Position numbers and translations under genes: made by a program
Part shown: positions 1 through 64,000 of the stretch, piece after piece
How the letters are laid out: each line of letters starts with the position of its first letter
How positions within the stretch are numbered: the first letter of the stretch is position 1
The notes under the pieces: model-generated
Database searches by the model: none
What the model was told of the DNA's origin: nothing
Seen by the model: the letters and a program-made list of their open reading frames with translations, nothing else
DNA from: Hyphomonadaceae bacterium
GTDB lineage: Bacteria > Pseudomonadota > Alphaproteobacteria > Caulobacterales > Hyphomonadaceae
Assembly (NCBI GenBank): GCA_022844345.1
Contig: JALHLU010000017.1
Location: 1-64,000, forward strand
DNA: 64,000 bases
Direction: 5' to 3'

Positions 1-372
1 CTCGGGGCCGCGGGCCAATCGGGCGCGGCAAGCGTCGCTTCCGGCCTCGGCGGCGTCGCCCGCGCAGCCGGTGGCGCGGCGGCTTCGCCCCTCCGCCGGG
101 CGGCCTCACGCACCGCCGACAGCATGCGGTCGAGCTTCTCGGAGGGCGGGAAATCCGCCTTCGAAGCCACCGGTGGCACCTCGACCATGGGCACGATCGG
201 CGGAGGCACGGCCGAGGCGGCCGCACCGGCTGACGGACCACCGGCCTGGGCTCGCCGCATGAAGCGCTCCCAAACGCTGAGTCACGGCGTGACAGCGGCC
301 GCCCATGCCGTTCGCAGCGGCGACAGCCACGGCGGCGGCTCCTCCATCAACCTCTCCGAAAGCGACCGCTGA
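1..372 (+). CDS. trbL: TrbL, conjugal transfer membrane protein (C-terminal part only)
   Basis: The reading frame is open from base 1 to the TGA at 370-372 and encodes the low-complexity Ala/Gly/Ser-rich tail typical of the cytoplasmic C-terminus of TrbL, ending in SESDR. TrbL is the polytopic inner-membrane protein (VirB6-like) of the P-type mating-pair formation system. The start and all membrane segments lie left of the window. The stop overlaps the trbF start by one base (TGATG), which supports the assignment through operon order trbL-F-G-I. The tail itself has little sequence specificity, so the name rests on context plus the closing segment. Confidence 0.8.
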   Translation, partial: LGAAGQSGAASVASGLGGVARAAGGAAASPLRRAASRTADSMRSSFSEGGKSAFEATGGTSTMGTIGGGTAEAAAPADGPPAWARRMKRSQTLSHGVTAAAHAVRSGDSHGGGSSINLSESDR

Positions 373-1055
373 TGTTCAAACGACCCTCTACTCACTACGG
401 CAAGTCCCCCGAACCAGAGACGCCTTACCAGCGGGCCGCCCAGGTCTGGGACGATCGTATCGGCGGCGCTCGCGTCCAGGCCAAGAACTGGCGCCTCATG
501 GCCTTCGGATCGCTGATCCTCTCGGCTGGATTCGCTGCCGCGCTCGTCTGGCAATCAGCGCGTGGCACGGTCGTACCCTGGGTGGTGCAGGTCGATCGGC
601 TCGGTCAGGCGCAGGCGGTGGCGCCAGCAGTCGCCGACTATCGCCCGACCGACCCGCAAATCGCCTTCCACCTCGCGCGTTTCATCGAGCAGGTCCGCTC
701 GATCCCGTCCGATGCCATCATCGTCCGCCAGAACTGGCTGCGCGCCTACGACTTCACGACTGATCGCGGCGCGATGGCGCTGAACGACTATGCGCGCTCG
801 AACGACCCTTTCACCAAGGTCGGCCGGCAGCAGGTCGCCGTCGACGTTTCCAGCGTGATCCGCGCGTCGCCGGATAGCTTCCGCGTCGCTTGGACCGAGC
901 GGCGCTACGAGAACGGCCAGCTTGCCGAGACGACCCGCTGGACCGCCATCCTCACCATCGTCGTGCAGGTGCCTCGCAACGCCGACCGGCTGCGAGCGAA
1001 CCCGCTCGGCATCTACGTCAACGCCATCAACTGGTCACGGGAGCTTGGGCAATGA
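372..1055 (+). CDS. trbF: TrbF, conjugal transfer protein (VirB8-like)
   Basis: The 227-residue product has a short cytoplasmic N-terminus, one membrane segment at about residues 43-63 and a periplasmic domain, the layout of TrbF/VirB8 proteins, which act as assembly factors of the conjugation channel at the inner membrane. Motifs such as 'VVPWVVQVDRLG' just after the membrane segment and the closing 'NPLGIYVNAINWSREL' are characteristic of TrbF. It overlaps trbL by one base and trbG by four, so the three are translationally coupled. Length is normal for the family. Confidence 0.95.
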   Translation: MFKRPSTHYGKSPEPETPYQRAAQVWDDRIGGARVQAKNWRLMAFGSLILSAGFAAALVWQSARGTVVPWVVQVDRLGQAQAVAPAVADYRPTDPQIAFHLARFIEQVRSIPSDAIIVRQNWLRAYDFTTDRGAMALNDYARSNDPFTKVGRQQVAVDVSSVIRASPDSFRVAWTERRYENGQLAETTRWTAILTIVVQVPRNADRLRANPLGIYVNAINWSRELGQ

Positions 1056-2077
1056 AGCCGTCTTTCCGTAAAGCCGGAAACCCGGCTTCTCGCACTTCCA
1101 TACTCGCGGCTCTGCTGCTTTCAGCAACTGCGCTCGCCGGCTGCGCCACGATGCAGAAACCGCCCGAGATCTCCTATGACGACGCGGCGCCGGCCGTGCA
1201 GACGGCCGATCCGCCGGGACCAGTGCAGGTCGTGGAACTTCCACGTCCGCTACCGCTGCCGGGGCAGATGAAGCCCGTTGAAGAAACGCGCCGAACCCCG
1301 GAGCCGGCCGATCCAACGGCCCGCGTCAATCAAGCCAATGCCGCCGCGCGCGTGCAGCCGGTGCGCGACGGCTTCATCAACGCCATGCAGGTCTACCCTT
1401 ACACCAGCGGCGCGCTCTATCAGGTCTATACTGCCGTAGGTCAGATCACCGATATCGCGCTGCAGCCTGGCGAGCAGCTCGTGGGCTCCGGGCCGGTGGC
1501 CGCTGGCGACACGGTCCGCTGGATCATCGGCGACACGCAGAGCGGTTCGGGCGCGACTCTGCAAGTCCACATCTTGGTGAAGCCGACCCGCGCCGACCTG
1601 ATGACCAACCTGGTCATCAACACCAATCTGCGGACCTATCACATGGAGCTGCGCTCGACCGAGAGCACCTATATGGCGTCGGTCTCGTGGCAGTACCCGC
1701 AGGATCAGCTCATCGCCCTGCGCCACCAGAACGCGCAGGCCGAGGCAGCGCGTCCCATCGCCACCGGCGTCGACCTCGCCAACATCAACTTCCGCTATGC
1801 CATCGAGGGCGATCGTGCGCCCTGGCGGCCGCTGCGGGCCTATGACGACGGACGGCAGGTCTTCATCGAGTTTCCGCGCGGCATCGGCCAAGGCGAGATG
1901 CCGCCGCTCTTCGTGGTCGGCCCCGAGGGCAACACCTCCGAACTCGTGAACTACCGCGTCCGCGGCAACTACATGATCGTCGATCGCCTGTTCGCGGCCG
2001 CCGAGCTGCGCTTCGGCGCCGGTGACCACCAGAAGCGCGTTCGGATCACCCGCACCGACGGGAGGCCGGCGTCGTGA
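1052..2077 (+). CDS. trbG: TrbG, conjugal transfer lipoprotein/outer-membrane channel component (VirB9-like)
   Basis: The ATG at 1052 overlaps the trbF stop by four bases (ATGA) and gives a 341-residue protein. A signal peptide ends in a lipobox (LAGC, Cys about residue 29), followed by a proline-rich linker and a VirB9/TrbG beta domain with 'YPYTSGALYQVYTAVGQITD' and 'MELRSTESTYMASVSWQYP'. TrbG forms the outer-membrane ring of the mating channel together with TrbI. The last codons overlap the GTG start of trbI. A longer frame upstream within trbF exists but would bury the signal peptide, so the internal ATG is preferred. Confidence 0.95.
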   Translation: MKPSFRKAGNPASRTSILAALLLSATALAGCATMQKPPEISYDDAAPAVQTADPPGPVQVVELPRPLPLPGQMKPVEETRRTPEPADPTARVNQANAAARVQPVRDGFINAMQVYPYTSGALYQVYTAVGQITDIALQPGEQLVGSGPVAAGDTVRWIIGDTQSGSGATLQVHILVKPTRADLMTNLVINTNLRTYHMELRSTESTYMASVSWQYPQDQLIALRHQNAQAEAARPIATGVDLANINFRYAIEGDRAPWRPLRAYDDGRQVFIEFPRGIGQGEMPPLFVVGPEGNTSELVNYRVRGNYMIVDRLFAAAELRFGAGDHQKRVRITRTDGRPAS

Positions 2078-3294
2078 GCGAGCCTGAAGCCCGGAAAGAG
2101 GATGAGGATGATGCACCGCTGACCGGGTCGACCGCCGATGCGGCCGCCCCGATGCGGCTTCGTGCGGAGGCGCCGCGCGTTACGCGGCTGTCGCGCAAGG
2201 TGCTCGCCGGCATCGGTCTCCTGGCGAGCGTGGGCCTGGGCGGAGCGCTGATCTATGCCCTGCAGACGCGCGACGGCGGCAAGTCCGCCGAAGAACTCTA
2301 TTCGACCGAAAACCGATCGACCGCCGACGGCTTGGCGGGCTTGCCCCGCGACTATAGCGGTGTGCCTCAGCTTGGCCCGCCGCTACCCGGCGACCTCGGT
2401 CGTCCCATCCTCGGCGCGCAGAATCGCGGCCAGCGTGTGCCCAATCCCGCCATAGCGCCACCCAATCCTGGTCTCAGCGCCGAGGAGCAACGCCGCCTGC
2501 AGGAAATCGAGAGCGCCCGCACCGCCAAGCTCTTCGCCGGCACGGAGAACCGGCCGACGCCATCATCCGCCTCTGGCACTGCGACGGCTGTTCCGCCGCC
2601 AATACCTGACCTCGCCAGCCTCGGGCTTGCTCCCCAGCCAGCGACGCCGTCGGCCCAGGATCGGCAACTCGCCTTCCTAAACGCCGCCGCCGATCGCCGC
2701 ACCGTCTCGCCGGATCGCATCGCGGCTCCAGCGTCGCCGAACATCCTTCAGGCGGGCGCCGTGATTTCGGCCGCGCTCATCACCGGCATCCGGTCCGATC
2801 TTCCGGGCCAGGTCACCGCGCAAGTGACGGAGAACATCTATGACAGCCCGACGGGCCGCATCCTTCTCGTACCCCAGGGCACCCGCATCATTGGCCAGTA
2901 CGACAACAATGTTCAGTTCGGCCAAAGCCGCGTGCTGCTGGTCTGGAACCGGCTGATCTTCCCGAACGGCCGCTCGATCGTGCTCGAGCGTCAACCTGGC
3001 GCTGATGCCGAAGGTTATGCCGGCCTCAAGGATGGCGTCGACTATCACTGGTGGGATCTTGCCAAGGCGGCGGGCTTGTCCACGCTGCTGAGCATTGGGG
3101 CAGAGCTCGCCACCAACGACGACGACCGCCTGATCCAGGCGATCCGCAACGGCGGGCAGGACACGATCAACGATGCCGGTCAGCAGATCGTTCGCCGCCA
3201 GTTGAACATCGCCCCGACCTTGACGATCCGCCCCGGGTTCCCCGTTCGCGTCATCGTCACCCGCGACCTCGTCCTCGAACCCTACGGAGGCTGA
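2074..3294 (+). CDS. trbI: TrbI, conjugal transfer protein (VirB10-like)
   Basis: The product is 406 residues with a GTG start overlapping trbG (GTGA). It has an acidic N-terminus, one membrane segment at about residues 44-63, a long proline-rich periplasmic linker and a C-terminal VirB10/TrbI beta-barrel domain with 'GAVISAALITGIRSDLPGQV', 'PQGTRIIGQYDN' and a closing 'PGFPVRVIVTRDLVLEPY'. TrbI spans both membranes and couples energy input to channel opening. Family length and gene order are normal. Confidence 0.96.
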   Translation: MSEPEARKEDEDDAPLTGSTADAAAPMRLRAEAPRVTRLSRKVLAGIGLLASVGLGGALIYALQTRDGGKSAEELYSTENRSTADGLAGLPRDYSGVPQLGPPLPGDLGRPILGAQNRGQRVPNPAIAPPNPGLSAEEQRRLQEIESARTAKLFAGTENRPTPSSASGTATAVPPPIPDLASLGLAPQPATPSAQDRQLAFLNAAADRRTVSPDRIAAPASPNILQAGAVISAALITGIRSDLPGQVTAQVTENIYDSPTGRILLVPQGTRIIGQYDNNVQFGQSRVLLVWNRLIFPNGRSIVLERQPGADAEGYAGLKDGVDYHWWDLAKAAGLSTLLSIGAELATNDDDRLIQAIRNGGQDTINDAGQQIVRRQLNIAPTLTIRPGFPVRVIVTRDLVLEPYGG

Positions 3295-3295
3295 C

Positions 3296-3538
3296 ATGGC
3301 AAAGCTGAAGCTCGGGGCCGTTGCCGACGACAAGCCGGTCAAGCTCACGATCGAATTTCCGGCCACCGTCCATCGCGACCTGGTCGCTTACGCGGAAATC
3401 CTGGCCCGCGAAACCGGTCATCCGTTGAGCGACCCAGCCAAGCTGATCGTCCCCATGGTGGAGCGCTTCATGGCAACCGACCGCGGCTTCGCGAAGGCGC
3501 GGCGGCCGCGTCAGTCGCCCGTAGGCAACGCGGGATAG
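3296..3538 (+). CDS. DUF2274 domain protein
   Basis: This 80-residue protein follows trbI after one base. It contains 'KPVKLTIEFPATVHRDLVAYAE' and 'LIVPMVERFMATDR', which I recognise as the DUF2274 family that almost always sits directly after trbI in alphaproteobacterial conjugative elements. The fold looks like a small ribbon-helix-helix-type protein, but no function is established to my knowledge. Its last 28 bases overlap the 3' end of the convergent LysR gene. Confidence 0.85.
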   Translation: MAKLKLGAVADDKPVKLTIEFPATVHRDLVAYAEILARETGHPLSDPAKLIVPMVERFMATDRGFAKARRPRQSPVGNAG

Positions 3539-4470
3539 CGCTCTTGCAGCAGGTTGATGAAACCCGCGAGCGCCGGATTGTCGTTGTCGCCCTGCCAATA
3601 GGCTGCGTAGTTGATCCGGCTCGGACCATTGCCGTCCCGCGCCTCGCGGTAGACGACGCCTGTATAAGAAGCCCCGATGCAGGCTTCGCACATCAGGCTG
3701 ACGCCGAAGCCCGCCCCCACGAGGCTCTTGATGTTCTCGCGGCTGACATCGTGACTGATGACCTTGGGCCGCTCGCCCGGCGCGGCGAGCTTCGCCAGCA
3801 AGATGTCCTGGATCTCCGGCCCGGGATCACGCTGGCTGAAAAGGAAGGTCTCGTCCTTCAGATCAGTCCAATAGACGATGTTGTTGCCCGCCAATCGGTG
3901 AGCTTCGGGCAGCGCCACCATGATGCGCTCGCTCCACAAACCCATGACCTTCCCCTCGCGAGAGATCGGATCGCCCGTCACGATGGCGACATCAAGTCGG
4001 CCAGCGTCGACGCCGGCGAACAGGCATGCGCGTGCGCCTTCATATGCCTGGATTTCGACCTTCGGGAACCGCGACGCATACTCGATCAGGCTGGCCCGCA
4101 GGTTCCCGGCAGACAGCGAGGTGTAGAATCCGGCCGTGAGGCGGCCGGCCTCGCCCCTGCCGATGTCCTTGGCGGTCGCGGCCATATGATCGACCGTTTC
4201 GACAAGATGCCGAGAGGTCCGCAATACCTCGACGCCAGCCGTAGTCAGCCGAACGCCACCGCTGGTTCGTTCGAACAACACGACGCCCAGACGCTCTTCC
4301 AATTGCGAAATGCTGCGGCTCAGGGTTGATTGCTTGACCCCAAGCGCCTCAGCCGCCCGCCGAAAGCTGCGGTAATGCGCAGCGATGATCACACATCGCA
4401 GATGTCTCAGTTCGATATGCGCTTCCGGGGACCGGAAAATCCTCCTGTGATTCCGGTAATCTTTAATCAT
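3511..4470 (-). CDS. LysR-family transcriptional regulator
   Basis: The product is 319 residues from the ATG at 4470, chosen because a GAGGG ribosome site lies just upstream. A longer frame to 4554 exists without such a site. The N-terminal winged helix-turn-helix contains 'RHLRCVIIAAHYRSFRRAAEALGVKQSTLSRSISQLEERLG', typical of LysR, though an extra N-terminal 20 residues precede it. The effector domain follows. The gene is convergent with DUF2274 and divergent from the copper block. LysR genes at this position are common in trb-type elements, so it may regulate transfer; control of the adjacent copper genes is also possible. Confidence 0.9.
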   Translation of the reverse strand: MIKDYRNHRRIFRSPEAHIELRHLRCVIIAAHYRSFRRAAEALGVKQSTLSRSISQLEERLGVVLFERTSGGVRLTTAGVEVLRTSRHLVETVDHMAATAKDIGRGEAGRLTAGFYTSLSAGNLRASLIEYASRFPKVEIQAYEGARACLFAGVDAGRLDVAIVTGDPISREGKVMGLWSERIMVALPEAHRLAGNNIVYWTDLKDETFLFSQRDPGPEIQDILLAKLAAPGERPKVISHDVSRENIKSLVGAGFGVSLMCEACIGASYTGVVYREARDGNGPSRINYAAYWQGDNDNPALAGFINLLQERYPALPTGD

Positions 4471-4759
4471 GGTGCCCTCAAATATCTTTTGCCGGTCGAG
4501 CGTCACCCGGTCGATCCGCATGGCATGCCGAATTATTACTGTTCGAGCAGCCAATTTGGATTGGTAGACCTACTGACGGACCGTAGTCAGCCCAACTACG
4601 AAATACTGTCGCGAAGCGATCACCTAAATCATGTGGGTTCTCTCGATAGGCTTGTCCACCCCAAGTCGTTGAGACACGAAAGCGGTGCCAAGTACGGTAC
4701 GCATTCGAGTTGCATCATGCGGCTTGCGGAGCTGCGAGGGGCAATGCGATATTCCCACA
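4471..4759. promoter_or_regulatory. Divergent intergenic region between the LysR gene and the copper block
   Basis: About 290 bases separate the two divergent genes. The stretch at about 4571-4588 has 5-base inverted arms (CTGAC/GTCAG), of a size that a LysR dimer could bind. I see no confident -35/-10 pair. Assignment as a control region is from gene arrangement only. Confidence 0.35.
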
Positions 4760-5125
4760 ATGACGTACAGGCCAATATGCACACGCTGGCTGTTGCTGCT
4801 GACGGGACTGCTGTTTGCAGTCGCCAGCGTGCAATCGGCCGTTGCGGCACCCGCTGCCGGGTTGAAGCCCATGTCGTCAGACATGAACATGGCGACTGGT
4901 ACGAACCACTCGCCCTGCCACCAGTCACCCGTCAAATCCAGTCACGGCAACAAGCCGGACTGTTGCGCGTCGGATCTGACCTGCTTCAACAAGTGCAGTT
5001 CGGCGGTCGTGGCGATCTCCGTCGGCGATGCTGATCACCAACTCGAGCTTACCAAGGCTGTGTTTCGGCCGGCCGCCTGGACCGACGTAACGCCCAAACC
5101 CCCAATCCATCCTCCCAGCGCCTGA
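4760..5125 (+). CDS. Small exported Cys-rich protein, probably metal-binding
   Basis: From the ATG at 4760 the product is about 121 residues with a clear signal peptide (basic start, 'WLLLLTGLLFAVASVQSAVAA'). The mature part contains 'HSPCHQSPVKSSHGNKPDCC' and then 'LTCFNKCSSAV', in all five cysteines and several histidines, and a proline-rich tail. A start at 4685 would add 25 residues before the signal peptide and is less likely. It is the first gene of the copper operon, followed by a FixH/YtkA-like protein and a Cus-type pump. I recognise small proteins of this kind next to metal efflux genes but cannot name a family with certainty. Metal binding is inferred from residues and context. Confidence 0.6.
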   Translation: MTYRPICTRWLLLLTGLLFAVASVQSAVAAPAAGLKPMSSDMNMATGTNHSPCHQSPVKSSHGNKPDCCASDLTCFNKCSSAVVAISVGDADHQLELTKAVFRPAAWTDVTPKPPIHPPSA

Positions 5126-5192
5126 ACGACGTTTGCCGGCGGCCGAGTTTTGCCGTCGAAGCCATACCATCGTTCAAAGCAAGAGGATCACC

Positions 5193-5588
5193 ATGTCTCG
5201 TATCTTGATACAGGGCGCATTCGCCCTGGCTGTACTGTTTGGCACCATCACCACTGGAACTGCCGCGCCTGATAGCGCCACGAAACCCGAATACCACTTC
5301 ACCGCCCAGCCTGCGGTCTTGAAGGCCGGAGCCTCCACGACTTTCACTGTACAGATCATGTCGCCAGACATGATCCCGGTGACGGGAGCAAAGGTGTCGG
5401 CGACGCGTATCGACATGGGGCCTGACGGCATGGCGGAAATGACCACAAAGGTCGTGGCCGTCGGTTCGACCGGAGACACCTTCACGACCACACTTCCCAT
5501 GCCCGGACGTTGGGCGGTGACCATCGAGGCGCAAATTCCCGGTGAAGCCGTTCCTGTTCGCGGTCAGGTCATCCTCGTGGCGAAATAA
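5193..5588 (+). CDS. FixH/YtkA-like exported protein
   Basis: The 131-residue protein starts at the ATG at 5193, preceded by an AAGAGGA ribosome site. A signal peptide ends near 'GTAAPDS'. The rest is a single beta-rich domain with 'FTVQIMSPDMIPVTGAKVSATRIDM', '...MAEMTTK' and 'PGRWAVTIEAQIPGE', the pattern of FixH/YtkA-like domains, which often accompany copper handling. Conserved Met-containing turns ('SPDMIP', 'RIDMGPDGM') could bind Cu(I). It lies between the Cys-rich protein and the TolC gene of the Cus-type system, suggesting a periplasmic accessory role. Confidence 0.75.
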   Translation: MSRILIQGAFALAVLFGTITTGTAAPDSATKPEYHFTAQPAVLKAGASTTFTVQIMSPDMIPVTGAKVSATRIDMGPDGMAEMTTKVVAVGSTGDTFTTTLPMPGRWAVTIEAQIPGEAVPVRGQVILVAK

Positions 5589-5602
5589 CCCCACGGATTG
5601 GC

Positions 5603-5625
5603 GGCACCGGCTTCGACCGGTTGCC
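5603..5625 (+). other. Intercistronic hairpin before the TolC gene
   Basis: Arms GGCACCGG and CCGGTTGCC pair around a six-base loop, with one bulged base. There is no T-run after it, so it is more likely an mRNA processing or stability element than a terminator. It lies just upstream of the GGAGG ribosome site of the next gene. Confidence 0.35.
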
Positions 5626-5650
5626 TCCTTCCCAAGTCTTGGAGGAAACC

Positions 5651-6952
5651 ATGATGCGAAGGGCAAGGCCTGCCTCGTGCGGGATCGTCACGCTTGTGCT
5701 GTTGGTGTTCGTTTGGGCGGCGGGGTCGCAGGCACGCGCTGAACCCCTGAGCCTGTCACAGGCGCTGCGGCTCGCTGACCAGGAAAGCCAAGGTCTGATG
5801 GCCGGGCGTGCCGAGGTCGCGGCATCCAGCGAAGACGCTGCAGCGGCCCGACAGCTACCCGACCCGACATTGTCGGTCGGCATCCAGAACCTGCCGTTCA
5901 CAGGCGCAGACCGGTTCAACTTCAACCGCGATGACATGACCATGAAGACCATCGGCCTGTCGCAACAGTGGGTCAGCGGGTCAAAGCGCACGGCCCGAGC
6001 CGAGCGGGCGCGACTTCGCGGTGCCTTGGACATGGCTCAGGCGGATGCAGATCAACTTGGGATACGCCAGGAGGTCGCGGCGAACTGGGTCGCTCTCCTG
6101 TTGGCCATGCTCGTGGAACATCTCCTGGATCAGGAGAAGCAATTGCTGTCGGCGCTCATCGACGGCATGGATGCGAATGTCGCTTCTTCCACCGTGCCCG
6201 CCGGGGACGCCATTGCCGCCCGTCAGGCCTTGTTGGAGCATGACAACGAACATGCTGAACTGGATGCCAGGATTGATACCCTGAAAGCGGCTCTTTCCCG
6301 CTGGACACTCTTGACCGACCCGGAACCCAGCGGCGCTCTCCCAGATCTCATGGCGGCCCCAGCCGATCCCGCTCACCTTGAGATCTTGGTTCAGTCGCAT
6401 GCGGCAGTTGGGGCCGCAACTGCGGCATTGCGTGCCGCCGAAGCCGATACCGCCGTTACGCGAGCGGAACGTCATCCAGATTGGGCAACAGAGCTCAGCT
6501 TCGGCCAGCGCGACGGCGACAGGTCGCAGATGGTCTCACTGATGTTCTCCGTGCCGCTGCCCATCAACCGGGCGGCGAGGCAGGATCGCGCGGTGGAGGC
6601 AACCCGTTCGCGCGAAATCGCCGCCGCGGCGATGGTCGAGGCGGCGCGCCGCAAGGCCCTCGCCGAAATACGATCCATGTGGGCGACGTGGCAGTCGGCC
6701 TCGGGTCGGCTGCAGCGCTTCGACGATGCATTGTTGCCGCTGGCCAGGCAGCAGGCCGATCTGGCGGCTGCACGCTATGGCGCAGGAACCGGCACCCTCA
6801 AGGACGCCATAGAGGCCGAGCGCAACCGGATCGACATCGAACGGGAACGGCTGGCCCTGCTCGGCGATCTCGGGCGTGCCTGGGTCAACCTGACGCTACT
6901 CGACGGGGACCGCACACAATCCTTGCTCCGGACAAATGAGGCCAGCCAATGA
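5651..6952 (+). CDS. TolC-family outer membrane channel of a Cus-type pump
   Basis: The ATG at 5651 follows a GGAGGAAACC ribosome site. The product is 433 residues with a signal peptide ending near 'SQARAEP', then two outer-membrane efflux repeats with long helical stretches: 'PDPTLSVGIQNLP' in the first half and 'PLPINRAARQDRAVEATR' in the second. It overlaps the adaptor gene by four bases (ATGA), so it is the outer-membrane partner of the adaptor and RND genes that follow. No lipobox is visible, unlike E. coli CusC. Confidence 0.9.
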   Translation: MMRRARPASCGIVTLVLLVFVWAAGSQARAEPLSLSQALRLADQESQGLMAGRAEVAASSEDAAAARQLPDPTLSVGIQNLPFTGADRFNFNRDDMTMKTIGLSQQWVSGSKRTARAERARLRGALDMAQADADQLGIRQEVAANWVALLLAMLVEHLLDQEKQLLSALIDGMDANVASSTVPAGDAIAARQALLEHDNEHAELDARIDTLKAALSRWTLLTDPEPSGALPDLMAAPADPAHLEILVQSHAAVGAATAALRAAEADTAVTRAERHPDWATELSFGQRDGDRSQMVSLMFSVPLPINRAARQDRAVEATRSREIAAAAMVEAARRKALAEIRSMWATWQSASGRLQRFDDALLPLARQQADLAAARYGAGTGTLKDAIEAERNRIDIERERLALLGDLGRAWVNLTLLDGDRTQSLLRTNEASQ

Positions 6953-8454
6953 ACCGCAAGACACTCCAGGTTCTGGTGATGGGAGCGGGCGTTCTCGCCG
7001 CTGCTGGCTTCGGTTACTGGATCGGTCATCGTACAGCACCAACCGGTGGGCCCCCGGCGGTGTCATCCAACAAAGACACCAACCAGAGCGGCAAGCGGGT
7101 TCTCTATTGGCATGATCCCATGGTGCCGGGCCAGCGCTTCGACAAACCTGGCAAGTCGCCATTCATGAACATGGAACTGGTGCCGGTCTACGCGGACGGC
7201 GAAGCCGCCACCGGCGTGAGCATAGACCCTGTCATGGCGCAGAATCTGGGGCTACGCACCGCCAAGGTGACGCGTCAGCGGTTCGGGTCTGCATTGGAGG
7301 CGCCGGGCGTGGTCGCCGTGCCGGAAGGCAATGACGTGTTGCTCCAGGCGCGGACTGCCGGAACCATCGTGCGGGTTCATGTTTCAGGCAGTTATGCGGC
7401 GGTGAGGCAGGATGACCCACTTCTCACCATCACCAGCCCGGAACTCATTGCCGCACTGCGCGAATTTCAGGTGCTCAACGAATCCATCTCACCGGACCTT
7501 GCACCGCTTCGCGAGGCGGCAATGCAGCGGCTCAAGGTTCTTGGGGTCGATCAGGCCAGTATTGAAAAGGCTGAGCAGGGATCAACGGCCGCCCTGACGC
7601 TGGTTCAACGTGCCCCTGCCTCCGGCATCATTCGAGAACTGACGGCGCGCGAGGGAATGACGGTCGCTCCTGGCCAGATGCTGGCGAGGATATCACCAAT
7701 ATCCCCGATCTGGATCGAGGCCGCCCTCCCCGAGGCAAGCACCGGTTCGATCCACCCTGGGAATATGGCTTTCGTCTCAGCGCCGGGTCTGATGGGCGCC
7801 CCGATCGCTGCCAAGGTCGTCGCCGTTCTTCCCACCGTTGACCCCGTGACGCGCACACGTGGCGTGCGGCTTGAGACTGCCAATCATGACATGACGCTGG
7901 TACCCGGCATGACGGCGCGGGTGCGCTTCGATGGGGGCGCCGGAGAACAGGTGCTCGCCATACCCGATGAAGCGATCATCCGTACCGGAACGCGCGCGTT
8001 GGTCTACGTGCAAAACGAAGCCGGCAGGTTCGTGCCGGTCGAGATCGACGCCGGGCGGACGATCGACGGCCGGACTGAGGTGCGTTCGGGGCTCGATGAA
8101 GGCGCCAGGGTGGTCAGTTCGGCGCAGTTCCTGATCGACTCCGAATCCAATCTACGCGCCGCAGGGGAACGTGTGCAGGCGCCGGCGAAAGCGCCGACCG
8201 GGGCCTCCGGCTATGAGGGGAAGGGCGTGGTGATTGGCTCCGCGGCCGGACAGGTAACTCTGCGCCACGAGGCTGTGCCGGCTGCGAACTGGCCGGCCAT
8301 GATCATGACGTTCACGCTCGCGCCAGGCGTCAATGCCACCATGCCGACGGGCACGGTGGTGCGCTTCCGCTTCCGGATGGACGCCGGCAAGCCGCCGATA
8401 GTCACCTCACTCGAGGCCGAGTCCAGACTCGGCCGCACGGGAGGCACGCCATGA
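6949..8454 (+). CDS. cusB: CusB-type RND periplasmic adaptor with N-terminal HMBD and fused C-terminal CusF-like domain
   Basis: The product is 501 residues. An N-terminal anchor (about residues 6-24) is followed by a heavy-metal-binding domain at about 52-82 ('[12 protein letters not shown]', '[10 protein letters not shown]'), the CusB hairpin and barrel domains, and a tail from about residue 420 resembling CusF. In this tail H440, W448, M451 and M453 keep the spacing of the four CusF Cu(I)/Ag(I) ligands (H-x7-W-x2-M-x-M). CusF is a separate chaperone in E. coli; here it is fused. The gene overlaps the TolC gene and the cusA gene by four bases each. Substrate Cu(I)/Ag(I) is well supported. 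Confidence 0.93.
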
Positions 8455-11400
8455 TCGCCGCGATCATCCGCTGGTCGGTCGGCAACCGCATCCTCGTGTT
8501 GCTGGCGGCGGCAGCGATCGCGGCCGGCGGCATCTGGGGCATCCGCGCGACACCGCTGGACGCACTGCCTGATCTCTCCGATGTGCAGGTGATCCTGCGC
8601 ACCACTTACCCTGGCCAGGCGCCGGACCTGGTCGAAACCCAGGTCACCTACCCGCTGACGACGACCATGCTGTCGGTGCCGGGTGCCAAGACCGTGCGGG
8701 GCTACTCGTTCTTCGGCGACTCCTTCGTCTACATCCTGTTCGAAGACGGCACGGACCCATATTGGGCACGGTCTCGCGTGCTGGAGGCGTTGGCCCAGGT
8801 GCAGAATCGACTGCCGTCATCGGCACGCGTGGCCCTGGGGCCGGATGCTACCGGCGTGGGCTGGATCTACACGTATGCCCTCGTCGATAGAACCGGCGGC
8901 CACGACCTTGGTCAGCTTCGTTCGCTGCAGGACTGGTTCCTGCGCTACGAGCTGAAAACCATCCCTGATGTGGCCGAAGTCGCCAGCCTCGGCGGCATGG
9001 TGAAGCAGTATCAGGTGGTGCTCGATCCGGTCAGACTGCTCAATCTCGGCCTCACCGCCGAGGACGTCGTGACGGCGCTCAAGGGAGCGAATGAGTCGAC
9101 CGGCGGCTCGGTGCTGGAACTTGGCGAAGCCGAGTACATGGTGCGCAGCCCCGGCTACCTGACCGGCGTCGCCGATATCGCCGGCACCGTCGTCAAGACT
9201 GGATCGACGGGCGGCCTCGTTCGAGTCGGCGACGTGGCGACCGTGCAAGTCGGCCCCGAAATGCGCCGGGGCGTCGCCGAACTGAACGGGCAGGGCGAAG
9301 TGGCCGGCGGTATCATCGTGTTGCGGTCGGGCAAGAACGCCTGGAACGCGCTGCAGGCGGTTCATGCTCGGATCGGGACGCTACGCAAGAGCCTGCCGCC
9401 GGGCGTCGAGATCGTTACCACTTACGACCGATCCGACCTGATCGGCCGCGCGGTCGAGACGCTGACTCACAAGCTGATCGAGGAGTTCATCATCGTCGCG
9501 CTGGTGTGCGGCCTGTTCCTGCTCCACCTGCGCTCGTCGTTCGTCGCCATCGTCACGCTGCCGCTGGGAATACTGGCGAGCTTCCTCGTCATGCATCTGC
9601 AGGGCCTCACCGCGAACATCATGTCGCTGGGCGGCATCGCCATCGCCATTGGCGCCATGGTCGATGCCAGCGTGGTGATGATCGAGAACGCCCACAAGCA
9701 TCTGGAACATTGGCGGCTCCAGCATGATGACGTCGAGCCTCCGCCGGCCCAGCGTTGGGCGATCATCACCAGCGCGGCCATCGAGGTCGGCCCTGCGCTG
9801 TTCCTGGCGCTGCTGATCATCACCTTGTCGTTTATCCCGGTGTTCTCTCTGGAAGCCCAGGAAGGCCGGCTGTTCGCCCCGCTCGCTTTTACCAAGAGCT
9901 ATGCGATGGCGGCAGCGGCCGGCCTGTCGATAACGCTTGTGCCGGTGCTCATGGGCTACCTGATCCGGGGACGCATCAGGAGCGAAGCGGAGAACCCGGT
10001 CAACCGCGTGCTCGCGCGGCTCTATGCACCGTGCCTCGACTGGACGCTGCGCCGCCCCAAGACAACATTGTTGCTCGCGGCCGTCATCCTGGCTGCATCA
10101 CTCATTCCCTTGACCCGGCTCGGTTCCGAGTTCATGCCGGCGCTCGATGAAGGCGACCTGCTCTACATGCCCACGGCATTGCCCGGTCTTTCCATCGGCA
10201 AGGCGACACAGCTCCTCCAACAGACTGACCGGATGATCCTGACCGTGCCCGAGGTCGCCTCCGTCATGGGAAAAGCGGGGCGGGCGGACACCGCCACCGA
10301 TCCGGCGCCGCTGGAGATGTTCGAGACGATGGTGAGACTCAAGCCCCGCGAGCAATGGCGGCCCGGCCTGACTATGGACCGAGTCGTAAGCGAGTTGGAC
10401 GCGGCAGTGCGGGTGCCCGGCCTGACCAACGTCTGGGTGCCGCCAATCCGCAATCGGATCGACATGCTTGCGACGGGTATCAAGAGCCCGGTGGGCATCA
10501 AGGTCAGCGGGCCAGATCTTTCGACCATCGATGGCCTGGCAGCCAACATTGCGGATGCCGTTCGATCCGTGCCTGGCGTGACCTCGGCATTTGCGGAAAG
10601 GCTGGCCGGTGGCCGCTACGTCAACATCGAGATCGATCGCACATCGATAGGCCGCTACGGGCTCACTCTGGAGAGCGTGCAGTCGTTCATCGCCACGGCA
10701 ATTGGCGGCGAGCCCGTCACCGGGATTGTCGAAGGCTTGGCGCGTTACTCGTTGAACGTGCGCTATCCGCGTGAGACGCGGGAGTCGCTCGATGGCCTGC
10801 GTCATCTAACGGTGCCCTTGCCAGCGGGCGGTGTTGTTCAGCTAGGCGACATCGCGCGTATCACCATTGCCGATGGCCCGGCCATGATCCGCAGCGAAAA
10901 CGCCCGGCCGTCGGGCTGGGTCTATGTGGATGTTCGTGGCCGCGACCTTTCATCTGTCGTCGCCGATATGCAGGCCAGGGTTACCTCAAGCGTGAAGCTG
11001 CCCGCCGGCTATGCGGTGTCATGGTCGGGGCAGTTCGAATATCTCGAACGCGCGGCCGGCAAGCTCAGGCTGGTCGTTCCCGCGACCCTGCTCATCGTGC
11101 TGGTGATGCTCTACCTGACGTTCCGCCGCTGGGACGAGGCACTGCTGCTGCTGATCACGCTGCCATTCGCGCTCGCAGGAGGGCTTTGGCTGATCTGGCT
11201 CCTGGGACATGCGGTATCCGTGGCGACGGCCGTGGGCTTCATCGCATTGGCCGGCGTCGCGGCCGAGTTTGGGATCGTCATGCTGATCTATCTCAAGGCG
11301 GCTTGGGAACGTAAGCAACTTGCGGGGGAGGATGACGACGCAGGGCTGCTGGCTGCTGTACGAGAAGGTGCACTGTTGCGTGTGAGACCCAAAGCAATGA

Positions 11401-11603
11401 CGGTCGCCGTCATACTGGCCGGCCTGCTTCCAGTGCTTCTGGGGACGGGGACGGGTTCAGAGGTCATGCAGCGCATCGCGGCGCCCATGGTCGGCGGCAT
11501 GATCACGGCGCCGCTTCTGTCGATGATCGTGATACCGGCAGCATATGTTCTGTTGAGGCGTCGTCGATCCAAAGGATCGCCACCGGTCGTGGCCAACTCA
11601 TAA
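8451..11603 (+). CDS. cusA: CusA-type heavy-metal RND transporter (Cu(I)/Ag(I) efflux)
   Basis: The product is 1050 residues, the usual size. The membrane motif '[20 protein letters not shown]' is the CusA form rather than the CzcA form (which has DFG). The porter region keeps '[14 protein letters not shown]' and '[17 protein letters not shown]', containing two of the methionines used for Cu(I) relay in E. coli CusA. Twelve membrane segments and two large periplasmic loops are evident. It uses proton flow to export Cu(I)/Ag(I) from the periplasm with the preceding adaptor and TolC protein. ATGA overlap with the adaptor; the TAA stop overlaps an ATG of the next open frame. Confidence 0.95.
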
Positions 11604-11677
11604 TGCAATGCCACCTGGGTTCAGAAACTGAATGGATTCGCCTTGCGCGCACTCTGTTCCTCGGCAATATTAAAGGG

Positions 11678-12085
11678 GTGAAACACTTCCACGCGATCGT
11701 CGTGATGTTGATGATGTTGGCATTGCCGGCAGCTGCTTGGGCATCGACGAGCGGAATGTCGCATTGTGCGAAAAGTGTCAGCCAGTCGGTCGCGCCCATG
11801 CCCGGCATGCACGCCGAGCACATGCATCATCATAATCCTGATCAGTACCAGGTCATCGCTCACGCGTCCGGTCACGCTCAGCATGGCACTGCCCAACATG
11901 GTTGCAATTGCGGCTGCTCCTGCACGGCTCCCTGTTCCATGACGTGTTTCGGCGTCTTTGGGCTGGATGCAGCCCAATTGCAATCAGTGCCTAGCCCCGA
12001 CAAAGGCAGTATTCCGGCATTCACGGCGGTTGCCGCCCCTGAAGTCGACTTAACCCTTCCACTACGACCGCCACGTTCCTCCTGA
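11678..12085 (+). CDS. Small exported His/Met/Cys-rich protein
   Basis: From the GTG at 11678 the product is about 135 residues, beginning with a good signal peptide ('VKHFHAIVVMLMMLALPAAAWA'-like in two steps, cut near AAAWA). The mature part holds 'MPGMHAEHMHHH' and 'CNCGCSCTAPCSMTC', a dense set of Cu(I)-type ligands, and a proline-rich tail. An ATG at 11603 overlapping the cusA stop (TAATG) would add 25 residues in front of the signal peptide and coupling to cusA; the start is therefore uncertain. It is not a recognised family to me. Location after cusA suggests periplasmic copper binding. Confidence 0.6.
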   Translation: MKHFHAIVVMLMMLALPAAAWASTSGMSHCAKSVSQSVAPMPGMHAEHMHHHNPDQYQVIAHASGHAQHGTAQHGCNCGCSCTAPCSMTCFGVFGLDAAQLQSVPSPDKGSIPAFTAVAAPEVDLTLPLRPPRSS

Positions 12086-12261
12086 ACGATTGCTGGGGGT
12101 ATCCCGGCTAGAGGCTGCGTATGCAAGCGCGGTGGGCGTACGTCCATCGCTGTGCATGGGGAGACGGGGACTGCCTGACTTTTTAGGCATCCTGACTCCG
12201 CGCGCCGGTCCTCTTCCGTGGTCGCCTCCATCCCATTCGAACTTGATGGAGGATTCACTTG

Positions 12262-14166
12262 GTGTCCAAGAAACTTGGCCTGCTGTTCGTATCGGCAGCC
12301 GCCCTTTCCGCTTCGGGCTGCGCATCGATCCCGGATGATCGGGGGATGTCGGACGTGCGAGGGCTTATCTCGGCTCGTGGCGGGCCGAACCTGCCCACAA
12401 CGGCCGAAACAGGTGCGTCGCTTGCGCTCTCGGGCAAGGCGCTATCGGTGCAAGACGCGGTGCAGATCGCGCTGACGCATAACCCAAGGCTGCGCAAGGG
12501 CTACGCGCAACTCGGGTTCGCCGGCGCCGAAATCTATCAGGCAGGACGGCTTAGCAATCCACGTCTGTCCCTTACAGTCCTCGACCCGAGCGGCATCGGT
12601 CTTGCCAACCAGATCACCATCGGGCTGGCGCAGAATTTCACTGAGCTGCTGATGCTGCCCGCCCGCAGCCGGATCGCGGAAGGCGAGTTCGAACGGGCCA
12701 AGGCGTTGGTGGGTGCAGATGTGCTGCGGCTCGCGGCACAGGTCGAGGCAGCCTACTACAGCCTGGTCGGTGCTCAACAGGTTGCCGCGATGCGCACGGC
12801 GATTGCCAAGGCTGCGCGCGCTTCGGCGGATCTGTCACAGCGCTATTACGATGCTGGCAACATCACCGAGCTTCAGGTGCGGCTCCAACAGGCGACCGCG
12901 TCCCAATCGGAGCTCGATCTTCTGTCTGCCCAGGCCGAAGTTACGCATGCGCGCAGCCAACTCAACACGCTCCTCGGCCTTACCGAAGACGATGGAAAGT
13001 GGGTCGTTCCTGATCGGTTACCCATGCCAGCGACAGAGGAAGACGATCCAGCGGACCTCCAGAGGCTTGCAACCGCGAACAGGCTTGATCTTGCCGCCGC
13101 ACGCAAGGAAGTGGAACTGGCGCGGTCAGGCTTCAAATTGACCCGGCGTTTCCGTTTCATTGGCGACATGGAAGTCGGTGTTGAGCATGAACGGGATACG
13201 GATCGCACCCGGATGACAGGCCCAACTCTGACCTGGGCCGTTCCCCTGTTCAACCAGAACCAGGCCGGCGTGTTGAGGGCCACGTCAGAACTGGAAAGCT
13301 CCCAGGCCGAACTGCGAGAGCTTGAAATTGACGCAAGCAATGAGATTCAGCTCGCCTCTCAACGCGTTCTCAATACGCGCGCAAAAATCTATGAATTCCG
13401 CAAGAACCTGCTGCCGTTGCGGGAAGAGATCGTGGCCCGCATGCAGGAGCGCGTGAACTACATGCTCGACGGCGTGTTCGATCTGCTCCGGCTCAAACAG
13501 GAAGAATACGGGGCGTATGAAGGCTACCTCGAAGCCGTCCGCGATTACTGGAAGGCACGGGCCGAGCTGGGGCGGCTCGTTGGAACCCAGCTGCCAAGCA
13601 CCGCACGGATCACCAACGGTACCATAGGTCCGGAACTGCCGGAGCAATCGGACCAGGCCGGCGGGGCGATGGATGGCATGGACATGGGCGGCATGGACAT
13701 GGGTGGGATGGACCATTCGTCGGGCGCGATGAAGTCCAAACTTGGTTCGTCCACCCACGCCAATCCTGGCCAGATGATGCCCGGAATGGACATGGGCGAA
13801 ATGGAGGGGATGGCTCATGCCCCGACAGCGACGCCATCTATCTCCACAAAGCCTGCTGGCAATTCTCCCTCCGACAGCATGCCAGGCATGGATATGAGCG
13901 GAATGAAGGGAATGGATCACTCCACTCCCACAGCAACCGTATCCCACGCTGCGGCTTGTGAGCAGGCGAAGAACGGCAACATGGACGATCCGCTGGTACG
14001 TGCGCTCGCCCAAAAATGCCGCGAACAGGAACCATCGGTCGGCCCGGGTGCCCTCCCAGCGTCACCCGACGACCATCCGACCACTCACTCCGACCAGCAA
14101 ACCCAGCCCCCCGCCGGCTCGCCGGACGGCGACGGATCTTCCCCACACGGCGATCACCAACACTAG
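12262..14166 (+). CDS. TolC-family outer membrane lipoprotein with Met/His-rich copper-binding C-terminal extension
   Basis: A GGAGG site precedes a TTG (12259) and a GTG (12262) start. The signal peptide ends in a lipobox (SASGC). Residues to about 460 form a TolC/CusC-like channel. The last 170 residues are an extension: repeats of 'MDGMDMGGMD' type, further 'MPGMDMGEMEGM' and 'MPGMDMSGMKGMDHS' blocks, then a two-cysteine segment (C566, C586, 'MDDPLVRALAQKC') and a His-containing end. The Met blocks resemble those in CopA/CopB copper-resistance proteins. The two-Cys segment resembles the small protein encoded immediately downstream. At about 634 residues it is far longer than usual TolC proteins. 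Confidence 0.88.
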   Translation: MSKKLGLLFVSAAALSASGCASIPDDRGMSDVRGLISARGGPNLPTTAETGASLALSGKALSVQDAVQIALTHNPRLRKGYAQLGFAGAEIYQAGRLSNPRLSLTVLDPSGIGLANQITIGLAQNFTELLMLPARSRIAEGEFERAKALVGADVLRLAAQVEAAYYSLVGAQQVAAMRTAIAKAARASADLSQRYYDAGNITELQVRLQQATASQSELDLLSAQAEVTHARSQLNTLLGLTEDDGKWVVPDRLPMPATEEDDPADLQRLATANRLDLAAARKEVELARSGFKLTRRFRFIGDMEVGVEHERDTDRTRMTGPTLTWAVPLFNQNQAGVLRATSELESSQAELRELEIDASNEIQLASQRVLNTRAKIYEFRKNLLPLREEIVARMQERVNYMLDGVFDLLRLKQEEYGAYEGYLEAVRDYWKARAELGRLVGTQLPSTARITNGTIGPELPEQSDQAGGAMDGMDMGGMDMGGMDHSSGAMKSKLGSSTHANPGQMMPGMDMGEMEGMAHAPTATPSISTKPAGNSPSDSMPGMDMSGMKGMDHSTPTATVSHAAACEQAKNGNMDDPLVRALAQKCREQEPSVGPGALPASPDDHPTTHSDQQTQPPAGSPDGDGSSPHGDHQH

Positions 14167-14175
14167 GAGATACCG

Positions 14176-14469
14176 ATGAAAACTCGCTTCCAGATCGTTC
14201 TGGCCTTCGCTCTTTTCGCACTGCCCGTGACGGCTTTTGCCCACGATCCAAGCCAACACAAGGGTCAGGAGAGTTCGGCTCCCGATTGCTCCTCCATGAA
14301 GGGTACGGACATGAGCAAGATGGACATGAACGACCCCGTCATGAAGGCAATGCACGACAAATGCATGGCCCAGATGAAGCATGACGACATGGACCATGAC
14401 GACATGAAGGACATGCCCGGCATGGATAAGCACGACGCACCGCCGACCGACGGCAAAGGCGGGAAGTGA
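14176..14469 (+). CDS. Small exported two-Cys Met/His/Asp-rich protein (copy 1)
   Basis: The 97-residue product has a signal peptide ('RFQIVLAFALFALPVTAFA') followed by a module with Cys38 and Cys63, 'MDMNDPVMKAMHDKCMAQM', and a tail of Met/His/Asp (HDDMDHDDMKDMPGMDKHD). A close relative with the same signal peptide style and module is encoded at 58329-58607, and the tail of the preceding TolC protein carries a related two-Cys segment. The TGA overlaps the ATG of the oxidase gene (TGATG). No established family comes to mind; periplasmic copper binding is inferred from ligands and context. Confidence 0.75.
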   Translation: MKTRFQIVLAFALFALPVTAFAHDPSQHKGQESSAPDCSSMKGTDMSKMDMNDPVMKAMHDKCMAQMKHDDMDHDDMKDMPGMDKHDAPPTDGKGGK

Positions 14470-15854
14470 TGGTCACAAGACGAACACTTCTATCGGCGAT
14501 GGGCGTCGGCTCGCTGGCGACCGTGGCCACGGGAATGTTGGTTTCCAGCGACCGTGCGTTGGCGACGCAGGGGGTGCCCACCGGGCACCCCCATTCCGGT
14601 GGCGGCTTCACACCCGTTCGGACGCTCAATGGCTGGACGTTGCCTCACCGTATCAACGACGGGGTCAAGGAATTCCACCTTGTCGCCGAAGAAGTCGATC
14701 ATGAGTTCGCTCCAGGCAGTACAGCCAAATGCTGGGGCTACAACGGCACCACGCCTGGGCCGACCATCGAGGCCGTGGAGGGAGACCGGGTGCGGATTTA
14801 CGTCACCAACCGGCTGGGCGAGCCCACCTCGGTGCATTGGCACGGACTCTACTTGCCCAGCGGCATGGACGGCGTCGGCGGCCTTACCCAGCCGCACATC
14901 AAACCCGGTGAGACATATGCCTACGAGTTCACCCTGCGCCAGCACGGCACCCACATGTACCACCCGCATGCTGACGAGATGACCCAGATGGCGCTTGGCA
15001 TGATGGGGATGTTCATCATCCATCCCCGCGACGGCGAGCCGGAACGGATCGACCGCGACTACGCCTTCCTGCTGCACAACTGGGCGCTGCACCCAGGCAC
15101 CTACCGGCCTGATCCTGCCATCATGCAGGACTTCGACCTGTGGACCTTCAACAGCAAGACATTCCCCGCAATCGATCCCATCGTCGCGCGCACCGGCGAG
15201 CGGGTTCGCATCAGGATGGGCAACCTCTCCATGTGGAACCACCCCATGCATCTGCACGGCGTGCAGTTCTGGGTGACAGGAGGCGACGGAGGGCGCTGGC
15301 AACGATCATCCTGGCGGACGGAAGTCACCGAGATTGTCGGCGTTGGCCAGATGCGGGACATCGAGTTCACCGCCATCCCAGGCGACTGGGCGTTCCACTG
15401 CCATATGGCGCATCACACCATGGGGCCGATGGGACATGAACTGCCCAACCCTGTCGGTGTCGATCAATCTGCGGTCGAGGAGGACATCCGGTCGATCCTG
15501 CCGGGCTACATGGCCATGGGTAAAGACGGAATGGCGGAGCATGGCGAGCATGTGGCCATGGGCATGCTTGAGGGACCCGAAAACACTCTGCCGATGATGA
15601 GTGGCAAAGGCCCGTTCGGTTCCATCGAAATGGGCGGCATGTTCACCGTGGTTAAGGTGCGCGACGATCTCGCCCCCGGTGACTACAGCGATCCCGGGTG
15701 GTACCGGCATCCGAAGTCCAAGCTGGCGCAGCGGGTCAGCGACGACCCGAATTTCGGCGCACCAGTGAGGCGCCAGCCAGCGATAACGCCTACCAAAGCA
15801 CCCGCAGCACCCATGGATATGCCCGGCATGCCCGGTATGAAACACGGCGGATGA
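14469..15854 (+). CDS. Multicopper oxidase (CopA/CueO-like), Tat-exported
   Basis: The 461-residue product starts with a twin-arginine signal ('TRRTLLSAMGVG'). All four copper-binding motifs are visible: HWHG (about 123-126), HMYHPHAD (about 162-169), HPMHLHG (about 258-264) and HCHMAHHTMGPM (about 310-321), the last giving the type 1 Cys, His and Met ligands. It has the length of compact three-domain copper oxidases and ends with a Met/His-rich tail (MDMPGMPGM). Expected role is periplasmic oxidation of Cu(I). It is coupled to the small two-Cys gene upstream and followed after 24 bases by a cytochrome c gene. Confidence 0.95.
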   Translation: MVTRRTLLSAMGVGSLATVATGMLVSSDRALATQGVPTGHPHSGGGFTPVRTLNGWTLPHRINDGVKEFHLVAEEVDHEFAPGSTAKCWGYNGTTPGPTIEAVEGDRVRIYVTNRLGEPTSVHWHGLYLPSGMDGVGGLTQPHIKPGETYAYEFTLRQHGTHMYHPHADEMTQMALGMMGMFIIHPRDGEPERIDRDYAFLLHNWALHPGTYRPDPAIMQDFDLWTFNSKTFPAIDPIVARTGERVRIRMGNLSMWNHPMHLHGVQFWVTGGDGGRWQRSSWRTEVTEIVGVGQMRDIEFTAIPGDWAFHCHMAHHTMGPMGHELPNPVGVDQSAVEEDIRSILPGYMAMGKDGMAEHGEHVAMGMLEGPENTLPMMSGKGPFGSIEMGGMFTVVKVRDDLAPGDYSDPGWYRHPKSKLAQRVSDDPNFGAPVRRQPAITPTKAPAAPMDMPGMPGMKHGG

Positions 15855-15878
15855 CGCCGGAAAGATACGGAGCTTCCC

Positions 15879-16457
15879 ATGAAACTCTTCAAGATACTGC
15901 TTGGCCTAGCTGCTGTCGGTCTGATCGGCGGCGTTCTGTTTGTTTATTTCGGTGTCTTCAATGTCGCCGCCGACGAGCCGCATTCGAAACCGGCGTACTG
16001 GCTGATGGAAACCGTGCGCGAGCGTTCAATTGCGGTGCATGCGAAGGGCATCAAGGTGCCTTCGCTGGATGATGCGTCAATGCTCATGTCCGGCGGCGCC
16101 GACTACAATGAAATGTGTTCGGGTTGCCATCTTCGGCCCGGCGTTGAGTCCTCGGAACTGCGGGATGCGCTCTATCCTCAGCCGCCCAACCTGACGAAGA
16201 CCAAGCGTGCCAACCCGGCCGAAACATTCTGGATCATCAAGCACGGCGTCAAGATGAGCGCGATGCCTGCATGGGGCGCAACCCATGATGACCGGCGTAT
16301 GTGGGCGATGGTCGCCTTCCTGCAGCAACTCCCAAGGCTGACGCCCGCCCAGTACCAGATCCTTACGGCGCGGGCCGAAGGCGATGAGAGAAGTCATGAC
16401 CATGGTAGCGAGGGCGGTGATTCGAAGGAGACAATGCCTGGAATGAATATGCCCTAA
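15879..16457 (+). CDS. Membrane-anchored cytochrome c with Met/His tail
   Basis: The 192-residue protein has one N-terminal membrane segment (about residues 5-25) and a single haem c site, CSGCH at 80-84. A distal ligand candidate lies in 'KMSAMPAWG'. The C-terminus is rich in His and Met ('HDHGSEGG', 'MPGMNMP'). Its position directly after the multicopper oxidase suggests it passes electrons to or from that enzyme. That pairing is known for some copper clusters, but the electron path here is inferred. Confidence 0.88.
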   Translation: MKLFKILLGLAAVGLIGGVLFVYFGVFNVAADEPHSKPAYWLMETVRERSIAVHAKGIKVPSLDDASMLMSGGADYNEMCSGCHLRPGVESSELRDALYPQPPNLTKTKRANPAETFWIIKHGVKMSAMPAWGATHDDRRMWAMVAFLQQLPRLTPAQYQILTARAEGDERSHDHGSEGGDSKETMPGMNMP

Positions 16458-16510
16458 GCGCAGTTGGACTAGAGGTGCGACGAATAACGATCCGATCATG
16501 AGGAGAGATC

Positions 16511-17416
16511 ATGACCACTTCACATCAGGAGCCACTAGATTGTGTCATAGTCGGTGGAGGACCCGCCGGCCTTACAGCTGCTATCTATCTGGCTCGATTC
16601 AGAAGACGATTCTTATTGGTCGATAGCGGGATCGGGCGAGCGACCCGTATTCCGATCAGCCGGAACATGCCGGGTTACCCGCAAGGAATCGATGGCGGGA
16701 CATTGGTCAATCGCATGACCCTACAGGCGCAGACGTTCGGCACGATTATCGAACGAGGCACCGTCCGCGATCTCCGGGAGACAAATAAGATCTTCGAGTT
16801 ACGGCTGAAAAATCGGCTCATTCACGCTCGCACCGTACTCTTGGCCACCGGAACCGTTGATGCCGACCCGCCAACTCTCAATGTTCCTTCCCTGATTGCC
16901 AACGGCCTGCTTCGGTACTGTCCGATTTGTGACGGCTACGAGGTCAGGGACTACAGAATTGGCGTGATCGGAGCCAACGAGCATGCCGTGCGCGAGGCTC
17001 AATTTTTGCGTAGCTATTCAGAAGACATCAGCCTCCTAACCATGGGCACAGGGGATGTCAGCCAGGACACGGCGAAACAACTGGCTCGATCCGGCATTAC
17101 ACTGATCAGTGAACGCGTAGAGATGAGTGCAACGGGTCAGGGCGTATATGTGACGGAGCGTAGAACAGATATAATCCATACCTTTGACACGCTGTATGTC
17201 GCGCTCGGAAGCAAACCGCAATCTATGCTCGGCACTGGTGTAGGCGCAGTGGTTGATTCAGAGGGTTCGTTAGTTGTGGATGCCAATAACCAGACTACGG
17301 TGCCTGGCCTCTACGCTGCTGGCGATGTTACCGCGGGACTCAACCAGATCAGTGTAGCGATGGGTCAAGCGGCTGTGTCCGCGACAGCAATTCACAATCA
17401 GCTTTCAACGGTGTGA
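16511..17416 (+). CDS. Thioredoxin-reductase-like FAD/NAD(P) oxidoreductase
   Basis: The 301-residue product has an N-terminal FAD site (VGGGPAGLTAA, about residues 14-24), a CPICDG redox motif near 137-142 in the position of the CATCDG motif of thioredoxin reductase, a second nucleotide site and the closing 'GLYAAGDVTAGLNQISVAMGQAA'. GAGGAGAG precedes the ATG. Base composition is less GC-rich than its neighbours. It probably reduces a small thiol protein or other disulfide in the copper stress response; no thioredoxin gene is next to it. Homologues are often simply called NAD(P)/FAD-dependent oxidoreductase. Confidence 0.88.
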   Translation: MTTSHQEPLDCVIVGGGPAGLTAAIYLARFRRRFLLVDSGIGRATRIPISRNMPGYPQGIDGGTLVNRMTLQAQTFGTIIERGTVRDLRETNKIFELRLKNRLIHARTVLLATGTVDADPPTLNVPSLIANGLLRYCPICDGYEVRDYRIGVIGANEHAVREAQFLRSYSEDISLLTMGTGDVSQDTAKQLARSGITLISERVEMSATGQGVYVTERRTDIIHTFDTLYVALGSKPQSMLGTGVGAVVDSEGSLVVDANNQTTVPGLYAAGDVTAGLNQISVAMGQAAVSATAIHNQLSTV

Positions 17417-17472
17417 GCCCGGGGTCCCGCTTCCACCCTTTCCCATAATCGCATCAACTAAAGGAGAACACC

Positions 17473-17916
17473 ATGAGCTCGCACTACCGGAAACTCTTTA
17501 TCAACCTCGCGATTAGTATGGTCGCGATGTACCTCGTCATGTTTGCGATGATCGATGGCATGGCCGACTTCTATAACAACGTCAACATGCTCTATATGGC
17601 ACTGATGATGGTCGCCCCAATGGCCATCCTGATGCTGTTGATGATGGGATCAATGTATCAGAACAGAAAACTCAATATTGTTCTGTACATCACTTTCGCT
17701 GGCCTGTTCGTTGGGGCTTTTGCGTTCACGCGAGCGCAAACCTTTGTCGGCAACGAGCAGTTCTTGCGGTCGATGATACCTCACCACTCCGGCGCTATTC
17801 TGATGTGCCGGGAATCGGCGATCACTGACAGGGAAATTGCCGCTCTCTGCGATACCATCGTGAAGTCGCAACGCGAGGAGATTGAGCAGATGAAGAGCAT
17901 CCTGGCACGATATTGA
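17473..17916 (+). CDS. DUF305-containing membrane protein
   Basis: The 147-residue protein has three hydrophobic segments within residues 8-90, rich in Met, followed by a periplasmic or extracytoplasmic helix pair containing 'FLRSMIPHHSGAILMCRES', the H-H-S signature of DUF305, and 'KSQREEIEQMKSIL'. DUF305 proteins are common in copper and silver gene clusters and are thought to bind metal through the His-His pair. AAGGAGA lies just before the ATG. Like the preceding gene, it is less GC-rich than the surrounding block. Confidence 0.88.
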   Translation: MSSHYRKLFINLAISMVAMYLVMFAMIDGMADFYNNVNMLYMALMMVAPMAILMLLMMGSMYQNRKLNIVLYITFAGLFVGAFAFTRAQTFVGNEQFLRSMIPHHSGAILMCRESAITDREIAALCDTIVKSQREEIEQMKSILARY

Positions 17917-18273
17917 CCGGCCGCGTTCACCTCTGAAACAGAATCCAACTCTCAAGCGAAAGACGTCAACGCGAGAGGAGGGGACTGGCTGGGCGAAAAA
18001 GTGCCCATGAGCATTGAAAGACCACGGAAAAGATTGAAGGCGTGACGACTATCGGCACGTATCAGGGCGTGATGGCGGGCACAATCAAATTATGAGAAAT
18101 CCCGCGGGAAACGGAACTGAAAGTTCGAATATTTCGTTCGTGTAATCACTGGAGAATTTTCTTTGATCAGGATCAAAGAATTCTAAACCAGAATATGCTT
18201 GATATTTGATGTTTTGACGGCAGGTGGGCGGCCCGTAGCGGACGTGCACCTGATTAATTTGAGGAGGCGATCT
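17917..18273. other. Intergenic region with promoter elements of the Spy-like gene
   Basis: No gene is visible in these 357 bases. The segment is AT-richer than its surroundings from about 18100 on and holds a 22-base palindrome with an FNR-type core at 18159-18180 (listed separately) and a strong GAGGAGG ribosome site at about 18261-18267. Confidence 0.6.
18159..18180. promoter_or_regulatory. FNR/FixK-type box in a perfect palindrome
   Basis: Ten-base arms TTCTTTGATC and GATCAAAGAA flank a two-base centre. The core at 18163-18176 matches the FNR/Anr/FnrL consensus TTGAT-N4-ATCAA exactly. It lies about 95 bases upstream of the Spy-like ATG, in range for an activator at a class II promoter. 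It suggests low-oxygen control of the downstream genes; binding is not shown. Confidence 0.7.
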
Positions 18274-18903
18274 ATGCGGACACACATCGGAAACACACTA
18301 GCGGGCCTGGCTCTCGCGTTGGCAATGCCCGTTGCGCTGGGGTCGGCTTTCGCCGAAACACCGGCCAAGCCGGGCCAAGAGGCCGTTGATCACGGTGTGC
18401 ATCATCCGGATGCGGCCAAGGAAAACACACCCACGCCATCAGCCGAGCCATCTGCTACTCAGCCGGGCGGCATGAAGATGGGCATTATGGGCCAAGGCGG
18501 CATGATGGGTGGCGACATGACCCAGATGATGTCGATGATGCAGGGCATGATGACCATGATGCATGCCGCCAACGGCATGATGGCGTCGCATGCCGAAGAG
18601 CGCATCGCCTCTCTCAAGAGCGAACTCAAGATCACCGACGCACAGACCAAGGATTGGGAGCGCTTCGCCGACGCCCTGCGGGCGAATGCGAGCTCCATGA
18701 AAGGCATGCACCAGGAAATGACGGGGCCGGGCGCGGACGCGACCCTGCCGGAACGGCTCGAAGGCCAGCAGAAGATGCTCTCCGCCCGGCTTGATGCAAT
18801 GAAAGCGGTCAAGAAGGCACTGGAGCCGCTTTATGCCGCCCTCAGCGACGATCAGAAGAAGATCGCCGACAAGCTGATGGTTGGCCCCATGGGCGCCATG
18901 TAG
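18274..18903 (+). CDS. Spy/CpxP-like periplasmic protein (LTxxQ type)
   Basis: The ATG at 18274 follows GAGGAGGCGATCT. The 209-residue product has a signal peptide ending near 'GSAFAETP', a His-containing linker, a Met-rich stretch ('MGIMGQGGMMGGDMTQMM') and a helical domain with two LTxxQ-like motifs, 'LKITDAQTKDW' and 'LSDDQKKIADKL'. Spy/CpxP proteins are periplasmic chaperones or stress sensors induced by envelope damage, including copper. The methionine-rich block is not in E. coli Spy and points to copper. An FNR-type palindrome lies upstream. Confidence 0.85.
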   Translation: MRTHIGNTLAGLALALAMPVALGSAFAETPAKPGQEAVDHGVHHPDAAKENTPTPSAEPSATQPGGMKMGIMGQGGMMGGDMTQMMSMMQGMMTMMHAANGMMASHAEERIASLKSELKITDAQTKDWERFADALRANASSMKGMHQEMTGPGADATLPERLEGQQKMLSARLDAMKAVKKALEPLYAALSDDQKKIADKLMVGPMGAM

Positions 18904-18954
18904 TCAGCGCCAGGCCGGGTCGCTGTCTGCGAGCCGGCCTTAATGGAGGCCAAA

Positions 18955-19194
18955 ATGGATATGAATCAGCCGAGTTCCGAACCTCGGAAACGACACAGGT
19001 TCCTTGGATCACGCGCTAGTTTTATCCTACTCGCGTTCCTTGGGATGATTGGCTACCTGCTGACAACGGAACATCGCGGGCACGTCATCCTGGCTCTGCC
19101 GTGGCTGTTCGTGCTCGCCTGTCCGTTCATGCACGTCTTCATGCATGGCGGCCATGGCCACCACCATCACGACAAAGATGGAGGGAAACGATGA
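18955..19194 (+). CDS. DUF2933 family small membrane protein
   Basis: From the ATG at 18955, which has GGAGG upstream, the product is 79 residues. An in-frame ATG at 18943 would remove that ribosome site. There are two membrane segments ('ASFILLAFLGMIGYLLT' and 'ILALPWLFVLACPFMHVF') and a His-rich end (MHGGHGHHHHDKDG), the DUF2933 pattern. Family function is not established to my knowledge; it co-occurs with copper resistance genes. The stop overlaps the start of the methyltransferase gene (ATGA). Confidence 0.85.
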   Translation: MDMNQPSSEPRKRHRFLGSRASFILLAFLGMIGYLLTTEHRGHVILALPWLFVLACPFMHVFMHGGHGHHHHDKDGGKR

Positions 19195-19847
19195 ACGACG
19201 CATCGCCGGCTTACGGCCTATGGGGCATGGTGTTCGTCAATTCCGCGGTGTTCATCTTCTTCGCCTTCAGCTTCTTTAAACCAAAGACGCCGCGCGACTG
19301 GCGCTCCTTCAGTGGCTTCAGCGCTTTCATCGTCGCCCTGTTCGCCGAGATGTACGGCTTCCCCCTGACCATCTATTTCATGTCGGGCTGGCTGCAGAGC
19401 CACTATCCCGGTGTCAACTGGCTGTCGCACGACGCCGGTCATCTGCTCGAAACGTTGTTCGGATGGAAAGCCAACCCCCATTTGGGACCGTTCCACATCC
19501 TGAGCTTCATCTTCATCGGCGGCGGGTTCATCCTGATATCGACCAGTTGGCATGCGCTCTACGAGGCGCAGCGCCGGAATGAGTTGGCGGTCACCGGACC
19601 TTATGCCCGCATTCGGCATCCGCAATATGTCGGCTTCATCCTGGTGATGTTCGGTTTCCTGATGCAGTGGCCGACGATCCTGACCTTGGCGATGTTCCCA
19701 GTGCTTGTGTGGATGTATGTGCGGCTCGCTCACGCGGAGGAACGCGACTCCAGAGCGGCTTTCGCTGAGGCCTACGTTCGCTACGTCGAAGACGTGCCCG
19801 GTTTCATTCCGAAATTTCGGACACCAAGAAGTCGCAGCGCGCTGTGA
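19191..19847 (+). CDS. Isoprenylcysteine carboxyl methyltransferase (ICMT) family membrane protein
   Basis: The 218-residue protein starts at an ATG overlapping the DUF2933 stop, with GGAGGG upstream. It has about five membrane segments and the C-terminal ICMT/PEMT-like signature 'GPYARIRHPQYVGFIL' followed by 'AHAEERDSRAAFAEAYVRY'. The bacterial members lack a known prenylated substrate. They are frequent in copper clusters beside DUF2933, but the methyl acceptor is unknown. Confidence 0.85.
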   Translation: MNDASPAYGLWGMVFVNSAVFIFFAFSFFKPKTPRDWRSFSGFSAFIVALFAEMYGFPLTIYFMSGWLQSHYPGVNWLSHDAGHLLETLFGWKANPHLGPFHILSFIFIGGGFILISTSWHALYEAQRRNELAVTGPYARIRHPQYVGFILVMFGFLMQWPTILTLAMFPVLVWMYVRLAHAEERDSRAAFAEAYVRYVEDVPGFIPKFRTPRSRSAL

Positions 19848-19876
19848 TGCGGCCGTGTTCTGCAACGCCAGGTCGG

Positions 19877-20149
19877 TCAACGCGAGCGGGAAACGGCTTC
19901 CATGAGCTCGTCGATCTTCTGACGCCGCTCTTCCTCGTTTCCATTCTCGATCGCATGGGCAACGCAATGCGCGACGTGGTCACGCAGGATCTCATCCTCG
20001 ACCCGGTTGAGGGCGGCCTTGACGGCCTGGAGCTGGGTGATGACGTCGATGCAGTAGCGGTCTTCCTCGACCATACGGGCGATGCCGCGCACCTGGCCTT
20101 CAATGCGGCCGAGCCGACTGAGGCATGACTTCTTCGCCATAGGATTCAT
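19877..20149 (-). CDS. csoR: CsoR/RcnR-family metal-sensing repressor, Cu(I) type
   Basis: The 90-residue all-helical protein carries the CsoR ligand set with correct spacing: Cys33, His58 and Cys62 (C-x24-H-x3-C), plus an extra Cys9. The N-terminal region has the basic 'RLGRIEGQVRGIARM' helix that contacts DNA in this family. It is divergent from the copper ATPase gene, with two G/C-tract palindromes in the 79-base gap. It should repress copA and itself and release DNA on Cu(I) binding. The ATG at 20149 is used; one at 20140 would shorten it by three residues. Confidence 0.92.
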   Translation of the reverse strand: MNPMAKKSCLSRLGRIEGQVRGIARMVEEDRYCIDVITQLQAVKAALNRVEDEILRDHVAHCVAHAIENGNEEERRQKIDELMEAVSRSR

Positions 20150-20160
20150 GCTTGCCTTAT

Positions 20161-20173
20161 ACCCCCAGGGGGT
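20161..20173. promoter_or_regulatory. CsoR-type operator, site 1
   Basis: ACCCCCAGGGGGT is a perfect 13-base palindrome with the central G/C tracts found in CsoR/RcnR operators. It lies 12 bases upstream of the csoR start in the divergent gap, placing it over the csoR promoter. Confidence 0.75.
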
Positions 20174-20179
20174 TTAATT

Positions 20180-20196
20180 ATACCCCCATAGGGTAT
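20180..20196. promoter_or_regulatory. CsoR-type operator, site 2
   Basis: ATACCCCCATAGGGTAT has arms ATACCC and GGGTAT around five bases. It is related to site 1, with centre-to-centre spacing of about 21 bases (two helical turns), and lies about 33 bases before the copA start. Confidence 0.75.
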
Positions 20197-20228
20197 GCTA
20201 TCGATGCGACCAACGCAAGGAGATCGCC

Positions 20229-22487
20229 ATGAGCGAACATGAAGGTCACGCGTGCTGTCACGGGTCGAAGGACGTGCAGCAGCATGCCCATGGAAGCGCC
20301 GGGCATCAGCAAGGACATCCCCACCCCCATCACAGCGACAAACCGGCGGTAGATGCGGGTTCGGTTCCGGCGGGGGTGAAGTGGACTTGCCCGATGCACC
20401 CGGAGATCGTACGCGACGGGCCTGGTTCGTGCCCGATCTGCGGCATGGCGCTCGAGCCGATGATGCCGACGGCGGACTCCGGCCCCAATCCCGAATTGGC
20501 CGACATGTCCCGGCGCTTCTGGATCGGGCTGGTGTTGAGCCTTCCGGTTATCGCCCTCGAAATGGGCGGCCACCTGACAGGCCTGCACCAATGGCTCGGG
20601 CAAGCCACCGGCAACTGGCTGCAGTTCGCCTTGGCCACGCCCGTGGTCTTGTGGTGCGGCTTGCCGTTCTTTCACCGGGCGGCCCTGTCGCTTCGCACGA
20701 TGAACCTCAACATGTTCACGCTGATCGCGATGGGCACTGGCGTCGCCTGGCTGTACAGCGTGATCGCGACGGTGTTGCCCAGTGTCTTTCCGCCCGCGTT
20801 CCGCTCTCCGGACGGCGCCGTCGCCGTCTACTTCGAAGCGGCCGCCGTGATTACCGTTCTTGTGCTGCTGGGCCAGGTGCTGGAGCTTCGCGCCCGGGAA
20901 AACACGGGCGGCGCCATTCGTGCGTTGCTCGATCTGTCTCCCAAGAAGGCCCGTCGGATACGCGCGGATGGAACTGACGAGGAAGTTCCCCTCGAACAAG
21001 TCGCCGCCGGTGATCATCTGCGCGTGCGGCCGGGTGACAAGGTGCCGGTCGACGGTACGGTCACCGAAGGCGCGAGCGCGGTGGATGAATCCCTGGTGAC
21101 GGGCGAGTCGCTGCCCGTCTCCAAGGAGCCGGGGGCCAAGGTCATCGGCGGCACGATCAATCAGACCGGCGGGCTGGTGATGGTCGCCGACCGCGTAGGC
21201 CGCGACACGTTGCTCGCCCAGATCGTTCAGATGGTGGCTGAGGCGCAGCGCAGCCGTGCACCCATCCAGCGCCTCGCCGATGCGGTCGCCGCCTGGTTCG
21301 TGCCCACCGTCATCGTCGCCGCGGTCGCGGCATTCGTCGTCTGGGCGATTTACGGGCCGGCGCCGGCGCTGACCTACGGGCTGATCGCCGCCGTCTCGGT
21401 GCTGATCATCGCCTGCCCCTGCGCCCTCGGTCTCGCCACTCCCATGTCGATCATGGTCGGCGTTGGTCGGGGCGCTCAATCCGGCGTGCTGATCAAGAAC
21501 GCGGAGGCGCTGGAGCGCTTCGAGAAGATCGATACGCTGGTGATCGACAAGACCGGCACGCTGACCGAGGGCAAACCTCGTGTTATCGCCCTGCATGCCG
21601 CTGCGGACATGGACGAGAACGAGGCGCTTCGACTGGCGGCCAGCGTGGACCGCGCCAGCGCGCATCCGCTGGCGGAAGCCGTGGTGCGGGCGGCGCTGGA
21701 ACGCGGGCTGACCCTGGTCGAGCCGGTGGGGTTCGAGTCGGTCACCGGCAAGGGCGTGAAGGGTGAGGTCGACGGGAAAATGATCCTCGTCGGCAGCAGC
21801 CGCTTCCTCGGGGAATACGGCGCCGGCACGGAGGCTCTCGATGCGCCGGCCGATCTGCTTCGAGCCGAGGGCGCGACGGTAATTTTCGTCGGCATCGACG
21901 GGCGCGCCGCCCTGGCCCTTGGCATCGCCGATCCGATCAAGGCGTCGACGCAGGAGACGCTGAAGGCTTTGCAGGCCTCCGGCGTTCACGTCGTGATGCT
22001 GACGGGCGACAACCGCAAGACAGCGGAAGCGGTCGCCCGCAAGCTCGGCATCACGGCGTTCGAGGCGGAGGTGCTGCCCGAGGACAAGGGCAAGATCGTC
22101 ACGCGGCTGCGCACCGAGGGTCACATCGTCGCCATGGCGGGCGACGGGGTCAATGACGCGCCGGCGCTCGCGGCGGCCGACGTCGGCATCGCCATGGGAA
22201 CCGGGACGGATGTCGCCATGGAAAGCGCCGGCGTCACGCTCCTCAAGGGCGACCTGACGGGCATATTGCGGGCACGCCGCCTGTCGACAGCCGTCATGCG
22301 CAACATCCGGCAGAATCTGTTCTTCGCGTTCATCTACAACGTCGCGGGGATACCCATTGCGGCAGGTGTGCTCTATCCGGCGTTCGGGGTACTGCTGTCG
22401 CCCATCGTTGCCGCCGCGGCCATGGCGTTGAGTTCGGTAAGCGTGATCGGGAACGCTCTTCGTCTGCGTGCGACGCCTATCGAGTAG
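20229..22487 (+). CDS. copA: Copper-translocating P1B-1 ATPase
   Basis: The 752-residue product has a His/Cys-rich N-terminus and a heavy-metal-binding domain (CPMHPEI... SCPICGM, about residues 54-73) instead of the usual CxxC HMA domain. Membrane and catalytic motifs are complete: TGES, CPC at 396-398, DKTGT with Asp440 as the phosphorylated residue, [12 protein letters not shown], and a final [15 protein letters not shown] that fits P1B-1 Cu(I)/Ag(I) pumps. It exports Cu(I) from the cytoplasm to the periplasm. The AAGGAG before the ATG lies just beyond the CsoR-type palindromes, so copper induction is likely. Confidence 0.95.
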
Positions 22488-22593
22488 GGCGGGTTTGGGT
22501 AAGAAGAGGTGGGGACCGACGGGGAGCTTCGTCCTTGGTGTTTGCGCGGCCCTCGAACGGCCGCACAGCCATCAAGGGGAGATCCTGTCGACT

Positions 22594-23913
22594 TTACGAG
22601 TCCTGGACTGTCGCACGCACCTCAAGCACTGGGGCGAAGCCGCCGCCGGGCGTGCGCATATTGGTCGTCTGGCCTTGGTAGAGACGAGCGGCGGCCAGCA
22701 GGGGAGTGCCAGCGAACGTGTACAAGCGGACGTCAACCTTCAGGTCTACAGGCGTACCATCGAGCCGAACGCTGCGTGTGCTTGGGGCGACGAAGGACTG
22801 CGCGACATAGTCGCCGCGATTGATCTCACCCCAGACCTTGCGGGTGAGCTTGTCGCCGCGATAGGCCGCCTTGCTCCCGTGGCCGCGCGCCGGCTTGAAG
22901 AATAGATTGCGGCGATCCCGCCAAAGCGCATCGGCATTAACAGCCGAGACGAGGACCGTAGTCGGCGCGGACGCGCGGAGAACATCGAGATGGTTCGCGG
23001 CCAGCCCCCAGCGTTTCAAAGTGTCGACATCCGACAACAGCGTCAGGTTCCGCTTGTCGGCAAATAGGGCATGCGCGCGTGGGTTGGGCGTCACGACAGC
23101 GTAGCCACCAACATAGACGGCTTGCAGCGCCGCGTGTCGCGGCTCCTCGAGCGCGAAGTCGACCAGCCGGTTGTACACAAGATCGACGGGGCGGGCGCGG
23201 AACAGCAGCGTCTCTCCGTCGAGCACAAGCTCCTTCGCGTCGGCAATGACTGCCTCGAACCCATGTTCCTCGAACAGAGCCCTGGCGAGTTCAAATTCCG
23301 GAAAGAGGTATTGATCCTCGGGGACATCATCCACGATCGCGATCGTTGCAGGGCGCCCGGATCCTCGTTGACGCCGCCATTCATCGACGAACATGTCGAC
23401 GATCCTCGATCCGAAGCCCTGCGAAGTCGAGGTTTCGAAAGGCACGTGAGTTTCAGTGCAGCAAGCGCGTTGGGCTCGTGCCAGGGCGGCATTGAGGAAT
23501 GCTCCGCCGGCGTTGGTGTTGACTTCAATGAGCCGTGGCCCGCTATCGGCGATGTGGAAGTCATAGCTCATGAGGGCGCCGATGGGCCCAAAGTCTAACC
23601 TGGCAATGGGCGGCGCCCATGACAACGCCGCCTCGCGGAAACCTGGCAGACGCGCCGCGGTCTCTACTGCATCGACAATACGAGCCATCTCGCCAAGGGT
23701 TTCGGCCGGGATGAAGACGGGGACGTTCGAGAACAGAGACGGGTGCGATACGCCCAGCCCCTGCACAAACTCCTTGGACCCGATCTCTTCACTCAAGGCT
23801 TGTGCGAGCGCATCACGATCGAGCGTGATGCAGAAACATCCCCGGTTTAGACGCCCTGCCTCACCGCCATCGTGCTGGACGGACGACGCTTGCGCATGCT
23901 TCTTCAAATCCAT
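22594..23913 (-). CDS. ATP-grasp-like protein of unknown substrate
   Basis: About 439 residues from the ATG at 23913; a TTG at 23943 would overlap the upstream transporter stop (TTGA). Visible patterns are 'MSYDFHIADSGPRLIEVNTNAGGAFLN', a central alpha/beta domain ('ATIAIVDDVPEDQYLFPEF'), 'NLFFKPARGHGSKAAYRGDKL' and 'VDLKVDVRLYTFAG', which together look like an ATP-grasp ligase fold in permuted order. I have met similar proteins only as hypothetical or ATP-grasp. It follows the EamA-type transporter on the same strand. Amino acid or peptide ligation is possible, but the substrate is unknown. Confidence 0.65.
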   Translation of the reverse strand: MDLKKHAQASSVQHDGGEAGRLNRGCFCITLDRDALAQALSEEIGSKEFVQGLGVSHPSLFSNVPVFIPAETLGEMARIVDAVETAARLPGFREAALSWAPPIARLDFGPIGALMSYDFHIADSGPRLIEVNTNAGGAFLNAALARAQRACCTETHVPFETSTSQGFGSRIVDMFVDEWRRQRGSGRPATIAIVDDVPEDQYLFPEFELARALFEEHGFEAVIADAKELVLDGETLLFRARPVDLVYNRLVDFALEEPRHAALQAVYVGGYAVVTPNPRAHALFADKRNLTLLSDVDTLKRWGLAANHLDVLRASAPTTVLVSAVNADALWRDRRNLFFKPARGHGSKAAYRGDKLTRKVWGEINRGDYVAQSFVAPSTRSVRLDGTPVDLKVDVRLYTFAGTPLLAAARLYQGQTTNMRTPGGGFAPVLEVRATVQDS

Positions 23914-23939
23914 GGACGCACTTTCTTGTTCGGCGCTAC

Positions 23940-24967
23940 TCAAATATGGCGATGGCGGTGGTGCAGATCCGGATAGTGAGGATGCTTGTGAACCATCGGG
24001 CGATGCTCATGCCAGTGGCCGTGCGGTTTGCCGGCCGGGGCTCCTGGATTATGGGCATGCTGGTGATGCTCGTCATGAATGTGTGCGTGGTCGTGGGCGA
24101 GGTGCCCGTGCGTGTGTTCATGGTTATGGCGCTCGGTAACGTGGAGCCAGACGCCGATCGCCATCAGAGACGCGGCGATCACCATCTGGGCGGTGATCGG
24201 CTCGGAAAACAGCGCAACTCCCAGCACCGCTCCGACAAAAGGCGCCGTGGAGAAGTACGCGCCGGTTCGTGCGGCACCCAGATCGCGGAGCGCTAGCACA
24301 AACAGGACGAGGCTTACGCCATAGCCCGCCAGACCCACGACACCCGCGCCCAGCGAGACACCAAGCGATGGAAGGCGAGCGCCGATAAGGATCGCAAGGG
24401 TGGCGTTCACCAAGCCCGCCGCCAGGCCCTTGACGGCGGCGATCTGCACGGGATTCGCGGCACTGATTTTCCGCGTCAGGTTGTTGTCGATGCCCCAGGC
24501 GAGGCACGCGCCCCCGATCGCGACCGCTCCCATGTTCCAGCTTCCGAAGCTGCCTTGCCAGGACAGGACGAGGGCGCCTATCAGTATTGCGAAGGCCCCA
24601 GCAGCAGACGTCGGTCAACGCTCTCGCGAAAGACCAGCCCGGCAATGCCCATGGTAGCGAGACTTTCGAGGTTCAGGAGCAGCGCGGCCGTCGATGCCTT
24701 CGTTGCTGCCAGGCCAAGCATCAGGAGGAGGGGCCCGATGACGCCGCCGGTAACGACCGCACCGCACAGCCAGGGCAGATCGGAAACGCTGAGCGAAGCC
24801 TCGCTAGTTCTGTGTTGCACAATGCGCTGCCAGGCGAGCAGCAAGGTCAGGCCCAGGCCCGAGCCGAGATAGAGCATACCCGCCAGCAGCCAGGGGTCGA
24901 TGCCACCGATCAGCAGTTTGGCTAGCGGAGTACTTGCGCCGAACAGCGCGGCGGAACCCAGCGCCAT
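23940..24967 (-). pseudogene. EamA/DMT-family transporter with His-rich tail, broken by a one-base frameshift
   Basis: Two frames together encode one EamA permease of about ten membrane segments. The first half runs from the ATG at 24967 to 'RESVDRRLLLG', then reads into a stop near 24581. The second half resumes with the expected next residues ('AFAILIGALVLSWQGS') if one G is restored in the run at 24596-24599 (CCCC on the plus strand). The C-terminus is a tail packed with His ('HEHTHGHLAHDHAHIHDEHH'), unusual for this family and suggestive of metal. It could be a true lesion or a sequencing error in a homopolymer. A shorter relative lies at 29665-29860. Confidence 0.8.
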
Positions 24968-25533
24968 GACGACGCCACGCCTTCCACTCGTGATGACACT
25001 GCTCCTCGATGAATTGACGTTGACCAGTTGCCGACCGATCGGCCATCGACAGTCTGGCATAACAGACGGTGCGCTTGGCAGTTGTTTGACATGCCACGAG
25101 ATTGTGCTCACCGAACTTGCACCGGTTACGGTCTGACCGATGGTGCGGCCCTACCGCGCAGACTTGGGGAGCCTCTATGGTGCCAAGGCCCATGTGAGGT
25201 AGAGGTTCACCGTCGGCAGCTTCGACCTCGTGCGAAGCGGCGCCAAGATGTGCCGAGGACTAGTCTCCTCATTGGAGTTCGATAAAAATGACTGTGCAGT
25301 TTTAGAGCTCGCTGAGACATCGCTGCGCTTTGCGCTACTCGCTCACGTCGAAACCCCGCCTACGCACTCAGCGCGCTTCCCTGACTCAGCAACCTGGGGT
25401 GCGAGGGCTGTTCTCGCTCTCGACATGATCGACGCACGCGATACGTTCGCCACATGCTCCATCGCGTCAGTTTAAACAAAACGGACGAGCTGGCGGCCAT
25501 CGAGCTCGCCGCCCAGATGAACGCCGAAGCTGA
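24968..25533. other. Intergenic stretch without recognisable gene
   Basis: The 566 bases between the MFS transporter stop and the EamA start contain short open frames but none with a ribosome site, membrane pattern or family resemblance I recognise. It presumably holds the promoter of the EamA gene. Confidence 0.5.
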
Positions 25534-26784
25534 TCACGGCTGCGTCGAGCCTCGGCCCTTTGGCTCAACCATGGCAACGGCGACCACGGCACCAGAAACG
25601 AACGTCAGCGCGCCGGTGGCCCCGATCGCCCACGCGGCGCCGAACAGGTCGGTGATGATGCCGGCGCCCAGCGCGCCGACGGCGTAGCCCAGGTCGCGCC
25701 AGAAGCGGTAGACGCTCAATGAGCGCGCCCGCCATGACGGATGTGATGCGTCGGAGACCGACGCGATCAGTGTCGGGTAAACCATCGCGGTGCCCAAGCC
25801 GAGCAGGACGCTGGCGCCGAACCACCAGGCGAAGCTCTGCGTCAACGCCGTCAGCAGCAGCCCGATCGCTTGAACCCACATTCCGGCGACGATCAGCCCT
25901 TTGCGGCCCCAGCGGTCGCTCAAGGGGCCGGTCACCGTCTGGAGGACGCCCCACACCACCGGGTAGATCGCCTTGAGGATGCCGATCCGTTCGACACCCA
26001 AGCCGAACGACGTGAAGAACAGCGGGAAGATGCCCCAGCTCATGCCGTCGTTCAGGTTGTTCACCAGCCCGGCCTGCGAGGCCGCGAACAGATTTCGGTC
26101 GCCGTATGACGTGCGCCGGAATACCTCCCGGAACCCTATCGGCGGCGCCTCCTGGGCGTGGTTTGCGATCTCGATCCCGACATGATGCCGGGTGTCGCGA
26201 ACCAGCAGGACCGACAGCAGCAGGCCCAGCACCGCGTAGCCGATGCCCAGATAGAACGGCTCCGGCCTGAGACCGTAGCGCTGCGCAAGATAGCCGGTCA
26301 GGAAGGCGGTGACTCCGACGGACAGATAGCCGGCGAACTCGTTCAGGCCCACCGCCAGCCCGCGCGACCTGGGGCCGACCAGATCCACCTTCATGATCAC
26401 CGTCATCGACCAGGCGAAGCCCTGACTGACGCCGAGCAGCGCGTTGGCGGCGATCACCCAGCCCCAGTTCGGCGCCCACGCGATCATGAACGGCACGGGA
26501 AGCCCGACCAGCCAGCCGAGCACGAGCATGTGCTTGCGGCCGTAGATGTCGGCGAAGTGGCCCGAAACCAGGTTGGCGAACGCCTTGACGAGCCCGAAGC
26601 TGACGATGAAGGAGACGATGACCGTCGTGGAATCGATCTTGAACTCTTGTGCGCCGATCAGGGGAACGACCGTTCGTTCAAGGCCGACCATCCCGCCGAC
26701 AAAGGCGTTGACCAGGATGAGCAGGGTGAACTGGCGCCAGTTCTCCCGCAGCCCGAGCCGGATGCCGACGGGCTCGCGTGTCAT
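25534..26784 (-). CDS. MFS transporter
   Basis: The 416-residue product has twelve predicted membrane segments and the major facilitator motifs 'GHFADIYGRKHML' (loop 2-3) and 'GPLSDRWGRKGLIV' (loop 8-9). Length is typical. It lies 76 bases downstream of the MBL gene on the same strand and may share its transcript; that would place it in the sulfur-related group, though substrate cannot be read from sequence. No His-rich tail is present. Confidence 0.88.
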   Translation of the reverse strand: MTREPVGIRLGLRENWRQFTLLILVNAFVGGMVGLERTVVPLIGAQEFKIDSTTVIVSFIVSFGLVKAFANLVSGHFADIYGRKHMLVLGWLVGLPVPFMIAWAPNWGWVIAANALLGVSQGFAWSMTVIMKVDLVGPRSRGLAVGLNEFAGYLSVGVTAFLTGYLAQRYGLRPEPFYLGIGYAVLGLLLSVLLVRDTRHHVGIEIANHAQEAPPIGFREVFRRTSYGDRNLFAASQAGLVNNLNDGMSWGIFPLFFTSFGLGVERIGILKAIYPVVWGVLQTVTGPLSDRWGRKGLIVAGMWVQAIGLLLTALTQSFAWWFGASVLLGLGTAMVYPTLIASVSDASHPSWRARSLSVYRFWRDLGYAVGALGAGIITDLFGAAWAIGATGALTFVSGAVVAVAMVEPKGRGSTQP

Positions 26785-26859
26785 CTTAGGGACTTACCCA
26801 TTGCCATCATGCGACCGTGTAGGGGTCGAGCTATCGCAGCGACCTTCGGAGACGTCTCG

Positions 26860-27594
26860 TCAAACCACCACAAGGCCGGCGTTGCGGACGCGCAGCTCGG
26901 CGGCGTGCTCGGGCGGTGGCGGAATGTCGCTGGTCATTAGGTTGACGAAAGCGCACTCGTCGTCGACCCGGAACGCGGCGTTGTGCCGGCGCTCGAAGCC
27001 GATGGTCGATGTGGTCTTGCCACTCAGGCGCCGGCCGCAGACCGAGCCGGAATAGGCGCCGGGCAGCACCTCGACATAGTCGGGCAGTTCCCTCAGCCGC
27101 TCCAGGCTGCGAAACAGTGTACGGGCGCCGTCTTCGGCGCTGGTCGCGAGCTCGGTTCTGCCCACGTCGCCGACCATCAGCGTATGCCCGGTGAACACCA
27201 ACCAGGGTTCGTCGGCTCGCGTGCGATCGGTAACCAGTAGTGAGACATGCTCTGGGGTATGGCCCGGGGTGTGCAGCACCTTCACGGAGACATTGCCCAA
27301 TTCCAGGACATCGCCATCATCGACGCCATGGAAGGGCTGCGCCGCCTCGGCGCGTGCGTGCAATGCGTACTTTCCGCCGGCCGCTTCGGCCAATTGCCGG
27401 CCGACCGAGGCGTGGTCGGCGTGGATGTGGGTGTCGATCACGTATAGAATCCGCATGCCGGTTTCCTCGGCGGCGCGAAGGTATCGCCCAACATCGCCAG
27501 CGGGATCGACGACGGCGCCGGCGGCCTTGCCGCCGCAGCCGAACAGGTAGGACAGACCGACAGGGTCGTTATGCAGGTACTGGCGCAGGATCAT
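26860..27594 (-). CDS. MBL-fold metallo-hydrolase, persulfide-dioxygenase-like
   Basis: From the ATG at 27594 the product is about 244 residues; a start at 27675 would add 27 residues. Metal motifs are 'THIHADHASVG' (HxHxDH) and 'HTPGHTPEHVSL'. The loop that in ETHE1 and glyoxalase II carries TGD reads 'FTGHTLMVGDVGRTEL', a His in place of the bridging Asp with a later Asp that might substitute. The gene is divergent from an ArsR-rhodanese regulator. A role in sulfane sulfur or sulfide detoxification is inferred from that pairing. Confidence 0.82.
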   Translation of the reverse strand: MILRQYLHNDPVGLSYLFGCGGKAAGAVVDPAGDVGRYLRAAEETGMRILYVIDTHIHADHASVGRQLAEAAGGKYALHARAEAAQPFHGVDDGDVLELGNVSVKVLHTPGHTPEHVSLLVTDRTRADEPWLVFTGHTLMVGDVGRTELATSAEDGARTLFRSLERLRELPDYVEVLPGAYSGSVCGRRLSGKTTSTIGFERRHNAAFRVDDECAFVNLMTSDIPPPPEHAAELRVRNAGLVVV

Positions 27595-27668
27595 GACATC
27601 ACCGATCACAGGTTGGGATCGGACGCCGAAGGCCATGCCCGCACAGGCTTGACAACGGCGCCCAGACT

Positions 27669-27690
27669 CATTCAATTAATAAGTTGAATG
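27669..27690. promoter_or_regulatory. AT-rich palindrome in the divergent promoter region
   Basis: Arms CATTCAA and TTGAATG flank an eight-base AT-rich spacer, ending about 20 bases before the ArsR-rhodanese ATG. Position and symmetry fit an operator for the divergent ArsR-type repressor; AT-rich palindromes of this kind are known for BigR-type regulators. Confidence 0.6.
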
Positions 27691-27709
27691 TTTGTTGAGG
27701 CAGGCTTGG

Positions 27710-28366
27710 ATGTCAATCCACAACGCGAAGAAAACAGTGCTGACCGGAGTCGGCGAGGTGGCGAAGGGGCTTGGGCATGTGCACCGGGTCGAAATCCTCG
27801 AGCTTCTTGCCCAGGGCGAGAGGAGCGTCGAAGCGCTGGCTGAACGGGCGGGCTTGTCGGTCGCGAACGCATCCCAGCACCTTCGGTTCATGCGCCAGGC
27901 GGGTCTGCTCGCGTCGCGGCGGGACGGCAAGCGCATCCTCTACCGGGTCAGCGATGTGAAAGTCATCGAGCTCCTTGGCGCGCTACGCCGCGTCGCCGAG
28001 CTTAATCTGGCGGCGGTGCGCGAGGCCATCGGCGGCTACTTCCGCGAACGCGACGCCATGGAGCCTGTCTCGCGCGACGAGCTCACCCGTCGGATGAAGG
28101 ATGACCTGGTAACGGTGCTCGACGTGCGGCCGGAGGACGAATTCGACGCGGGGCATTTGGCAGGCTCCATCAACATCCCGCTACGCCAGTTGGCCGCGCG
28201 CCTGCGTGAGCTTCCGGAAGGCCAGGAGATCGTCGCATACTGCCGCGGCCCCTATTGCGTGTTCGCCTTCGAGGCTGTTGCCCTGTTGCGCAGGAGCGGG
28301 TTCAAGGCCCGCCGGCTGGAGGATGGCTATCCCGAATGGAGGGCCGCCGGGCTGCCGGTAGAGTAG
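27710..28366 (+). CDS. ArsR-family regulator fused to a rhodanese domain
   Basis: From the ATG at 27710 the product is 218 residues (a TTG at 27692 is possible). Residues to about 90 form a winged-helix ArsR domain ('RSVEALAERAGLSVANASQHLRFMR'). From about 115 a rhodanese domain follows with 'VLDVRPEDEFDAGHLAGSI' and the active loop 'YCRGPYC'. These two are the only cysteines in the protein; the HTH domain has none, so a metal site of the ArsR or SmtB type is absent. It probably senses reactive sulfur and represses the divergent MBL gene and itself. Confidence 0.88.
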   Translation: MSIHNAKKTVLTGVGEVAKGLGHVHRVEILELLAQGERSVEALAERAGLSVANASQHLRFMRQAGLLASRRDGKRILYRVSDVKVIELLGALRRVAELNLAAVREAIGGYFRERDAMEPVSRDELTRRMKDDLVTVLDVRPEDEFDAGHLAGSINIPLRQLAARLRELPEGQEIVAYCRGPYCVFAFEAVALLRRSGFKARRLEDGYPEWRAAGLPVE

Positions 28367-28458
28367 ACATACGCGACGAGGAGATCGTTCGAACAGCCGT
28401 TCCCCTGCGTGCTGGGGGACTGGATCGCTCAACATGGTCAAGCCAGGAGGAGGACACC

Positions 28459-29205
28459 ATGGGTAGAATTCTCGCACTTGTTTACGGCATCGCCTGCTAC
28501 GCCCTGTTTTTCGTGACGTTCCTGTATTCCATCGCCTTTGTCGGCAACTACCGGATCGACGGCCTGGTGCCGAAGACGATCGACTCCGGCGTGATGGGGG
28601 CGATCGTTCCCTCGATCGCCATCGACCTGCTGCTGCTCGGCGTCTTCGCCGTGCAGCACAGCGTCATGGCTCGCCCCGGCTTCAAGGCCGCCTGGACCAG
28701 GATCGTGCCTCAGTCGCTCGAGCGCAGCACTTACGTGCTGTTATCGAGCCTGGCGCTGATCCTGCTGTTCTGGCAGTGGCGGCCTCTGACCCAACCGATC
28801 TGGATCGTCGACAATGCCCTTGCTCACGATCTGCTGGTGGGGCTGTTCTTCGCGGGCTGGGTCATAGTGCTGTTGTCGACCTTCATGATCGACCATTTCG
28901 AGTTGTTCGGCCTGAGACAGGTGCTGCACAACATGCGTGGTCGGAAGGCGCCCTCGATGGCGTTCAAGATGGTGGCTTTCTACCGGATCGTGCGTCATCC
29001 CATCATGCTCGGGTTCGTCATCGCGTTCTGGGCGACGCCGGCGATGACACTGGGACATCTGTTGTTCGCGGGGGTGACGACAATCTACATCCTCGTGGCG
29101 CTGCACTTTGAGGAGCGCGATCTGGTCGCAGGCCTTGGAGATGACTATGTACGATACCGCACCCGGGTGCGCATGATCATCCCGCTGCCCAAGCATCGCC
29201 CGTAG
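28459..29205 (+). CDS. mddA: Methanethiol S-methyltransferase (MddA-like, NnrU-related)
   Basis: The ATG at 28459 follows AGGAGGACACC. The 248-residue product has five to six membrane segments, opening 'YGIACYALFFVTFLYSIAFVGN', and the C-terminal methyltransferase signature 'FYRIVRHPIMLGFVIAFWATP' and 'HFEERDLVAGLGDDYVRYR'. This matches MddA, which methylates methanethiol to dimethyl sulfide; the family also includes NnrU-like proteins, so the substrate is not certain. It lies 92 bases after the ArsR-rhodanese gene on the same strand, consistent with a sulfur function. Confidence 0.82.
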   Translation: MGRILALVYGIACYALFFVTFLYSIAFVGNYRIDGLVPKTIDSGVMGAIVPSIAIDLLLLGVFAVQHSVMARPGFKAAWTRIVPQSLERSTYVLLSSLALILLFWQWRPLTQPIWIVDNALAHDLLVGLFFAGWVIVLLSTFMIDHFELFGLRQVLHNMRGRKAPSMAFKMVAFYRIVRHPIMLGFVIAFWATPAMTLGHLLFAGVTTIYILVALHFEERDLVAGLGDDYVRYRTRVRMIIPLPKHRP

Positions 29206-29294
29206 CGGCAACTGGCCTGACTTTCGATGCCAGATGTTGGCTGCGCTGACACGCTAGACTCGCCTGTGCTCGCATAGTTGGAACTGGGTAACTG

Positions 29295-29618
29295 ATGACG
29301 GCTCTCGCATATGTCGGAGCAGCGCTCGCCGAGATCGCTGGATGCTTCTCATTCTGGGCATGGCTGCGGCTGGACAAGTCACCTTGGTATCTAGTACCCG
29401 GAATGGTTTCGCTCGCCCTATTCGCATACCTCCTGACCTTGGTGGACAGTGAAGCGGCAGGGCGTGCCTATGCGGCCTACGGCGGCGTTTACATAGCTGC
29501 TTCGATTATCTGGCTTTGGCTTGTAGAGGGCGCTAGGCCCGACAGATGGGACATTGGAGGAACGGCGATCTGCCTGATCGGGGCAGCAATCATTCTGTAT
29601 GGTCGCCGCCTCGCTTAG
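29295..29618 (+). CDS. ynfA: YnfA (UPF0060) family small membrane protein
   Basis: The 107-residue protein has four membrane segments. It opens '[21 protein letters not shown]' and contains '[18 protein letters not shown]' and '[21 protein letters not shown]', diagnostic of YnfA. Such proteins resemble small multidrug transporters; a general function is not settled. A GTAACTG stretch precedes the ATG, with no strong ribosome site. Confidence 0.9.
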
Positions 29619-29628
29619 CGGCATGTCG

Positions 29629-29870
29629 TCAAGTACAAGTTCTCTGGGTTATATTAAACGTGCAGGCAATGCCCATGGTAGCGAGACTTTCAAGGTTCAG
29701 GAGCAGCGCAGCCGTCGATACCTTCGTCGCTGCCAGGCCAAGCATCAGAAGAACCGGCCCGATGATGCCGCCGGTCAGAATTGTGCCACAGCCGGGCAGA
29801 TCGGAAGCGCAAACGAAGCCTCGCCTGATCTGTGTTGCACAATTCTGACCGGCGAAGTCCCAGAGACTCT
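29629..29870 (-). pseudogene. Fragment of a second EamA/DMT transporter gene
   Basis: Bases 29665-29860 resemble 24641-24836 in the frameshifted EamA gene at roughly 80-85 percent by eye. Minus-strand translation gives 'LTGGIIGPVLLMLGLAATK' and 'STAALLLNLESLATMGIA', then diverges where the neighbouring sequence begins. Both ends of the gene are missing. The fragment sits among perfect inverted repeats, so it was probably cut and rearranged together with the flanking DUF2332 fragment. Confidence 0.78.
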
Positions 29871-30019
29871 CGCGGGCGTTTCCATGGCTTGAGGCCATAG
29901 GTCCGACCGGCATAGTCCCCCCTATCGGCAGAAACCTACGGCCGGGAGACAATGGCTAGTGTCGGCGGGCGGGGCTGGTTATCCACCTTCACCGAATTGG
30001 GCATTGCCTGCACGTTTAA
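29654..30019. repeat. 21-base perfect inverted repeat flanking gene fragments
   Basis: The arm at 29654-29674 (TTAAACGTGCAGGC... ) is the exact reverse complement of 29999-30019. The arms are separated by about 324 bases that include the EamA fragment, and one arm lies at each fragment edge. This is far longer than chance for the distance. Confidence 0.8.
29770..29853. repeat. 17-base perfect inverted repeat within the EamA fragment
   Basis: GCCGGTCAGAATTGTGC at 29770-29786 is repeated in reverse complement at 29837-29853, 50 bases apart. The intact-length relative at 24641-24836 does not have this symmetry, so it arose in this copy. Confidence 0.75.
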
Positions 30020-30458
30020 GCCAATGGGTGGACAAACCCAGGATATCGCTTGTGGCGACCACGCGGTGTCCGCCGCTCGGCCACTGATAGAGTTCGAGTC
30101 TGGGTGGTCTGTTTGGACCGTTGCCCTCGAGCTGCATCAGTGCCACGGGTGCCTCGGATGTCGCGGCGGCAGCCGCTTGCCGAAGCGTCTCGTGAATGTC
30201 GGCGCGGGTCTGCTCGTCAAAATAGAGTGCGGAGAAGGATGTATAGAGCACTGTGGCGACGCCGGGCCTTGGTCCGGCCAGTTGGTGTTTGATCCAGTGG
30301 GCGGCATCGCAGCAATCGACGATAGCGGGATCGACGGAGGTCAATGCCATGGCGGCATCGATCCGGGCGAGGCGGGACGGATGATCGCCCCAGATGAACG
30401 ACCTGAGGCGCATGCGCGCATCCGCGTCACCCACATCGATTGGACTAATACCAACCGC
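29979..30458 (-). pseudogene. C-terminal fragment of a DUF2332 protein
   Basis: About 150 residues in the minus frame match my recollection of the DUF2332 C-terminal half: 'GISPIDVGDADARMRLRSFIWGD', 'PRPGVATVLYTSFSALYFDEQTR' and 'PPRLELYQWPSGGHRVVATS'. The N-terminal half is missing; the frame enters directly from the edge of the insertion-sequence region near 30458. At the other end the final residues pass into the inverted-repeat arm at 29999-30019, so the natural C-terminus may also be replaced. Confidence 0.6.
30442..30455. repeat. Left arm of a 14-base imperfect inverted repeat bounding the IS region
   Basis: GGACTAATACCAAC here pairs with GTTGGTATCAGTTC at 34129-34142 with 12 of 14 bases matching. 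Together the arms bracket the IS91-type and IS630 elements. However, the left arm also reads as part of the DUF2332 frame (GISP), so the match may be fortuitous. Confidence 0.4.
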
Positions 30459-30531
30459 GTCGATTTGTGACTCGTAGGGGATTGAACGAACCCGCTTACG
30501 CGGGATTTGAGTGAGCGTTTAGGGGGAAGCG

Positions 30532-30582
30532 CTCCTGTCTGAGAGGATTGCGGTTGTTGAAGCCCGATCCTAGAGACAGGAG
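30532..30582 (+). promoter_or_regulatory. Stem-loop covering the ribosome site of the IS91-associated recombinase
   Basis: CTCCTGTCT (30532-30540) and AGACAGGAG (30574-30582) form a perfect nine-base stem that includes the AGGAG ribosome site eight bases before the ATG at 30591. Shorter hairpins lie just upstream (CCCGC/GCGGG at about 30491-30504). It could limit translation of the recombinase or form part of the element's terminal structure. Confidence 0.5.
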
Positions 30583-30590
30583 TACTCCCG

Positions 30591-31451
30591 ATGGCCGAGA
30601 TGAGCCCCCTGCGCCGGCGCATGATCGAGGACATGACCGTCCGCAATCTGTCGCCGGCGACGCAGCGATCCTACCTGCACGCGGTTACGAAGTTCAGCCG
30701 ATATTTTGGCCGCTCGCCGGAGCGGCTGGATATCGAGGATGTACGGGCCTTCCAGGTCCATCTGGTCTCGACGGGCATCTCGTGGCCGGCGCTGAACCAG
30801 ACGGTCTGCGCGTTACGGTTCTTCTACGGTGTCACGCTCGGTCACGGCGAGATTCCCGAGCGGATCCCGTATGCGCGCGAGCCGCGCAAGTTGCCGGTGG
30901 TGCTGAGCGCCGACGAGGTGGTGCGGTTTCTCGAAGCGGTGCCGAGCCTGAAGACGCGTGTCGTGCTGACGACGGCCTACGCGGCCGGACTGCGGGCGTC
31001 CGAGGCGGTCGGCCTGAAGGTCGCCGATATCGACAGCGGCCGGATGGTGATCCGCGTCGAGCACGGCAAGGGCGGCAAGGACCGTTACGTCATGCTGTCG
31101 GCGCAGCTGCTGGGCGTGCTGCGCACCTACTGGCGCCTCGCCCGCCCCAGGACATGGCTGTTCCCGGGCCGTGACGAGAGCAAGCCGATCGACGTCCAGG
31201 TGCTTTATGCGGCTTGCCGCTCCGCGTGCGCGGCGGCCGGCCTGGCCAAGCGGGTGACGGTGCATACGCTGCGGCACAGCTTCGCCACGCACCTGCTGGA
31301 GAGCGGCACCGATATCCGCATCATCCAGGTGCTGCTGGGGCACAGCAACCTGTCGAGCACGGCCCGCTACACGCGGGTCTCGAGCGGCCTGATCCGGCGC
31401 ACCGAGAGCCCGCTCGACAGGCTCTCGCTCGACGTGGTGCCACCGGCGTGA
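30591..31451 (+). CDS. Tyrosine recombinase associated with an IS91-type element
   Basis: The 286-residue product has an N-terminal SAM-like DNA-binding domain ('NLSPATQRSYLHAVTKFSRYF') and a C-terminal catalytic domain with the Arg in 'AAGLRASEAVGLK', 'HTLRHSFATHLLESG', 'LLGHSNLSSTARYTRV', giving the R-H-R-H-Y set of tyrosine recombinases. Recombinases of this type are commonly encoded just before the transposase in one branch of IS91-like elements. The transposase ATG follows nine bases after the stop. Confidence 0.9.
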   Translation: MAEMSPLRRRMIEDMTVRNLSPATQRSYLHAVTKFSRYFGRSPERLDIEDVRAFQVHLVSTGISWPALNQTVCALRFFYGVTLGHGEIPERIPYAREPRKLPVVLSADEVVRFLEAVPSLKTRVVLTTAYAAGLRASEAVGLKVADIDSGRMVIRVEHGKGGKDRYVMLSAQLLGVLRTYWRLARPRTWLFPGRDESKPIDVQVLYAACRSACAAAGLAKRVTVHTLRHSFATHLLESGTDIRIIQVLLGHSNLSSTARYTRVSSGLIRRTESPLDRLSLDVVPPA

Positions 31452-31460
31452 TCCAGCATC

Positions 31461-32657
31461 ATGCCGGCCGGTCTGGAACTGGCGGACGTGTTCCGCCACC
31501 ATGGCGAGGACTATCGCCGCGCGCATGACGGTCACCTGGGCCGCGTCGAGCGGCGGGTGATGAGCGCCATAGAGCTGTGCCGGACGGCGGCGCTGGGCGG
31601 CCATGTCGAGCGTTGTTCCGACTGCGGCCTCGTCCGCCAGGCCTACAACTCCTGCCGCAACCGGCACTGTCCGAAGTGCCAGGGACACGCCCGCGCCGAC
31701 TGGCTCGCGGCCCGGCAGGCCGAGTTGCTGCCCGTGCCCTACTTCCACGTCGTCTTCACGCTCCCGGCCGAGGTTGCCGGCGTCGCCTTCCAGAACAAGG
31801 CGGTGCTCTATGCCATGCTGTTCCGCACCGCGGCCGAGACGCTGCGCACGGTCGCCGCCGACCCGAGGCATCTCGGCGCCGAGATCGGTCTTGTCGCCGT
31901 GCTCCACACCTGGGGCCAGAACCTGCACCATCATCCGCACGTCCATTGCGTCGTGCCGGGCGGCGGGCTGTCGCTGGAGCCTGCCCCGGCGGAAGCCGGA
32001 GGCAGGCACTGGGTCGCCTGCCGGCCAGGCTTCTTCCTGCCGGTGCGCGTGCTCTCGCGGCTGTTCCGCCGATTGTTCCTCGACGCCCTGCGCGCCGCCT
32101 TCGAGAGCGGCCAACTCGGCTTCTTCGGCGAACTCGCCAAGCTCGCGGAACCCGCCGCCTTCACCCGATGGCTCGCCGAGCGGCGCCGGGTCGAATGGGT
32201 GGTCTACGCCAAGCCGCCCTTCGGCGGCCCCGCCCAGGTGCTGGCCTATCTCGGCCGCTACACCCACCGCGTCGCCATCGCCAACTCCCGGCTGGTCAGC
32301 CTGACCGATACCCAGGTCGGCTTCCGCTGGAAGGACTATCGCCACCACGGCAAGACCAAGACCCTGACCCTCGACGCGCACGAGTTCATCCGCCGCTTCC
32401 TGCTCCACACCCTGCCGGACGGCTTCCATCGCATCCGCCATTACGGCTTCCTCGCCAACGGCCATCGCGCGGCGAAGATCGCGCTCTGCCGCACGCTGCT
32501 CGGGGCGCCGGCGCCGAGCCCGGAAGAGCAACCCGGCGTCGGCGGAACCGTGCCGGCGACCGAGCGGTGCCCCTGCTGCGGCGGTGCCATGATCGTCCTC
32601 GGTACGCTGCCACGGCCGGAATCATGCCGCCCATCCTGCCAATGGGACACCTCATGA
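31461..32657 (+). CDS. tnpA: IS91-family transposase (HUH, Y2 type)
   Basis: The 398-residue product has an N-terminal zinc-binding region ('CSDCGLVRQAYNSCRNRHCPKC'-type, split Cys pairs), the HUH motif in 'HHHPHVHCVVPGGG' and the paired tyrosines in 'YLGRYTHRVAI', the marks of rolling-circle IS91 transposases. A C-terminal CPCCGG may bind another zinc. Length is near the family norm and the frame is intact, so the element could still be active. Confidence 0.93.
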   Translation: MPAGLELADVFRHHGEDYRRAHDGHLGRVERRVMSAIELCRTAALGGHVERCSDCGLVRQAYNSCRNRHCPKCQGHARADWLAARQAELLPVPYFHVVFTLPAEVAGVAFQNKAVLYAMLFRTAAETLRTVAADPRHLGAEIGLVAVLHTWGQNLHHHPHVHCVVPGGGLSLEPAPAEAGGRHWVACRPGFFLPVRVLSRLFRRLFLDALRAAFESGQLGFFGELAKLAEPAAFTRWLAERRRVEWVVYAKPPFGGPAQVLAYLGRYTHRVAIANSRLVSLTDTQVGFRWKDYRHHGKTKTLTLDAHEFIRRFLLHTLPDGFHRIRHYGFLANGHRAAKIALCRTLLGAPAPSPEEQPGVGGTVPATERCPCCGGAMIVLGTLPRPESCRPSCQWDTS

Positions 32658-33047
32658 CCGCATGGCGTCCGACCCGCATCGACCTGCTGGTACCGGGCGG
32701 CGCGCGCTCCGGCCGAGGCCGCGCGCCGCCTCGCCACGAGCGCGGCTTCATGCCGGGCCGGAACGACCACGACAACGACAAAGCCGCCACCATCGGGGGC
32801 GCCCGTGAGGCCGCCGAACCCTGCCAACGGCTCCATGGCCTCCTGGCCCGCCGTCAGCGAGGCATCCCGGACCGGGCCGAACAGCCTCAATCCCCATAGC
32901 CAGCCCGCGCCATCCCGCAGGTTCGCTCAATCCGGCTTCAATGAGGTCGCGATCCAGCCCTCGACCGCCGCCAGAGCCGCGCGACCTCACAGAAGCCTCC
33001 AGATTCCCCTTTTGTGCGCGATCTGATTCAAGTGTGACAAAGGAGAT
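32658..33047. other. Non-coding tail between the IS91 transposase and the IS630 element
   Basis: These 390 bases have no convincing gene; the open frames in them are GC-rich chance frames. It probably contains the right terminal region of the IS91-type element and the left flank of the IS630 gene. Confidence 0.5.
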
Positions 33048-34120
33048 TTGCCATGCCCCCGATATAGGATCGCGCTTCGTGAGGACTACGACGCCGAGGA
33101 ACTGCGCCGCCTGGCGCGGCGCAGCCGGGACAACCGCCAGACCCGTCGGCTGCTGGCGCTGGCTGCGGTCTACGACGGCATGAGCCGGGAAGCCGCCGCG
33201 ACGGTGGGTGGCATGGACCGGCAGACGCTGCGGGATTGGGTTCATCGCTTCAACGCCGAAGGGCCGGAAGGCTTCACGGACCGGCCGCGTTCGGGGATGC
33301 CGCGCTGGTTGAGCCCGCCGCAGATGGGGGTGCTGGCCGAGATCGTCGAGACCGGCCCCGATCTTGCGGTCGACGGGGTCGTGCGCTGGCGGCGGGTCGA
33401 CCTGCGGCGGGTCATCGAGGAGCGCTTCGGCATCCTCTACAGCGAGCGCGGGATCAGCGACCTGCTCAAGGCGCTGTCGTTCTCCTACATCAGCGGCCGG
33501 CCGAAGCATCCGGGCCAGGACACCCCGGTCCTCGAGGCGTTCAAAAAAACTTCCCGCGCACGCTCGAGGCCCACATAGGCCACCTGCCCAAGGGGCGGCC
33601 GATCGAGGTCTGGTTCCAGGACGAGGCCCGGCTCGGCCAGAAGAACGGCCGCACCCGGATCTGGGCGAAGAGAGGCACGCGCCCCTCTCTGCCGGCCGAC
33701 CAGCGCTACGAGAACGCCTATCTGTTCGGGGCGATCTGCCCCAGGCGCGGCGTCGGCGCCGCGCTCATGCTGCTCCGCGCCGACACCCACGCCATGCAGA
33801 TGCATCTCGACGAGATCAGCCGCGCCGTCGCACGCCGCGCCCATGCCGTCGTCCTCATGGACCGGGCGGGATGGCACAGTACCGACAAGCTCAAGGTTCC
33901 GAAGAACCTCACCATCATCCTGCTGCCCTCACGCTCGCCCGAACTCAACCCGGTCGAGAAGGTCTGGCAATATCTTCGTCACAACTGGCTGTCCAACCGC
34001 GTCTTCGAAACCTACGACGACGTCCTCGACGCCGGGTGCGAAGCGTGGAACCGCCTCATCGCTCAACCCGAAACCATCACATCAATCGGCTTGAGGGACT
34101 GGGCTCACGCAGGTCAATAA
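33048..34120 (+). CDS. IS630-family transposase in two frames (programmed -1 frameshift)
   Basis: The first frame runs from 33048 to 33578 and encodes the helix-turn-helix part ('VYDGMSREAAATVGGMDRQTLRDWVHRF'). The second frame continues from the A7 run at 33543-33549 to 34120 and carries the DDE domain: 'VWFQDEARLGQKN', 'VVLMDRAGWH' and 'LPSRSPELNPVEKVWQYL'. A -1 slip at the A7 run joins them, as is usual for this IS group. The only in-frame start is a TTG at 33048 badly placed behind AGGAGA; the ATG at 33053 is out of frame and stops after four codons, which suggests a one-base change near 33063. Confidence 0.85.
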
Positions 34121-34521
34121 CCCCTGCCGTTGGTATCAGTTCATCTCGGCGGGCAGCCGGCCGCAGCTTTCGCTACTTGATCCCGAAGGCTGCAAATCGC
34201 GGATTACGGTTCAGCCGCTCCTCGACGGGGACAATATGACCCTTGGTATCGAACGCAATACTAACGTTCGTTCGGTCTGCAAGATGGCTGGCCGAAAGAC
34301 CTTCTTGGCCTTCTTCATTCGCATGCGATCTGCGGGAAGGCCACTGAATTCCGCAGCCATGGCCTTTGCCCTGGATATACCTGCCCAAACGCAGCGCCTG
34401 TATGCTTAATGCAAGCGCTAGATCGAGACGATAAAGGGGGAATCAACTTCATCACACTGTTCCTCAAACCTCCGACCGGGACCGGAGCATCGCGCAGAGT
34501 AGATAAACTTTGAATTATGCG
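34121..34521. other. Intergenic stretch after the IS630 element
   Basis: Bases 34129-34142 form the right arm of the 14-base inverted repeat mentioned at 30442. A 71-codon minus-strand frame (34173-34388) ends 'VPVEERLNRNPRFAAFGIK'; it could be a remnant C-terminus but I do not recognise it. No other feature is evident. Confidence 0.45.
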
Positions 34522-37500
34522 TCACGCTCGCTTCGCGCGTGGCTTGATTGCTGCAAGGACTGCGGGGAGATATAGCAGGATCAGCGGAACGGCCGCCAGC
34601 AGGCCGAAGATGATTGCCTTTGCCAGTGAGGTCTGCAATCCGGCGCCCCGGCTGAAACCGGCAGCCAGCGGCACAAGCGTCAACATGGCAATAAGCGCCG
34701 ACATCAAAATGGGGCGAAGCCGGGACTGCCCGGCTGAGCGGAGGGACGCCGCAGTCGGCGCAGCACCCGCATCCATCTCTGCGAGCAGGAAAATGATGAG
34801 TTCGGTAGCGATCCCCATCACCATCGTGATCCCCATAAGCGCCGAAATGTCGAGCTCGGTGCCGGTCAGCCAAAGCCCTACCATCACCGAGGCGGCGATC
34901 AGCGCCAGTGTGAGCAACGCTGCGATAGTGAAGGCGGGTCGCTCGAACATAAAGGTGATGAGGAGGGCTACCAGCAGAATTGCCGACGCGAACACCACAG
35001 CGAGATCGGCAAAGCTCTTCTGCTGCTCGGCAAACAGTCCGCCATAATCCACGCGCACCGTCGGCGGCAGCGCCAGCGTTGCCACTTTTGCTCGCACATT
35101 GCGCATGGCCGTGCCGAGGTCGCTGCCTTGGAGCCGCGCGGTGACTGCAACGAAAGGCGAGAGGTCTTCCCGCATCAGTTGCTTCTGGCCGCCCTGGATC
35201 GACAATATGGCTATCTCACGTACCGGTACAAGCGTGCCAGCCGCTGTGCGCATCGTCAACGAGCCGATGTCATCGATCTGGCCGCGCAATTCTTCCGGGG
35301 CGCGCACGCGAACCGCGATCAATTGCTCGCCGGCCCTTACCCTGGTGCCGACGGTCCCGCTAATTAGCCCCTCAAGCTGGGCGGCAACGGCTCCGGGGTT
35401 GAGGCCGGCCTGGGCTGCAAGGCCCGGATCGACCCGCACCATGATGGCATCTCCGGTAACCCGCTGGCCGTTGTTGACCTCGATGATCCCGGGAATGCTG
35501 CCGATTTCGTTTGCGACACGAATGGCAATTTGGTCGAGTTCCGCACGGTTGTCGCCGAACAGCTTGATTTCGATTGGCTGCGGGACCGATGTCAGATCGC
35601 CTATCAGGTCTTCCATTAGCTGCGCCGTCTCTATCGTGAGTCCGGGCACCTGCTGCTCAATCTTGCCACGGATATCCCCCATCACCGCCTCGATAGGGCG
35701 GCGCGAGCCCGACTTCAACCGAATGAAGAAGTCCCCCTCATCTGGCTCGGACAGGCCGCCGCCCAATTGCAGGCCCGTGCGGCGCGAGTAGCTTGCCACT
35801 TCTGGCGTTGCAGTGATGATGGCTTCGGCCTGTCGCAGCAGTCGGTCTGTATCGGCAAGTGCCGCCCCGGGCTGCGCCTTGTAATCTAGGATGAACCCCC
35901 CCTCGTCCATCTTCGGCATGAAACCTGAGGGCACATGCTGCCAGGCAATCGCGCCGGCCCCCCCGACCAGAAGGGTGACCAGCACCACGGTAAGCAGAGG
36001 GCGGCCAAGCGAAGCGTCGAGCGCCCGGTCGAAAGGCTTGCGGATGCGTTCGAGCATCCGGTCGCCGCGCTTGGCTGCGACGGCATCGCGCTGGGTCAGC
36101 CAAATGGCGGCAGCAAGTGGCACGACGAAGCGGGCAAGCAGCAGCGAAATCACGAGGGTGGTTACCATCGTGATGGCGAGCGCCTTGAAGAAGCCGCCGG
36201 TCACGCCACTTATCAGTGCGAGCGGAAGGAAAACGATCACGGTGGCCAACGTCGAGGCGACAAGCGGCCGTTCCATTTCGGCGGCAGCTTCCAAGAGCCT
36301 GCCGACCAAGGCTTCCTGCTCCTCCTGTATGCGGCGCATCATGTGCTCCAGCATCACGACGACATCGTCGATCACCAGTCCAACCGCGGCCGCCATTCCG
36401 CCGAGCGTCATCATGTTGAAGCTCATGCCAAGCGCTAGCAACACAATCGATGAGGCGGCAAGCACAACCGGAAGCACGAGCCCGGTCAGCAGCATCAGCC
36501 GCCACGACCGGAGAAACACGAACAGCACCAATCCAGCAAGAACCGCACCGATGAGGATCGCGTCCCGCACGGCCGCTGCCGCTCCGGTTACCAGTTCGGA
36601 CTGGTCGTAGAAAACCTGTACATCCACACTTGGCGGCAGTTCCGTCGCCTTCAACCTAGTCTCGGCATCGCGCACAATGGCAACCGTGTCTCCTCCGAAC
36701 GCCTGCCGGATGTTGACCAGCACGGCATCGCGCCCGTTGGAGGTAACCTTGGTGTAGCTGGACTCAACCGCCGGCACGATTTCGGCAACCTGCTCCAGTC
36801 GAACCACGCCGACGCCGTTTCCTCCAGCCTTGATCGGTATTGCTGCAAGGTCCGCAAGCGTCGTGATCTGGTTGTCGACGAGCACCAAATACAGGCGGTG
36901 ACGGTCCTCCGCCCGCCCGACGCCCACGACGCTGTTTGCATCCGAAAGCGCAGTAGCGACGTCCGCGACGGTCAGACCCAGTGCGTTTAGTTGCCCAGGC
37001 TGAATGTTGACCGAAAACTCGCGCGGCGCGCTGCCCAGAATATCGACACCGGCGACTCCCGGAACGGTCGTCAGCGCCGGGCGAAGACGGGTTTCCGCCA
37101 GCTGCCGCAATGTTGGCGGATCGAGTGTCGCGGATGTGAGTGCGAAACCTACTACGGGGAAGATGCTGGGGTCGGAACGGCGCACCTCGAAGCGGGTGCC
37201 GGCTGGCAGGTCTGCGATCAGGCCCGCCATAGCCGCGCGGACTGCGAGATCGGCGCTTACCATGTCCCGCCCCCAAGGGAAGAACAGCGAGATTTCGGCC
37301 GATCCCCGGCTTGTTGTCGATCGGATTCGCGCGACGCCGGGTACCGTGCGAAGCGCAATCTCCGTTGGTCGCGTAATGGCGGATGCCATCTGGTCTGGTG
37401 CTCGAGCGCCTGCGTCGATTGCGACAGTTACGCGAGGGAAAGCGATCTGCGGAAACAGCGCAACGGGCACCTGCAGGCCGGCGAATACGCCGCCAATGGC

Positions 37501-37557
37501 AAGCAGGATGACCGCCAGCGCGATCGAGGTCCAGTGGCGTCTAAGGTCTCCGGTCAT
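34522..37557 (-). CDS. RND efflux permease without CzcA metal signature
   Basis: The 1011-residue product has the RND layout with twelve membrane segments and two large periplasmic loops. Its TM4 motif is 'AVGLVIDDVVVMLEHMM'; where CzcA has DFG...D...E, here the first Asp is Ala while the later Asp and Glu remain. That points to a broader or HAE-like substrate range rather than divalent metal. It is the third gene of a TolC-adaptor-RND operon with four-base overlaps. Location among metal genes leaves a metal substrate possible. Confidence 0.9.
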   Translation of the reverse strand: MTGDLRRHWTSIALAVILLAIGGVFAGLQVPVALFPQIAFPRVTVAIDAGARAPDQMASAITRPTEIALRTVPGVARIRSTTSRGSAEISLFFPWGRDMVSADLAVRAAMAGLIADLPAGTRFEVRRSDPSIFPVVGFALTSATLDPPTLRQLAETRLRPALTTVPGVAGVDILGSAPREFSVNIQPGQLNALGLTVADVATALSDANSVVGVGRAEDRHRLYLVLVDNQITTLADLAAIPIKAGGNGVGVVRLEQVAEIVPAVESSYTKVTSNGRDAVLVNIRQAFGGDTVAIVRDAETRLKATELPPSVDVQVFYDQSELVTGAAAAVRDAILIGAVLAGLVLFVFLRSWRLMLLTGLVLPVVLAASSIVLLALGMSFNMMTLGGMAAAVGLVIDDVVVMLEHMMRRIQEEQEALVGRLLEAAAEMERPLVASTLATVIVFLPLALISGVTGGFFKALAITMVTTLVISLLLARFVVPLAAAIWLTQRDAVAAKRGDRMLERIRKPFDRALDASLGRPLLTVVLVTLLVGGAGAIAWQHVPSGFMPKMDEGGFILDYKAQPGAALADTDRLLRQAEAIITATPEVASYSRRTGLQLGGGLSEPDEGDFFIRLKSGSRRPIEAVMGDIRGKIEQQVPGLTIETAQLMEDLIGDLTSVPQPIEIKLFGDNRAELDQIAIRVANEIGSIPGIIEVNNGQRVTGDAIMVRVDPGLAAQAGLNPGAVAAQLEGLISGTVGTRVRAGEQLIAVRVRAPEELRGQIDDIGSLTMRTAAGTLVPVREIAILSIQGGQKQLMREDLSPFVAVTARLQGSDLGTAMRNVRAKVATLALPPTVRVDYGGLFAEQQKSFADLAVVFASAILLVALLITFMFERPAFTIAALLTLALIAASVMVGLWLTGTELDISALMGITMVMGIATELIIFLLAEMDAGAAPTAASLRSAGQSRLRPILMSALIAMLTLVPLAAGFSRGAGLQTSLAKAIIFGLLAAVPLILLYLPAVLAAIKPRAKRA

Positions 37558-38594
37558 CGCGTGCGTACCGCCATGCCATCGGCCAGCGCTGTTCCTCCTG
37601 CGGTCACAACCTGCTCCCCGGCCGCGAGTCCGCTGCGGATGGAGGCATCAACGGGCGAAGCCGCGGCAACGACGACATTTCGGCGGGATGCCTTGCCACC
37701 CTTTACTACGAACACATAGGGCTGGCCGGCATCGTCCAGCAGCGCGGCATAGGGGACGACAGGCAAATTGTCCGAAGTCGCGACCGACACTTGGCCCACC
37801 AATGGTTCGCCCGGCGAGAAGCTGCCCTCGCCCGCGATTGCGACAAAGACCGCTGCCAGACGACTTGCCGGATCGACCGCAAGCTGAACTGACACCACAC
37901 GGGCGGTAACCGGGGCAGAGGTCGAACTACGACGGACCGTCATGAGGCTGCCGACCTTCACGAGGCGCGCCTCTTCCAGATCGATGCCGAAGCGCGCGCG
38001 GGATACAGTCGCCGCGACCACGGTGGCAATGCCGGCGCCGGCCGGGACCACTTCGCCCACGTTCACCAGCACGGATTCCACGAAGCCGGCAAATGGCGCG
38101 CGCACAGCCAGTTGATGCGCACCCTCCTGCACCTTCGCCTGGACGGCCGCAGCATTGGCAAGCGTGCTGCGGGCTGCCGTGACCTCCGCATCGCTCGCAA
38201 GGCCGTCTGCGCGAAGCCGCTCTGCACGGGCCAGCGCCGACCTTGCGTTGGCCAGCTCGATCTGGTTGAGGTCATGCTCCAGGCGGGAGGCTGGGTTGGG
38301 CTCCAGCTGGACAACAACATCACCTTCCGTCACGCGCGAGCCGGGGGGCGCCGCAATCGAGCGAACGATCGAGTCGGCGGTCGCCACAAGAGCTGCTCGA
38401 CCCGTCCCGCCGGGGTCCGCTATTCCATAAAGCTGACGGGGTGCCGCAACGGGCCTGACGACAACCGTTGCCAGTTTGACCAATGCCACGGGTTCGGCCG
38501 GCGCCGTGGTGTCGGCTGGGTTTGAGCAACCTATCAGAAGGAGCCATATGCCTGTTGCTGCCATCGGACCTGACATGCGCGACACCCTGCTCAT
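37554..38594 (-). CDS. RND periplasmic adaptor lipoprotein
   Basis: From the ATG at 38594, which overlaps the TolC stop (ATGA), the product is 346 residues. An upstream ATG at 38612 lies inside the TolC gene and is less likely. A lipobox (LIGC) follows the signal segment. The rest shows the adaptor pattern: barrel-sandwich halves ('GSRVTEGDVVVQLEP', 'VRAPFAGFVESVLVNVGEVV') around a short helical hairpin and a C-terminal membrane-proximal domain. No metal-binding extension is present. It overlaps the permease gene by four bases. Confidence 0.9.
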   Translation of the reverse strand: MSRVSRMSGPMAATGIWLLLIGCSNPADTTAPAEPVALVKLATVVVRPVAAPRQLYGIADPGGTGRAALVATADSIVRSIAAPPGSRVTEGDVVVQLEPNPASRLEHDLNQIELANARSALARAERLRADGLASDAEVTAARSTLANAAAVQAKVQEGAHQLAVRAPFAGFVESVLVNVGEVVPAGAGIATVVAATVSRARFGIDLEEARLVKVGSLMTVRRSSTSAPVTARVVSVQLAVDPASRLAAVFVAIAGEGSFSPGEPLVGQVSVATSDNLPVVPYAALLDDAGQPYVFVVKGGKASRRNVVVAAASPVDASIRSGLAAGEQVVTAGGTALADGMAVRTR

Positions 38595-39955
38595 TCCAAG
38601 TTCTCCGTCCACTGCGCTTGTGCCCGACCGGTCGCCTGCTCAAGTCCGATTAGGCGCTCTACCTGGCCTTGCTGCAGCTGTTCGAGCTGGAGCTGCTTTC
38701 CCAACACCACAAGCTCGTCATTATCGGCTGCAATTCGCGGCAGATCCCCGCGGTTGGCTGCGCGGCGCGAGGCAGTGGCGAAGGGTGCGGTGCGCGTGAC
38801 GTCGGCTGCGAGGCGCGTCTGCTGGGCTCGTGCCAGTTCGCTGGTGGCGCAGAGGGCCGCAATATCGGCCTCTGCTGCAAACAGCCGGGCGGCATATTCA
38901 GTGCGCAGTGCATCCGCAGTTGCCTCGGCAACCGCGATTGTACCGCGCTGGCGATTGAAGAGTGGAAGGGTCAGCGCGATCGAGGGGCCAAGAAATCGGT
39001 TGCCGCTTTCATTTCGCGAAGTATTCATGGTCAATCCCGGCGCCGGAAAGCGCGACAGGATCGCAAATCTTGTGACTGCGCTCTGGGCCACATAGCCGGC
39101 CTCCAACGCCTTCAGATCCAGGCGTTTGCGGGCCAGCAATGACAGGTTTGCGCAGCGCAAAACCGGAGATGCCATCGCGGCGTCCGCCAGCAACACTCTG
39201 GTCCCCGGTGGGAGACCAAGTGTGCGCGCCAGATCAAATCGCGCTTGCGCCAGTGCCAGGTCGATGGAGCGCAACTGATCAGACGCATCGAAGTCCGTAA
39301 GTCGCGCTGCTTGCAACCTGTCGGCACCTATGTCAGCACGCGCGGATGCTCGCTGCGTTCGTTCGAGTATGTCGGCGGCCAACGCTTGGATCGCTGCGGC
39401 AAGGACCAACTGCCGATCGAGCGACTGTGTCCGCGCGGCCAGTAGTCGCGCTTGGCCGGCCAGCTGCCACTCTGCCCATGCGGTGTCAAGGCGAACCTGC
39501 TGCGCCTGGGCCTGTGCGCCTGCAACTGTAACTCGCCGGGTTCTGAGCGCCTGCAGGTCCACGGCAAGAGCACCCGCTAAAGCGGTAGCAAACGCAGTCA
39601 CCGGCCCGCCAAGCACGAAATCGGCTGCAATTGTGAACGATGGATCGGGAAGCAGCCCGGCCTCGAATACCTGCGCGTCGGCCACCCGGTCCCGCTGCCG
39701 AAGTGCCCGCAGATCTGGGTTCATCACCACTGCAATCGTGGCAACCTGTTCGGCGGAAAGCGGCTTGGCAATGTCAATGGGCAGACCGGGCTGAGGCTCC
39801 GTCGGTATGGAGATGGTATCGATTGACGGCAGGCGGACAATGTTGGGGCCTGCACAGGCTGTCGTGAGAGAAAATGCGCCTGCCGCCACTGCGAGGCACA
39901 TCGCGTGACGGATTACGGTCTGTTGGAATGAACGAATGGAAGGAAGTTGACGCAT
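38591..39955 (-). CDS. TolC-family outer membrane lipoprotein of the RND operon
   Basis: From the ATG at 39955 the product is 454 residues. The frame stays open another 264 bases upstream, but the signal peptide begins here ('HAMCLAVAAGAFSLTTACAG' with a lipobox-like TACAG). Two outer-membrane efflux repeats follow, including 'GLLPDPSFTIAADFVLG' and 'SIALTLPLFNRQRGTIAVAEA'. First gene of the operon with the adaptor and permease. Confidence 0.88.
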   Translation of the reverse strand: MRQLPSIRSFQQTVIRHAMCLAVAAGAFSLTTACAGPNIVRLPSIDTISIPTEPQPGLPIDIAKPLSAEQVATIAVVMNPDLRALRQRDRVADAQVFEAGLLPDPSFTIAADFVLGGPVTAFATALAGALAVDLQALRTRRVTVAGAQAQAQQVRLDTAWAEWQLAGQARLLAARTQSLDRQLVLAAAIQALAADILERTQRASARADIGADRLQAARLTDFDASDQLRSIDLALAQARFDLARTLGLPPGTRVLLADAAMASPVLRCANLSLLARKRLDLKALEAGYVAQSAVTRFAILSRFPAPGLTMNTSRNESGNRFLGPSIALTLPLFNRQRGTIAVAEATADALRTEYAARLFAAEADIAALCATSELARAQQTRLAADVTRTAPFATASRRAANRGDLPRIAADNDELVVLGKQLQLEQLQQGQVERLIGLEQATGRAQAQWTENLE

Positions 39956-40421
39956 GGAACCAGAACTGTACGGCCGATCAAGTTTCAGCTGAAAATCGCC
40001 TCCAAAGCAGCCGACGATTTGTTTATTCGCATACCGCAGGGGCGCCGTGAAGAATTCATAAGCCCAAGCCACCAATCCTATCTCTTCTCGAAAGCGGCTG
40101 CGACGCTGGACTTCTAACGTAGGCAAAAAAAGCGCCGTAGGTTTGTCTAAGGAGGCAGCATGTGGTGTTGTTCGTGCGGTCCCAAGAAGAACGCCAGTAG
40201 GCTCCCACATCTGCGCCAAACCTTATCGGCCCAATTCCGGCGAAGCCACCCGGTTCGAGAGCGCTCGCCAAAAAAATAAACGCGGGGACTACCACAGCTG
40301 CGATGGTCGCACCGCACGATTTTGCTAAGGCCCAATCCGTCGTGTGCCATAAGTTGAGCGATTAATGCTACGGCAGTCGGGCAATCCATACCGCGAAGCG
40401 CGTGTAGACTGACAAACTGCA
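39956..40421. other. Intergenic stretch before the RND operon
   Basis: In 466 bases I find no gene I can support. A 79-codon minus-strand frame at 40056-40295 has a hydrophobic start but no ribosome site or family resemblance. It should contain the promoter of the TolC-adaptor-RND operon. Confidence 0.45.
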
Positions 40422-41735
40422 CTAGCTAGGCCATTCCGGGTGGTGACTGTCGATGACATAGGAATGGGCGTGTCGTCGACCACTTCCTTGCTCTACATCC
40501 GCAAGGTGAGGGTCGCCATCGTCAAGCTCGTCATGAACGTGCTCGATCACATCGGGATCATGAGCGGGCCACAGCCACGCTGCTGCAATCAATGCGGCGA
40601 TGCCAATCAACCCGAGCATGACAAAGGTGAACGGCAAGCCGACCTTGGCGCCGATCCATCCTGCGACCGGGTAGGTGATCAGCCAGCAAGCGTGCGAAAG
40701 CGCGAACTGTGCCGCGAATAGGGCAGGACGGTCTTGCGGTTGCGAAGATCGCCGCAGCAGGCGGCCGGAGGGCGTTTGTGCCAGCGAGTAACCAAGACCG
40801 AGCGCGAACCAGAGTGGAAGAAGCGTACCAAAACTGTCGATAAAGCTGCCCAAAAAGAGGCCGCCGACCAACATCGCGGCACCGGCCAGCATGGCGGTTC
40901 TATCCGGAATTTTATCGAGCAGGCGCGGCAAGATCAGTGCCGCGATCATCGAGCCGCCCCCAAACGCCGTCAGCGCGAATGCCGTCGCGCGCTGAGACAA
41001 GCTGAACTCCGCCTGTACCAGCACAACCGTGTTGACGATCACCATCGCGCTCGCGGCCGCCACCGTCAGATTGATCGCCAGCAAACCGCGCAGACGCGGC
41101 GTGGCAAGATAGATGCGCATGCCGCGCGTAGTGCGTTCGTAGATGCTGCGGCGCTCTGTCACCCTGGGTGTTGGAAGGACCACCGAAACCACGAGCGCGG
41201 CCGATGCAACGAATCCCACAACCGTACCTGCGAACAGGCTGTTGAAACTGACGACGGTCAGGAGCAGCGCCGCAAGCATGGGGCTGACGACACTCTCGAG
41301 GTCATAGGCAAGGCGGGAGAGGGAAAGCGCCCGCGTGTATGCCTTTTCATCCGTAAGGATGTCGGGAATGGTCGCCTGGAAAGTCGGGGTGAAAGCGGCT
41401 GAAGCAGACTGCAGCAGGAAGATCAGGGCATAGACCTCCCATACCTGCGTCACGAAAGGCAGGGCCAACGCAGTCATCGCCCGTATCACGTCGAGCGAAA
41501 CCAGCATCGCCCGTCGCGGAAGTCGCTCGGCGAAGGCTGCGGCGATCGGCGCCACCCCGACATAGGCAATCATTTTGATGGCGAGTGCTGTTCCAAGCAC
41601 CGCGCCGGCGTCGGCGCCGGCAAGTTCGTAAGCAAGAAGACCCAGCGCCACTGTCGCCAGGCCCGTGCCGACCAACGCGACAACCTGGGCCAAGAATAGA
41701 TGTCGATAGGTCCGATTAGCAAGAATATCAAGCAC
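40422..41735 (-). CDS. MFS transporter with His-rich C-terminal tail
   Basis: The GTG at 41735 follows GGAGGGAGGATC and gives 437 residues; the frame is open further upstream without a ribosome site. Twelve membrane segments are evident, opening 'YRHLFLAQVVALVGTGLATVALGLL'. The last 50 residues are a soluble tail with eight or so histidines and many acids ('DVIEHVHDELDDGDPHLADV', 'RRHAHSYVIDSHH'). This layout resembles NreB-like nickel exporters and fits a divalent metal efflux role beside the czc operon. Confidence 0.88.
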   Translation of the reverse strand: MLDILANRTYRHLFLAQVVALVGTGLATVALGLLAYELAGADAGAVLGTALAIKMIAYVGVAPIAAAFAERLPRRAMLVSLDVIRAMTALALPFVTQVWEVYALIFLLQSASAAFTPTFQATIPDILTDEKAYTRALSLSRLAYDLESVVSPMLAALLLTVVSFNSLFAGTVVGFVASAALVVSVVLPTPRVTERRSIYERTTRGMRIYLATPRLRGLLAINLTVAAASAMVIVNTVVLVQAEFSLSQRATAFALTAFGGGSMIAALILPRLLDKIPDRTAMLAGAAMLVGGLFLGSFIDSFGTLLPLWFALGLGYSLAQTPSGRLLRRSSQPQDRPALFAAQFALSHACWLITYPVAGWIGAKVGLPFTFVMLGLIGIAALIAAAWLWPAHDPDVIEHVHDELDDGDPHLADVEQGSGRRHAHSYVIDSHHPEWPS

Positions 41736-41922
41736 GACGATCCTCCCTCCGCGGACTGCCCGCACGGCGTATGGGAAACAACCCTGATAGGACAGCGGTC
41801 GAACGGAAGGCCTGCTGCGGCCGGGAGTTGGCCTAAACTCCCGGCCACGGCAAACCCACACTTAAATCCGTGAGATGACTGGTTTGGAACGACCGTCCCA
41901 ACCAGCCTGTAGATCATAACGA

Positions 41923-46402
<4,480 letters not shown>

Positions 46403-46405
46403 TTC

Positions 46406-47650
46406 TCAGAACTCCTGTCCGGTCGCGGACTCTGTCCAGCGCCCCGTCAGCCGGTCAATTACCGCCTGTGCTTCGTGAAATCTCTTGAGTGCCGCGACCA
46501 TCCGCGCACGCAGATCGACCAGCGTGCGCTGGGTATCCGCGACCTCCAGGTAGACGAAAGCACCGCGGTCGTAGCCGTCGCGCGCGCTCTTGGCCGCCTC
46601 GTTGGCGCGGGGTAGGATATCATCCCGGATCGCGGCCGCTTCTGCGCGTGCCGCCGCTTGCTCGGCCCGCGCGGATCGCAGCGCGGCCGCATATTTGCGC
46701 TGATCCTCGGCAAAGAGCCACTCCGCTTCCCGCCGCTCGGCCATCGCCCGGTTAATGTTTCCGCGGTTGCGATCGAAGAACGCCAGCGGCATCGAGAAGG
46801 TGATTATCCCCGCCACATCTCCGCCATCCTCGAACCGCCGCACGCCGATGCCCAAGGTCGGATCCTGCTTGGCCCTCGTCTTCTCCATGTCGTACGACTT
46901 TGCAGCCCGCCCGATGCGGGCCTCACTGACCGCCAGATCCGGCGCACTGGCGCCGTCCGGTCCTTCGTCCATCCGGGCGAAATCGGCGCTATCGATCTGG
47001 AATTCAGCGGCATCCGCGCCCCATTGGGCCGCAAGCGCAATGCGCGCCGCCTGCAGCCGCAGGCCTGCCTGATCCAGCGCGGATAGGGCATCCGCCACTT
47101 GGTTGGCGGCCTTAAGCCCGGCTACCAGCGGATCTCGCGCTGCCTTTACCCGCCGCTGGACGATCCCGGCCATATCCTCGGCTAGCCGCAGCCGCTCCGC
47201 CGCGTTTTCTTTCAGCGCCTCAGCCTCCAGGACAGCGTCCCAGGCTCTCTGGGTTTCGAACGCCACTTCCGCCGCGGAACGCGTCCGCTCCAGCCGGGCG
47301 ATGCTTCGGTCGGCCTCCGCCAGCGCTACCCGCGCCCGCCGTTTGCTGCCGCGTTCCAGCGGTTGCCGGTAGGTCACCGCGGTTTCGGTCGAACCGAAAT
47401 CTGAATAGGGGCCGCTGCCGGTGAAGTTTTCCACCTCCAAATCCACGATGGGATTTGGCCTTACGCCTGCCTGGTCCACGCTCGCGCCGGACGCATCGAT
47501 GGAGGCGACCCGCCCCTTCAGCAGTGGCGATATAGTGAGGCTCCGCGCTACCGCCTCTTCCAGTGTCAGCACTGGGGCGGGTTGTGAGAATACGGGTGGG
47601 CTGATCGCCCAACTCATGGCGGCCAGGGCCGCCAGAACGGGAATACGCAT
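46406..47650 (-). CDS. czcC: CzcC-type TolC-family outer membrane protein (first czc operon)
   Basis: From the ATG at 47650 the product is 414 residues with a signal peptide ending near 'PVFSQPAP'. 'VRPNPIVDLEVENFTGSGPY' and 'TYRQPLERGSKRRARVALAEADRS' closely match the equivalent region of the second czcC at 48709 ('VRPNPQVGVEIENFTGSGPY'), so the two are paralogues. No lipobox is visible. First gene of the leftward czcCBA operon. Confidence 0.93.
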   Translation of the reverse strand: MRIPVLAALAAMSWAISPPVFSQPAPVLTLEEAVARSLTISPLLKGRVASIDASGASVDQAGVRPNPIVDLEVENFTGSGPYSDFGSTETAVTYRQPLERGSKRRARVALAEADRSIARLERTRSAAEVAFETQRAWDAVLEAEALKENAAERLRLAEDMAGIVQRRVKAARDPLVAGLKAANQVADALSALDQAGLRLQAARIALAAQWGADAAEFQIDSADFARMDEGPDGASAPDLAVSEARIGRAAKSYDMEKTRAKQDPTLGIGVRRFEDGGDVAGIITFSMPLAFFDRNRGNINRAMAERREAEWLFAEDQRKYAAALRSARAEQAAARAEAAAIRDDILPRANEAAKSARDGYDRGAFVYLEVADTQRTLVDLRARMVAALKRFHEAQAVIDRLTGRWTESATGQEF

Positions 47651-47719
47651 AATCGATGATCTCTTGCCATGAAAGGGCAGCGCGCCGCAGTGAGCGGCAC
47701 GCAAACTATCAGTCGGAGA

Positions 47720-48052
47720 TCAAGCTAGCGGGGGGCGGATCGGCGGACCGGGGTCGCGGCCCTGTTGTGCAAGCACAGTTGGAAGCGGTAGCTTTTCCGA
47801 CAAACGCGCAAAGTCCACAGGCATGACCGGCTGGACGCGCAGCAAATGATCCGCCATCTGGCTGGCACAATGAGCCCGAGCATGGAAAATGTCCGAGCTC
47901 GACGTCTGCCGCGCGTCAATATCCTGCAGCAAAACCACCACAGCGGTGGCCGCCTGAGCTTGTGCATCTAGCTGTTCATGAGCTATTCCATCCGCGAAGC
48001 GAACGGCCAGCAGAGCCAGAGCGACCAAGAATGCGATTACGCGAAACATCAC
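47720..48052 (-). CDS. Small exported protein upstream of czcC (copy A)
   Basis: The 110-residue product has a signal peptide or anchor ('FRVIAFLVALALLAVRFADGIA'), a region with two His and one Cys ('HARAHCASQMADHLL') and a proline-rich end, 'GPPIRPPLA'. A diverged relative with the same layout and the end 'RPPVPPPLA' is encoded on the other side of the shared control region. The position recalls CzcI-like genes before czcC in other bacteria, but I cannot confirm homology. It would be cotranscribed with the leftward czcCBA genes. Confidence 0.65.
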   Translation of the reverse strand: MMFRVIAFLVALALLAVRFADGIAHEQLDAQAQAATAVVVLLQDIDARQTSSSDIFHARAHCASQMADHLLRVQPVMPVDFARLSEKLPLPTVLAQQGRDPGPPIRPPLA

Positions 48053-48311
48053 GATTAGACTTATACAGCCTGGAAGCTACTCGCAAGAGATAACCGTCGG
48101 CGTTTAAACCAATGGGTCCATCGCCAGGCAGCGCCTGGGCTCCGGCAGCGTGGCCGTGTTGGGTCTCGAAAAGTCAGCTCCGCGTTACGCCGGCCGAGTC
48201 TCCGGAATGCATATCAATGGGCAATCACCGTTACCGAACGGCACGCTGGATTGTCCGATAGCCGGCATGCGGACTTGCCTTGTAAGCGCCCAGATCGTAT
48301 ACACGGTGAGC
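48053..48311. promoter_or_regulatory. Shared control region of the two divergent czc operons
   Basis: The 259 bases separate two divergent small genes that head the leftward and rightward czc operons. I find no clear palindrome, no two-component or MerR gene nearby, and no confident promoter pair. Regulation in response to metal is presumed from the arrangement. Confidence 0.45.
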
Positions 48312-48644
48312 ATGACTCGCCCAACTGTCCTGATCGTCCTATTGACTCTGCTGCTATCGCCCGTCCTTGACGCACTGGCGCACGGCAATGTCATCGACAG
48401 TGTCAGCCCGACTCGAACGGCCGTAACCGAAGTCCTAAACAGTGGCTGTTCCAAAACTACCGGCACCGCTCGTGACGCTTGGCACGCCGCGATGCATTGC
48501 GTCACCCACATGAGTGCCCATGTGGAGCGGATGGCCACAGTTGCCCATATCGAGTATGCGATTAGGACCCTCTATGTTGCGCCCAGCACGAGCATAGACA
48601 TCGGCCGGAACCTCCGCCCACCGGTTCCTCCACCTCTAGCCTGA
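48312..48644 (+). CDS. Small exported protein upstream of czcC (copy B)
   Basis: The 110-residue product, same length as copy A, starts at the ATG at 48312 (a GTG two codons earlier is possible). A signal peptide ('PTVLIVLLTLLLSPVLDALA') precedes a region with 'HAAMHCVTHMSAHVERM' and the end 'NLRPPVPPPLA'. The H...H-C-x2-H-M core and the proline end pair it with the divergent protein at 47720. Metal binding by the His/Cys core is inferred. Confidence 0.65.
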   Translation: MTRPTVLIVLLTLLLSPVLDALAHGNVIDSVSPTRTAVTEVLNSGCSKTTGTARDAWHAAMHCVTHMSAHVERMATVAHIEYAIRTLYVAPSTSIDIGRNLRPPVPPPLA

Positions 48645-48708
48645 TCTCGGAAACTTGCTGCGCCTATTAGGCGCTTTGAGCCCTGTTTCGCTATGAGATC
48701 AGATCATC

Positions 48709-50055
48709 ATGAAAAGAATTCTCGCGGTGGCGCTGGCCTCCGCCTGTTTGGGCGCCTTCCCGCGCGCCTACGCCCAATCGCTAACACCACCATCTGCCCC
48801 ATATGACGCATCAACACAGACTGCAGGCGAGCCCGCTCACACTGAAGGCCCGCATTTAAGGCTGACGTTTGATGATGCAGTCTCCCGGACTCTCGAGGGG
48901 GCGCCGCTATTGCGAGCCGGCGATGCTGGCATTGGAGCTGCAGCCGCAGCGGTCGACCAAGCCGGCGTTCGTCCGAATCCCCAGGTCGGAGTGGAGATCG
49001 AAAACTTCACGGGCAGCGGTCCGTACAGTGATTTTGGATCGACCGAATACACCCTAACTTATAGTCAGCAGCTTGAACGTGGCGGTAAACGCTCTGCCCG
49101 CGTCGCACTCGCGCAGGCGGACCGCGACGTAGCTCTCCTCGATCGAGAAAAGTCGAAACTCGATCTCATTTATTCAGTCCGTCAGGCATGGATAGGCGTA
49201 CTCCAAACAAACTCAGAACTCGATAACGCGATAGAACGCTTGGCGCTGGCCGAGAACATTGGTGGCATTGTTAGACGTCGCGTAAATGCTGCCCGTGATC
49301 CGCTTGCAGCTGGGTTACGCGCAGAAAATCAGATCGCGGAAGCGCGGACCGAGGTCGATCAGGCGCTCCGCGCGTTTACAAGCGCAAAGATTGCCTTGGC
49401 CGCGCTCTGGGGCGGCAAGGACGGCCACTTCACCGTTGATGCGGCCGAGTTCTCCCAGCTTTCGGTCTCCTATCCCTCATGGGGACAACTGGCCACAAAG
49501 GCGGCAACACCGCCGGACCTAGCTGCTCTCGACGCTCAGGTTACGCGAGCGGAGCGCTCCTACGCCGTCGAAAAGACTAGAGCTAAACAAGACCCCGTTG
49601 TCGGCGTCGGCGTGCGGCGTTTTGAAAATGGAAATGACTTTGCGGGATTAGTTTCCGTTTCGATCCCAATCGCGCTGTTCGATACCAATCGCGGCAATAT
49701 CAATCGCGCAATGGCCCAGCGTCAACAGGCCGAATGGACTCTAGCAGAAGCCAAGCGCCAGTATAACGGAGAATTGCAAGTCCAGCTCGCGGCTTTCAAC
49801 AGCGCGAAGGCCGAAGCCACAGCAATTCGCAACGATCTCCTCCCACGAGCGCAGGAAGCCGTCGAGAGCTTTCGCGACGGCTATAACCGCGGGGCTTTCA
49901 GCTACCTCGAAGTGGCCGACGCCGAAAAATCCCTCGTTGACCTTCGAGCTCGCGAGACCGCCGCGTTGTCGAGATATCACCATGCCAGCGCCGCAATAGA
50001 TCGCCTTACCGGTCAAATTGGAAGTCTCGCTATCCTAGAGGGAGAGGGCCAATGA
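48709..50055 (+). CDS. czcC: CzcC-type TolC-family outer membrane protein (second czc operon)
   Basis: The 448-residue product has a signal peptide ('LAVALASACLGAFPRAYAQ') and two outer-membrane efflux repeats; it is a clear paralogue of the protein at 46406. 'GNDFAGLVSVSIPIALFDTNRGNINRAMAQRQ' in the second repeat is nearly the same in both. Its sequence is noticeably less GC-rich than that of the first czc operon, so the two were probably acquired separately. It overlaps the adaptor gene by four bases. Confidence 0.93.
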   Translation: MKRILAVALASACLGAFPRAYAQSLTPPSAPYDASTQTAGEPAHTEGPHLRLTFDDAVSRTLEGAPLLRAGDAGIGAAAAAVDQAGVRPNPQVGVEIENFTGSGPYSDFGSTEYTLTYSQQLERGGKRSARVALAQADRDVALLDREKSKLDLIYSVRQAWIGVLQTNSELDNAIERLALAENIGGIVRRRVNAARDPLAAGLRAENQIAEARTEVDQALRAFTSAKIALAALWGGKDGHFTVDAAEFSQLSVSYPSWGQLATKAATPPDLAALDAQVTRAERSYAVEKTRAKQDPVVGVGVRRFENGNDFAGLVSVSIPIALFDTNRGNINRAMAQRQQAEWTLAEAKRQYNGELQVQLAAFNSAKAEATAIRNDLLPRAQEAVESFRDGYNRGAFSYLEVADAEKSLVDLRARETAALSRYHHASAAIDRLTGQIGSLAILEGEGQ

Positions 50056-51077
50056 CAACCGATTCCCCCAATCGAAACCTCCGTCCACGCTGTCATCCTA
50101 CAGGGACATATACACCCATGGACACGACCTATTCGAGGCGATCACCGATTGCTAAGCAGCTCTTACAGGTAGCAGCTCTTTCCACGCTTTTGGCTGCTGC
50201 GGGCTGTTCAAATGAAGACGCTGAGGAGGCAAAGCCGGAAGCCCCGACAGAAGCGATTGCGCCAAATGTCGTCGCTCTTGACGCGAAAGCCGCACGCGCA
50301 GCCGGCATTACCGTCGCCCAGGCAGGGCCGGCCAATGTTCAGCAAACCATCACTCTCTACGGTACCGTACAGTCAAACGCTGAGCGCGAAGGGAATATCA
50401 AGGCTCGTTACGCTGGGACTATTCGCTCAATCTCGAAGCGCGTGGGAGACACTGTCAGCAAAGGAGCCGCGCTCGTCAGCATCGAATCCAGCGAGAGCCT
50501 TCAGACCTACACCATTTCCGCACCGATCAGCGGCGTGGTTATTGAGCGAACAGCAAACATAGGCGAGACCGTCGATACCGAGCAGGTGCTGATGCGACTT
50601 ACAGATCTTTCCAGTGTTTGGATTGAGTTTGCTGTGTTCGCCCGCGACCTTGGCCGCGTACGCGTCGGCACGCCTATCACCGTGATCGCTAATGATGGCG
50701 CAACCTCGATCCAGGCCACCATCAACTATATGGCGCCAGTCGGTGAAGCAGGAAACCAAAGCATTGTTGCGCGGACGCAGGTCGAGAACAAAACCGGCCA
50801 ATGGGTCCCCGGCCAGTTTGTCACGGGAGAAGCGGTCGTAGATCAGGCCCATGTTCCCGTCGCAGTGGATCCGGCTTCCCTTCAAACCCTCGAAGGCAAA
50901 ACCGTTGTGTTTGTCCAAACGCCAAAGGGCTTTGAAGCCCGTTCAATAGAGATTGGGCGACGCGCTCCGAACGCAGTCGAAATTCGCAGTGGCCTACGCG
51001 CCGGTGAGCGCTATGTCGCCGCCCACAGCTACCTGCTGAAGGCCGATCTGACCAAAGGCGAGCCAGAGGAGGAATGA
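50052..51077 (+). CDS. czcB: CzcB-type RND adaptor (second czc operon)
   Basis: An ATG at 50052 overlaps the czcC stop (ATGA) with GGAGAGGG upstream and gives 341 residues. A second ATG at 50118 begins right before the signal peptide, whose lipobox is AAGC, so the true start may be the later one. The adaptor core ('VGDTVSKGAALVSIESSESLQTY', 'APISGVVIERTANIGETVD') is like the first czcB, but the His-rich zinc-binding extension is absent. It is followed after one base by the PII-like gene. Confidence 0.9.
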   Translation: MTTDSPNRNLRPRCHPTGTYTPMDTTYSRRSPIAKQLLQVAALSTLLAAAGCSNEDAEEAKPEAPTEAIAPNVVALDAKAARAAGITVAQAGPANVQQTITLYGTVQSNAEREGNIKARYAGTIRSISKRVGDTVSKGAALVSIESSESLQTYTISAPISGVVIERTANIGETVDTEQVLMRLTDLSSVWIEFAVFARDLGRVRVGTPITVIANDGATSIQATINYMAPVGEAGNQSIVARTQVENKTGQWVPGQFVTGEAVVDQAHVPVAVDPASLQTLEGKTVVFVQTPKGFEARSIEIGRRAPNAVEIRSGLRAGERYVAAHSYLLKADLTKGEPEEE

Positions 51078-51078
51078 G

Positions 51079-51447
51079 ATGAAGCGCATCGAAGCATTTG
51101 TTCAACCGCACCGCCTCAGCAAGGTCGTCACGGCGCTACATGCACTCCCCCATTTCCCAGGCTTTACCGTTCTTAACGCTCAGGGGCAAGGTCACGGTCG
51201 TGGCACCGGTGGAAGCTTCATTTACAGCCGGGACGCAGGCCTCCTGCTCCACCCTCGCTTGGTCCTCGTTGTGGATTGTGAAGATCATGAAGCGCACGAC
51301 ATCGCGATGACGATCGCTCGAACCGCCCATACCGGCAACAAGGGCGATGGCATCGTGACGATCTTAGAAGTATCCGAGGTCATTCGAATCCGAACCGCTG
51401 AGCCGACTTCGTCTCCGATGGCACCTGGTGATGGAGACGGCGCATGA
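51079..51447 (+). CDS. PII-like protein inside the czc operon
   Basis: The 122-residue product has the PII layout: 'MKRIEAFVQPHRLSKVVTALHAL' at the start, a central T-loop-like region rich in Gly, and 'TGNKGDGIVTILEVSEVIRIRT' at the end, equivalent to the conserved C-terminal signature of GlnB. The T-loop lacks the uridylylated Tyr of GlnB. PII-like genes between czcB and czcA are a known group in metal efflux operons. It overlaps czcA by four bases and may gate the pump by sensing a nucleotide or metal. Confidence 0.85.
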   Translation: MKRIEAFVQPHRLSKVVTALHALPHFPGFTVLNAQGQGHGRGTGGSFIYSRDAGLLLHPRLVLVVDCEDHEAHDIAMTIARTAHTGNKGDGIVTILEVSEVIRIRTAEPTSSPMAPGDGDGA

Positions 51448-54400
51448 TCAACAGAATCATTGCGCTTTCCATAAGTAGTCGATGGATCGTTATGGCGGCG
51501 GTCGCCGCGTTCATCGTCTTTGGCATCTACCAGTATCGACAGCTTCCAATTGATGCTGTGCCTGACATCACCAATGTTCAGGTTCAGATCAACACACAGG
51601 CACCTGGATATTCGCCACTGGAGGTAGAACAACGCGTTACGTTTTTGATCGAAACCGCGATGGCGGGTTTGCCAAAATTAGAGCAAACGCGATCAACGTC
51701 GGCGTACGGCCTCTCTCAGGTGACGATCATTTTCCATGACGGCACCGACATCTACTGGGTTCGGCAGCTCGTTAACGAAAGGCTTCAAGAGGTAAAGGAC
51801 CAGCTTCCGTCGGGCGTAGCTCCCGAACTCGGCCCCATCTCGACAGGCCTCGGGGAGATCTACCTTTACACGGTCAATGCCGAAAAAAAGGCCCGCAAAC
51901 CTGACGGTTCGGCATACACGCCAACGGATTTACGAGCGATTCAAGACTGGGTCATTAGACCCCAGCTTCGGCAAGTTCCCGGTGTCTCTGAAGTCAATTC
52001 GATCGGGGGGTACGCCAAACAGTTTCAAGTAGCTCCGAGTCCCGCGCGACTGTTGGCCTTCCGCGTCACCCTCGCCGATTTGGTCGAGGCGCTCGAAGCG
52101 AACAACCTTAATGTTGGCGCCGGCTACATCGAGCGAAACGGTGAGCAATTTTTGGTTCGTGTGCCGGGGCAGCTTGCGGACATCGATGCCATTAAACGCA
52201 CTGTCATCACTACCCGTGACAATGCGCCGATCACTATCGGTGATGTCGCGGAAGTGGCGGTTGGTCATGAGCTTCGTACCGGCGCTGCGACGCAAGACGA
52301 CCATGAGACCGTAATCGGCACCGCCATGATGCTAATCGGCGAAAACAGCCGGATCGTCAGCGAGCGGGTTGCAGAACGATTAGCGGAGATCAACAAGCGT
52401 CTGCCCCCTGGTGTGACCGCCACCCCGGTTTATGACAGAACGGTGCTGGTGAACAAGACGATCGCAACGGTCCAAAAAAACCTCATCGAGGGCGCCATCT
52501 TGGTCATCGTAGTGCTCTTCCTCTTTCTCGGAAACCTTCGCGCCGCGCTCCTATCCGCAATGGTAATTCCATTATCACTGCTAGCCACCTTCACGGGCAT
52601 GGTCCAAGGAGGAATCAGCGGCAATCTGATGAGTTTGGGCGCTCTCGACTTCGGACTGATCGTCGATGGCGCTCTGATCATAGTGGAAAACTGCATTCTT
52701 AGACTTGCCGAGGCTCAGCACCATCGAGGGCGTCTCCTTGAACGCGGAGAGCGTTTCGAAGTTGTCTTTAATGCAACCCGCGAGGTGTTCAAACCAAGCT
52801 TGGTCAGCGTTATCGTCATCATCCTTGTGAATCTGCCAATTTTTGCGCTCTCTGGCGTAGAGGGCAAAATGTTCCATCCAATGGCGTTCGCCGTCATCGC
52901 CGCGCTTGTCGGCGCCTTCATCTTTTCGATCACATTCGTACCCGCGGCTTGTGCCCTTCTCCTTAGCGGGCACATCGCAGAGAAGGACAACTGGCTCGTC
53001 GCGAATTCCAAAAAACTTTACGAGCCGGCATTACGCTCGGTTCTCAAGTTCCGCATTCCCGTCGTTGCGGGCGCTCTTGTGCTGGTCATTATCACGGGCT
53101 TCGTCGCATCCCGCATGGGAGCGGAATTTATCCCAAACCTCGATGAAGGCGATCTCGCGATTGAGACCATTCGTCCCGTGACAACCGGCATCGAACAGGC
53201 TGTTGATATGCAGCTGCATCTCAATCAGGTCCTGCTATCCGTTCCTGAAGTTAAGACCGTCTTCGCCCGAAATGGTACGGCAGAAGTCGCTACCGACCTT
53301 ATGCCACCCGGTCGCTCCGACACGTATGTGATGCTGAAGCCGCATGATCAGTGGCCAGACCCCAAGAAACCCAAGGCTCAGTTGATCTCGGAGATTGAGG
53401 AGGCCGCAAAGAGCGTTCCAGGAACAATTCTGGGCTTCAGTCAGCCCATCCAGCTCCGTTTTAACGAGTTGATTTCGGGCGTTCGGAGTGACGTTGCCGT
53501 CAAGATATATGGCGACGATCTCGGCGAGCTGGTCCGCCTGGCCGCGCAGACTCAAGCCGTTCTGGCGCAAATCAAGGGCGCTGAGGACGTGAAAACGGAA
53601 CAGGCCGATGGTTTGCCTCTCCTGACCGTCGAGCCGCGCCGCATATCCCTGGCTCGCCACGGCCTGACGGTAGCAAACCTTCAGGACGTCGTTTCCGCAG
53701 CGCTAGGGGGAAAGGAAACCGGTCTCATCTACGAGGGCGACGCGCGCTATCCGCTCGAGGTGCGTCTACCTGAAACGTTGCGCATCAACCCTGAGGCGCT
53801 TGAACGATTACCTCTTGCCAAACCAGGGGGTGGTTACGTTCCTTTGGCCGAGGTAGCGGACATCAAATACTCCCAAGGCCCAAACCAAGTATCTCGGGAA
53901 AATGGCAAGCGCTTCATCGTCGTGATGGCAAACGTCCGAGGTCGCGATCTTGCCAGCTTCGTCAAGGAAACGAGCGCGGTTGTCGACAAACAGGTAAAAC
54001 TGCCTCCCGGGTACTACATTAGTTACGGCGGCACGTTCGAACAGCTGGCTTCCGCATCTGAACGCCTAAGCCTGTTGGTACCTCTCGCCCTTATAATGAT
54101 TTTTGGGCTGCTGGTACTTACATTTGGCTCAATTAAAGATGCGTTGCTCGTCTTCTCCGGCGTTCCTCTAGCTCTCACTGGTGGTGTCATTGCGCTGTTG
54201 CTACGTGGGATTCCACTCTCAATCACCGCAGGCGTAGGATTTATTACACTTTGCGGTGTTTCCGTCCTAACCGGTGTTGTGATGGTTTCCTACATCAGGG
54301 ACCTCGTAAGAGACGGAATGCCCGTCGAGGACGCCATTATGACCGGCGCGCTCACTCGCCTCCGCCCGATCCTTATGATTGGCCTAGTGGCATCGCTCGG

Positions 54401-54569
54401 GTTCTTGCCCATGGCTCTTAACACGGGGACCGGCGCCGAGGTTCAACGTCCACTCGCAACCGTGGTCATCGGAGGCATCATCTCCGCAACGCTCCTGTCG
54501 TTGTTCGTTCTGCCAGCACTGTATCGAATGGCGCACCGAAGGAAGCCGCCGGAAGTCGCTGAGGCATAG
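51444..54569 (+). CDS. czcA: CzcA-type heavy-metal RND permease (second czc operon)
   Basis: The 1041-residue product has '[20 protein letters not shown]' near the start and '[16 protein letters not shown]' in TM4 with the Asp-Asp-Glu set of CzcA. Porter and membrane domains are complete and the frame intact. It is a paralogue of the permease at 41923, on average less GC-rich. Predicted export of Co/Zn/Cd with the adjacent channel and adaptor. Confidence 0.95.
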   Translation: MINRIIALSISSRWIVMAAVAAFIVFGIYQYRQLPIDAVPDITNVQVQINTQAPGYSPLEVEQRVTFLIETAMAGLPKLEQTRSTSAYGLSQVTIIFHDGTDIYWVRQLVNERLQEVKDQLPSGVAPELGPISTGLGEIYLYTVNAEKKARKPDGSAYTPTDLRAIQDWVIRPQLRQVPGVSEVNSIGGYAKQFQVAPSPARLLAFRVTLADLVEALEANNLNVGAGYIERNGEQFLVRVPGQLADIDAIKRTVITTRDNAPITIGDVAEVAVGHELRTGAATQDDHETVIGTAMMLIGENSRIVSERVAERLAEINKRLPPGVTATPVYDRTVLVNKTIATVQKNLIEGAILVIVVLFLFLGNLRAALLSAMVIPLSLLATFTGMVQGGISGNLMSLGALDFGLIVDGALIIVENCILRLAEAQHHRGRLLERGERFEVVFNATREVFKPSLVSVIVIILVNLPIFALSGVEGKMFHPMAFAVIAALVGAFIFSITFVPAACALLLSGHIAEKDNWLVANSKKLYEPALRSVLKFRIPVVAGALVLVIITGFVASRMGAEFIPNLDEGDLAIETIRPVTTGIEQAVDMQLHLNQVLLSVPEVKTVFARNGTAEVATDLMPPGRSDTYVMLKPHDQWPDPKKPKAQLISEIEEAAKSVPGTILGFSQPIQLRFNELISGVRSDVAVKIYGDDLGELVRLAAQTQAVLAQIKGAEDVKTEQADGLPLLTVEPRRISLARHGLTVANLQDVVSAALGGKETGLIYEGDARYPLEVRLPETLRINPEALERLPLAKPGGGYVPLAEVADIKYSQGPNQVSRENGKRFIVVMANVRGRDLASFVKETSAVVDKQVKLPPGYYISYGGTFEQLASASERLSLLVPLALIMIFGLLVLTFGSIKDALLVFSGVPLALTGGVIALLLRGIPLSITAGVGFITLCGVSVLTGVVMVSYIRDLVRDGMPVEDAIMTGALTRLRPILMIGLVASLGFLPMALNTGTGAEVQRPLATVVIGGIISATLLSLFVLPALYRMAHRRKPPEVAEA

Positions 54570-54840
54570 CCCGTGCGCGAGCTGGGAGCACTGCAGGACC
54601 CAACTCTTCAGGGCAGCATCGTGTCCTGGGCGGCCCTCGATGGCGTACCCCTCTGCTTGCTCCCTCCAAGCGATCGGGTGCCGATATCGCGGCACTCGAT
54701 CGCACTGGTGCACTCAGGCGAGAAACGTCCATAGCGCTAGGACCTTTAAGTGCCCGTCCCGGCACGAAACTCCCGAACCAGTCCTTGCCACTTCATGCAG
54801 TACGCCTGGTCAACACACATCAAATCTTCGGAACAGCGAA

Positions 54841-55344
54841 ATGTGCGAGATCGAGAATGTCACCAAACTCACTGCGTCACCGGCAAGGATCTGGTCTGTC
54901 CTGACCGATTTCAGCGACTACGGGAACTGGAGACCACTTGTACAACTGTCGGGACAGCCCGCCCTTGGCGCGACGATCGATGTCATTATTCAAGTAGGGC
55001 AAATAAAAAAGACGTTTGCGAACGGAGCAGAGGTCACTCGCTTTTTGCAGCCCAACGAGTTTGCGTGGACGGCCGGCATGGGTCGCATTCTTCTATTTGA
55101 GGACGTCTATACGCTCACCGTGGACAAGGCGGGCACACAACTCCACCATCGGATACGCTTCTTCGGCGTCATGGCAAATCTATGTTGTCGGTTGTTGCGC
55201 CGGCGAATGCTTACGGTTCTCGTCGATGCTGACGCATCACTTCAGCGGCACCTCGCTGGAGGAAATGTGCCTCCCACGGGAAATAGACGCGAGAGACGGC
55301 AGCAACATCACTCAACCAAACATAAGCACAGACGCGGTAGGTGA
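54841..55344 (+). CDS. SRPBCC-family protein
   Basis: From the ATG at 54841 the product is 167 residues. It is a single START/SRPBCC-like domain: 'ASPARIWSVLTDFSDYGNWRPLV' at the start, 'FLQPNEFAWTAGMGRILLFEDVYTL' in the middle and 'HHRIRFFGVMANLCCRLL' near the helix. The last 20 residues are strongly basic with three His. No ligand can be named. It lies 58 bases before the P1B-4 ATPase on the same strand. Confidence 0.8.
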   Translation: MCEIENVTKLTASPARIWSVLTDFSDYGNWRPLVQLSGQPALGATIDVIIQVGQIKKTFANGAEVTRFLQPNEFAWTAGMGRILLFEDVYTLTVDKAGTQLHHRIRFFGVMANLCCRLLRRRMLTVLVDADASLQRHLAGGNVPPTGNRRERRQQHHSTKHKHRRGR

Positions 55345-55402
55345 TCTCCCCTACCGCTATTCAAATCTTATCTCGGAATCCTTGAATAATAGGAGCGCCG
55401 CA

Positions 55403-57895
55403 GTGACTGACAAAATCCGGTTAGATATCCCTGTCCTGTTGCCGGAAGTTAATGACGACAGCGACGCCTGCGTAGAGCGCCTCACAGGGATGCTAGAGGG
55501 CCGCTGCGGGATAGAGGATGTGCACATCGTTTCGGCCATGGACGACCAAGCCGCAAAGCTATGTGTTCATTACGATCCCACTATCGTATCCCTCGGCCGG
55601 ATAAGAGAAATTGTTGCCGCCGCGGGTGCTGCTATCACAGCGCGATACGGCCACGTTTCCTGGCGTGTTGTTGGAATTTCAAATCAGCGCCGAGCGAGAA
55701 CTGTCGAAGATCGTCTGCATGCATTGCCGGGCGTGCTCGAAACGGAGCTGAATCTGAGCGGAGCTTTGCGTATCGAGTTCGATCGCGCCGCTATCTCGGA
55801 AGCGCGGATCACAGATGCGCTTGGCAAGATGGGGGCGGATATCCAAGAGGGCACCGGCCCACCTGCGCGGCACGAAGATCATGCTGGGCATGATCACTCT
55901 TCGGACTCGGCCGGAAATGATCATGAGAACGAGGCCGCCGGCCACAGCCATGGTCATGGCGGGATTTTTGGAGCAAACACTGAGCTTATTTTCGCGATCT
56001 TGTGCGGCGTTACGCTTGGCGTGGGTTACGGCATCGAACGCCTGCTAGAAACCGTTCCCGGTTGGCTACCGCTCGCGTTCTACATAGCCGCCTATTTTTT
56101 GGGGGGCTTCTTCACAAGCCGCGAAGCCATCGACAATCTACGCCTCAAACGCTTCGAGATCGATACGCTGATGCTGGTCGCGGCCGCAGGCGCGGTGGCT
56201 CTGGGGGCTTGGGCTGAAGGCGCGTTGCTACTGTTTCTCTTCAGTCTAGGACATGCGCTCGAGCACTACGCGATGGGCCGCGCTAAGCGTGCTATCGAAG
56301 CGCTAGCAGAACTCGCCCCTCAGACTGCCTGGGTGCGCCGGGATAGTGGCCTGCAGGAGATACCCGTAGAGGAACTGGAAATAGGCGACGTCGTAATCGT
56401 AAAGCCCAATGAACGGCTGCCAGCAGATGGGTTTGTCGTTAAAGGCACCAGTGCAATAAACCAAGCCCCCGTCACCGGAGAGAGCATTCCGGTAGATAAA
56501 CGCGAAGTGCCAAACCCCGAAGTTGCACGGAGGAATCCTGACCAGGTCGAAGCGGCTCATCGTACGTTCGCAGGCACGATCAATGGATCCGGCGCCATAG
56601 AAATTGAGGTGACGCGTCGCTCGACAGACACTGCACTAGCCAAGGTCGTTAAACTTGTAAGCGAGGCGGAAACCCAGAAGTCTCCTACCCAACGATTTAC
56701 CGAGCGCTTCGAGCGAATCTTCGTTCCGGCGGTGCTAGCCCTGGCCTTCGTTCTCCTGTTCGCTTGGGTTGTCGTCGATGAACCATTCCGCGACAGCTTC
56801 TACCGTGCGATGGCCGTCTTGGTTGCAGCAAGTCCGTGCGCCCTCGCAATCGCGACGCCGAGCGCCGTGCTCTCTGGTGTGGCTCGAGCCGCCCGCGGCG
56901 GCGTGCTCGTCAAAGGTGGAGGGCCGCTTGAAAACCTAGGATCGCTACGGGCCATCGCATTCGACAAAACTGGCACGCTAACGGAAGGGAAGCCGCGAAT
57001 AACCGATATTATTCCAGCTGCTGGTATTGATCAGAGCCAGCTGCTCGCCATCGCCGTAGCCGTCGAGGATTTGAGTGATCATCCCCTCGCTCGAGCGATC
57101 GCGCGGGACGGTCGAGAACGTCTTGCCGGGCTGACAATACCCGTAGCGACTGAACTGAATAGCTTGACTGGCCGCGGCGTCACCGCGCGCGTCGGGGGTG
57201 AGAAGATCGTTATCGGCAAAGCCGAAATGTTCGGTGTGGACGGCATCGCTGCTCTATCAACCGAAATGAGAGACGCAATTACGGCACTCCGAGAGGGGGG
57301 CAGGACGACGATGATCGTGCGGCAGGGTGACCGTGACCTTGGGGCCATCGGCCTCATGGACACTCCTCGCGCTGCGGCCAAGGAAACAATTGCGATACTG
57401 CGCAAACTTGGCATCGAGCGGATGATCATGATCTCGGGCGACAATCAGAAGGTAGCTGATGCGATCGCCGCGGAGGTCGGGATAGAGGAAGCTTGGGGTG
57501 ACCTAATGCCCGAAGATAAAGTCGACGCGATCAAAAAACTGCGCGCCGAGGCCAAGGTAGCGATGGTGGGCGACGGCGTTAATGATGCGCCTGCGATGGC
57601 AAATGCGACGGTTGGGATCGCAATGGGCGCCGCAGGATCTGATGTTGCCCTTGAAACGGCTGATGTCGCCCTGATGGCGGACAATCTCAGCCACCTGCCG
57701 TTTGCGGTAGGCCTCAGTCGCCGCACGCGCTCGATTATCCGGCAAAATGTGTTCGTGAGCCTGGGTGTCGTCGCATTGCTCGTGCCAGCGACAATTCTCG
57801 GCTTGGGCATCGGCCCAGCCGTCGCGATGCACGAGGGGTCGACGCTTTTAGTGGTGTTCAACGCTCTGAGGCTGCTCGGATATCGGAACGCGTAA
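55403..57895 (+). CDS. P1B-4 type heavy-metal ATPase (Co/Zn/Cd) with degenerate HMA region
   Basis: The GTG at 55403 follows AGGAG and gives 830 residues; the frame is open further upstream into the SRPBCC gene. Two HMA-like segments at the N-terminus lack CxxC (one Cys in 'DDSDACVERL', none in the second). A His-rich linker follows ('HAGHDHSS', 'GHSHGHGG'). Membrane and catalytic motifs: TGES, SPC at 477-479, DKTGT with Asp521, 'DHPLARA', GDGVNDAP and HEGST at about 810. SPC plus HEGxT is the P1B-4 signature (Co, Zn, Cd, Fe), not the CPC form of CadA/ZntA. Confidence 0.92.
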   Translation: MTDKIRLDIPVLLPEVNDDSDACVERLTGMLEGRCGIEDVHIVSAMDDQAAKLCVHYDPTIVSLGRIREIVAAAGAAITARYGHVSWRVVGISNQRRARTVEDRLHALPGVLETELNLSGALRIEFDRAAISEARITDALGKMGADIQEGTGPPARHEDHAGHDHSSDSAGNDHENEAAGHSHGHGGIFGANTELIFAILCGVTLGVGYGIERLLETVPGWLPLAFYIAAYFLGGFFTSREAIDNLRLKRFEIDTLMLVAAAGAVALGAWAEGALLLFLFSLGHALEHYAMGRAKRAIEALAELAPQTAWVRRDSGLQEIPVEELEIGDVVIVKPNERLPADGFVVKGTSAINQAPVTGESIPVDKREVPNPEVARRNPDQVEAAHRTFAGTINGSGAIEIEVTRRSTDTALAKVVKLVSEAETQKSPTQRFTERFERIFVPAVLALAFVLLFAWVVVDEPFRDSFYRAMAVLVAASPCALAIATPSAVLSGVARAARGGVLVKGGGPLENLGSLRAIAFDKTGTLTEGKPRITDIIPAAGIDQSQLLAIAVAVEDLSDHPLARAIARDGRERLAGLTIPVATELNSLTGRGVTARVGGEKIVIGKAEMFGVDGIAALSTEMRDAITALREGGRTTMIVRQGDRDLGAIGLMDTPRAAAKETIAILRKLGIERMIMISGDNQKVADAIAAEVGIEEAWGDLMPEDKVDAIKKLRAEAKVAMVGDGVNDAPAMANATVGIAMGAAGSDVALETADVALMADNLSHLPFAVGLSRRTRSIIRQNVFVSLGVVALLVPATILGLGIGPAVAMHEGSTLLVVFNALRLLGYRNA

Positions 57896-58039
57896 GTGCG
57901 CGAGTTGATGGGATGCCGCGTCAAAGAGGCGCAAACCCAAAAGTGTTAAGACAGCGACGACCACGATGACGCGAACGACGCGAGAATTAGCCAGCCTCTG
58001 GCAAATCCCAATGGAACTGTGAACCCGAGATGTCGTCAT
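57848..58039 (-). CDS. Short membrane-anchored protein, possible relative of the small czc-linked proteins
   Basis: The 63-codon frame has one membrane segment, 'VVRVIVVVAVLTLLGLRLFD', followed by 'AASHQLAHL'. This lines up with the start of the protein at 47720 ('FRVIAFLVALALLAVRFADG', 'IAHEQLDA'). It lacks the Cys/His core and proline end, and its 3' end overlaps the ATPase gene by 48 bases, so it may be a truncated remnant rather than a working gene. Confidence 0.4.
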   Translation of the reverse strand: MTTSRVHSSIGICQRLANSRVVRVIVVVAVLTLLGLRLFDAASHQLAHLRVPISEQPQSVEHH

Positions 58040-58328
58040 CTACTTGGATATATCGCGCTGAGGCCGCAGCGGTAGCTCGGCCTGCAGGTACTATCGCAGC
58101 GGGATGTAGCACCGTCAATTGCGCCACCCTCGGACGGCGCCCTGCAAGCCGGCGGAACTGACGGGCGGATGCGCTATGGCGGCAGGATATGGACATGGAA
58201 GGCAGAGCGGGCAAGGATCGCGCTGCTCATTGCTCCATCCCCGGCACGCACCATAGCCGGTCGAGAGCCTAGTCGCAGGACGGCCATGGGATATCAATAC
58301 ACGGCGACCACAGCAATAGGATCTCATC
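57896..58328. other. Stretch between the ATPase gene and the small two-Cys gene
   Basis: Apart from the short minus-strand frame ending at 58039, I see no gene in these bases. No terminator hairpin with a T-run is evident after the ATPase stop. 'ATAGGATCTCATC' precedes the next ATG with an AGGA ribosome site. Confidence 0.45.
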
Positions 58329-58607
58329 ATGCAAACTCGTCTTCAGATTGGTCTTTTCATCGCTCTTTTCGCGCTGCCAGCCTTCGCGGAGGAGTCACCG
58401 CCCGCGGACTGCTCTTCCTTGGAAGGCAAAGATTTGCGGGCCATGGACCTCAATGACCCGACCTCTAAGGCCCTGCACGACAAATGCATGGCTCAAATGA
58501 AACACGATGACACGCACCGAGACGCCGCGACACATCACGGCAAGTCAGAGACGCCCGGCATGGGCACACAAGACCCGTCCCAATCTGACAGCAAGAGTGG
58601 CAAGTAG
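58329..58607 (+). CDS. Small exported two-Cys Met/His-rich protein (copy 2)
   Basis: The 92-residue product mirrors the protein at 14176: signal peptide 'TRLQIGLFIALFALPAFA', then Cys28 and Cys53 with 'MDLNDPTSKALHDKCMAQMK' and a His/Asp tail. The spacing between the cysteines (25 residues) is the same in both. The Met-rich content is lower here, with the region after the second Cys richer in His and Ser. It sits at the far right of the island beside an IS5-type element, apart from the main copper block. Confidence 0.75.
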   Translation: MQTRLQIGLFIALFALPAFAEESPPADCSSLEGKDLRAMDLNDPTSKALHDKCMAQMKHDDTHRDAATHHGKSETPGMGTQDPSQSDSKSGK

Positions 58608-58668
58608 CTCGCACCGCGATCACATGACAAAGAGCTGAGTTCGCTCCTAAACAAGGGCTCTGGTCTGT

Positions 58669-59522
58669 CTAGGCCCCGTTGACAAAAGGGATTCCCAAAC
58701 GGGCCGGTTTGTGATTCAAGACTGCTCTTTGGAGAGCAGTCTTGAACCGTGGAGACTTGTCGGATGCGGAGTGGGAACTGATTGGTCCCTTGCTGCCACC
58801 TGAACGTGGGCGCTGGGCACGGCCGGCAGGCGACAATCGGCGGTTTCTCAACGGAATGCTGCACGTCTTGAGGGTCGGCTGTCCCTGGCGCGACATGCAC
58901 GAGCGCTACGGCAAGTGGAACTCGGTCTATGTCCGGTTCAGGCGCTGGGCCGAGCAGGGCGTCTGGGACGCCCTGCTGCAAACGCTGGTCGATCTGGGCC
59001 TGACCGACGACTGGCAGCATATGATCGACAGCACCACGGTTCGCGGCCATGTCTCGGCGGCGGGCGGAAAGGGGGGCTCCTGCGCAGGCTTTTGGTCGAT
59101 CACGCGGCGGCTTTACGTGCAAGGTCCACGCCCGCTGTGACAATCAGGGCCTCCCTGTCGGCTTCATCCTGACCGGCGGCGAGGCATCGGATTATACGGC
59201 CGCCGACGACCTGATGGCGCTGCCGTCGCCCAGGCCCAAGGCGCTGCTCGCCGACAAGGGCTATGACGGAGACAGCTTCCGGGAGAACCTGCTCATGCGC
59301 GGCATCCTGCCCATCATCCCGCCACGATCAAACCGGAAAGCGCCAATCCATCCAGACTATCGGCGCTACAAGGACAAAAACCGTATCGAACGCATGTTCG
59401 GCAAGCTCAAGCTGCAACGGCGCATTGCCACCCGATACGACAAGACTGCGCTCTCATTCGAGAGCTTCCTCAACCTCGCCGCCGCACGACTATGGTTGAA
59501 GTCTTTTGTCAACGCGGCCTAG
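58669..59522 (+). mobile_element. IS5-family element (IS427-like) with 20-base terminal inverted repeats
   Basis: Left end 58669-58688 and right end 59503-59522 are inverted repeats with 19 of 20 matches, beginning CTAGGCC. CTAG at both outer ends fits insertion at a short TA-containing target. The element is about 850 bases and holds one transposase split into two frames. Confidence 0.85.
58742..59522 (+). CDS. IS5-family transposase in two frames
   Basis: The first frame (58742-59140) encodes 'LSDAEWELIGPLLPPERGR', 'GCPWRDMHERYGKW' and 'HMIDSTTVRGH', the N-terminal part with the first catalytic Asp. The second frame, open from 59049, continues 'AFGRSRGGFTCKVHARCDNQ', 'LLADKGYDGDSFRE' and 'RYKDKNRIERMFGKLK', with the second Asp and the Glu. 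The change of frame falls in the AAAGGGGGG run at 59068-59076 and requires +1, or one G less in the DNA. It is therefore either a +1 recoding site or a homopolymer lesion. Confidence 0.85.
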
Positions 59523-59815
59523 GTGCACCGAGTCGAGCCTCTGCGCCATCAGGGTCGCACTATCGCGATACTCAAACACGTGTAAAGCCACCGCTGCGCG
59601 CGGTATTCCTAACTTCCTGTCTGAAAGTTTACCTGTATCTCGCTGCGAGAAGCTAGCTAGGGTGGCCCTCTCGGTCCGCCGAAACCACGCCATAGCGTCC
59701 GCCAGCTTTCGTTCAGATGCATTGATTCCGCTCAGAGCGCCCTACCCGGAGGACATTCTAAGCAAAAAAAGCCCTGGAGGACTCCTCTTAAATAATTGAT
59801 TATCCTAAGGTAAAT

Positions 59816-59840
59816 TGGAGCGGGCGATGAGATTCGAACT
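59816..59840. other. Probable chromosomal attachment site (right end of the element)
   Basis: Alphaproteobacterial conjugative elements often insert in the 3' end of tRNA-Gly. Accessory genes end to the left and conserved chromosomal genes begin to the right of this point. The matching repeat expected at the other end is outside the window, and no second copy of this sequence was noticed inside it. The exact core cannot be set from one end. Confidence 0.55.
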
Positions 59841-59890
59841 CACGACCCTAACCTTGGCAAGGTTATGCTCTACCCCTGAGCTACGCCCGC
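59816..59890 (-). tRNA. tRNA-Gly (GCC anticodon)
   Basis: Minus-strand cloverleaf with seven-base acceptor stem GCGGGCG/CGCCCGC, D-arm AGCTCAGGGGTAGAGC, anticodon arm CCTTGCCAAGG with anticodon GCC, T-arm GTGAGTTCGAATCTCAT, and encoded CCA. Its 3' end points left toward the island, so the tRNA is a likely integration target with the attachment site at its 3' end. The tRNA remains complete, as expected when the element carries the 3' sequence. Confidence 0.95.
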
Positions 59891-60097
59891 GCTCCGTTCG
59901 CATCCTGGGGCATGGCCCCGGTGCAGGCGGCGGATATTACGCATTGGCTTTGGGTTTGCAACCCCAATCTTGACGGAGAAATCGACGCTCCGTTCGGGCT
60001 TTCCGCAGGCGTCGAGCCTTGACGGAACGCTTAATTTCACCACCTGATTGTGCTAGGTCACCGCCAGGCACGAACAGCCGGCCGGCGGTGCGATGAC

Positions 60098-60142
60098 CCG
60101 GCCCATAACGAACCGGCCCATAACGAACCGGCCCCTAACGAA
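60098..60142 (+). repeat. Three tandem 15-base repeats before the thioredoxin-TPR gene
   Basis: CCGGCCCATAACGAA occurs at 60098-60112 and 60113-60127, and with one change at 60128-60142. It ends 14 bases before the ATG at 60156. As 15 is a multiple of three, the repeats keep an upstream in-frame ATG (60093) open, but the strong ribosome site is after the repeats. Confidence 0.85.
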
Positions 60143-60155
60143 CCGGAAGGCAAGC

Positions 60156-61049
60156 ATGAGCACGTTGCAGGCGCCGCAAGGCGAACTGATCAAGGATTCG
60201 GACACCGCCCACTTCATGGCCGACGTCATCGAGACGTCGCGCACGGTGCCGGTGATCGTCGATTTCTGGGCGCCGTGGTGCGGCCCGTGCAAGCAGCTCA
60301 CCCCGATCATCGAGAAGGTGGTCAACGGGGCCAATGGCCGCGTCCGGCTGGTCAAGGTCAACGTCGACGAAAACCAGCAGCTCGCCGCCCAGCTCCGGGT
60401 GCAGAGCATCCCGGCGGTGTTCGCGTTCTTCAACGGCCAGCCGGTCGATGGTTTCATGGGCGCGGTGCCGGAAAGCCAGGTGAAGCAGTTCGTCGACCGC
60501 CTGTCGGGCTTGGGCGGCCCCGGCCCCATCGAGGAGATGCTGGCGGCGGGCGCCGAGGCGCTCGAGGCGGGCGATTTCCAGAACGCCGAGGCGATCTTCA
60601 CCGAGGTGCTGGCGGCCGAGCCCGACAACCTGACCGGCTATGCTGGCATCATCCAGGCCCGGCTGAAGTCGGGCGACCTGGATGCGGCGAAGCAGATGTT
60701 CGCCTCGCTCGATGCCGACACCCAGGCCAGGAATGAATTCGCCGGCGTGCGCGCCGCGCTCCAGCTCGCCGAGCAGGCGGGCGATGCGGGCGACGTGGCC
60801 GATCTGCGCGCCCGGGTCGAGGCCGATCCGGCCGACAGCCAGGCTCGCTTCGACCTGGCGCTGGCGCTGGCCGGCGCCGGCCGCGACGAGGACGCGGCCA
60901 AAGAGCTGCTGCACATCGTCCGCCACGACCGGGCGTGGAACGAGGACGGCGCGCGCAAGCAGCTCGTCACCCTGTTCGATGCCTGGGGGCCGACCCACCC
61001 GCTGACGGTGCAGACCCGCAAGTCGCTCTCATCGCTGCTGTTTTCATGA
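60156..61049 (+). CDS. Thioredoxin-domain/TPR protein (CnoX/YbbN type)
   Basis: From the ATG at 60156, which follows GGAAGGCAAGC, the product is 297 residues. An N-terminal thioredoxin fold carries 'DFWAPWCGPCKQLTPIIE' with an intact CGPC redox site (about residues 42-45), followed by TPR-like helices to the end ('AGAEALEAGDFQNAEAIFTEVLAAEP'). This is the layout of YbbN/CnoX, a chaperone and thiol-protecting protein. The E. coli protein lacks the full CGPC, whereas alphaproteobacterial members such as this keep it. It overlaps the next gene by four bases. Confidence 0.92.
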   Translation: MSTLQAPQGELIKDSDTAHFMADVIETSRTVPVIVDFWAPWCGPCKQLTPIIEKVVNGANGRVRLVKVNVDENQQLAAQLRVQSIPAVFAFFNGQPVDGFMGAVPESQVKQFVDRLSGLGGPGPIEEMLAAGAEALEAGDFQNAEAIFTEVLAAEPDNLTGYAGIIQARLKSGDLDAAKQMFASLDADTQARNEFAGVRAALQLAEQAGDAGDVADLRARVEADPADSQARFDLALALAGAGRDEDAAKELLHIVRHDRAWNEDGARKQLVTLFDAWGPTHPLTVQTRKSLSSLLFS

Positions 61050-61693
61050 TCCAGGACTGGACCAACCTGCCCAGCACCATGCCGGTCTTTCCGCTGACCG
61101 GCGCACTGCTGCTGCCGCGGGGCGCGCTGCCGCTCAACATCTTCGAGGCGCGCTACCGGTCCATGGTCGAGGACGCGATCAGGGGCAAGCGGGTCATCGG
61201 CATGGTCCAGCCCAGGGTCCACGAGGGCGAAACCCAGGAGCCGCCGGTCTACGACATCGGCTGCGCCGGACGGCTGACCGCCTTCCAGGAGCTGGAGGAC
61301 GGCCGCTACATCATCACCCTGACCGGCATCCGCCGCTTCCGCATCGTCGAGGAGATGGCGCGCACCACGCCCTACCGGATGTTCCGGGTCGACTATGCCG
61401 ACTTCATGCAGGATTTCGAGCCCGAGACCGCGACCGGCGCCGACCGCACCTATTTCCTGAAGCTGATCCGACAATATGTCGACATCCAGGGCTACAACGT
61501 CGACTGGGACGTGATCGAGAACACCGACACCGAAACCCTGATCCATGCGTCGTCGACGTTGGCGCCCTGGGCGCCGAACGAGAAGCAGGCGCTGCTCGAG
61601 GCGCCCGACATCGACCGCCGCTACCAGACGCTGATCGCGCTCTACGAGATGGCCATCGCCCAGGCGCGCGGCGCCGGCGGCTCGCTGCAGTAG
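61046..61693 (+). CDS. LON substrate-binding domain protein
   Basis: The ATG at 61046 overlaps the preceding stop (ATGA). The 215-residue product is only the LON N-terminal domain: 'MPVFPLTGALLLPRGALPLNIFEARYRSMVEDAI', 'GCAGRLTAFQELEDGRYIITLTGIRRF'. No ATPase or protease part is present. Free-standing LON substrate-binding proteins are widespread in Alphaproteobacteria, usually in this gene neighbourhood; function is not well defined. Confidence 0.93.
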   Translation: MIQDWTNLPSTMPVFPLTGALLLPRGALPLNIFEARYRSMVEDAIRGKRVIGMVQPRVHEGETQEPPVYDIGCAGRLTAFQELEDGRYIITLTGIRRFRIVEEMARTTPYRMFRVDYADFMQDFEPETATGADRTYFLKLIRQYVDIQGYNVDWDVIENTDTETLIHASSTLAPWAPNEKQALLEAPDIDRRYQTLIALYEMAIAQARGAGGSLQ

Positions 61694-61718
61694 GCTATTT
61701 TAGTAGGAACCTTGTCGC

Positions 61719-61907
61719 ATGCCCTCATCCAACGACATCGACCCCAAGCTGCTGGAGATCCTGGTCTGCCCGCTGACCAAGGGCCCGCTGGACTACGACC
61801 GGCAGGCGCAGGAGCTGATCAGCCGCCAGGCCGGCCTGGCGTTCCCGATCCGCGACGGCATCCCGATCATGCTGGTCGACGAGGCCCGCAGCCTCGATAC
61901 GAAATGA
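61719..61907 (+). CDS. Trm112 family protein
   Basis: The 62-residue protein has '[20 protein letters not shown]' and '[20 protein letters not shown]', the Trm112/UPF0434 signature with one Cys of the zinc-knuckle type retained. In other organisms Trm112 activates methyltransferases. The stop overlaps the start of the DUF971 gene by four bases. Confidence 0.92.
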
Positions 61908-62263
61908 ACGGCAAGCCCTGGCCCGCCGACCTCCGCTTCAACCAGGCGGAACGGCTGCTCGAAATCGATTTCGAGGACGGTCGCCGGTTCCGCCTGCCCT
62001 ACGAGCTGCTGCGGGTGGAAAGCCCGTCCGCCGAGGTGCAGGGGCACGGCGGCGACCAGAAGACCATCGTGCCGGGCAAGAAGAATGTCGGTGTCGCCGG
62101 GGTCGTCCCCACCGGCAACTACGCCGTCCGCATCCGGTTCGACGACGGCCACGACACCGGCATCTATAGCTGGGACTATCTGTACGAGCTTGGCCTGAAG
62201 CAGGACGAGCTGTGGGAGAAGTACCTGCAGGCGCTGGCGTGGAAGGGGCTGAAGCGGGACTGA
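61904..62263 (+). CDS. DUF971 protein
   Basis: The 119-residue product shows '[40 protein letters not shown]' and '[26 protein letters not shown]', diagnostic of DUF971 (gamma-butyrobetaine-hydroxylase-like N-terminal domain), a small domain linked in some organisms with Fe-S protein assembly. It starts within the Trm112 stop (ATGA). Last gene of the four-gene chromosomal cluster. Confidence 0.92.
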
Positions 62264-62290
62264 GGGGCGTTCCCTCCGCGTGTTCCAGCC

Positions 62291-62899
62291 CTACCAGACC
62301 ACCGCGAACGGCGGCTCGGGCTCGTACTGGATGGCCTTCTGCACCAGCGCACCGTGCGCGGCGCCGAAGCGTTCGCCGGTCAGCCACAGGGCCATGTCGA
62401 TGCCGGCCGACACGCCTGCCGAGGTGACCAGGTTGCCGTCGCGCACGTAGCGCTCGCCCTTCACCATCTCGCCGATGCCGTCGATGGCGGCCAGTTCGGG
62501 GAATGCCGCCCAGTGGGTGGTGACGCGCTTGCCCCTCGCTGGACCGGCGGCGACCAGCACGAAGGATCCGGTGCAGACGCTGGTGACCCAGGTGCAGTTG
62601 GCCGACTGGCGGGCGACGAAGTCCAGCATGGCCGGGTTCTTCATCTCGCGCCGCGTGCCCTGGCCGCCGGGGATCAGGATGATGTCCAGATCCGGACAGG
62701 ATGCGAAGGAATGATCCGCTGCCACGCGCATGCCCTTGGCGCAGCGCGCCGTCTGGCCGTCCTCCGATACCAGGAACACCTCGTCGGGCGCCGGCGTCTT
62801 CCGCCAGGCGAACACCTCGTTGGAGCTGGTCAGCACCTCCCAGGGGCCGACAAAATCCAGTTCCTCCGCGCCGTCAAACACCACGATGCCGATATTCAT
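62291..62899 (-). CDS. DJ-1/PfpI family protein
   Basis: The 202-residue product has the class I glutamine-amidotransferase-like fold with the nucleophile elbow 'VTSVCTGSFVLVAAG' and 'ILIPGGQGTRREM'. A GGAGG ribosome site precedes the ATG by six bases, inside the end of the upstream GlxA gene. It may be an isonitrile hydratase-like or other hydrolase; specificity cannot be read. Coupling to the GlxA-type regulator, whose N-terminal half has the same fold, suggests a shared ligand. Confidence 0.9.
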   Translation of the reverse strand: MNIGIVVFDGAEELDFVGPWEVLTSSNEVFAWRKTPAPDEVFLVSEDGQTARCAKGMRVAADHSFASCPDLDIILIPGGQGTRREMKNPAMLDFVARQSANCTWVTSVCTGSFVLVAAGPARGKRVTTHWAAFPELAAIDGIGEMVKGERYVRDGNLVTSAGVSAGIDMALWLTGERFGAAHGALVQKAIQYEPEPPFAVVW

Positions 62900-63911
62900 G
62901 GGAAACCTCCTTGCTGGCTGAAACGGGAAGCCGCCGGAACCGGTCGCGGTAGGCCTTGGGGCCCACGCCCAGGCGGCGGATGAAGGTGCGGCGCATGCGC
63001 TCCATGGAGCCGAAGCCGCGGTCGAAGGCGATGCGGTCGATGGCGTGCGCGGTGTGCTCCAGGTCGCGCCGCGCCGCCTCGGTGCGGGCGCGCTCGACGA
63101 ATTCGGCTGGCGTCACGCCGGTTTCGGCCCGGAACACGCGGGCGAAGGTACGCTCGGTCATGCAGGCGCGCTCGGCCAGCGCGGACACGGTCAGCGCCTC
63201 GCCCGGATTGTCGGCGATCCACGTCAGCAGCTTGCCCAGCCTGCCGTCCTGTCCGGCCTGCGCCTCCAATTGCACGCTGAACTGCGACTGGCCGCCGGGC
63301 CGGATCATGAACAGCACGTGGCGGCGCGCCACCTGCACGGCAACGTCATGGCCCCAGTCGTCCTCGATCAGCGCCAGCGTCAGGTCCATCCCGGCGGTGA
63401 TGCCGGCCGAGGTCCAGACATTGCCGTCGCGGACGAAGATGGCGTCCCGGTCGATCTTCAGGTCGGGATAGGAACGGCCGATGATGTCGCAGTCGTTCCA
63501 GTGCGTGGCCACGCGCCTGTTCCTGATCAGGCCGGCCTGAGCGAGCAGGGCCACGCCGCTGCACACCGAAACCAGCCGCCGGACATGCGGCGCGGCGCGG
63601 CGCAGGAAATCCATCAGGCGCCTGTCGCGCACGGCCTCGATGGTGCCGTGCCCGCCGGAGACGATCAGGGTATCGAGAGATTTGAGCTCATCCTCGCCGA
63701 TCTGGTCGAAGCTCTTGTCGACACCCAGCCTGACGCCGCTGGTCGTGGTGATGACGCCGGGCTCGGCGGCGGCCAGGGTCAATCGGTAGCCTGGAAGCCC
63801 CATGTCGTTGACGCCCGACAGCACCTGCATGGGGCCGGCGATGTCGAGAAGCTGGGCTTGCTCGAACCCGACCATGATGACGTTCCTGGGCCGTTGGGCT
63901 GTCTGGAGCAT
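62874..63911 (-). CDS. GlxA-family transcriptional regulator (DJ-1/PfpI plus AraC domain)
   Basis: The 345-residue product joins an N-terminal DJ-1/PfpI-like domain ('VSVCSGVALLAQAGLI') with a C-terminal AraC-type DNA-binding domain ('LAERACMTERTFARVFRAETGVTPAEFVERARTEAARR' and 'FDRGFGSMERMRRTFIRRLGVGPKAYR'). An AAGGAGAG ribosome site precedes the ATG at 63911. The gene runs leftward into the DJ-1/PfpI gene and overlaps it by 26 bases. It probably controls that gene and itself. Confidence 0.93.
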   Translation of the reverse strand: MLQTAQRPRNVIMVGFEQAQLLDIAGPMQVLSGVNDMGLPGYRLTLAAAEPGVITTTSGVRLGVDKSFDQIGEDELKSLDTLIVSGGHGTIEAVRDRRLMDFLRRAAPHVRRLVSVCSGVALLAQAGLIRNRRVATHWNDCDIIGRSYPDLKIDRDAIFVRDGNVWTSAGITAGMDLTLALIEDDWGHDVAVQVARRHVLFMIRPGGQSQFSVQLEAQAGQDGRLGKLLTWIADNPGEALTVSALAERACMTERTFARVFRAETGVTPAEFVERARTEAARRDLEHTAHAIDRIAFDRGFGSMERMRRTFIRRLGVGPKAYRDRFRRLPVSASKEVSHEYRHRGV

Positions 63912-64000
63912 GGCGCTCTCCTTTCAGCCCGGAGCTTACGGCCGGGGACGGTTGGCGGGAATGACAATTAACCCTCGTTTTCCGCCAGCGGGCCGATGCC

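Follow-up and report, generated by a model that had tools for sequence, protein, structure and literature searches.

Two small exported proteins encoded in the window (the whole stretch of 64,000 nucleotides of Hyphomonadaceae DNA that was analysed) are to be regarded, on sequence comparison, as members of a real but unnamed bacterial family, and the best reading, with a probability of about 0.45, is that they would act as small periplasmic metal carriers, of the Cu(I) type when rich in methionine. Copper islands are well studied, yet the small-protein gene is still annotated as hypothetical. If the protein feeds a cytochrome c or an oxidase, a gap in periplasmic copper routing would be filled, and the occurrence of methionine-rich and methionine-poor copies in one genome would test how a very short sequence encodes the choice of metal.

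Small Proteins of the Window

The first protein, w14 (97 aa, 14176–14469, + strand, read from its open reading frame), is the methionine-rich form and carries its two-cysteine module, C38-x24-C63, at 14287–14364 (+). The second, w58 (92 aa, 58329–58607, + strand, also read from its open reading frame), is a methionine-poor paralogue with the module C28-x24-C53 at 58410–58487 (+). The start codon of w14 lies 9 bases past the stop of a TolC gene and its end overlaps the start codon of a multicopper oxidase (MCO) gene; w58 follows a P-type ATPase gene after 434 bases. Both proteins show a hydrophobic leader ending in AFA, followed by C...NDP..KA..HDKC; the leaders of the small proteins were read by eye as signal-peptide-like. 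The common leader style and module of the preliminary description were thus present as described, with the correction that 24 residues, and not 25, lie between the cysteines in both proteins. The two are 59% identical, and w14 matched w58 with an E value of 6.7e-18 when searched against the whole genome; therefore, the resemblance is not due to chance. Structure prediction, a check proposed earlier, gave poor AlphaFold models (mean pLDDT of 60.5 for w14 and 58.0 for w58) that showed little besides a helix from the DP motif onward, at H54–70 in w14 (53-row alignment) and at H33–37 and H44–66 in w58 (one sequence), all with low confidence.

Metal genes are found throughout the window. Conjugation genes of VirB8/TrbF, CagX/TrbG, TrbI and DUF2274 type stand at its left edge (372–3535), an IS-like element (58669–59522), present once in this genome, follows just after w58 and has a DDE transposase and inverted ends of 20 bases (95%), and a tRNA-Gly gene is located on the right side (59816–59890, − strand). 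Full-length stretches resembling this tRNA-Gly occur on contigs C15 and C6; a partial match of 46 bases (96%) lies at C15:1535–1580, as if a second tRNA-Gly island were present on C15. The Trb-type genes on the left, the metal genes, and the IS and tRNA-Gly on the right suggest that the region may be an integrated conjugative element carrying metal genes.

Conservation and Sporadic Distribution

Genome contigs scanned with a four-row alignment yielded 171 candidate stretches, 101 of which encode relatives; 80 were kept, corresponding to 73 distinct proteins, mostly from Gammaproteobacteria and many from marine sources according to record titles. Across 53 aligned members, M1, C38, D45, A58 and C63 are invariant, and conservation is concentrated in the middle of the protein, with a variable C-terminal end. 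The family pattern consists of AHDPxEH, C, MDHSKMDMNDPVMxAM, KC or QC and the variable end, with histidine among the last three residues in 48 of the 73 distinct relatives. In a set of 60 distinct proteins, which included w14 and w58 but not the Psychrobacter rows, L104 or L105, the spacing of the first two cysteines is 24 in 53 proteins and 21 in four; some of the remaining three spacings count an extra leader cysteine. A longer variant, in which the second cysteine is shifted, occurs in Psychrobacter and Moraxella.

The distribution of the family is sporadic. Within the GTDB family of the source organism, 3 of 105 genomes matched at E ≤ 0.01, one being the genome of the window itself and the other two matching weakly, with internal stops. 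In a phylum sample, 5 of 398 genomes matched, two of them weakly (E values of 4e-4 and 0.002) and with no such protein among the open reading frames listed, and in the class of genome G257, 4 of 321 genomes matched at E ≤ 0.05, one weakly. The module profile found nothing below E 0.03 in 245 class genomes besides the window's three copies. A tblastn search of plasmids yielded nine records, two from Methylophaga (E values of 7e-9 and 2e-10) and seven weak ones from Moraxella (E 0.2–0.5); all nine are annotated as 'hypothetical protein', and copper genes surround the match in the three records examined. No plasmid record matched w58 or L125, the second small-protein copy of G257.

The claim that no named family covers the small proteins held in Pfam, NCBIfam and the PDB. 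The 53 members gave weak and scattered Pfam and NCBIfam matches only, and none in the PDB; the weak matches included HdeA (best E 0.019, in three of the 53), DUF6488 (best E 0.0082, in five) and CopK (best E 0.0066, in three). In the literature searched (titles and abstract starts), motif strings including MDHSKMDM did not occur, and no paper was recognised as naming the family.

Neighbouring Genes

In the window, w14 is followed by the MCO gene (14466–15854, +; Pfam Cu-oxidase_3 and Cu-oxidase_2) and a cytochrome c gene (15879–16457, +; Pfam Cytochrome_CBB3, E = 5.9e-14). Upstream of the TolC gene stands a CopL-like gene (11603–12085, +), whose product ends in LRPPRSS and matches NCBIfam CopL_fam with an E value of 1.6e-4 at 22.3 bits, missing the cut-off of 40. 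The 80 loci were picked by the small protein alone, and their neighbours were assigned from tblastn matches to reference proteins of the window and the plasmids. The next gene downstream, within 400 bp, encodes a cytochrome c in 65 loci and an MCO in 10, so that one or the other directly follows in 75 of 80; the other five are L075, L091 and L094, together with L060 and L076, which are truncated close to a contig end. Directly upstream are found CopB (43/80), TolC (9/80) and RND (3/80) genes, and 78 of the 80 loci contain one or more of the copper-cluster genes that were sought. At L054, for example, MCO, CopB, the small protein, cytochrome c, DUF411 (which we take to be CopG) and a P-type ATPase stand in a row. 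A subset of loci, the window included, has the order TolC, small protein, MCO, and here the small-protein gene looks like an insertion into a TolC/MCO pair. TolC followed directly by MCO is common even where the small protein is absent (L139 and other pairs).

Module in the TolC Tail

The gene upstream of w14 encodes a lipoprotein of the TolC/OEP family (635 aa, TTG start, 12259–14166, +) with an OEP domain in two stretches (PF02321, E = 4.9e-35) and a Met/His-rich tail of about 175 residues containing MDDPLVRALAQKC. Its only cysteines are C21 of the lipobox, C567 and C587. The last two form a module, C567-x19-C587, at 13957–14019 (+); the preliminary description was right that the tail has this stretch and placed its cysteines at 566 and 586, whereas counting from the TTG at 12259 gives 567 and 587, with 19 residues between. 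The free and fused forms have in common the cysteine pair and a DD/NDP..A...KC stretch.

By sequence alone, the link between the tail and the small proteins is marginal. A single BLASTP comparison with w14 gave 7 identities in 17 residues (E = 5e-4), and hhalign gave an E value of 1.4e-4 with a probability of only 53%. The profile search proposed earlier gave an answer that depended on the profile: shuffled tails scored as well as the window tail in 0 of 5000 trials with a module profile built without window sequences, in 1 of 5000 with the full-length profile and in 461 of 5000 with the C-terminal half-profile, a test that does not locate the best match within the tail; in another search, a similar profile matched the tail at its cysteine module. 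Among 15,624 open reading frames, the window tail reached an E value no better than 0.43.

The fused form is not a one-off: it recurs in a distant TolC at L093, whose tail contains AACKQATAHPDDTVNQALTQKC, where the order of genes is the same and the locus's own small-protein gene adjoins. The two TolC modules match each other by BLASTP with an E value of 2e-6, their segment alignment beating 5000 of 5000 shuffles and that of the whole tails 1000 of 1000. Recent copying of w14 into the end of TolC is not favoured by these comparisons, because the two TolC modules are closer to each other than the window tail is to w14. Tail cysteines occur in 2 of 25 TolC relatives tabulated after removal of the L151 fragment, L127, L137 and L146 being second entries for the places of L144, L145 and L139; the pair is present in 2 of 11 TolCs with a small-protein gene and in 0 of 14 without. 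The close relatives of the window TolC and of the L093 TolC have no tail module, and in a tree of 23 TolC rows, which leaves out L043 and, for its shortness, L062, they fall in different clades with 100/100 support; therefore, at least two gains or losses are needed. These may reflect two independent gains, an old gain with losses, or transfer. The L093 counterpart and the tree make it likely that the patchy tail module is real, and free and tail modules may share a common ancestry. The claim of a module existing both free and fused to TolC stands for the fused form and is marginal for the sequence link.

The alternative that the tail motif is convergent or a product of chance, the likeness of a cysteine pair within a Met/His-rich tail to the small proteins being coincidental, has a considerable probability, though the odds are against it. 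The match to w14 spans just 17 residues, and a profile of 11 free modules raised neither TolC above 4 bits; a profile combining free modules with the window tail scored L093 at 6.6 bits, below an unrelated Cys-rich open reading frame at L062 (11.1 bits). No further case was found in 105 family genomes, where the best other match to the tail (E = 0.0024) has internal stops, in 244 other class genomes or in 72,556 plasmid records, which gave no match to the window tail and one at E 3 to the L093 module; searches with full TolC matched 331 and 330 plasmid records. Against chance stand the 0 and 1 of 5000 shuffled tails reaching the score with two profiles, the recovery of the window tail by a profile of free modules plus L093 (E = 0.01), and the small-protein gene adjoining both cases. 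The Cys-rich open reading frame (L062, 3810–4226) lies in a copper cluster, contains DDPVMKACAERC as a partial look-alike of the module and is perhaps a Csp-type copper store.

TolC tails measure 45–222 residues where a small protein lies between TolC and MCO (n = 11) and 0–119 residues where it does not (n = 13; L148 was dropped, as the locus ends there). The Mann–Whitney p value of 2e-4 is generous, since L041, L042 and L043 are near-copies and kinship was ignored.

Methionine Content and Neighbouring Pumps

The number of methionines between the cysteines is six in w14, one in w58 and none in L125, and in the TolC tails it is one in the window and none in L093. Both the window's genome and G257 contain a methionine-rich and a methionine-poor copy. 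Methionines are expected Cu(I) ligands. Methionine-rich copies near an RND gene (L143, L095, L100 and L102) have pumps with methionine at all three compared positions, presumably the known CusA methionines, in the four checked, and the pumps near the methionine-poor w58 and L125 lack them in both cases; the comparison covers six loci, a part of those bearing RND genes, and the L102 pump is 1.5 kb away. The window itself encodes a CusA-type RND pump with the three methionines (8451–11603, +) and, in the w58 cluster, a Czc-like RND pump without them (51444–54569, +). The P-type ATPase before w58 (55016–57895, +) is better fitted by cadmium/zinc models than by the copper model: the scanned part, 55616–57892, passes the cadmium cut-off and just misses that for copper (391.8 vs 397). 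The ATPase at 20187 scores above the copper cut-off, and the adaptor near L125 fits best, below the model's cut-off, a divalent-metal exporter. A strict rule linking methionine and metal is argued against by L044, the only truly methionine-poor case among 73 scanned relatives (for L075 and L106 the cysteine pair was mis-assigned in the count, and they are not included), which stands beside cytochrome c and CopB matches. The earlier label of a copper-binding module agrees with the copper-cluster setting and is too narrow, because methionine is nearly absent from w58 and the TolC copies and the neighbours of w58 include a Czc-like pump and an ATPase of the Zn/Cd type.

A P-II-like protein gene (51079–51446) is located between the adaptor and the pump of the Czc-like set. 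Before the Czc-like operons, two divergent open reading frames, 47723–48052 (−) and 48150–48641 (+), end in PPIRPPLA and LRPPVPPPLA, have no Pfam match at E ≤ 0.01 and look like putative leader sensors of the CzcI/CutF type.

Proposed Role

As a metal carrier, the family would share a single short scaffold, in which the exported chain opens with an AHDPxEH-like stretch, two cysteines usually stand 24 residues apart and a predicted helix would begin at the DP motif and end at the second cysteine. In the common methionine-rich form, with MDHSKMDMNDPVMxAM between the cysteines, methionines and histidines would bind Cu(I) and deliver it to the MCO or cytochrome c encoded next door. The cysteine pair might staple the chain through a disulfide or form part of the metal site. 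In the methionine-poor form, the same scaffold may serve divalent-metal (Czc-type) export, and the TolC-tail copy would place the cysteine–helix element at the outer-membrane channel, putatively on its periplasmic side, beside the Met/His-rich tail as a tethered collector. A wider proposal, that the cysteine pair and DP-capped helix constitute a transferable periplasmic scaffold, with metal choice set by the residues between the cysteines (methionine-rich for Cu(I) by Cop/Cus, methionine-poor for divalent metals by Czc), and that this scaffold was captured by channel tails of two distinct lineages, whereby a free carrier became tethered to the channel, is tentative and on balance doubtful.

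An unspecific copper sponge, in which methionine and histidine would buffer periplasmic copper with no set recipient, as proposed for PcoE/SilE, is unlikely. The methionine-rich module, the variable and often His-rich end and the low predicted order of w14 and w58 are consistent with it, and PcoE has been called a possible Cu sponge in the available text of a review (PMC7558416). Nevertheless, the strictly kept cysteine pair, D45, DP and A58, as well as the close placement ahead of cytochrome c or MCO, exceed a sponge's needs. A leader open reading frame that would respond to metal during its translation and thereby regulate the gene behind it, as for CutF, CruR and CopL, would account for export, two cysteines and the place immediately ahead of the oxidase gene (10/80 loci), comparable to cutF directly before cutO in the accessible parts of two reports (PMC8456105, PMC9973294), but is judged very improbable from the absence of CXXC or CXXXC (0/73 distinct relatives) and the rarity of PP within the last 20 residues (6/73), with DUF2946 matched by 0 of 53 members, conservation in the middle instead of at the variable C-terminal end, and a CopL-like gene already upstream in the window.

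Comparison with Known Systems

CutF, CruR, CopL and CzcI are described, in the available text, as small exported proteins with two cysteines in CXXC/CXXXC and a C-terminal proline motif, and paralogues of this type have been proposed for other metals (PMC8456105, PMC9973294, PMC9426467). The small proteins resemble them in size, export, two cysteines and position before metal-resistance genes, partly before an MCO gene, and differ from CutF, CruR and CopL, as described there, in C-x24-C, the NDP helix and the lack of a conserved proline end. DUF2946 was not among the 14 Pfam families touched by the 53 members at E ≤ 0.1, nor CopL_fam among the 17 NCBIfam families touched.

CusF folds as a beta-barrel, in contrast to the poor models of w14 and w58, which show helix only. 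PcoE and SilE have, to our knowledge, no conserved cysteine pair; the small proteins are set apart from them by description alone, a PcoE/SilE-type family being absent from the Pfam and NCBIfam matches of the 53 members, in libraries that may hold none. The likeness to PcoE/SilE lies in small exported proteins with repeated metal-binding motifs in copper clusters, and that to CusF in the proposed role of carrying Cu(I) between periplasmic partners, as far as the accessible text of the review describes them (PMC7558416). The available text on Xanthomonas copLABMGF names no small protein between copB and copM (PMC10924375, PMC11651105). The gene row seen here, for example at L054, resembles that system (PMC10924375, PMC11651105), in which CopM is described, in the portion available, with a cytochrome c domain (PMC10924375).
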